Virus record (IMG/VR): IMGVR_UViG_3300047546_000353
Location: 1 to 27,531 of that record
DNA: 27,531 bases
Reading direction: 5' to 3' (one strand)
Source of the DNA: a virus
A program made the translations under genes and the position numbers. The notes beneath the pieces are model-generated. The model was not told the origin of the DNA, did not search any database, and saw only the letters and a list, made by a program, of their open reading frames with translations. Positions 1 through 27,531 of the stretch are shown piece by piece. The stretch's first letter is position 1. Each line of letters begins with the position of its first letter.

Positions 1-29
1 ATATATGTTCATTAATTCTTGAATTTTTA

Positions 30-60
30 TTTGTGGGATCATATAAATTGTATAATTTTA
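30..60 (+). promoter_or_regulatory. Candidate Bacteroidota-type promoter for the early operon
   Basis: TTTG at 30-33 is followed after 19 nt by TAATTTTA at 53-60. This matches the Bacteroidota pattern TTTG-N19-TAnnTTTG except for the last base. A perfect TATAAT also lies at 51-56. A start of transcription near 67-70 would place the 70-93 hairpin at the very 5' end of the mRNA. Assigned from pattern only. Confidence 0.42.
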
Positions 61-69
61 TAATCCGAA

Positions 70-93
70 AAGTCCTCGGACCTAGTAGGACTT
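70..93 (+). promoter_or_regulatory. Leader hairpin upstream of the helicase gene
   Basis: AAGTCCT (70-76) pairs perfectly with AGGACTT (87-93) around a 10-nt loop. It ends 13 nt before the ATG at 107 and is not followed by a T-run, so it does not look like an intrinsic terminator. It could protect the 5' end of the transcript or control translation of the first gene. Confidence 0.5.
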
Positions 94-106
94 AATTACC
101 GTATAC

Positions 107-1099
107 ATGTCAGAAATCGCAAAGCCCTGGAAGGGGCAAAAGGATGGTTTTGTCCAAGCTCTTCATTATATGAAGGGTAGAAAAGATGGAGTTATTAAAA
201 GTATTAAAACTCCTTGGGCAAAGTTTAATGATGCGGGAACTGACGGTATTGAATGGAACACCCTAACTGTTATTGCAGGTAGGTCCGGTGCCGGTAAGAC
301 TCTAGTTAAGGATAATATAATTAACCAAGCTTTTGTCCTGAATAAGGGAGAAAGTTTTAGAGTTTTAGAATTTCAGTTTGAAATGATGGCACGTGTTACC
401 GCGCTAAGAGAATTCTCTAGCGTCGTCGGTAAATCGTATAAATATTTGTGTAGTGCTGGTAGCCCTTTAGCAGACACAGATTTACAAGCATGCTATGACT
501 ATGCTAAAGAAAGAGTAAGATATCCAATCGATGTTGTTGAAAAACCAAGAACGGTATCTGAAATCAAGACTATTATTGAAATGTATATGGAGGAACACGC
601 TTCTGTTATAGAAGATGTTAAGACTTATACTAATACAATAGTTACTCTTGACCACTCTTATCTTGTTAAACAAGCTACGTATGAGAAAGATAAACATGAG
701 ATGCTCTATAACTTAGGTGAGATGCTAACCGAAGTTAAAAGAAAGTATCCTATATCTTTTATCATTCTTAGTCAGCTTAATAGAAACATCGATAGCCCCG
801 AAAGAAATGAGGATGGTAGAGCTGGAAACTACATTCTTACTTCTGATCTAATGGGAGCAGATGCTTTATTACAGCATGCCGATATACTTGTAGGCATAAA
901 CAGACCGGGATATTTTAAGATTCGCTATTACGGTCCTGACAGGTATATCATTGATAATGAAAACATTATGGTTATGCACTTCCTGAAATGTAGGAACGGG
1001 GATACCAGAATGAGTTTCTTTAAATGCGAATTTGAGAAGATGAGCCTATTAGAAATACCGGCTCCTCCAAGACAAGAGAAACGATTAAATACAAGATGA
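107..1099 (+). CDS. Replicative helicase, DnaB family (SF4), short form
   Basis: Probable replicative helicase that unwinds the fork ahead of the phage polymerase. The 330 residues cover only the RecA-like motor domain of DnaB. Visible motifs are Walker A GRSGAGKT (58-65), a Walker B strand ending in TLDHS (180-184), the SQLNR sensor motif (222-226) and the C-terminal KCRNGDTR segment (294-301), which resembles the K-x-RNG element of DnaB. The N-terminal primase-interaction domain of cellular DnaB (about 450 residues in full) is absent; phage members are often short like this. The ATG follows a candidate promoter and leader hairpin, so this is probably the first gene of the early operon. Its stop overlaps the next start (ATGA). 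Family call is firm; loader and partner are unknown. Confidence 0.88.
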   Translation: MSEIAKPWKGQKDGFVQALHYMKGRKDGVIKSIKTPWAKFNDAGTDGIEWNTLTVIAGRSGAGKTLVKDNIINQAFVLNKGESFRVLEFQFEMMARVTALREFSSVVGKSYKYLCSAGSPLADTDLQACYDYAKERVRYPIDVVEKPRTVSEIKTIIEMYMEEHASVIEDVKTYTNTIVTLDHSYLVKQATYEKDKHEMLYNLGEMLTEVKRKYPISFIILSQLNRNIDSPERNEDGRAGNYILTSDLMGADALLQHADILVGINRPGYFKIRYYGPDRYIIDNENIMVMHFLKCRNGDTRMSFFKCEFEKMSLLEIPAPPRQEKRLNTR

Positions 1100-1623
1100 T
1101 GGCTATTAAAACAGAAAAACTAGATAGACGGGCTCGTACTAAAGAGCTCCGAGAATATCACGAAGAAACTTTTGAAAAATTAGGTATCGCTGATGCTGTA
1201 TACGTTCCCACTCTTGCTTATAAACCTATTGGAAAAGACGGTAAACATATTGCCTTGTTTCCTAGTCAGCTTAAACTTAAGCAAGACTTATATCTAGAAT
1301 TTGTAAGTAAGGAAATGGAATGTGAAGATCCTCACCGTACTCTATACAAGTGGAAGTTTAATCCTTATTACGTAGAAGAATATGAATGTATTCAAAGTGA
1401 AGATAACATTAGCGAGAGATATCTTGTTCCTGTATCTGAACTTACTCGTGTTGAGGTAACGGTTGAAGAAGTTCAAACTAAGCTAAGCTTTGATGGATTT
1501 GATGAGATTATGGACGTAGATCAAGATGCTCCGTTTGATCAGCTTACTGTTAGAGATTTAGCTGCTATACTATGGCGCATACCGGTTAGCAAAAAGAAAT
1601 GGTTAAATGATTTAATAAAGTAA
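1096..1623 (+). CDS. Conserved-looking hypothetical protein between helicase and ATPase
   Basis: I do not recognise this 175-residue protein. It has a charged N-terminus (many K/R/E in the first 30 residues), no membrane segment and no cysteine-rich or P-loop motif. An acidic stretch (about 137-148) precedes a C-terminal 30-residue segment with RDLAAILWRIPVSKKKW that looks like a compact helical module. The start overlaps the helicase stop as ATGA at 1096; a second in-frame ATG directly follows at 1099, so the start is uncertain by one codon. Tight packing between the helicase and a Sak4-like ATPase suggests a replication or recombination accessory, for example a loader, but nothing in the sequence proves that. 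Confidence 0.6.
   Translation: MMAIKTEKLDRRARTKELREYHEETFEKLGIADAVYVPTLAYKPIGKDGKHIALFPSQLKLKQDLYLEFVSKEMECEDPHRTLYKWKFNPYYVEEYECIQSEDNISERYLVPVSELTRVEVTVEEVQTKLSFDGFDEIMDVDQDAPFDQLTVRDLAAILWRIPVSKKKWLNDLIK
1129..1151 (+). other. Start-proximal intragenic hairpin
   Basis: CGG-GCTC (1129-1135) pairs with GAGC-T-CCG (1144-1151): seven pairs with one bulged T and an 8-nt loop. It lies 34-56 nt into the gene starting at 1096 and is GC-rich against an AT-rich background. Confidence 0.45.
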
Positions 1624-1624
1624 A

Positions 1625-2287
1625 ATGGAAATCAAATTACCTACAGGAAAGGTTCCGGCTGCACATAAGAGCCCGAAGAACCTGATTATTTTCAGTAAGC
1701 CTAAAGCTGGTAAGACCACATTGCTTTCCCAATTAGATAATTGCTTAATTCTAGACTTAGAAAACGGTAGCGATTATGTGGATGCAATGAAGGTTAAAGC
1801 TACAAGTTTGGCTGAAATAAAGCAAATAGGAGCAGCAATTAAAGATGCGGGTAATCCGTATCAGTATGTAGCTGTAGATACCATCACTGCATTAGAAGAG
1901 ATGTGTATACCTTATGCTGAAGAACTTTATGCTCGTTCTCCGATGGGCAAGAACTGGCTTACCGAAGGTAAGTCTAAACACGGTAGTCTTCTTAACCTAC
2001 CAAACGGTGCCGGTTATCCCTGGCTAAGGGAAGCCTTTGTAAAAGTTATTGATTATATTAAGACTTGGGCACCAAGAACAGGTAAGTTAAAACTTATAGC
2101 CACATCAAACTCAGATGCGATAGGTTATCTTTTCAGAAAAGGTAATAAAAACATTTTAAGTTTTAAAACTACGGATGAGATAGCATGTGGTGCTAGACCT
2201 GAGCATTTACGAAACAAAGAGATAGAAGTATCTGAGTTAGTAGATGATACCGTAGTAGTAAACTGGGACAAAATATTCATAGATTAA
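1625..2287 (+). CDS. Sak4-like / AAA_24 RecA-fold ATPase (recombination)
   Basis: RecA-fold P-loop ATPase of the type found beside phage SSB genes (Sak4 / AAA_24 group), where it is thought to act in single-strand annealing recombination with SSB. In 220 residues I see Walker A SKPKAGKTT (24-32), a strand with LILDLENGSDYV (41-52) matching the acidic segment after the P-loop in this group, and Walker B YVAVDTITAL (81-90). The length fits the family. It is followed after 10 nt by the probable SSB gene, the usual pairing for Sak4 proteins. The ATG lies 1 nt after the previous stop. Fold is certain; the Sak4 role is inferred from motif pattern and neighbour. Confidence 0.75.
   Translation: MEIKLPTGKVPAAHKSPKNLIIFSKPKAGKTTLLSQLDNCLILDLENGSDYVDAMKVKATSLAEIKQIGAAIKDAGNPYQYVAVDTITALEEMCIPYAEELYARSPMGKNWLTEGKSKHGSLLNLPNGAGYPWLREAFVKVIDYIKTWAPRTGKLKLIATSNSDAIGYLFRKGNKNILSFKTTDEIACGARPEHLRNKEIEVSELVDDTVVVNWDKIFID
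1650..1683 (+). other. Start-proximal intragenic hairpin
   Basis: AGGTTC-CGG (1650-1658) pairs with CCG-AA-GAACCT (1673-1683): nine pairs with a two-base bulge. It lies 26-59 nt into the ATPase gene. Confidence 0.45.
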
Positions 2288-2297
2288 ATTTAAAAAA

Positions 2298-2987
2298 ATG
2301 ATTAGCACAAAAAACATCGACACGGGTAGTAATAGTTCTATCCCAAAAACATTATCGCCTGGTGTACAGGTTGTAAAGATTAACAGTATTTCTTTATCTG
2401 AAGTTCCTTACAAGAAGGGGGCATTCAATCTATTACTGAACGTAGAAGGTCCAGACATGGGAGAAGAATTTGAAGGTTTCTTTATTGATAAGGATGATCC
2501 AACTAAGGGTCGTTACAAAGGTCAGGTAGGTAGAATCAGATTTAGCGAGTATCCTTATTCGGATGGCGAAACTAAGTCAGGTATTATTATCCGTAGAGAT
2601 GTAGAGATTGTTAAAGCTATTAACAATTTGTTTAAGGCTTTACATATCGGCGAATGGGTTAACGAGCAGGATAATAAGCACGCTACAATTGAGGACTTTG
2701 TTAATCAACTTGAGATTGATAAGCCTTATAGCGGTAAGTATCTAAGAATGTGTATAGCGGGTAGAGAATATACTAACAAAGATAACTATACTAATTTTGA
2801 TTTATATTTACCGAAGTGGTCAAAAGAAGGACTAGCTTATGAGAACGCTAATGTTGAAGAGCAAGCTAGTAAAGTTGTTAAATTTAACCCTGATGTTCAC
2901 ATTAAGAAAAGTAAGAACGAGACCGTTCAATCTTTTGGTGATGGTACTCCTACTACTAGTAATGTAGCAGGAGATTTTGATTTATAA
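2298..2987 (+). CDS. Probable single-stranded DNA-binding protein
   Basis: Likely coats single-stranded DNA at the phage fork. The 229 residues begin with beta-rich sequence (about 20-100, alternating hydrophobic pattern compatible with an OB fold). The protein ends in a flexible polar stretch and an acidic tip, GDFDL, like the acidic C-terminal tail SSBs use to recruit partners. It lies between a Sak4-like ATPase and the primase, the expected place. The leader is A-rich (AAATTTAAAAAA before the ATG) with no Shine-Dalgarno. A strong terminator-like hairpin follows the stop directly. No strict SSB signature is visible, so the assignment rests on tail and context. Confidence 0.55.
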   Translation: MISTKNIDTGSNSSIPKTLSPGVQVVKINSISLSEVPYKKGAFNLLLNVEGPDMGEEFEGFFIDKDDPTKGRYKGQVGRIRFSEYPYSDGETKSGIIIRRDVEIVKAINNLFKALHIGEWVNEQDNKHATIEDFVNQLEIDKPYSGKYLRMCIAGREYTNKDNYTNFDLYLPKWSKEGLAYENANVEEQASKVVKFNPDVHIKKSKNETVQSFGDGTPTTSNVAGDFDL

Positions 2988-3027
2988 AATTAAAGGGGGA
3001 GACATAATGTTTCCCCCACTTAATTTT
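2986..3027 (+). terminator. Intrinsic terminator-like hairpin between SSB and primase
   Basis: GGGGGAGACA (2995-3004) pairs with TGTTTCCCCC (3008-3017) with one G-T wobble and a TAA triloop. Outer A/T-rich arms extend it (AAATTAA / TTAATTT), and TTTTG follows. It ends only 7 nt before the primase ATG at 3034. It could terminate or attenuate transcription, or hide the primase start region. Confidence 0.7.
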
Positions 3028-3033
3028 GTTATT

Positions 3034-4011
3034 ATGATTAGTACAAGATTTCTTATATCAGATATATCAGAGGTCCCATCAGTATGGGCTTTTGAATTTT
3101 ATTGTAAACTAGATGAGAAACTAACTGGTCAAACCGTAAAGATTAAATCTTTGTTTAATCCTGCAGAGAGGACTCCTAGTTTTGTAATCTATTGTAAAGA
3201 TGGTAAATACCTATTCAATGATTTCTCTACTGGTAAAGGTGGTAACTTTCTAAGACTTGTATCAGAGTTAAATAATATAGAATACTTCGAGGCTATTCAA
3301 AAAGTAATTCAGGACTATAATGAATTCTTATTAAAGAATGGCGGGGAGTATTCTCTTAATTCCTTTAAGAAACAGGCTAGCTATAAAGTAACATCCTACC
3401 AAAAAAGAGATTGGACAAATCTAGATGCTGCTTTCTGGACAAAGTATAGTATAGATTCTAATACTCTTGCTAAGTATAATGTTATTCCTATCGCTAGTTA
3501 TGATATGGAAAAGGTTAATGAAAATACTATAGATACATTAACAATTAGAGGTAATTATATTTACGGCTATCTGAGAGATGACGGATCAGTTTATAAAATA
3601 TATCAGCCTAAAGTAAGGGAACATAAGTTTCTTAAAGTGAAGAACTATATACAAGGTACTGATCAGCTAAAGTTTGACCAACCTAATCTTGTAATCTGTA
3701 GCTCTCTTAAGGATGCTATGTGTCTTACTAAGTTTGGATATAACATAGAAGTTGTCGCTCCAGATAGTGAGAACACGATTATCCGTAGAGAAGTTATGGA
3801 CATCTATAAGATAAAGTATAAAGCAATATGTACTCTATTTGATAATGATGAGGCAGGTATCAAGGCTATGAAGAAATATAAAGATGCCTATAATATTCCT
3901 GCTATACATCTTACCCTAGAAAAAGATTTATCCGACTCTGTAAAAGAACACGGAATAGAAACAGTAAGAAAGTTCTTACACCCTTTATTAAAAGAAGCAT
4001 TAAAGAAATAA
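3034..4011 (+). CDS. DnaG-type primase (degenerate zinc domain + TOPRIM)
   Basis: Probable primase that makes RNA primers for the phage polymerase. I start it at ATG 3034 (325 residues): the frame is open further up, but that part runs through the terminator hairpin. Residues 39-75 (NPAERTPSF, then FNDFSTGKGGNF) align by eye with a CHC2 zinc-binding domain, yet the usual Cys/His metal ligands are missing. A TOPRIM-like core follows: ICSSLKDAM (221-229), where the usual catalytic Glu position reads Ser, LFDNDEAG (268-275) with the D-x-D pair, and KDLSDSVKEHG (297-307). Related Bacteroidota phage primases, as I remember them, share some of these changes. Position after SSB supports the role; activity is unproven. 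Confidence 0.72.
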   Translation: MISTRFLISDISEVPSVWAFEFYCKLDEKLTGQTVKIKSLFNPAERTPSFVIYCKDGKYLFNDFSTGKGGNFLRLVSELNNIEYFEAIQKVIQDYNEFLLKNGGEYSLNSFKKQASYKVTSYQKRDWTNLDAAFWTKYSIDSNTLAKYNVIPIASYDMEKVNENTIDTLTIRGNYIYGYLRDDGSVYKIYQPKVREHKFLKVKNYIQGTDQLKFDQPNLVICSSLKDAMCLTKFGYNIEVVAPDSENTIIRREVMDIYKIKYKAICTLFDNDEAGIKAMKKYKDAYNIPAIHLTLEKDLSDSVKEHGIETVRKFLHPLLKEALKK

Positions 4012-4015
4012 AATT

Positions 4016-4234
4016 ATGGGAATTTCATATGAAATGAAAGTAGAAGAAACTTGTCGCCCTTTAACTAGACATGAACGTCTTCGTGAGATAGTTGAAAAGT
4101 ATTGTCTACCTGACCAAGCTGATAAGGTAATCCTTACAGTGTTAGCTGATGTTCAGGGTTATGATGAAGGAGATACACATCGTAATGTTAATGTTACAAT
4201 TAAAGAACTTGCAGAAAGTAACTTAGGTATATAA
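4016..4234 (+). CDS. Small hypothetical protein
   Basis: A 72-residue soluble protein that I do not recognise. It is mostly helical in appearance, with a charged first half (RHERLREIVEKYCLP) and no membrane segment, metal motif or P-loop. The reading frame is supported by tight spacing (4 nt after the primase stop, 2 nt before the next gene) rather than by homology. It may be a primase-associated or nuclease-associated accessory; this is inference from position only. Confidence 0.5.
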   Translation: MGISYEMKVEETCRPLTRHERLREIVEKYCLPDQADKVILTVLADVQGYDEGDTHRNVNVTIKELAESNLGI

Positions 4235-4236
4235 GT

Positions 4237-4656
4237 ATGAGCTGGATCTACCAATTAAAAGAATTCACCGAGGACATGATTCCTGATGGTGCTGTAGGAT
4301 TTGTATACCAAATGGATGTTATCATAGATGGTGAGCGCAAGTCCTACATTGGCAAGAAGAACTTCTTTGCGGATGTTAAGACAAAGCTTTCTAAGAAGGC
4401 ATTGTCTACTGACAAACGCAAGAAGACTTACAAGCGTGTAAGAAAAACTGTATATCAAAATTACTATAGTAGTAATGAAACACTTAAGGCAGCTCATAAA
4501 GCCGGAGTACCTATTAGGAGAACTATCCTAAAGATATGCTACTCTAAGACAGAGCTTTCTTATCAAGAAGTAAAGTACCAATTTATGTGTGAAGTACTAG
4601 AGAAAGACTTCTGGTTAAACGCAAATATTCTGGGAAGATTCTATAAACAAAAGTAA
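4237..4656 (+). CDS. GIY-YIG-like endonuclease
   Basis: Probable small nuclease. The 139 residues carry FVY (22-24) and SYIGKKNFF (36-44) in the arrangement of the GIY...YIG signature, then a basic stretch (52-71), YYSSNETL (76-83), a glutamate at 111 (EVKYQF) and LNAN (127-130), matching the spaced catalytic Glu and structural Asn of the superfamily. The arginine normally found soon after YIG is not obvious; lysines are there instead. Similar stand-alone proteins occur in many phages, where they may cut host or concatemeric DNA or act as homing enzymes. There is no sign that it interrupts a neighbouring gene, so a domesticated role in the replication operon is more likely than recent homing. 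Confidence 0.62.
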   Translation: MSWIYQLKEFTEDMIPDGAVGFVYQMDVIIDGERKSYIGKKNFFADVKTKLSKKALSTDKRKKTYKRVRKTVYQNYYSSNETLKAAHKAGVPIRRTILKICYSKTELSYQEVKYQFMCEVLEKDFWLNANILGRFYKQK

Positions 4657-4658
4657 TT

Positions 4659-5009
4659 ATGGCAAGTACTAAAGTAGCAGCGCTAATGTCTCGTCTAAGA
4701 GACTTAGATATTCAGCGTGTAGAAATAAGATACGATGGCTCTGGAGATTCTGGATCCATAGATGATGTAGATTTTTATAAAGAGAAATGGGAAAGTGTAG
4801 ATGATGTAGCCGAAGATCTACGCGGACTATGTGAAGATTTAGGTTATCATATATTAAACCAACATTATCAGTGGGATTGGTATAATAATGATGGTGGATA
4901 CGGTACAGTTATTATAACACCTGATACAGACAAGATTACTATTGATGGTTATGTTAGGGAGGTTACTGAGGCAGCTGCATTAGTATCTTTAGAGAACATA
5001 GAATTCTAA
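4659..5009 (+). CDS. DUF6878-like protein
   Basis: A 116-residue acidic, soluble protein. The segment VEIRYDGSGDSGSIDDVDF (21-39) and the later WDWYNNDGGYG strongly recall the DUF6878 family of bacterial proteins of unknown function. In bacteria I associate this family with neighbourhoods holding MoxR ATPases and VWA proteins, and here such a pair lies 1.2 kb downstream. The gene ends in TAATG, so its stop overlaps the start of the DUF6915-like gene and the two are probably co-translated. Biochemical role unknown. The family call is from memory of the motif and needs a profile search. Confidence 0.65.
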   Translation: MASTKVAALMSRLRDLDIQRVEIRYDGSGDSGSIDDVDFYKEKWESVDDVAEDLRGLCEDLGYHILNQHYQWDWYNNDGGYGTVIITPDTDKITIDGYVREVTEAAALVSLENIEF

Positions 5010-5350
5010 TGGCCCATCCATATGACCATGCCCGCAGCTCCGTTAAGAAATGGGGCGGGGAGATTGGAGATTACTTACCTATTCATGAATGGTTTGATGA
5101 AACTAAGGGGTGGCTAGGAGATAGTCGCCACAGGTTATTCAGACATCATAGTGAAGGCATCTTCCAATGTGAAGAAATATTTGGCATCTATATTACTAAC
5201 TCAGCCGGTAAAAAGGTTATGGTAAGATATATAGGTGAACAACATGTAAAAGAAGATTGCAATGGTTATATACCAAGTGCAAAAGAATGGATTACTAATC
5301 TAGACAAGCCACCTATGTGGATGTTAAAAACCCAAAAGATAAATGACTAA
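5009..5350 (+). CDS. DUF6915-like protein
   Basis: A 113-residue protein starting MAHPYDHARSSVKKWGG, with the later blocks PIHEWFDETK, RHRLFRHHSEGIF and YIGEQHVKEDCNGYIPSAKEW. These are the hallmarks, as I remember them, of DUF6915, a histidine-rich bacterial family of unknown function. The many conserved His residues (RHR, RHH, GEQH) could bind a metal or form an active site; that is speculation. The start overlaps the preceding stop (TAATG) and the end overlaps the next gene by 8 nt, so it belongs to a translationally coupled string leading to the VWA and MoxR genes. Confidence 0.7.
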   Translation: MAHPYDHARSSVKKWGGEIGDYLPIHEWFDETKGWLGDSRHRLFRHHSEGIFQCEEIFGIYITNSAGKKVMVRYIGEQHVKEDCNGYIPSAKEWITNLDKPPMWMLKTQKIND

Positions 5351-5849
5351 ACAAACAAACATGTTTATTGTAAAAGAGGTTGTACTACCTGGTGAAAATG
5401 ACGACAACCTTACAATCTATGGTGAATATACTCTACCTGATGTAAACATCTTTAGAGAAGGTGATGTAATTACTTATAGTGAGATTGATGGATTACCTTT
5501 TTATATTAATGGTATACCATTTCATATAAGTGATCCCTATGAGGCTAAAGATGGTATAGAGATATACAATAGTAAAGAAGCTAGGGAGAATATTAAACCT
5601 GGTACAATGCTATTTGTAAAAAGTTCTGAGCCTGCTATTGCAGATACCATTATTAAAACAGATGATTATATTAATCATTGGACTATGGCAGATAACTATG
5701 CTATGCGAGTACATGATTATAATCTTTATGGTACCCGTGCAGATTTTAGAAAATATAATTATGCAAGAAAGGGATACCTAGCAGGTTTTGCGGCAGCAAA
5801 ATATGTGTTTGATAAAGAGCTTGAAAAATTAAAAAACCTTACAAAATAA
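5343..5849 (+). CDS. Hypothetical protein in the VWA/MoxR cluster
   Basis: A 168-residue protein I do not recognise. The first 105 residues look beta-rich (short alternating hydrophobic strands, many Asp/Glu/Gly turns, EGDVITYSEIDGLPFYING). A basic/aromatic helical part with RADFRKYNYARKGYLAGF (129-146) follows. There is no signal peptide, membrane helix or known catalytic motif. It overlaps the DUF6915-like gene by 8 nt and its stop forms TAATG with the next start, so it is embedded in the coupled cluster and may be a subunit or substrate adaptor of the MoxR/VWA machine. Confidence 0.55.
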   Translation: MTKQTNMFIVKEVVLPGENDDNLTIYGEYTLPDVNIFREGDVITYSEIDGLPFYINGIPFHISDPYEAKDGIEIYNSKEARENIKPGTMLFVKSSEPAIADTIIKTDDYINHWTMADNYAMRVHDYNLYGTRADFRKYNYARKGYLAGFAAAKYVFDKELEKLKNLTK

Positions 5850-6265
5850 TGACTGAAGTACATAAACTTACAGAGCAGAATTATTTTAACTTAATGGATA
5901 TGATTAACTCTACAGATACAGAGAATCATACCGTTGCAAAAGCTTTGATATCTAACCTAGATGTTAAAGAGAATCTTGTATACCTTATCCTATTATACAA
6001 AGAGTTACCTTCTTCTAGTAAGCGTAAAGAATTCTTTGATGAAAAAGTAATGGCAGATCTTAAGTTATACTTTGAAGTAGACTTAGGTTATGCTCATGTA
6101 GATTGGGATAACATAATAAACTATTTCTCTGCACCTAATCAAGACCCGTTACATTTAGGATTCTGCCTTAGTAGATTCTCTCATGATGTAACTAACAGAT
6201 TGCATGATGCGGGGTTTACGTTTATTAAGAACTATAAAATTAATCTAGTGCCTAAACATGGATAA
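5849..6265 (+). CDS. Hypothetical protein in the VWA/MoxR cluster
   Basis: A 138-residue, largely helical soluble protein with no motif I can name. A run of Leu/Tyr-rich helix (residues 43-53, LVYLILLYKEL) is too short and too polar at its ends for a convincing membrane segment. The start overlaps the preceding stop (TAATG) and the end overlaps the VWA gene by 8 nt. This compact packing is the main support that it is real and co-expressed with the VWA protein. Confidence 0.55.
   Translation: MTEVHKLTEQNYFNLMDMINSTDTENHTVAKALISNLDVKENLVYLILLYKELPSSSKRKEFFDEKVMADLKLYFEVDLGYAHVDWDNIINYFSAPNQDPLHLGFCLSRFSHDVTNRLHDAGFTFIKNYKINLVPKHG
5902..5927 (+). other. Start-proximal intragenic hairpin
   Basis: GATT-AA-CTCT (5902-5911) pairs with AGAG-AATC (5920-5927): eight pairs, a two-base bulge and an 8-nt loop. 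It lies 54-79 nt into the gene starting at 5849. Confidence 0.4.
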
Positions 6266-7463
6266 ACATGAAAGCCTAGCCAAGACCGGTAAAGAACTAA
6301 TGTTAAAGGAGCCCTTCTACGGGCTCTTTCTCATTGGTCTAAACAAGGTATGGCAGAACAGAGTTCCTACCGCAGGTGTGAGTAAGAACAATATTAATTA
6401 TCAGCTTACCATAAATGAAGATTTCTGGAATAGCTTAAGCTCTGATCATAGACTAGGTCTACTGAAGCATGAGCTTTTGCATATAGCGTTCTTCCATTTA
6501 ACTATGCATGATAACTTTGCAGATAAGCGTCTAGCTAACATAGCTATGGACTTGGAGATCAACCAGTATATTGATCCACAGTATCTTCCTGAAGGAGGTT
6601 GTACTATAGATAGCGATGCATTTAAACAATATAACTTACCTGCTAAGGCTGGTTGTAGAGAGTATTATGATATCCTATCTAAAGAGAAAGAGAAACAGGA
6701 GCAAGAAGGTGGTGGATCTAAAAGTAAACTTCAAAAGATTCTAGAAGCTATGGCTAAAGGAGATAGTCACGATGAAGATGGTGATCCGGTTCCTGACCAT
6801 AACACATGGCAAGACTTTGAAGATATGCCTGAAGCTGAGAAGAAGCTTATGGAAAAGCAATTGGAGCATATGCTTAAGGAAGTAGCACAACAAGTTAAAG
6901 GTCGTGGTACTGTACCTGGAGAGATGCAAGGATTGCTTGATAAGATTAATAGTAAGGAACCACCAAAGTTTGACTGGCGTGGTTATCTTAGAAGATTTGC
7001 TGGGGGTTCCCAGAAAGTGTATACCAAAAAGCTTAGAAGAAAATATAATAAGCGTTTTGAAGAGATGGCGGGTTTAAAAATTAAACCAAGGAAGCATATC
7101 CTTGTTGCCATAGATACTAGTGGTTCAGTATCAGATGATGAGCTCCGCGAGTTCTTTCATGAGATAGACCACATTAATAAGACCGGTGCTGACATTACTG
7201 TATTACAATGTGATACAAAGATTAACAGCGTTAAGAAATATTCTGCCGGTGATACTGTAGAAATTTTTGGTAGAGGTGGGACCGAGTTTGATCCCGTAAT
7301 AGAGTATTATAACGAGCATGTTAGAAACTATAGTTGTATGGTATATCTAACTGACGGAGAATGCTATTGTAGTGTAAAGCCAAGAGGCAAAATGTTGTGG
7401 GTAATTTCTTCTCGTTCACAGATGAATGAAGACTTACCAGGACCAAAGATCAAGTTAAATTAA
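6258..7463 (+). CDS. Metallopeptidase-like / VWA domain protein (DUF2201 type)
   Basis: The VWA half of an AAA+/VWA pair. The N-terminal part has the zinc motif HELLHIAFFH (71-80, HExxH plus a further His) of the putative metallopeptidase domain of DUF2201 proteins. A low-complexity charged linker follows (about 143-215: KEKEKQEQEGGG and acidic runs). The C-terminal VWA domain shows a MIDAS motif DTSGS (286-290), GRGGTEF (338-344) and LTDGE (364-368). The overall order and length (401 residues) fit the family. VWA proteins of this kind work with the MoxR ATPase encoded next door to remodel or load metal into a target. The target here is unknown. A hairpin with terminator-like features lies 52-69 nt inside the gene. 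Confidence 0.85.
   Translation: MDKHESLAKTGKELMLKEPFYGLFLIGLNKVWQNRVPTAGVSKNNINYQLTINEDFWNSLSSDHRLGLLKHELLHIAFFHLTMHDNFADKRLANIAMDLEINQYIDPQYLPEGGCTIDSDAFKQYNLPAKAGCREYYDILSKEKEKQEQEGGGSKSKLQKILEAMAKGDSHDEDGDPVPDHNTWQDFEDMPEAEKKLMEKQLEHMLKEVAQQVKGRGTVPGEMQGLLDKINSKEPPKFDWRGYLRRFAGGSQKVYTKKLRRKYNKRFEEMAGLKIKPRKHILVAIDTSGSVSDDELREFFHEIDHINKTGADITVLQCDTKINSVKKYSAGDTVEIFGRGGTEFDPVIEYYNEHVRNYSCMVYLTDGECYCSVKPRGKMLWVISSRSQMNEDLPGPKIKLN
6309..6326 (+). other. Start-proximal GC-rich hairpin followed by TTTC
   Basis: GAGCCC (6309-6314) pairs with GGGCTC (6321-6326) around TTCTAC. AAA precedes the stem closely and TTTC follows it, so it could act as an intragenic attenuator. It lies 52-69 nt after the VWA gene start. 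Confidence 0.5.
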
Positions 7464-7475
7464 TAATTAAAGAAA

Positions 7476-8672
7476 ATGAGCAATCAAGTAAATCTTAACA
7501 CAGACGAGTTAAAAACATTTGTAAATCACATTGTAAATAATAACCGCTATCTTCAAGAGAACGGTAAAATCCCTGTAGCAATTGCTGTAGAGGGTGAGGC
7601 CGGTATCGGTAAGACAAGTACTATATTGGAGATAGGTAAAGACCTAGGTCTTAATGTAGTTAAGATTAATCTTTCTCAGATTGAGGAGATTGGTGACTTA
7701 ACCGGTTTTCCAGTTAAAGAATTCGAAGTAGTTAAGACTACTGAGGATGGGTCTAAGGTAACCAAGTGGGTACCTGAGAATACCATGCCTATGTATATCC
7801 AAAATAAATATGTTCCAACTGGAGAAAAGCGTATGACACATGCTACTCCAGAGTGGATCCAAGGTAAAGAAGAAGGTGGTATCTTAATCCTTGATGACTA
7901 TACTCGTGCAGATAGCAGATTCTTACAGGCATGTATGGAGTTAATTGACCGCCAAACTTATATCTCTTGGAAGCTACCAAAAGACTGGCACATCATCTTG
8001 ACTACTAATCCTGATAATGGTGACTATAATGTTACTAGTATTGACGTAGCTCAGAAGACTCGTTTCATCACTACTTATCTTAAGTTTGATGCAGAATGCT
8101 GGGCACGTTGGGCAGAGCAAAATGATATTGACTCTCGTTGTATTAACTTCTTGTTGATGCACCCTGAGACGGTAACACAAAAGACTAATGCTCGTAGTAT
8201 TACCACTTTCTTTAACTCTATCTCTAGTGTAGAGAACTTTGAGGAAAGCCTACCACTAATCCAAATGATTGGTGAGGGTAGTGTAGGAGCAGAGTTTGCT
8301 ACTTTGTTTACCACATTTATTCATAACAAGTTGGATAAGATGGTGTCTCCTAAAGACATGCTTACTAACGCAAGTTGGGAATATGTAAAGGGACAAATGG
8401 GATCAGCTATGGGTAAGGTAGCAGATGATGGGTACCGCGCAGATATTGCTAGCGTACTAGCTCACCGTCTGATTAACTATACTGTAGTTTATTCTGAGAA
8501 GAATACTGTAGACCAAAAGATCTTGGATCGTATTACTAACTTTATTACTGACAAGGACATCTTTAACAATGACCTTAAGTATGCAATCATTAAAGGTATT
8601 GTAAACGGTAACAAAGCCAAGTTTACTAAGCTTATGATGAATGCAGAAATCGCTAAAATCGCTGTAAAATAA
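7476..8672 (+). CDS. MoxR-type AAA+ ATPase
   Basis: AAA+ ATPase of the MoxR group, partner of the VWA protein upstream. Motifs are Walker A GEAGIGKT (40-47), a segment NLSQIEEIGDLTGFP (65-79) typical of the helix-2 insert region after the P-loop, Walker B GILILDDYTRA (135-145), sensor 1 TTNPDNGDY (176-184) and the QKTRF segment (193-197) near the arginine-finger position. The C-terminal 180 residues form a helical lid and extension. At 398 residues it has a usual MoxR length. Known MoxR/VWA pairs (NorQ-NorD, RavA-ViaA, ChlI-ChlD) use ATP to refold or metallate client proteins. The A-rich leader AATTAAAGAAA replaces a Shine-Dalgarno. The stop overlaps the next start (TAATG). Confidence 0.88.
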   Translation: MSNQVNLNTDELKTFVNHIVNNNRYLQENGKIPVAIAVEGEAGIGKTSTILEIGKDLGLNVVKINLSQIEEIGDLTGFPVKEFEVVKTTEDGSKVTKWVPENTMPMYIQNKYVPTGEKRMTHATPEWIQGKEEGGILILDDYTRADSRFLQACMELIDRQTYISWKLPKDWHIILTTNPDNGDYNVTSIDVAQKTRFITTYLKFDAECWARWAEQNDIDSRCINFLLMHPETVTQKTNARSITTFFNSISSVENFEESLPLIQMIGEGSVGAEFATLFTTFIHNKLDKMVSPKDMLTNASWEYVKGQMGSAMGKVADDGYRADIASVLAHRLINYTVVYSEKNTVDQKILDRITNFITDKDIFNNDLKYAIIKGIVNGNKAKFTKLMMNAEIAKIAVK

Positions 8673-9802
8673 TGAGAGGTAACCTTCTTAAAAACAATGT
8701 TACTCCTGAGATGCTTGCACAACTCCCCTTCATTGAGGGGGAGCTGCAGGTAGTCATGACCAGGGGTAAGAAAACAGGACTTGTATATAAACTATACAAT
8801 GTAACTGAAGAAAATATAAAGAAAGCTGAGAAGCTTTTAGTTGGTGGTGATCTACCTACTCTACCTAAAAAGAGCAGGGTTTATATACTACCCAATTGTA
8901 TATATACACAGGTGCAGATAAGAGAGATATGTAAAGTTCATGGTTATACTATTACTCATGACATTAATAGAGCAGACTTATTTGTAGGTAATAACAACTG
9001 CATATTTCCTAGTATGGTTGATAACGAATTTCCAGATGGACTAGGTAGTTATAGAACTAAACTTTATAAGTATACTATGACTGATGACTTTGCTAAAGCA
9101 GCATTCAATGCAAGGTATCCAGACTTTATAGAGCCTGCTACTAATAGTGATATAGATGTCTACTTTAGTAATTATTACTATAACAACATAGATTCTTGGT
9201 ATGTTCTATATGGTACGGATGAGTCTTACTCTTTACTAAGTGGAGAAGCTGTAGAAATCTTACACAGAATTCTTTCTGGTAAAGTACCCGTTGTAAATGA
9301 AGAGAAGATATTTAACTCTATTGACCGTCTAATTATAGATGAGGATATGTTTAACACGATACAGTTAATGTTTAACTCTAATAGAGAAGATAAAACTATA
9401 GCTTGTGAGTTACTCTTTAATGCTAATTATGAAAAGTCTTATTATAGAATCTATAAACTTATTCAAGAGAATTACTATGAGATAGAGTCTTATATGAATA
9501 GGAAGAACAAAGAGATTTTCTATAAGACATTTCCTGCTAGAGAAATCCGTAGTAATACCTATGAAGAAGATCTTAATCACTTGTATAAGGTAGGTCATCT
9601 TACTGAAGATGCTTATATGGATATTCTATATACCAAAGCTGCTGAGGAAATTGACAGCTTTACTAGAAATATGGGAGATCTTAGAAAGTTCTTTGCTGTA
9701 GATATGTTTATATCCAAGAACTATGATGAGTTTATAGAATCTAAAAAACCAAAAGTAAATGAAGAAAATGTTGAAAGTGCTGAGTCTAACATGCCCATCT
9801 AA
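8672..9802 (+). CDS. Cluster protein, tandem paralog 1
   Basis: A 376-residue protein with no family I recognise, coupled to the MoxR gene by TAATG. It shares two collinear blocks with the next gene. Block 1 (69-105) runs RVYILPN...GYTITHDINRADLFV. Block 2 (222-260) runs IDEDMFNTIQLMFNS...NANYEKS. Between them lies an Asn/Tyr-rich region. Block 1, with a strand, a helix and a strand ending in xADlxV, is reminiscent of a small alpha/beta domain such as BRCT, but I do not call it that. The second half is helical and may be a repeat or scaffold domain. Placement suggests a client or adaptor of the MoxR/VWA pair. Confidence 0.6.
   Translation: MRGNLLKNNVTPEMLAQLPFIEGELQVVMTRGKKTGLVYKLYNVTEENIKKAEKLLVGGDLPTLPKKSRVYILPNCIYTQVQIREICKVHGYTITHDINRADLFVGNNNCIFPSMVDNEFPDGLGSYRTKLYKYTMTDDFAKAAFNARYPDFIEPATNSDIDVYFSNYYYNNIDSWYVLYGTDESYSLLSGEAVEILHRILSGKVPVVNEEKIFNSIDRLIIDEDMFNTIQLMFNSNREDKTIACELLFNANYEKSYYRIYKLIQENYYEIESYMNRKNKEIFYKTFPAREIRSNTYEEDLNHLYKVGHLTEDAYMDILYTKAAEEIDSFTRNMGDLRKFFAVDMFISKNYDEFIESKKPKVNEENVESAESNMPI
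8723..8743 (+). other. Start-proximal GC-rich hairpin
   Basis: CTCCCC (8723-8728) pairs perfectly with GGGGAG (8738-8743), with a 9-nt loop. It lies 52-72 nt into the gene starting at 8672, almost the same offset as the hairpin in the VWA gene. Confidence 0.5.
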
Positions 9803-10925
9803 CAGTGACACGTTTAAGTTAGAAGTAACGCATGTTATTCCAGGTTCAGATGGTAATATTACTAAAAACTGGGGTCGTGAAACACCAGCTAATCCTGTAG
9901 ATAAAACTAAAGAGTTAGATATTAACTCAATTAAGACTATATACTTTGCTCCTAAAGTTAATGTACCTAGAGAAAGAGTAAGACCTTTCTTGGAAGATAA
10001 GGGTATTAAGATCATCCGAGATGCAGATAAAGCTGATGCTGTAATTATTTCAGATGATACGTATGACTATAATGTAACCAACTGGTGGGGTAACGCATGT
10101 GGTGCAGCATCTATGTTACATTTCTTAAGAAGTTTTAATGGTGCTCTAAATACTAACCAGATTATAATACAATTAGAAGCCTATGTAAACTCGGGTGTTC
10201 TTGATTCTAACTATGTAATCTATAATATAAATGAACTTAATAGTGTCTATAGGCATAGTCCTAACTGTGTTACATCAAAGTCAAGCTGGGGTGCTCATTA
10301 TACTAGTCCGGGTCAATCTGATTTTGGTGGAGATGCTCAAGCTGTAGATAGAGGTTATATATCTCAAGTTAAAGATCATACTATTTATGATCCTACCTAT
10401 GTTTCTAGATGCTATGACCAAACGGCAATTCTTAAACACCTTGGTGAAAATATTATAGATAAAGAATCATATGAAAGTATTAGAACAATGTTTAATAGTA
10501 CTGATAAGAGTAACCATCTTATTGCTATGACCATTATGGCTAATTCTAACTATGAGCAAAGCTTTATGTACTTAGCATTTTTACTAGAGGAGTTTGGCCG
10601 TCATCAAATCTATAATCACACTTATAGAAATACTGTAGGGTTTAAGTCTTTAACTAAGTGGATGGGATATAATAAATATCGTTTTGATAAAGATGCTATC
10701 CTAGATATAAGCTTGGAGAAGAAGTTACTTACACGTGAACTATTGGCTATTGTTAAAGATTATTATCTTCAAGGTGCTAATGCTTATAGTTCTAACTTTG
10801 AAGTATCTGAGATTAAGCTAAATGCCGAGTCACAAGAAAAGATTGATAAATATTTTAACGAGAAAGAGAATGGTAACAGACTTCCAAGCGGAGGAGAACT
10901 TCTACAAGAAGAGGTATCACTTTAG
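9759..10925 (+). CDS. Cluster protein, tandem paralog 2
   Basis: A 388-residue diverged copy of the preceding protein. Block 1 is KTIYFAPKV...GIKIIRDADKADAVII (59-97) and block 2 is IDKESYESIRTMFNS...NSNYEQS (233-268), in the same order and roughly the same spacing as in paralog 1. The middle differs and is rich in Gly, Ser, Tyr and Trp (about 100-200). The ATG at 9759 gives a 44-nt overlap with paralog 1; the alternative ATG at 9768 still overlaps by 35 nt. Its own 3' end overlaps the nuclease gene. Function unknown; the duplicated pair beside MoxR suggests two related subunits or clients. Confidence 0.6.
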   Translation: MKKMLKVLSLTCPSNSDTFKLEVTHVIPGSDGNITKNWGRETPANPVDKTKELDINSIKTIYFAPKVNVPRERVRPFLEDKGIKIIRDADKADAVIISDDTYDYNVTNWWGNACGAASMLHFLRSFNGALNTNQIIIQLEAYVNSGVLDSNYVIYNINELNSVYRHSPNCVTSKSSWGAHYTSPGQSDFGGDAQAVDRGYISQVKDHTIYDPTYVSRCYDQTAILKHLGENIIDKESYESIRTMFNSTDKSNHLIAMTIMANSNYEQSFMYLAFLLEEFGRHQIYNHTYRNTVGFKSLTKWMGYNKYRFDKDAILDISLEKKLLTRELLAIVKDYYLQGANAYSSNFEVSEIKLNAESQEKIDKYFNEKENGNRLPSGGELLQEEVSL

Positions 10926-11847
10926 TTATTCCGGGCTAAACAAGTTATTGTATAGTCCTAGATCCTTTTATAATCACTATATCCTAAATCAAAGAGAGGA
11001 TAGAATGGAGCAGCACCTGGTAGACGGGTCGCTGCTTCACTGTCTTCTTTTAGAGGAGGATAAGTTTGATGAAAAGTTTGTACTATCTCCCAGTAAATTA
11101 CCTGGGGATAGTGCTAAGAAAGTTCTTGACAAAGTATTCACTAGAGCCCTAATTGATGGGTATACTGAACTATCTTTGGAAGACCTTTCCAGTGATATCA
11201 TAATGGTATTGCAGGAAATAAATCTTCATCAAAGTCTTAAGACTGATGAGCAACGTGTAGAGAAAGTATTAACTGATGAAAATAAAAGTTACTATGATTT
11301 CCTACGCACTAAGGGTGATAAACTTGTCATTGACAACGAGACCCTGGAGAGAGTAAAAATATCTGTAGAAGAAGTAAAAGGTAATAGTAAAGCTTGGAGC
11401 TTGCTGGGTATCGGTAACCCTGATACAAAGAGCGAGGTACCACTCCAGATTGATATGCTTAACTATGGCTTTGGACTTAAAGGTATAGTAGATAACATCC
11501 GTGTAGCCCATGATGAAAAAACTATCTACATCAATGACCTGAAAACTACAGGCAAACTGATTCAGGATTTTCCTGAGACAGTAGAGTATTACAAGTACTG
11601 GTTGCAAGCAGCTGTATATGTAAGACTTGTTAGAGAATCTTACCCCGAGTTAAGTACTTATAAGATTAAGTTTCATTTCGTAGTGGTTGATAAGATTAAC
11701 CAGTGTTACGCATTTGAAGTTAGTTCTGTAACACTTAACAAGTGGTCAGATGATCTAAATGATGTATTAAAAATAGCGGCGTATCATTATGATTCCCGTA
11801 ATTATGACTTACCTTATGCATATAAGGAAGGTAATGTAATCTTGTAA
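10870..11847 (+). CDS. PD-(D/E)XK exonuclease (RecB/exonuclease VIII-like)
   Basis: Probable phage exonuclease for recombination or DNA processing. I prefer ATG 10870 (325 residues); the frame has an earlier ATG at 10822 that would lengthen the overlap with paralog 2 from 56 to 104 nt. Family features are YSGLNKLLYSPRSFYNHY (20-37), an N-terminal helix like that of exonuclease VIII/Cas4-like enzymes, GSLLHCLLLE (53-62), the catalytic D208 (KGIVDN), D223-L-K225 (INDLKTTG) and the trailing Q246-xxx-Y250 motif. All core residues are present, so it should be active. In the operon it joins the Sak4-like ATPase and SSB as a plausible recombination set. Two further strong inverted repeats lie inside (11008-11037 and 11082-11112). 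Confidence 0.82.
   Translation: MVTDFQAEENFYKKRYHFSYSGLNKLLYSPRSFYNHYILNQREDRMEQHLVDGSLLHCLLLEEDKFDEKFVLSPSKLPGDSAKKVLDKVFTRALIDGYTELSLEDLSSDIIMVLQEINLHQSLKTDEQRVEKVLTDENKSYYDFLRTKGDKLVIDNETLERVKISVEEVKGNSKAWSLLGIGNPDTKSEVPLQIDMLNYGFGLKGIVDNIRVAHDEKTIYINDLKTTGKLIQDFPETVEYYKYWLQAAVYVRLVRESYPELSTYKIKFHFVVVDKINQCYAFEVSSVTLNKWSDDLNDVLKIAAYHYDSRNYDLPYAYKEGNVIL
11082..11112 (+). other. Strong intragenic hairpin in the nuclease gene
   Basis: ACTATC-T-CCCAG (11082-11093) pairs with CTGGG-GATAGT (11102-11112): eleven pairs with one bulged T. It is further from the start (about 213 nt) than the other intragenic hairpins. Confidence 0.45.
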
Positions 11848-11850
11848 ACT

Positions 11851-12411
11851 ATGATTAAAACTCTTAACAAGGAATACGTGCAGAAGTCTAGAATTTTTCT
11901 GTATCCTTTACTGGAAATAAAGAGGGGATCCTCCGTGTTTCCTGTACAAAGTTATATTTGTTGGGATGGTTATTATGATTTCTCGGATAAGAAACTTATC
12001 TGTGTATGGGAAAGAAAAGATACCGAAGATTTTAAAAAGTTTGAGAAAGAAAAGCTTCTTGATAATAAACTATTTGAGACTTACTATGAGCTAGAAGATA
12101 ACAAAAGCGCATATGTATTTGACTTAACTAAGTATAAGGATGACTTTGATAACTTTTTAACGGGTAGATATTCTGAGATAAGTCCATTTACAAAAGATAA
12201 GCTAATAGATTTTTTTAGCGACAAGCCGTCTAGTAAATTGCATATGACTAGCTATCTATATCCAGAAAGATTTTATGATAACTATTCTACGCTATTAGCC
12301 GTACCTAAAAAAATACTGAGGGAGGTTGGTCAGTTATGTTCTAAACCTAACCCAGAGAAAGAAACTTTGTATGTAAAAGTAAAAGATCTAGAAGTATTTA
12401 AAGTTTTCTAG
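11851..12411 (+). CDS. Hypothetical protein upstream of an internal promoter
   Basis: A 186-residue soluble protein with many Lys, Asp and aromatic residues and no motif that I can assign. The middle part (QSYICWDGYYDF, then KLICVWERKD) looks beta-rich and the second half helical. The ATG lies 3 nt after the nuclease stop, and the gene ends in TAG directly before a candidate promoter. It may be a nuclease-associated or host-takeover protein; there is no direct evidence for either. Confidence 0.55.
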   Translation: MIKTLNKEYVQKSRIFLYPLLEIKRGSSVFPVQSYICWDGYYDFSDKKLICVWERKDTEDFKKFEKEKLLDNKLFETYYELEDNKSAYVFDLTKYKDDFDNFLTGRYSEISPFTKDKLIDFFSDKPSSKLHMTSYLYPERFYDNYSTLLAVPKKILREVGQLCSKPNPEKETLYVKVKDLEVFKVF

Positions 12412-12419
12412 TATATTTG
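12412..12419 (+). promoter_or_regulatory. Candidate internal promoter (-7 element TATATTTG)
   Basis: TATATTTG matches the Bacteroidota -7 consensus TAnnTTTG exactly and lies in a 27-nt gap 20 nt before the ATG at 12439. I see no good TTTG about 19-21 nt upstream, so only half of the promoter is supported. Confidence 0.38.
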
Positions 12420-12438
12420 AATTTCAAAAAACCAATTT

Positions 12439-12792
12439 ATGAAAAACATGATGTTAATTACGTCTACCTGGAAAGACGGTAAAACCTTTCGGTTAATTCC
12501 AGTTTCTTCTGAATGTCCATATTTAGAATGTATTTATGATGTACAGTTAAAAGTTCTTGCTGTTATAAGCAAAGAGAAGAAGGATAACTTACATATGGTT
12601 GAAAAGCTAGATGCTAATGGGGATCCTGAATTACGTAAGGTTGCTAAAGATGGTATACCTTTTAAACGTGAGCGTCGTACCTTAGAAACCTATCAAGAAT
12701 ATTATCTAGAGAATAGCGAAGAGATTTCAAAGCTTATTTCACATTTTGCAATTAACGAAGCAGATTTTGACTATAAGCAATACATGGTTTAA
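12439..12792 (+). CDS. Hypothetical protein before the polymerase gene
   Basis: A 117-residue protein I do not recognise. The first half looks like a small beta sheet (MMLITSTW...FRLIPVSS...CIYDVQLKVLAVISKEKK), followed by a charged helix-rich half with KRERRTLETYQEYYLE. It is separated from its neighbours by a candidate promoter in front and a terminator-like hairpin behind, so it may form a monocistronic unit expressed strongly. That, and its position beside the polymerase, suggests a replication-linked or early regulatory role; this is inference only. Confidence 0.55.
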   Translation: MKNMMLITSTWKDGKTFRLIPVSSECPYLECIYDVQLKVLAVISKEKKDNLHMVEKLDANGDPELRKVAKDGIPFKRERRTLETYQEYYLENSEEISKLISHFAINEADFDYKQYMV

Positions 12793-12810
12793 TATTAACT
12801 AAGTAAATTT

Positions 12811-12834
12811 AAGGGGGAGGAATCCCCCATTTTT
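12811..12834 (+). terminator. Intrinsic terminator-like hairpin before the polymerase gene
   Basis: GGGGGA (12813-12818) pairs perfectly with TCCCCC (12823-12828) around a GGAA loop, which fits the GNRA tetraloop form, followed by ATTTTTG. It ends 10 nt before the polymerase ATG at 12839 and closely resembles the hairpin before the primase gene. Confidence 0.75.
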
Positions 12835-12838
12835 GTCT

Positions 12839-14830
12839 ATGAATAACTGGGTAATGGACTACGAAACTCTGATCAACTGTTTTGTGGCAGTGTTTCAACA
12901 TTATAAAACTGAGGAGAGAAAAATATTTGTAGTTCATTCTTTACAAAATGATTATACAGATTTACTTCACTTCTTAAATGAGAATGTTACTAATAAGGAA
13001 TGGCATATATCGTTTAACGGTATAAACTTTGACTCCCAAATAACAGCATTCTTATTAGAAGAAGGTGAAGATCTTATACATCTTAGTCCAGAAAGAATAG
13101 CTTACGCTCTTTATCTGCAAGCACAGGATACCATAGCTAGGTCTAACAATGAAGAGTTCCCCAAATATTCTGAGAAAGATATAAAGATATCTCAGATAGA
13201 CTTATATAGATTAAATCATTGGGATAATAATGCTAAAAGATCCAGCCTTAAATGGATTCAATACTCTATGGATTGGTACAATATCCAAGAGATGCCTATC
13301 CATCATAGTACTATTATCAAAACCAAGGAGGAGATAGATACCATTGTTACATATTGTATTAATGACGTATTGTCTACCAAGGCTATTCTAGAGTTAAGCA
13401 GAGACCAGATTCTTCTGCGTAAAAGTTTAACTAATGAGTATAACATTAATCTATATAGTGCATCTGAACCGAGAATATCTAAGGAGCTGTTCTTATATTT
13501 CTTAAGTAAGAAGACAGGCATAAGAAAGTATGATCTGAAAAAACTTCGAACAGATAGAGATCAGATTGTAGTTAAGGATATAATCCTACCTTATATCACA
13601 TTTAAACGTAGGGAGTTTAATAATATACTTGAGAAGTTTAAATCTCTGGTAATAAACCCTAAGGAAACAAAAGGTGGATTTAAGTATTCTGTTACGCATA
13701 AAGGTGTAAAAACAGACTATGGTCTAGGTGGTTTACATGGCGCTAGTAAGTCGGGGATATATGAAGCTAAGGAAGGTATGATTATAATGACGTCTGACGT
13801 TACTAGTTTCTATCCCAACCTTGCTATCCGTAATAAGTGGTCGCCAGCTCATATACCACAAAGCGAATTCTGTGAACAGTATGAATGGTTCTTTGAAGAG
13901 AGAAAGAAGATTCCAAAGAAAGATCCTAGAAATTATGTATACAAGATTATTCTTAATAGTACTTATGGTTTAAGCAATGATGAGAATAGTTTTCTGTATG
14001 ATCCCGAGTTTACTATGCGTATTACTATTAATGGTCAGTTAAGTCTGACTATGTTATACGAGATGTTATCTACAGGTATCCCCGGTAGTATTCCTATTAT
14101 GCAAAATACTGATGGTCTTGAGATGATGATTCCAGCCACATATAAAGACAAGTATTTGGAAATATGTAAACAATGGGAAGAGTTAACAAGCTTACAGTTA
14201 GAACACGATCAGTATCAGAAGATGATTCTTGCAGATGTTAATAACTATATTGCTGTATATAATTATAAGGATGTAAGTAAATCGGATTGGGAAGAACTTA
14301 AGAAGAAGAACCCGCATCATTTATTTAAAGAGGTAAACGGTAAATACTTATATGCACCTACCAAGTGTAAGGGTAGATTTGAATTTACAGATTTAGCTCT
14401 ACATAAGAATAAAAGTTTCTTGATTATACCTAAAGCTATCTACCACTACTTTGTACATGATACTTTACCTGAAAAGTTTTTGCAGCATAATAGAAATATA
14501 TTTGACTATTGCGGAGGCGTTAAGGCTAAGGGAGATTGGAAGTTTGTAGAGACATGTTTTATAAAAGGTATACGTCATGATACTACTCTTCAGAAGATTG
14601 TTAGGTACTATATATCTAATAAAGGATGTAAGATAGTTAAGCGTAATGTTGTAGACGCGAGAGAGATCCAACTAGAGTCCGGTAAGTGGATGCAAACCAT
14701 TATGGATAAGTTTGAGAATAAAGATTGGAAAGACTACGATATTAATGAAGAATACTATCTTGAAAATATCTATAAAGAAATAGATAACGTTCTAAAAAGA
14801 AGTAAAGAATCTCAATTAAGTTTATTTTAA
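12839..14830 (+). CDS. Family B DNA polymerase with 3'-5' exonuclease
   Basis: Phage replicative DNA polymerase of family B, 663 residues from ATG 12839. An upstream TTG at 12833 would sit in the terminator's T-run and is not needed. Exonuclease motifs are DYET (7-10), FNGINFD (59-65) and YCINDVLST (172-180). Polymerase motifs are A SDVTSFYPNL (319-328), B KIILNSTYGLSN (369-380) and C QNTDGLEMM (422-430). In motif C the first Asp of the usual DTD reads Asn, leaving D425 and motif A D320 as metal ligands. KGRFEF and LHKNKSFLIIPKAI (511-534) fit the region after the palm. There is no long insertion or terminal-protein region, so priming by the DnaG-type enzyme upstream is likely. The following gene starts 1 nt after the stop. 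Confidence 0.9.
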   Translation: MNNWVMDYETLINCFVAVFQHYKTEERKIFVVHSLQNDYTDLLHFLNENVTNKEWHISFNGINFDSQITAFLLEEGEDLIHLSPERIAYALYLQAQDTIARSNNEEFPKYSEKDIKISQIDLYRLNHWDNNAKRSSLKWIQYSMDWYNIQEMPIHHSTIIKTKEEIDTIVTYCINDVLSTKAILELSRDQILLRKSLTNEYNINLYSASEPRISKELFLYFLSKKTGIRKYDLKKLRTDRDQIVVKDIILPYITFKRREFNNILEKFKSLVINPKETKGGFKYSVTHKGVKTDYGLGGLHGASKSGIYEAKEGMIIMTSDVTSFYPNLAIRNKWSPAHIPQSEFCEQYEWFFEERKKIPKKDPRNYVYKIILNSTYGLSNDENSFLYDPEFTMRITINGQLSLTMLYEMLSTGIPGSIPIMQNTDGLEMMIPATYKDKYLEICKQWEELTSLQLEHDQYQKMILADVNNYIAVYNYKDVSKSDWEELKKKNPHHLFKEVNGKYLYAPTKCKGRFEFTDLALHKNKSFLIIPKAIYHYFVHDTLPEKFLQHNRNIFDYCGGVKAKGDWKFVETCFIKGIRHDTTLQKIVRYYISNKGCKIVKRNVVDAREIQLESGKWMQTIMDKFENKDWKDYDINEEYYLENIYKEIDNVLKRSKESQLSLF

Positions 14831-14831
14831 A

Positions 14832-15785
14832 ATGAGTAAAAGAATTCCAACGGGTATTACCCGAGAGTATTTGGAAGCTGTAGCCCTGCCTAATCATGGC
14901 GGGCGCTACACTCCTATTAGCCACAAGTCTATTATAGATAAAGTTCATGAAGAACTTGCTAAACGTGGCTTCAATGTAGAATCAGAATTATACCGTGCAA
15001 GTATTGGCGGTAATGTTGCAAATGGAATCTATATCCTAGATCAGGGTACAGATCCCGATATGAAGATGATGTTCGTATGGGGTAACTCTTACGATAAATC
15101 TATGAGATTTAAATGTGGTGTTGGGGTATACATACCAAAAACTGGTAACTACATCTTCGCCGGTAATATTTCTAGTTATGCTAGAAAGCATACGGGTAAA
15201 GCTGATGAAGAAGCTATTGCTATGATTCAGACCCAGCTTAACCAAGCTAATGCTCACTATACTGACTTACTTGCATCAAGAGATATCTTGATTAATCAGA
15301 CAGCAAGTATACGTACATATTCTGAGTTAGTAGGACGTATGTTTATAGAGAAAGAATGTCTTAATAAAGAACAAGCTTCTTCCGTAAGAGACCGTCTTCT
15401 ACAAGAAGTTTCCTTATTAGATAACTTAGAATGGAATAATGCATGGAACTTCTACAATTCTGTAGCTACCGCATTACGTATGTCACACCCTAAGAATTGG
15501 TTTGAAGATCAGTCTGATTGCCATAAACTTATTACTAACTATTTTGAGGAGTCTAATGAGGTAACTCTACCTGCTCCTGTACAGAACTCTGCAGAACCAT
15601 CTGCTCCAGAGATAGATAATCAGCTAACTATTTTTGATGTAATTGAAACTAAAGAGGAGGCAGTTGCTAACCCTGTTGTTGAAGATTTGTTAGAAGAAAC
15701 CGTTAGCAATAATACCATGGTAGAAGATGAATTTAGTATCTTTGGTGACCCAGATGTACAGACATTTGAACTTCCCGATCTATGA
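14832..15785 (+). CDS. DUF932-like protein with acidic C-terminal tail
   Basis: A 317-residue protein. The segment FVWGNSYDKSMRFKCGVGVYI (approximately residues 80-101) recalls DUF932, a family of phage and plasmid proteins of unknown function; the call is tentative. The region 110-230 is helical. The last 75 residues are Pro/Glu/Asp-rich and probably disordered, ending in FELPDL, somewhat like the FDL tip of the SSB-like protein. No catalytic motif is visible. It lies between the polymerase (1-nt gap) and a MazG-fold-like gene (ATGA overlap), so it likely acts in replication or nucleotide supply. Two hairpins lie near its start (14851-14863 and 14880-14909). Confidence 0.5.
   Translation: MSKRIPTGITREYLEAVALPNHGGRYTPISHKSIIDKVHEELAKRGFNVESELYRASIGGNVANGIYILDQGTDPDMKMMFVWGNSYDKSMRFKCGVGVYIPKTGNYIFAGNISSYARKHTGKADEEAIAMIQTQLNQANAHYTDLLASRDILINQTASIRTYSELVGRMFIEKECLNKEQASSVRDRLLQEVSLLDNLEWNNAWNFYNSVATALRMSHPKNWFEDQSDCHKLITNYFEESNEVTLPAPVQNSAEPSAPEIDNQLTIFDVIETKEEAVANPVVEDLLEETVSNNTMVEDEFSIFGDPDVQTFELPDL
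14880..14909 (+). other. Very stable start-proximal hairpin
   Basis: GTAGC-CCTGCC (14880-14890) pairs with GGCGGG-C-GCTAC (14898-14909): eleven pairs including one T-G wobble, one bulged C and a 7-nt loop. It lies 49-78 nt into the gene and is the strongest of the set. A smaller one, CGGGT/ACCCG at 14851-14863, precedes it. Confidence 0.6.
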
Positions 15786-16276
15786 CAAAGAAAGACTTTA
15801 ACGAAATTATAGAAAAGCGCATTAGTCTTATCAGAAGTACCCTCGCCTCTAAAGGCGGGGAGTACACTTCTGAAGAAGATGCCTTTGAAAGTTTTAAAAC
15901 AATTGCCCAAGGATTATCATTACATGATGATTCTACCAAGGTATTATGGGAGCTTTTAACAAAGCACTTGTATTCTGTAAAAAGAATGGTAGAGTCTCCT
16001 ATAGTTCCTGAGGAAGCACTTGTTAGAGAAAAGATTGGGGATGCTATCAACTATCTTATCCTACTAGAAGGTTTATTCATGGAGGATATAGAGTTTGATA
16101 AGATTGTATATAAAGAATTACAGAAGACTGAAGATAGATTATCTCGGTGGTCTAGTGAGTATCCTCAGGGTACAGACCAACTTGGTTTACCTAAGATGCC
16201 TTCTTATTCTTATACAACAAATGCGGAACCTTGTCGTGTTAAGTATAACCTAGAGTCTGGGGAAAACGGATACTAA
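15782..16276 (+). CDS. DUF1599 / MazG-superfamily-like protein
   Basis: A 164-residue helical protein. The start overlaps the previous stop (ATGA). The pattern DFNEIIEKRISLIRSTL (5-21), then KGGEYTSEEDAFESF, a KH pair near 61-62 and EKIGDAINYLILLEGL (about 84-99) fits the all-helical DUF1599 / nucleotide-modification-associated group related to MazG pyrophosphohydrolases. Such phage proteins are thought to act on (d)NTPs or modified nucleotides. The D and E residues of the helices could bind Mg2+. A second MazG-like gene follows 12 nt later. A GC-rich hairpin lies 60-79 nt inside the gene. Family call moderate, substrate unknown. Confidence 0.6.
   Translation: MTKKDFNEIIEKRISLIRSTLASKGGEYTSEEDAFESFKTIAQGLSLHDDSTKVLWELLTKHLYSVKRMVESPIVPEEALVREKIGDAINYLILLEGLFMEDIEFDKIVYKELQKTEDRLSRWSSEYPQGTDQLGLPKMPSYSYTTNAEPCRVKYNLESGENGY
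15841..15860 (+). other. Start-proximal GC-rich hairpin
   Basis: CCTCGCCT (15841-15848) pairs with AGGCGGGG (15853-15860) including one T-G wobble, with a CTAA loop. It lies 60-79 nt after the gene start. Confidence 0.55.
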
Positions 16277-16288
16277 TTGTAAATTTAT

Positions 16289-16672
16289 ATGAGGAACTTT
16301 GTAGATTTGGTGGCTGAATTCCACTACTTATTTGATCAAAAAGATGCTAAAACGCCAACTTGCGGAAACAAAAAACAAGCAGAACTACGTCATTCTTTAC
16401 TTGCTGAAGAAAACGAAGAGTACCTTGAAGCAGTTTCTGCTAACGATTTGGTGGGTATTGCTGATGCTCTCGGTGATCAGCTATACATTATCTATGGGAC
16501 GATTCTTAAACATGGTCTCCAAGATAAGATCGAAGATGTATTTAAAGAAATACATCGATCAAACTTAAGTAAGTTGGGGGAAGATGGTAAACCAATCTAC
16601 AGAGAAGACGGAAAAATCCTTAAAGGTCCTGGTTACTTTAAACCAGATATCAAAAAGGTATTAGGGGTCTAA
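16289..16672 (+). CDS. MazG-like nucleotide pyrophosphohydrolase
   Basis: Probable all-alpha NTP pyrophosphohydrolase of the MazG/HisE-like group, hydrolysing (d)NTPs to the monophosphate and pyrophosphate. In 127 residues the metal-binding helices are clear: LLAEENEEYLEAV (37-49) with E40, E41 and E44, and GIADALGDQLYII (56-68) with D59 and D63. The C-terminal part (about 85-127: IHRSNLSKL, then YREDGKILKGPGY) is the common phage tail of the family. It could clean up or bias nucleotide pools, or interfere with ppGpp signalling. It is the last gene of the plus operon; its TAA overlaps the stop codon of the opposing 47-residue gene. High confidence in fold. Confidence 0.82.
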   Translation: MRNFVDLVAEFHYLFDQKDAKTPTCGNKKQAELRHSLLAEENEEYLEAVSANDLVGIADALGDQLYIIYGTILKHGLQDKIEDVFKEIHRSNLSKLGEDGKPIYREDGKILKGPGYFKPDIKKVLGV

Positions 16673-16812
16673 CGACCTTGGCCGCGATATGCCTTCTTGT
16701 AATTCTTACTAGACTTTAATCTACTAGTCTTAGACTTTGCTATTACCCCAGGGCGACTAACTTTAGTCGCTTTAGGGGCATAGCTACTTTTTTGCATATT
16801 TACTTTAGCCAT
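16669..16812 (-). CDS. Very basic 47-residue small protein
   Basis: Read by hand: ATG at 16812-16810, stop TAG at 16671-16669, 47 residues. It begins MAKVNMQKSSYAPKATK and ends in SSKNYKKAYRGQGR. It is extremely rich in Lys/Arg and has no acidic residue. Its ATG overlaps the stop of the 120-residue gene as TAATG, which supports real translation. As I remember, small proteins with a similar KKAYRGQGR end occur in crAss-like phages; function unknown, perhaps nucleic-acid binding or a virion component. It is the last gene of the minus operon and its stop overlaps the stop of the opposing MazG-like gene. It contains a strong hairpin (16746-16778). Confidence 0.72.
   Translation of the reverse strand: MAKVNMQKSSYAPKATKVSRPGVIAKSKTSRLKSSKNYKKAYRGQGR
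16746..16778 (-). other. Hairpin inside the 47-residue gene, possible bidirectional terminator
   Basis: GCGACTA (16753-16759) pairs with TAGTCGC (16764-16770) around a 4-nt loop, with outer CCCC (16746-16749) and GGGG (16775-16778). It lies 35-67 nt after the minus start. On the plus strand TTTTTT follows only after about 9 nt (16788-16793), so terminator function for the plus operon is possible but weak. Confidence 0.5.
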
Positions 16813-17174
16813 TACTTTTTCTTGTATTTAGCTTTATACATTCTATCTACTTGGTCTAATGCAGTAATAGTCCCACCTTTCTTCATACCTGGGAATGTCA
16901 TACGTTGACTAGGGGTATTCTCATTAGTTGAAACAACATCATAAGATTTTGTAGATTTCAAGTTTCCTTGTTTATCATACTTGGTTTTAACACCAGTATC
17001 TCTACTTCCGGTATCACTTTCAGTATAGGTACCAGATGTTGTTCTTCTTGTTCTACCCTTTTTATCTTTTACGGTAGTTGTATAGGTATCGCCTGAGGTC
17101 TCATATATTCTATCTCTGAATAAACCTTTGTCAACGATTTTACCGTCTTGTGCTTTTTTTAATTTTTTAGCCAT
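16812..17174 (-). CDS. Basic, Thr/Lys-rich small protein
   Basis: A 120-residue low-complexity protein: Lys-rich N-terminus (MAKKLKKAQDGK), a Thr/Ser/Asp/Lys middle (about 25-85, repeated TTT, TRRTTSGTYTESDTGS) likely to be extended or disordered, then GMKKGGTITALDQ and a Lys-rich end. The KKGGT motif also occurs in the 39-residue protein two genes upstream. No catalytic motif. Such basic small proteins beside lysis genes are common in Bacteroidota phages and may be virion or DNA-binding components; this is inference. ATG 17174 follows an A/T-rich leader and its stop is coupled to the 47-residue gene. Confidence 0.68.
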   Translation of the reverse strand: MAKKLKKAQDGKIVDKGLFRDRIYETSGDTYTTTVKDKKGRTRRTTSGTYTESDTGSRDTGVKTKYDKQGNLKSTKSYDVVSTNENTPSQRMTFPGMKKGGTITALDQVDRMYKAKYKKK

Positions 17175-17185
17175 TGTATTATTTA

Positions 17186-17332
17186 TTATGATCCACAGTA
17201 TAAACAGCCGTCATCTGCGTCTTCGCTTTCGCCGGCTAGTATTTTTTTACATTCAGCATCCACTTGTTCCTCAGACCATTGAGGATGGAAAGCTTTTACT
17301 TGGGCTCTAAGAAATTGATAGTTATTATCCAT
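17186..17332 (-). CDS. Acidic 48-residue protein with a CxxC end
   Basis: Read by hand: ATG 17332-17330, stop TAA 17188-17186. It begins MDNNYQFLRAQVKAFHPQW. The C-terminus is acidic (GESEDADDG) and ends CLYCGS, with cysteines at 29, 43 and 46. The CxxC pair could bind a metal or be redox active, perhaps together with C29. Its ATG overlaps the stop of the 39-residue gene (TAATG), the best evidence that it is real. It is acidic among basic neighbours, so a partner or anti-aggregation role for them is conceivable. Not recognised. Confidence 0.62.
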   Translation of the reverse strand: MDNNYQFLRAQVKAFHPQWSEEQVDAECKKILAGESEDADDGCLYCGS

Positions 17333-17451
17333 TACTTCTTACCCATTTTCTTCATAGTCATTTTAGACTTTGTAGTTCCGCCTTTCTTAAAATTAGACTG
17401 AACAGTACGCGGTTTATTAGCGTATACAGGTGCTTCAATTGCTTTTTTCAT
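17332..17451 (-). CDS. Basic 39-residue protein with KKGGT motif
   Basis: Read by hand: ATG 17451-17449, stop TAA 17334-17332. It begins MKKAIEAPVYANKPRTV and carries FKKGGTTKSKMTMKKMGKK at the end. It is strongly basic with no hydrophobic segment. The KKGGT motif is shared with the 120-residue protein, suggesting related function or a common ancestor. Its stop is coupled to the 48-residue gene by TAATG; it starts 12 nt after the stop of the 151-residue gene. Perhaps a virion or nucleic-acid-binding micro-protein; not proven. Confidence 0.62.
   Translation of the reverse strand: MKKAIEAPVYANKPRTVQSNFKKGGTTKSKMTMKKMGKK
17406..17424 (-). other. Start-proximal hairpin in the 39-residue gene
   Basis: TACGC (17406-17410) pairs with GCGTA (17420-17424), loop 9 nt. 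It lies 28-46 nt after the minus start at 17451. Confidence 0.35.
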
Positions 17452-17462
17452 GTTTTATAGTT

Positions 17463-17918
17463 TTAATGTGTTATCGTGTAAATCAAACTACTAAATAAAA
17501 ATACGGAAATTCCCCCGAAGATCCAATTATTTCTTTTAGAAACTGTCAACTTATCCTGTGTATCAGATAAAGAATCTCTTACCGCTACCAGCTTAAGGTT
17601 GAGAGCAGAGTTCTGACTGAGGCACTCTGTTGTTCTTTCATTCGCCAAAGTGATTTGTTCACTAGCCTTCTTGATCTCGTACTCCTTATCAAGGATACGG
17701 AGCGTGAGGGTATTACTAATTTCTTTTTGCCTTTCCAAACTGGCTTTAACATAGTCATAGTCAACAACAATTTTAAGCAGCTGTTCCTCTTGCTTATCGG
17801 TAAAGAAGATCCCTTTAGTATCATCCCAGTTAATTCTTTGGGGTGTAAGTTGTCCATAGTTGGTCCCGTTGCTTATCATCAGCAGTAGGGATAAGAGCAA
17901 TAGTTTGATCGCGTTCAT
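17463..17918 (-). CDS. Spanin-like protein: signal peptide, coiled coil, C-terminal membrane anchor
   Basis: 151 residues. It begins with a typical export signal (MNAIKLLLLSLLLM, cleavage perhaps after SNGTNYGQ), continues with a heptad-like coiled coil (about 55-128) and ends with a membrane segment (131-150, NWIFGGISVFLFSSLIY). It therefore spans the periplasm from an exported N-terminus to an inner-membrane C-terminus, as a unimolecular spanin does. However, there is no lipobox cysteine, so outer-membrane anchoring is not shown. Its start lies 89 nt inside the preceding coiled-coil gene in another frame, like the Rz/Rz1 overlap. A second Met at residue 14 would destroy the signal. Lysis role is inferred from layout. 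Confidence 0.6.
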   Translation of the reverse strand: MNAIKLLLLSLLLMISNGTNYGQLTPQRINWDDTKGIFFTDKQEEQLLKIVVDYDYVKASLERQKEISNTLTLRILDKEYEIKKASEQITLANERTTECLSQNSALNLKLVAVRDSLSDTQDKLTVSKRNNWIFGGISVFLFSSLIYTITH

Positions 17919-18195
17919 CTTTATCTTGTTTATCTTGTTGATTAATTACGTTAATCTGGTTAATTCTCTGAAGATCTACAATCTTTAAACTGTCTTGTAT
18001 AAGTTTAAACTTTAGAGAGTCTATCTCCATAGCATGTTTAGTTTCTGCAGCAAAAGACTTAGCTTTTAAATCTTCTATCTTAGACTCTGTAACATTTAGC
18101 TTGTATATAAGTACAGCTATCCATATACCCACGGCTAATATAGCTGAAAGTACTAGTATCTCAATTACTAGATTCTTCTGTTTCTGGTTTGACAT
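17830..18195 (-). CDS. Rz-like inner-membrane spanin candidate
   Basis: 121 residues: a short cytosolic lysine-rich start, one membrane helix (about 10-32, VIEILVLSAILAVGIWIAVLIY), then a long predicted coiled coil with many Asp/Lys/Gln (about 35-100) and a short end (RDQLWTTYTPKN). This N-in, single-pass topology with a periplasmic coiled coil is that of inner-membrane spanins (Rz). The gene overlaps the holin-like gene by 35 nt and the following spanin-like gene by 89 nt. No sequence family is recognised; the call rests on topology and location. Confidence 0.6.
   Translation of the reverse strand: MSNQKQKNLVIEILVLSAILAVGIWIAVLIYKLNVTESKIEDLKAKSFAAETKHAMEIDSLKFKLIQDSLKIVDLQRINQINVINQQDKQDKDERDQTIALIPTADDKQRDQLWTTYTPKN
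17869..17900 (-). other. Start-proximal hairpin in the spanin-like gene
   Basis: On the plus strand, TTGCT-TATC (17869-17877) pairs with GATA-AG-AGCAA (17890-17900): nine pairs with a two-base bulge. It lies 19-50 nt after the minus start at 17918. Confidence 0.4.
18114..18146 (-). other. Start-proximal inverted repeat in the Rz-like gene
   Basis: CAGCTAT (18114-18120) and ATAGCTG (18140-18146) are perfect seven-base arms 19 nt apart, 50-82 nt after the minus start at 18195. Confidence 0.4.
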
Positions 18196-18436
18196 CTTCT
18201 TTAGGTTTAACCGGTAAATTCATCTTTTGGGTAAATACACCCTCTAACATAGTTCCTACAAATACCCCACCTCCTATAAACATAATGGTGTTATACATAT
18301 ACTCCGGGGTTTTGTACTCTGAGAATGTAGCTATCCATGCTAAGGCTGACCCTGTAAGAATACAGTAGAGACCTACAAGTCTTTTAGAACTTTGGTCTCC
18401 GTCCTTACTTAATATAGATAGTATCCACTTCTTCAT
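18161..18436 (-). CDS. Holin-like two-pass membrane protein
   Basis: 91 residues with two hydrophobic segments (about 20-38, LVGLYCILTGSALAWIATF, and 48-67, MYNTIMFIGGGVFVGTMLEG), a charged N-terminus and a charged, Pro/Glu-rich C-terminal tail. The size and topology fit a class II holin that would open the inner membrane for the cell-wall enzyme encoded directly upstream. The gene is coupled to that enzyme by TAATG and overlaps the Rz-like gene by 35 nt. Holins share little sequence, so the call rests on topology and neighbours; another small membrane protein cannot be excluded. Confidence 0.6.
   Translation of the reverse strand: MKKWILSILSKDGDQSSKRLVGLYCILTGSALAWIATFSEYKTPEYMYNTIMFIGGGVFVGTMLEGVFTQKMNLPVKPKEDVKPETEESSN
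18368..18399 (-). other. Start-proximal hairpin in the holin-like gene
   Basis: Outer arms GAGACC (18368-18373) and GGTCTC (18394-18399) and inner arms AAGT (18377-18380) and ACTT (18389-18392) form ten pairs with an internal loop. It lies 38-69 nt after the minus start at 18436. Confidence 0.5.
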
Positions 18437-18981
18437 TAGAACTCTCTTAATAGGGTATAAGTAAATGCTTTATTACCAGAGGCTTTACAAGCTGCAATTA
18501 ATGTAGCGTATTCAGTTGGATTATTAAGTACTTGACATCCAGCACTCCATTTTTCTATAAGACTTGAGATAGCATTAGGATTAGCACGGTGTATGTTAAT
18601 ACCAAACAAACCGGTATCTTCTTTACCTTGCTCTTCAGCAGTTTCGTCTCTGTCATTATCTCTATAAACTGTTACATTTTTTACTTGAACTAAAGCTTCA
18701 TACTGTCCTTTGTGTAATCCTAACTTCCAAGTATCAATATACTGCCCCGGTTTAAGGACTGCAGTTCCTTTAGGATTCATAAGGTTTAGTAACCAGTGTC
18801 TTCCTGGATTTGTTGTCCCTGAGAATACTCGCATCAATGGACCATTTACTAAGTAAAAGGTATCATCAAACTTGTTCTTTTCATTAGCCTTAGACCTCAC
18901 ACCAATAACGTGTAAGGTTGGCCATTGATATCCTAGTCTAGCAAACTCTGCTTCTAGTTCTGTATAAGAATACTTTTTCAT
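18436..18981 (-). CDS. Cell-wall enzyme with YkuD-like H...SxGC motif (endolysin candidate)
   Basis: 181 residues, no signal peptide. The catalytic-looking region FGINIHRANPN (126-136) with H131 and KWSAGCQVL (144-152) with S146 and C149 gives H-x14-S-A-G-C. This resembles the active site of L,D-transpeptidases (YkuD fold, HX14-17-[S/T]HGC). In a phage lysis cassette such a fold would act on peptide cross-links of the host wall as an endolysin, or remodel the wall. Lack of an export signal fits release through the holin encoded next door. The SAGC in place of SHGC is a deviation. The gene starts 17 nt after the giant-protein stop and is coupled to the holin gene by TAATG. Confidence 0.62.
   Translation of the reverse strand: MKKYSYTELEAEFARLGYQWPTLHVIGVRSKANEKNKFDDTFYLVNGPLMRVFSGTTNPGRHWLLNLMNPKGTAVLKPGQYIDTWKLGLHKGQYEALVQVKNVTVYRDNDRDETAEEQGKEDTGLFGINIHRANPNAISSLIEKWSAGCQVLNNPTEYATLIAACKASGNKAFTYTLLREF
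18895..18917 (-). other. Start-proximal hairpin in the cell-wall enzyme gene
   Basis: In mRNA sense CCTTACAC pairs with GTGTGAGG (plus 18917-18910 and 18902-18895): eight pairs including one U-G wobble, loop 7 nt. It lies 65-87 nt after the minus start at 18981. On the plus strand the wobble would be a C-A mismatch. Confidence 0.5.
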
Positions 18982-18998
18982 GTAGCGAATATAAGTAA

Positions 18999-21900
18999 TT
19001 ATCTCCAGTTTTGTCCTTTAACCCAGTTAATTACCGCCATATCAGGCGATACTGTTTTACCAGACAAACCTAATGATCTACCAAAGTAAGTAAGAACTTT
19101 AGATCCTTCATACCAAGTATCTCCTTCTTTTTGCATCCATACATATGGGCCCTCATCTTGATCAAAGTATGCTTTAGAATGGTCCGTACCAAATAAGCTA
19201 TGTCCAGCATGTAAGGCGCTAAACGCTATAATCTTTTTATAGTTATCCCAGGTATTGGTCATAGATACTGATTCCATGCTTAATAAGTCAATATAGTTAT
19301 CTGCTCCATAACCTGGAATAGGTAACCATTGTACAGATTCATTCTTAAGTTGCATAGTTAAGTAGAGCAAGTGATTAGACATCCACCCTCCTAGTTTAAA
19401 CTCTCCTTGTCCTTCTGCCACCCCGAATATGGGTAATGGTCCTGACTTAGATCTAAGTTTAGCAAACTTATCCTCATCGTCCTCATCAAAGCCAAATATG
19501 AAAGATATGGCCATACTAAATGCTACAACGTAAGCAACGTCCATTATTGTTTTTAACATAGCTGCTTTTTCATCATCTGATAAGAAGTTGGCGTATTCTC
19601 CCCTAGTCTTAATCATTCTACCAAAGGCTCTAATAGATTCTATATGATAACCCATAGCGGTATCTCCGACAGCGGCATCAAATCTATATCTAGGATCTCT
19701 AAGGCTTCCACGATGTTGCCATCTATTTAAAAACATCCTTAAGAACCAGCGTTTAAATGCTATTGCAAATCGGAAGGCCACATATCTATCTGCTTCAGCA
19801 TATTCGAACTTTGCAAAAGAACCGGCTAAGTTATTTGTTACACCGTGTACTTTATTCTTAAATGCTTTAAACTTAACACCGTTTACATCCCAGTCTTTAT
19901 TTACTCCTTCTTTTAATTTTATCTGACCATCCTTCATCTCCCAAGCATCCATGTATGATATTTTTCTAGTGACACCATCTATAGTTTGTTCTACAGATTT
20001 TTCGTGATACATCATAGCTCCAAAAATAGAAAGAGTAGAATTTAATTCTGTCCATTTACGGAAGCTTGTCATCCAACTTAATCCACCTAAGGCATCTTTA
20101 GTTAAAGATCTTGATCCATGTTCTATAAATTTTTCTTCGAATCTTCCTTGATATGGATCAAAGAGCTCTATCATTTGTGTATTTAAAGATTTAGGACCAA
20201 ACTTGTATAGCTCTAAACTTACTTCCCATGTAGCTTTATTAGAGAATGCCACCCCCTGTGTATAGGACTGATGGTTAAAGTACTTACCGCCGGCTGCTTC
20301 AATAAGAGATTGGATTCTTAAACCAAAAGAGTTCTTTATAGCAGAAGGAATATCCATTGCAAAGTATCCAAATGCTGAAGCCTTCATAATATTATCTGCT
20401 AGCTTGTGGATCCATATGTTATCAGAGTCGGCACCTAGTGCCCCTTTCTGCAACTTACCTTCAAATTCTCTTTCTACAAAGTTATCTATAGCTTTTTGCC
20501 TTATAGACTTTTCTCCTTTCTTAGTACGTTTAGCAGCTCTTTGTTCAAAGGCGTTTACAAGATTGGCTCCAGATAACATGTCTTTGGTAAGACCTTTTAT
20601 CTGCCTTACTGTATTATCTGGATCAGATAGTACCGTTTGTAAAGCCCTAGCCATAGGATTCATTTGTATTAGAACTCTCTGTTTTTCCGCAGAGATCATA
20701 TATCTTAACATTGACTCTGTTAAGTTAAGAGATACGTTATCATATTCTATATCTGATAGACCGGTAATAGGAACTCCCGCAAACTGATCATCAAATAAAT
20801 CTCCCTTAACCATGGTCTGTTGATCGGATAAACCATAACCTCTATCAAAGTCATCGGCTGATCCTACAAATAAAGCTCGGAATCTTTTCCACCAGCTGCT
20901 TATAGGGTTCTCCATTTTTCCCTCTGCAGAGAACATACTTAATCTAGCTTCGTAGTTACTTCTCATATAACGAGGTATATCTAGAAATAGCTTAGATGTA
21001 TTTGGACTATCCTTTTGGAAATCTAGTTGCCACTTCATTAAAGCTACAAGAGCTCTATGTAGATCTTTATTTTTTTCTACTTCAAAATACTTCTCATTGA
21101 TATATGGGCTATCCGGTACATCTAGTCTAGGTAGGAAGTCTCCTTTAGAATCTACATTAGCTAGTTTAACATCTCCCATTTCTATAGCTTCCTCTAATGT
21201 AACAACCTTTGTTACATATTCATCCTTAACAACTCTATCATAGTAGTTCATTGTAGGAATACCAGATATAACTTCTGTTTCTCCTTGAGAGTTTGTAAAA
21301 GAAAATAGCTCTAGGTATTCTGAAGAACGGGGTCTTGTCACACTCCAGGCTTTTACTCTTTCTATTTTAATGTACTCTTCACCATTTCTATCTACAGCTG
21401 TTTGCATAGTATGATTGTTTCTAAACCATTCTGCAAACTCTGGACTCTGCTCATCTAAGAAGTCTAAGAATCTTTCATCTAGTAAAAACTTAGCATTTGT
21501 TTTATCAACATCTTTAAAGCCCATTCTCTCCTGAAGCGCTTCAAGATCTACAAGATACATGTAGTTGTTTATAATATCTATGTAGTAATCTGTAGGGACC
21601 GACTCCTGTAATTCAGCAAGATCAGCATATAACTCGTATATTCTCTTCTTTGTTTTTTCAGGTAACCCTTCCTTTTCTTTTTTAAATAGTAAGTCATTTA
21701 ACTTTAGTCTTTCTTCAGTTGAAAGATCCTCTCCATTTTTTAATTTCTGAAAATAGATAGTGAGCTCATCATGTTCTAATGCTGTAAGACCGCTAGCTTT
21801 AGCAATACCTTTCTTTGTAGTTTCAATCATTTGCTGAACTCTTTTAATTTCAGCAATGTTTTTTACATCCATAGCCGTAGCCTCAGGCTGCATGTCTTCA

Positions 21901-24737
21901 TCTCTGAATGGAGACATAAGCTGCATAAGTCTTTCATAAAGATCGGCTAGTTCTTCTTGGGTATCAGTATCTTTAGGGAGAGATTTTGTTAACTCTTTTA
22001 GTTCATCGAGAATCTCTTTTTGTTTTTCAAAGTAGGAATCTTTTATTTTAAATCTACTATTATTATATATCCATTTTGTTCTTAGACGATTGAATGCAGG
22101 AGATCCTCTTTCATATTCCCGATCTATTAAAAATTGTTCGTGGGCAGCTAAAGCATTCGTAAATAAATTTGGTATAAGTTCTTCTCTATATAAGTCTTTA
22201 GATGCATTTCTAAATTCTCTAAGACGCTCTGCGATCTTTATACCTTCTTCATCCTTCAAACTACCGCTTGGTAAATAATTGGAGAACAACTGTCTATATT
22301 CCCTCCATAATCCTTCTAACTCTTCGCTAGCATCTAATCTTTCATTTAAAGATTGGACATTCATACCCGATGTTAGATTCTGTATTTTTGCCAATATATC
22401 AGCTCGCATTGCTTCAGCCTTAGCTCCGATTATATCATTCGGTCCTTTCCTAAATACATTATAGCGATTGTAATATTCTGGAGTATACTTATCGTGGAAG
22501 TACTTTCTTCTTTCTTCTTGAAGTTTAAGCTTAAGTTCTAAAAGTTTAGTAGTATCTCCCGTTTGTGCTGCTACTAATTGTTCAGCTGTTATTTCATTTT
22601 GCATTTTACCTAATGCATAACGATAACCTCTCCAAGGATTTATTAAGGTATGAACTAGCTTATCTTCATACTCTCCTGTTTCAGCATTCTTTCCCCCCTT
22701 AGAATCTAAGAATGTAACACGTCTACCAAATTCTGCGGGGTTAGCTTGGTTATATCCTGCAGCCTCTAATAAAGGTTTTACCTCAGCTAAAAACTTATTA
22801 CCTCTTACTTGTGAATTAGTAAAGACTTCTGTCATTCTATTTTTAACAAAGGTCGCAAATCCAAATACTATAGGATCCTGGTTATAGATATATCCTTCTA
22901 GAAAAGAATTAAGGGCGTGTGCATCTCCTAATTCACCAGTCATAAGATATTCTATTTTCTCTTCTGATAAGTAGGCGCCTTCTTTATAGCTTATGAGTTT
23001 TAATCTATCATATACTTCTTTTTCTGATGCTGTTAAGTTTTCTCCGGCGTCAACTCTACTCTTAAGTGATAAGAACTTGGATAGGGCTTCGCCTGATAAC
23101 CCCCAATAATCTTTTTGTCTTAACTCTATTATGGCTGGAGGAGCATTTCTTTTTTTAAGATCCTCCATCATACCTTTAAATTTATCATCGATCTGTTGCT
23201 GCATAGGCGCAAGAGTCTCTTTAATAATAGAGGATGTGCCTGCAAAATATATTTTACTGGTATGATTCCTAGAGGTTTTAATTTCCGTGGCAATAGATCC
23301 GATTAACTCATAAATAGGGTTATCGCTATCTATATTACCTAGGGCGGCGTCATCATCTAGCTTCTTTTGCAAGTCGCCTAAGAAGTTTTCCCAGTAGCTA
23401 ATAACATTATTATAATAGAATACTGTTGCTACATTCTGCTTTGAATCAGGATCTTTTACTAATTTAAGTAAGGCATCGTTTAATCTCCTTACCATATACT
23501 TAGTTCTAATTAAACTATTTACAAATGCTTCAGTGTGCTTTCGTGCAAACTCCGCATCTCTATATAGTTTACTCATCTCGTTCTCATAAACAGATCTTAT
23601 ATCTTGATAAGGCGCAAGGTTTTTAAATATTTCAGATAAGTCAGGTCTTTGAAAAGCATCCTTTAATATCTCCGACATCCCATCGTAATCCTTATTCTTT
23701 TCAAGTAGGGCTATCTGCTTCTTAACCATTTCAAAAAATAAGTTTGTACTTTGCTGAAGCTGATTAGAAGATAAGTTCTTCATTGCTGATACATACTTAT
23801 TTACATCTTCCATATAGAGAACGACGTCCTCGTTTGTAACAGCTGATAAGTCTATATCAAACTGTTCTAGTACAAGCATGTTACCTAATTCTTCTATTGT
23901 GGTATCTGCTTTTAAGTTCTCTACTTTTATTTTTTCTTTTGTTTCACCAAATACTTTTCTTATTATTTGCTTTATTGCATATAATAAATCTGATATAAAC
24001 TTACTAAATGCTGATTTAGGATCTTCTTCCGCAGCATTTGCTAATGATCTAACTAAAGCTTCCTCTAATATAGTAGGATCATCCTCCGCCAAATTAGAAT
24101 AGCTATCTCTAGATTGTGCTACCAGTTCCTGACCCCTAGCAGTAGATCTAAGTTTCTCAACAAGATTATTAAATAATGCAGGGTTGCTCATTCTTATAGC
24201 CCTAATAAGAGGGTGAGCAAATTCGTGTAGTACTGTTTTCTCTGTAACTAAATTAGGAATAAGATATACCTTTCCATTATAGAAGAATCCCGGCTGACCT
24301 TTCCAACTATCTATGTTTTTGGTAAGACGTATAGCTTCATCCTCCGTAATAAATTCATACGGAACATTTAAATTACTGCTAAGTTTCTCTGCTAAAAGAT
24401 TTACAGTAGCTGATGCCTTGAGCAAATTTTGTGACTCGGTATCCAGCTTAATGGAATTCATTAATACTTTATACTCTGGAAAAGCATTCATTACGTCAGC
24501 AAATCCATGAAGTCTGTCAGTCATTACGGGTTGTCTACCTTCTGTATTCCAGACATTTAAGTCTTCCAGCATTCCCCTAAACTGTTCTTTAGTTGGAACA
24601 ATAGGATCCTGACCTAACTGTAAGTTGTTATTAAACATCATAAAAGCTCTAAGAGCATATGTCGATGCCATATGCCCTAGGCCAATACTCTTACCATATT
24701 CTGTTAGTTCGTCTAAGTTAGGAGCGGGACAAATCAT
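18999..24737 (-). CDS. Giant 1912-residue polyvalent-type protein with zincin domain
   Basis: Very large late protein. Near the N-terminus, residues 150-176 (FFYNGKVYLIPN, then LHEFAHPLI) form the classic zincin motif HEFAH (171-175), with E225/E226 downstream as a possible third ligand. This fits the metallopeptidase domain found in phage polyvalent proteins. The middle (about 290-1100) is long, charged and helical with probable coiled coils and repeated Lys/Glu runs. A hydrophobic segment (about 1728-1748, YVVAFSMAISFIFGF) lies near the end, before a Trp/Tyr-rich C-terminal region. The size and late position suggest a virion-packaged protein injected with the DNA, possibly self-processing. 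Only the zincin motif is directly supported. The ATG lies 2 nt after the helicase stop. Confidence 0.68.
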   Translation of the reverse strand: MICPAPNLDELTEYGKSIGLGHMASTYALRAFMMFNNNLQLGQDPIVPTKEQFRGMLEDLNVWNTEGRQPVMTDRLHGFADVMNAFPEYKVLMNSIKLDTESQNLLKASATVNLLAEKLSSNLNVPYEFITEDEAIRLTKNIDSWKGQPGFFYNGKVYLIPNLVTEKTVLHEFAHPLIRAIRMSNPALFNNLVEKLRSTARGQELVAQSRDSYSNLAEDDPTILEEALVRSLANAAEEDPKSAFSKFISDLLYAIKQIIRKVFGETKEKIKVENLKADTTIEELGNMLVLEQFDIDLSAVTNEDVVLYMEDVNKYVSAMKNLSSNQLQQSTNLFFEMVKKQIALLEKNKDYDGMSEILKDAFQRPDLSEIFKNLAPYQDIRSVYENEMSKLYRDAEFARKHTEAFVNSLIRTKYMVRRLNDALLKLVKDPDSKQNVATVFYYNNVISYWENFLGDLQKKLDDDAALGNIDSDNPIYELIGSIATEIKTSRNHTSKIYFAGTSSIIKETLAPMQQQIDDKFKGMMEDLKKRNAPPAIIELRQKDYWGLSGEALSKFLSLKSRVDAGENLTASEKEVYDRLKLISYKEGAYLSEEKIEYLMTGELGDAHALNSFLEGYIYNQDPIVFGFATFVKNRMTEVFTNSQVRGNKFLAEVKPLLEAAGYNQANPAEFGRRVTFLDSKGGKNAETGEYEDKLVHTLINPWRGYRYALGKMQNEITAEQLVAAQTGDTTKLLELKLKLQEERRKYFHDKYTPEYYNRYNVFRKGPNDIIGAKAEAMRADILAKIQNLTSGMNVQSLNERLDASEELEGLWREYRQLFSNYLPSGSLKDEEGIKIAERLREFRNASKDLYREELIPNLFTNALAAHEQFLIDREYERGSPAFNRLRTKWIYNNSRFKIKDSYFEKQKEILDELKELTKSLPKDTDTQEELADLYERLMQLMSPFRDEDMQPEATAMDVKNIAEIKRVQQMIETTKKGIAKASGLTALEHDELTIYFQKLKNGEDLSTEERLKLNDLLFKKEKEGLPEKTKKRIYELYADLAELQESVPTDYYIDIINNYMYLVDLEALQERMGFKDVDKTNAKFLLDERFLDFLDEQSPEFAEWFRNNHTMQTAVDRNGEEYIKIERVKAWSVTRPRSSEYLELFSFTNSQGETEVISGIPTMNYYDRVVKDEYVTKVVTLEEAIEMGDVKLANVDSKGDFLPRLDVPDSPYINEKYFEVEKNKDLHRALVALMKWQLDFQKDSPNTSKLFLDIPRYMRSNYEARLSMFSAEGKMENPISSWWKRFRALFVGSADDFDRGYGLSDQQTMVKGDLFDDQFAGVPITGLSDIEYDNVSLNLTESMLRYMISAEKQRVLIQMNPMARALQTVLSDPDNTVRQIKGLTKDMLSGANLVNAFEQRAAKRTKKGEKSIRQKAIDNFVEREFEGKLQKGALGADSDNIWIHKLADNIMKASAFGYFAMDIPSAIKNSFGLRIQSLIEAAGGKYFNHQSYTQGVAFSNKATWEVSLELYKFGPKSLNTQMIELFDPYQGRFEEKFIEHGSRSLTKDALGGLSWMTSFRKWTELNSTLSIFGAMMYHEKSVEQTIDGVTRKISYMDAWEMKDGQIKLKEGVNKDWDVNGVKFKAFKNKVHGVTNNLAGSFAKFEYAEADRYVAFRFAIAFKRWFLRMFLNRWQHRGSLRDPRYRFDAAVGDTAMGYHIESIRAFGRMIKTRGEYANFLSDDEKAAMLKTIMDVAYVVAFSMAISFIFGFDEDDEDKFAKLRSKSGPLPIFGVAEGQGEFKLGGWMSNHLLYLTMQLKNESVQWLPIPGYGADNYIDLLSMESVSMTNTWDNYKKIIAFSALHAGHSLFGTDHSKAYFDQDEGPYVWMQKEGDTWYEGSKVLTYFGRSLGLSGKTVSPDMAVINWVKGQNWR
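24655..24675 (-). other. Start-proximal inverted repeat in the giant gene
   Basis: GCATAT (24655-24660) and ATATGC (24670-24675), perfect arms with a 9-nt loop, lie 63-83 nt after the minus start at 24737. A smaller GCTC-TAA-GAGC hairpin lies at 24646-24656. Confidence 0.35.
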
Positions 24738-24739
24738 TT

Positions 24740-27531
24740 TTATTTACTTTTAAAATTACATTTTCTTTGTTCTATAATATCCTCATCGGTAATAGCATTA
24801 CCTTTCTGAACTAACATTCTACCTTCCTTAAACGATAAGTAATGAGGATTTATATAACCAAATTTACGATATAATTGCTCTGATAGGTACAAGAAAGTTT
24901 GTTTAGCTATAACAGGTAATGTTGGTTTTTGCACGGTTGGTTGATTTTCTACATAACCAATCATGTACTGACCAAATCCGTATTCGTCTATAACTAAGAA
25001 TTTCTTTTCTCCTGGAGCAGCAAGCTGATTTTCAATAGCATTAAGAGATGCATCTATAATACGTTTATTGTCATCAAGTGTTGCATCAGTCATTGCGCTA
25101 AGTTTATTATGCTTATCAGATCCAATTTTTGTAGGGGCTGGGCCGTGTTTAGTTGTTACACCTGCTGCATTATTACCTAGCAATCTCCATATACTGTTTG
25201 ATCCAATAGGGTTACCATTACCATCGTAGTCGTTAAACATAACAAGAGCATTAGGGTAATCTGCTATGAACTCTTTTACTGTAGCTTCCGTAAGAATACC
25301 TTTCATAGGAACAGTTATAGCTTTAGTAACAAGTTTACCATCCACCATATACTTTGATTTTTCTATATCAAGATTATAGCTGAAGGTTCTAATACCCGTA
25401 CTAGGATCCTCCATGATTTTTATCTTTTTATATGTACTGATATTTAATGGATATTTATAAGTTACTGGTCCAACCGCTGCTGAGAATGCTTTAGTAAAAC
25501 TATCGTTCCATTCTATATCCGTAGGTAAGCTAGCAGCATCTCCTTTATTAACTCGAGCATAGGCAATATTTGTAGCGCGAGATAATCCCACATACGTTAA
25601 CTGATTCTTCTGCTCTATGTCTGTCATTTGACTTAGAGATGTAAGATCTACAAATATATTAGTATACGTTGCTCCTTGAGATTTATGAATAGTATGAGCA
25701 TAACCATAGTCTACACCCTTCTTAATTTTTGTTTTATCATTCTTTTCAACCGCCTTAGTACTAAGAAATGAATTTGTAAATCCGTTAAAGTTTTTATATA
25801 CTCCTGTTTTTTTAGCTTGCTGATCTAATGCATCTGCCTGCTCTGCCAATCTGTCTAAACTTTCTTGACTTGTATTTGGATCTAGAACAAATATTGAAAT
25901 AGGAGAGGCTGATGAATCAAATAGATCTTGAATTAAAAGTCTATATCCTGCTACTGTAACTGGAGTATTTAATTTCTTATCTGTAAACATAGCATCTTCT
26001 AAGTATCTTTTTCCAATTTCTGTAGAAGGTACAAACTCACTTGCTATGATAACATAGTCTACAGAGTTTTTGAAAAGGTAATCTCCTGAAAGATACTGAG
26101 CATTCTGATAAGACATTAATACCTCACCTTCTCTAAACTCCCCAGTTAAGCCAAGACTTTTTCTAATGTTTTTATTATAATCAGTTACTTTATCATTAGA
26201 GTAGGTTACTATTCTTGCAAAGTTTCTATTAGTAGCAAAGTTATCCGATCTGAAAGCCTTAGCTGCCGCAGATAAGAAAGCCTCTTCACTATCTACAAAA
26301 CCTATACCCTCGTTACCATTTATTACAGAATCAGTAGAGAATTGTCTAGTAGGTGATTTAATATTACTTCTAATAGCATCTAATATTGGACCTAAAGGAT
26401 TGTCACCTGTCTGACGTTCTACAGTAGTAAGCTCATATGAGTTAGAGATATCTGTAAATACTTTAGATGTATGCTTTTGTTTTACAGGCTTAATCTGAGC
26501 AGGGTCTCCAATAAATATAATTTTTAGATCAGCTCTACTGTTAACTTCATCTTCTATAAAAGAATATAAAGAATCTGAAATAAAAGAAGACTCATCAATA
26601 ATAATAACATTAGCAGCACTGCTCTTTTCCCCAGTTCTAAGGAAGTTTAGTTCACTTAGGTCTAACTCTTCTAGGGGTTTAGGACTAGGTCTTAATCCTA
26701 GCAGCTTATGTAAAGTACTTGTTTGTGTTTCAGTAGCTCTAGCAAGTACACTTTTTGCTTTATGTGTAGTTGCAGTAAGGCCTGTTCTAATATTTCTAAG
26801 TAATAAGTACTTCAGTAAAATCTTAGTTATACTTGTTTTACCTGTACCAGCATATCCTTTTAAGGAGAACATCTTTTGATCTAGGTCTTTCGGATTGGCT
26901 TCTATAAAGTCAACCATTTGCTGTAAAGCAATTAGCTGCTCAGCATTAGGCGTAAATCCAATATTTAATGTATTAAGATTTATGCTTATTACTTTACCGT
27001 CTGGTCCATTTAGTTTTACAACTCTACTAGAATCTGCATCATCTCCTATTTCTTCTTGAGAAGAGAATGGATCTGGCGGAACAATACTCGGATCTAGATT
27101 AATTATTCTATTTCTAGTATCTTGTGTTAGCTCTAAATTTTTTACGGAGCTATTAGCCCAATTCTTAAGTTTGTTCTTAAACTTATTAGACTTATTATAT
27201 TGACTCTTAACAAACTGTAAAGTATAATCAGCAAGTACAGACGACTGTTCATCTAGCGAAGATTTTACAAAATCATTATAGGGTTTTGATATAAGAGGTA
27301 GATATGATTCAAAAGGTATTGCTCTAATCAAACTGTATGTACTCTTAGCATCAGAACCAGATTGTAATATTGCAAATAAAGGTAAGATCTGGAATAACTC
27401 AGATATCTTCTGATTGTCGGCATCGTCTTCTACTTTCTTAACAGAAGGGTTTGCCAATTCTGTAAAGTTTATAACATATTGGTTATAGTCATCTTTAGTC
27501 AGTAGGGTGTTACTAAACTTAAGGTTTGTAA
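24740..27531 (-). CDS. RecD-like SF1 helicase in a large protein, partial at the right edge
   Basis: The visible part holds a complete superfamily 1 helicase core. Counting from the TTG at 27457, motifs are a Q-like segment FTPNAEQLIAL (168-178), Walker A GYAGTGKTS (201-209), TATTHKAK (228-235), Walker B IIIDESSF (285-292), motif III FIGDPAQIKPV (315-325), ELTTVERQ (342-349), and the later AHTIHKSQGAT and YVGLSRAT of motifs V and VI. This matches RecD/TraI-type AAA_30 helicases. The TTG is not a real start: the frame stays open to the window edge without a stop or ATG, so the true protein exceeds 929 residues. Some 250 residues of unknown sequence follow the helicase. Its place with lysis genes rather than the replication operon is unusual. 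Confidence 0.82.
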   Translation of the reverse strand, partial: TNLKFSNTLLTKDDYNQYVINFTELANPSVKKVEDDADNQKISELFQILPLFAILQSGSDAKSTYSLIRAIPFESYLPLISKPYNDFVKSSLDEQSSVLADYTLQFVKSQYNKSNKFKNKLKNWANSSVKNLELTQDTRNRIINLDPSIVPPDPFSSQEEIGDDADSSRVVKLNGPDGKVISINLNTLNIGFTPNAEQLIALQQMVDFIEANPKDLDQKMFSLKGYAGTGKTSITKILLKYLLLRNIRTGLTATTHKAKSVLARATETQTSTLHKLLGLRPSPKPLEELDLSELNFLRTGEKSSAANVIIIDESSFISDSLYSFIEDEVNSRADLKIIFIGDPAQIKPVKQKHTSKVFTDISNSYELTTVERQTGDNPLGPILDAIRSNIKSPTRQFSTDSVINGNEGIGFVDSEEAFLSAAAKAFRSDNFATNRNFARIVTYSNDKVTDYNKNIRKSLGLTGEFREGEVLMSYQNAQYLSGDYLFKNSVDYVIIASEFVPSTEIGKRYLEDAMFTDKKLNTPVTVAGYRLLIQDLFDSSASPISIFVLDPNTSQESLDRLAEQADALDQQAKKTGVYKNFNGFTNSFLSTKAVEKNDKTKIKKGVDYGYAHTIHKSQGATYTNIFVDLTSLSQMTDIEQKNQLTYVGLSRATNIAYARVNKGDAASLPTDIEWNDSFTKAFSAAVGPVTYKYPLNISTYKKIKIMEDPSTGIRTFSYNLDIEKSKYMVDGKLVTKAITVPMKGILTEATVKEFIADYPNALVMFNDYDGNGNPIGSNSIWRLLGNNAAGVTTKHGPAPTKIGSDKHNKLSAMTDATLDDNKRIIDASLNAIENQLAAPGEKKFLVIDEYGFGQYMIGYVENQPTVQKPTLPVIAKQTFLYLSEQLYRKFGYINPHYLSFKEGRMLVQKGNAITDEDIIEQRKCNFKSK

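What the first reader, a model, noticed from the sequence alone, without database searches (positions are those of the whole stretch)
18999..27531. Giant zincin protein and RecD-like helicase in the late operon: candidate injected proteins
A 1912-residue protein with HEFAH and a helicase protein of more than 929 residues lie upstream of the lysis genes, away from the replication block that already has a DnaB helicase. Domain mixes of metallopeptidase and helicase in giant late proteins recall the polyvalent proteins of phages and conjugative elements, which are packaged and delivered with DNA to counter host defences. The zincin may cut these large proteins after delivery.
Basis: partly seen in the sequence, partly recalled or inferred. 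Interest (0 to 1): 0.58.

Follow-up and report, generated by a model that had tools for sequence, protein, structure and literature searches.

The report
Cysteine-tipped crAss-like phage injection proteins
Two giant genes in this phage fragment belong to the RNA-polymerase cargo that crAss-like phages carry in their particles and inject, and these nearly cysteine-free proteins have single cysteines at exactly the ends where neighbours would meet, suggesting that they may travel as a chain of linked cars.

Summary
Both open reading frames exist as described. The "RecD-like helicase" is not a separate protein. In 5 relatives it is the C-terminal part of a crAss-like virion RNA polymerase (complete example 4,552 aa: zincin, RNAP with DFDID motif, SF1 helicase, conserved tail). 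The 1,912-aa zincin protein is the homologue of the RNAP-associated cargo proteins crAss001 gp49 and phi14:2 gp65, which mass spectrometry finds in virions. So "injected proteins" is well supported by homology; counter-defence is only possible. Between RNAP and tail lies a variable slot: 9 of 62 clusters carry this helicase, 2 other helicases, 13 other inserts (AlkB-like, NADAR and others), 38 nothing.

Unexpected result: the cargo proteins are almost cysteine-free, yet carry a cysteine at each end that faces a neighbouring cargo protein. Polymerase: 28 of 28 lineages at both ends (0.12 expected per end). Upstream protein: C-end, 48 of 48. Zincin protein: N-end, 58 of 59, never C-end (0 of 27). 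Where proteins are fused, that cysteine pair is absent; 16 of 17 junctions in named phages fit. I propose a head-to-tail disulfide train; the chemistry is untested.

The parts
24740..27529 (-). C-terminal 929 residues (5' end outside window) of a crAss-like virion RNA polymerase giant protein ('B')
   Evidence: same ORF as RNAP core with DFDID in L002 and L003; P0003 matches PDB 6vr4_A at 6.6e-27
26975..27529 (-). RNAP C-terminal part (residues 1-185 of the window piece)
   Evidence: 72% identity over 929 aa to L002; helicase start by HMM
25520..26974 (-). SF1 (Dda/RecD-like) helicase domain, residues 186-670
   Evidence: motifs I, II, III, V, VI intact
24758..25519 (-). conserved C-terminal tail domain (DUF7831-like in relatives, then YLSxxLYxxFGYxNP ... 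KC)
24758..24760 (-). terminal cysteine codon (residue 924 of 929), the only Cys in the 929-aa piece
18999..24737 (-). 1,912-aa zincin protein ('Gamma'), homologue of crAss001 gp49 / phi14:2 gp65
24729..24731 (-). terminal cysteine codon (residue 3), the only Cys in 1,912 aa
24018..24440 (-). zincin domain, residues about 100-240
24213..24227 (-). HEFAH zinc-binding motif
24060..24065 (-). invariant Glu-Glu (225-226), candidate third zinc ligand
19470..20519 (-). region aligned with phi14:2 gp65 (residues 1407-1756)

Best explanation
The two genes encode the last two members (B and Gamma) of a three-part set of proteins (A-B-Gamma) that crAss-like phages pack in the virion and inject. B is the virion RNA polymerase, here with an SF1 helicase inserted before its conserved tail; Gamma is an RNAP-associated protein with an N-terminal zincin. 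After injection B transcribes early genes (known for phi14:2 gp66); the helicase probably opens or clears the incoming DNA for it (inferred). The proteins are almost free of cysteine except for one at each end that faces a neighbour: C-end of A, both ends of B, N-end of Gamma. Most likely these pair as disulfides in the mature particle, making one thread (A-S-S-B-S-S-Gamma, about 8,350 residues in relative G001) that leaves N-end first in fixed order and ratio and is cut into three by the reducing cytoplasm. Shown: homology, architecture, cysteine pattern. Inferred: disulfide pairing, chain ejection, release by reduction, role of the helicase. Confidence in the identity of the two proteins alone is about 0.93; the figure below is for the whole statement.
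For: Identity: 6vr4_A match 6.6e-27; DFDID in relatives; Gamma to crAss001 gp49 3.4e-9 for the 90%-identical relative L002 and profile matches to gp65/gp49; same gene order in phi14:2, cr118_1, cr50_1; phi14:2 gp65-gp67 annotated from MS/MS; crAss001 gp47, gp49, gp50 in virions (PMC10172136, passages). Cysteines: B both ends Cys in 28 of 28 lineages at 60% identity, 0.12 expected per end; B of 48 clusters with both ends seen, 44 have exactly 2 Cys, mean length 3,634 aa; upstream protein C-end Cys 48 of 48; Gamma N-end Cys 58 of 59, C-end 0 of 27. Fusion test: A+B fused (cr118_1, cr50_1, cr108_1, cr7_1; FPSV-S29 by length, its N-end not seen) or B+Gamma fused (cr11_1, cr271_1): that junction's pair is absent, the remaining one stays; the rule was noted before cr271_1 and cr7_1 were fetched, and both fit. 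In crAss001 gp47 lies on the other strand from gp50/gp49, yet keeps the pattern. Both TGT and TGC are used. The crAss001 virion has inter-subunit disulfides in tail and portal vertex (passages).
Against: No virion of this phage has been seen; no disulfide between cargo proteins has been shown. cr273_1: the fused A+B has its last Cys 49 residues from its annotated end, so that side fails my 12-residue limit. A few extra cysteines exist (crAss001 gp50 Cys1334; 4 of 48 B proteins have 3; cr118_1 gp14 has 5; cr271_1 gp48 has 15). 'A' in the environmental group is assigned by position: G001 g007 had no match to crAss001 gp47 or phi14:2 gp67. Cysteines of a chain packed in 6 or more copies could also pair with like ends or with portal/tail. 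Many hosts are anaerobic, so when oxidation would occur is unclear. N4 ejection proteins lack cysteines altogether, so low cysteine by itself is not special.
Confidence: 0.55

Rival explanations
1. The terminal cysteines have another job: each anchors a protein end to portal, tail barrel or capsid, or the four ends share a metal site, without forming an A-B-Gamma chain (or B closes on itself while A joins Gamma).
For: Disulfides are known in the crAss001 tail barrel, fibre hubs and gp57 dimer. The sequence cannot tell which thiol meets which.
Against: Exactly the ends facing a neighbour in the set carry Cys, the outer ends do not, and fusion is accompanied by absence of just that pair. An anchor to the wall would not need to vanish on fusion. 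A-Gamma pairing with B closed would need re-pairing after each fusion.
Confidence: 0.3
2. Polyvalent counter-defence cargo: the injected proteins mainly disarm the host; helicase and zincin are effectors.
For: Slot inserts in relatives: AlkB-like 2OG-Fe(II) oxygenase, NADAR, cpYpsA SLOG, P-loop kinase, weak ART-PolyVal; payload presence changes at least 13 times on the RNAP tree. Zincins are the commonest domain of polyvalent proteins (PMC5512222, section read).
Against: The core protein is an RNA polymerase; 38 of 62 clusters have no insert; no defence target is indicated for this helicase. Not exclusive with the best explanation.
Confidence: 0.25
3. The zincin is a protease that matures the set (cuts B and Gamma before or after injection).
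For: HExxH kept in 57 of 57 Gamma relatives and 56 of 56 B relatives; P1 DdrB is processed before packaging (PMC5512222).
Against: N4 vRNAP, with such a domain, is packaged uncut (same section). Conserved protein ends with terminal Cys argue that the encoded ends are the ends used. crAss001 gp49 lacks HExxH.
Confidence: 0.2
4. The helicase ORF is an ordinary early replication helicase that happens to lie here.
For: Intestiviridae have a free SF1 helicase in another block.
Against: Same ORF as RNAP in 5 relatives (L002, L003, G001, G002, L058); late strand; replication block already has DnaB-like helicase.
Confidence: 0.03

Closest known systems
Cellulophaga phage phi14:2 gp65-gp66-gp67 (crAss-like virion RNAP set, PDB 6vr4)
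   Same: RNAP homology incl. DFDID; Gamma homologue with HExxH; gene order B-Gamma; terminal cysteines C1797 / C3+C2179 / C3; detected in virions
   Different: gp66 is 2,180 aa with no helicase and no zincin; zincin-1 and helicase are fused to B in the window's group
crAss001 gp47-gp50-gp49
   Same: Homologous RNAP and gp49; virion cargo by MS; terminal cysteines
   Different: No helicase in the polymerase; gp49 lacks HExxH; gp47 on the opposite strand
Suoliviridae cr118_1 gp14 / cr50_1 RNAP-helicase fusion
   Same: Zincin, RNAP and SF1 helicase in one ORF; helicases group with the window's (90/94 support)
   Different: A also fused; no HelC tail domain detected; annotated only as 'exonuclease V' / 'DNA helicase'
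Coliphage N4 virion RNAP gp50
   Same: Giant injected RNAP with zincin domain (PMC5512222)
   Different: Different RNAP type; single giant protein; gp50, gp51, gp52 have no cysteine at all

Membership tests
crAss-like virion RNA polymerase (phi14:2 gp66 / crAss001 gp50) | DxDxD catalytic motif with homology to gp66 | tested here: met
   Met in close relatives carrying the same ORF (L002, L003, G001). The window itself ends before this region.
crAss-like virion RNA polymerase (phi14:2 gp66 / crAss001 gp50) | packaged in virion and active as RNAP | not testable with these tools
   known for phi14:2 (PMC7886860, passages)
crAss001 gp49 / phi14:2 gp65 RNAP-associated cargo | sequence homology and place directly downstream of RNAP | tested here: met
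   blastp 3.4e-9 (L002), 1e-3 (window vs gp65), profile 4.3e-6 gp65, 5.5e-4 gp49; order
zincin metallopeptidase | HExxH plus downstream Glu in a second helix | tested here: met
   invariant H171 E172 H175, E225 E226 in 5 sequences; predicted helices 166-184 and 221-238
zincin metallopeptidase | zincin fold | tested here: inconclusive
   model pLDDT 63; Foldseek none at E<=1e-3; VIA best Z 7.1, top rows over residues 100-244 mostly zincin metalloproteases
SF1 helicase, Dda/RecD-like | motifs I-VI | tested here: met
   motifs I, II, III, V, VI found; phrog_325 5e-80; Dda PDB 3upu match with P0003
Order Crassvirales | crAss-type TerL, portal, MCP, RNAP | tested here: inconclusive
   G001 TerL 24-26% to crAss phages and Flavobacterium phages, portal and MCP profile matches; window fragment holds none of these genes; no TerL tree made
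Polyvalent proteins (Iyer 2017) | several disparate activities in one polypeptide | tested here: met
   G001 P0005: zincin + RNAP + helicase; other payloads in relatives
Polyvalent proteins (Iyer 2017) | injected with the DNA | not testable with these tools
   inferred from homologues

The most novel reading that the evidence does not exclude
crAss-like phages inject their RNA polymerase set as a covalent train: consecutive cargo proteins are joined head to tail by disulfides between terminal cysteines, which fixes order, ratio and polarity of delivery, and the host's reducing cytoplasm uncouples the cars. The slot before the polymerase tail lets different phages load different enzymes (here a helicase) onto the train.
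Probability: 0.5. Interest if true: 0.92.

Novelty: new variant of a known kind. Interest (0 to 1): 0.76.

Why it matters
How several giant proteins are threaded in order and in fixed ratio through a narrow phage tail is an open question. A terminal-cysteine rule that holds in almost all crAss-like cargo sets examined, including very divergent ones, gives a cheap direct test in two cultured phages (crAss001, phi14:2) and, if right, a delivery principle not previously described in the papers I searched. The payload slot also shows that the polymerase doubles as a carrier for other enzymes.

Tried and rejected
PHROGs, Pfam and PDB sequence searches of the zincin protein gave no usable family match (best Pfam hit TPR1-like_2nd at 1.7e-4, below cut-off, not used). 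Foldseek of the zincin and tail models found nothing significant (models of pLDDT 63 and 60, 5 sequences each). The tail model gave no fold; its DUF7831 link rests on sub-threshold Pfam hits in relatives (E 6e-6 to 5e-5). The DUF7831 extra copy and AlkB hits were not propagated to unscanned slots: L052 and L109 were not scanned, and L053, L078, L079 and L080 gave no confident match.

Literature: searched for crAss-like RNAP/zincin/helicase, terminal cysteines and disulfides; none of the listings showed the cysteine pattern. Most subscription papers are not held; Yutin 2018 and Drobysheva 2021 could not be read, and Fig. 3 of PMC7886860, which draws the domains of the transcription block, is not held, so the helicase fusion may already be drawn there. 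A record annotation already names an RNAP-associated protein fused to a zincin protease (cr11_1), so that part is known.

Considered and rejected: a nucleotide cause of the terminal cysteines (overlap, start signal): distances vary (0-9 residues from the C-end, residue 3-7 from the N-end), both codons occur, and crAss001 gp47 is not adjacent to gp50. The attempted control on other ORFs of the 80 loci had only 10 ORFs, some of them the A protein itself (5 of 10 with a Cys in the last 8), so it is not used; the random-placement and other-residue tests and the protein tables serve instead.

Full report
Setting. The window is a 27,531-bp linear IMG/VR fragment. The + strand (1-16672) carries a replication block with DnaB-like helicase, Sak4-like protein, primase, exonuclease and DNA polymerase. 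The - strand (16812-27531) carries late genes.

Observation. The 1,912-aa ORF with HEFAH and the 929-aa open ORF with SF1 helicase are real. Full-length zincin relatives lie in four IMG/VR contigs: L002 (90%), L009 (68%, contig called G001), L003 (58%) and L008 (53%, contig called G002).

The helicase is part of a virion RNA polymerase. In L002 and L003 the same frame runs on for 2,746 and 3,055 aa and contains KSGGDFDIDKMF. P0003 matches 6vr4_A, the crAss-like DNA-dependent RNA polymerase, at 6.6e-27 over two stretches, and tblastn finds 97 phage records, nearly all of those listed being crAss-like. G001 (82 kb) gives the complete protein, 4,552 aa: zincin-1 (HEAWH at 1250), RNAP with DFDID, helicase (about 3816-4315), conserved tail. 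G001 also has crAss-like TerL, portal and MCP.

The zincin protein. Its C-terminal third matches crAss001 gp49 (3.4e-9 with L002) and phi14:2 gp65 (0.001 with the window protein, 1.4e-6 with L002), and profile search agrees. phi14:2 gp65 has its own HExxH. phi14:2 gp65, gp66 and gp67 are annotated from virion MS/MS. crAss001 gp47, gp49 and gp50 are virion cargo by MS (PMC10172136, passages). The zincin domain model (pLDDT 63) has the expected helix-strand-HExxH helix-Glu helix order; the best VIA rows over residues 100-244 are mostly zincins, at middling Z (5-7).

Payload slot. A scan with the RNAP core found 199 relatives; the tool kept 80 loci, which are 62 clusters at 95% identity. The tail domain is found in 57 of 62, with or without the helicase, so the helicase sits in a slot between RNAP and tail. 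Labels used for the tree: 9 clusters SF1 helicase, 2 other helicases, 13 other inserts over 200 aa, 38 none. Pfam names for inserts: 2OG-Fe(II) oxygenase (L062, L076, L105, L116, L119), NADAR (L111), cpYpsA SLOG (L115, L119), P-loop kinase (L114), DUF7831 (L086, L116); ART-PolyVal only weakly. Any payload against none needs 13 changes on a quick RNAP tree. Excluding the two divergent ones, the fused helicases, including those of Suoliviridae cr118_1 and cr50_1, group together (90/94; that fork falls short of the program's strict mark). Intestiviridae have a free helicase instead.

Terminal cysteines. In the 62 clusters (the window is not counted, as its RNAP core is outside), 61 of 61 B proteins with a seen end have a Cys 0-7 residues from the C-end, and 49 of 49 with a seen start have one in the first 8 residues. 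With one sequence per 60% cluster, 28 of 28 have both; random placement of their cysteines gives 0.0 and composition predicts 0.12 per end; Trp, His, Met, Phe, Tyr and Gly show no such enrichment. Of 48 B proteins with both ends seen, 44 have exactly 2 cysteines in about 3,600 aa and 4 have 3. The ORF upstream ends in a Cys within 12 residues in 48 of 48 (one further cluster with a seen start yielded no upstream ORF). Gamma starts with a Cys within 8 residues in 58 of 59; the exception, L118, is a split gene whose true start reads MAC in another frame. 0 of 27 complete Gamma proteins have a Cys within 12 of the C-end. In the window, Cys3 is the only cysteine of the zincin protein and Cys924 of 929 the only one of the helicase piece; the two genes are 2 bp apart.

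Named phages. Separate A, B, Gamma: phi14:2, crAss001, DAC15, Dulem virus 41. A+B fused: cr118_1, cr50_1, cr108_1, cr7_1, cr273_1, and probably FPSV-S29 (by length; only its C-terminal part was read). B+Gamma fused: cr11_1, cr271_1. Lbo-JY46 has two proteins and no DxDxD found. Junctions with both sides seen: 17; both cysteines within my limits (12 from the C-end, 8 from the N-end) in 16; the exception is cr273_1 (last Cys 49 from the annotated end). cr10_1 has the C-end Cys but its downstream gene was not fetched. The rule was formed on the first phages and the environmental group; I expected the cr11_1 result but had not written it down; cr271_1 and cr7_1 were fetched after the rule was noted and fit, while cr273_1, already fetched, does not fully fit. 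N4 gp50, gp51 and gp52 have no cysteine at all, so depletion may be general for injected proteins while the terminal cysteines are not.

Mechanism. Facing cysteines at each junction, none at the outer ends, absence of a pair on fusion, and near absence elsewhere are what a head-to-tail disulfide chain would need. The crAss001 particle is known to hold inter-subunit disulfides (PMC10172136, passages), and the same paper proposes N-to-C ejection of gp45 and partial unfolding of cargo. The pairing itself is inference. Rivals are anchoring to the particle wall or a metal site.

Comparison and novelty. The set is a member of the crAss-like transcription block (PMC7886860, one section and passages; RNAP up to about 6,000 aa is mentioned in PMC10136315, passages). 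The RNAP-helicase fusion occurs in Suoliviridae records but was not described in the text I read. The cysteine rule was not found in the searches, nor in four papers searched for cysteine/disulfide, apart from the tail disulfides of crAss001.

Noticed in passing
L042-L121 (RNAP ORFs): Variable insert slot between RNAP and the conserved tail, with AlkB-like, NADAR, SLOG, kinase and unnamed domains; inserts of L052 and L109 not scanned, those of L053, L078, L079 and L080 unnamed.
   Followed up: partly
L029 14590-22836 and 9930-14588 (Leptolyngbya phage Lbo-JY46): A cyanophage has a Gamma-like protein with two HExxH motifs and the two-protein version of the cysteine pattern (last residue Cys, then Cys4), but no DxDxD was found in the five proteins checked.
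   Followed up: partly
L128 (N4 gp50, gp51, gp52): All three N4 ejection proteins lack cysteine completely.
   Followed up: no
Gamma proteins of L061, L075, L084, L091, L092: The N-terminal extension before the zincin domain varies from about 100 to 1,100 residues, a second variable region; its content was not examined.
   Followed up: no
L051, L118: Reading frames broken in one contig but intact in a close relative (L051 against L058) or split (L118): likely assembly errors or broken genes.
   Followed up: partly
window 17463-18436 (-): Small overlapping ORFs, some with hydrophobic N-ends, between the zincin gene and the convergent replication block; possible holin and spanin genes by look only.
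   Followed up: no
window 6258-8672 (+): phrog_1314 (labelled HNH endonuclease) next to an AAA ATPase (phrog_1297); the first looks like a zinc-motif plus VWA-type protein rather than an HNH nuclease.
   Followed up: no
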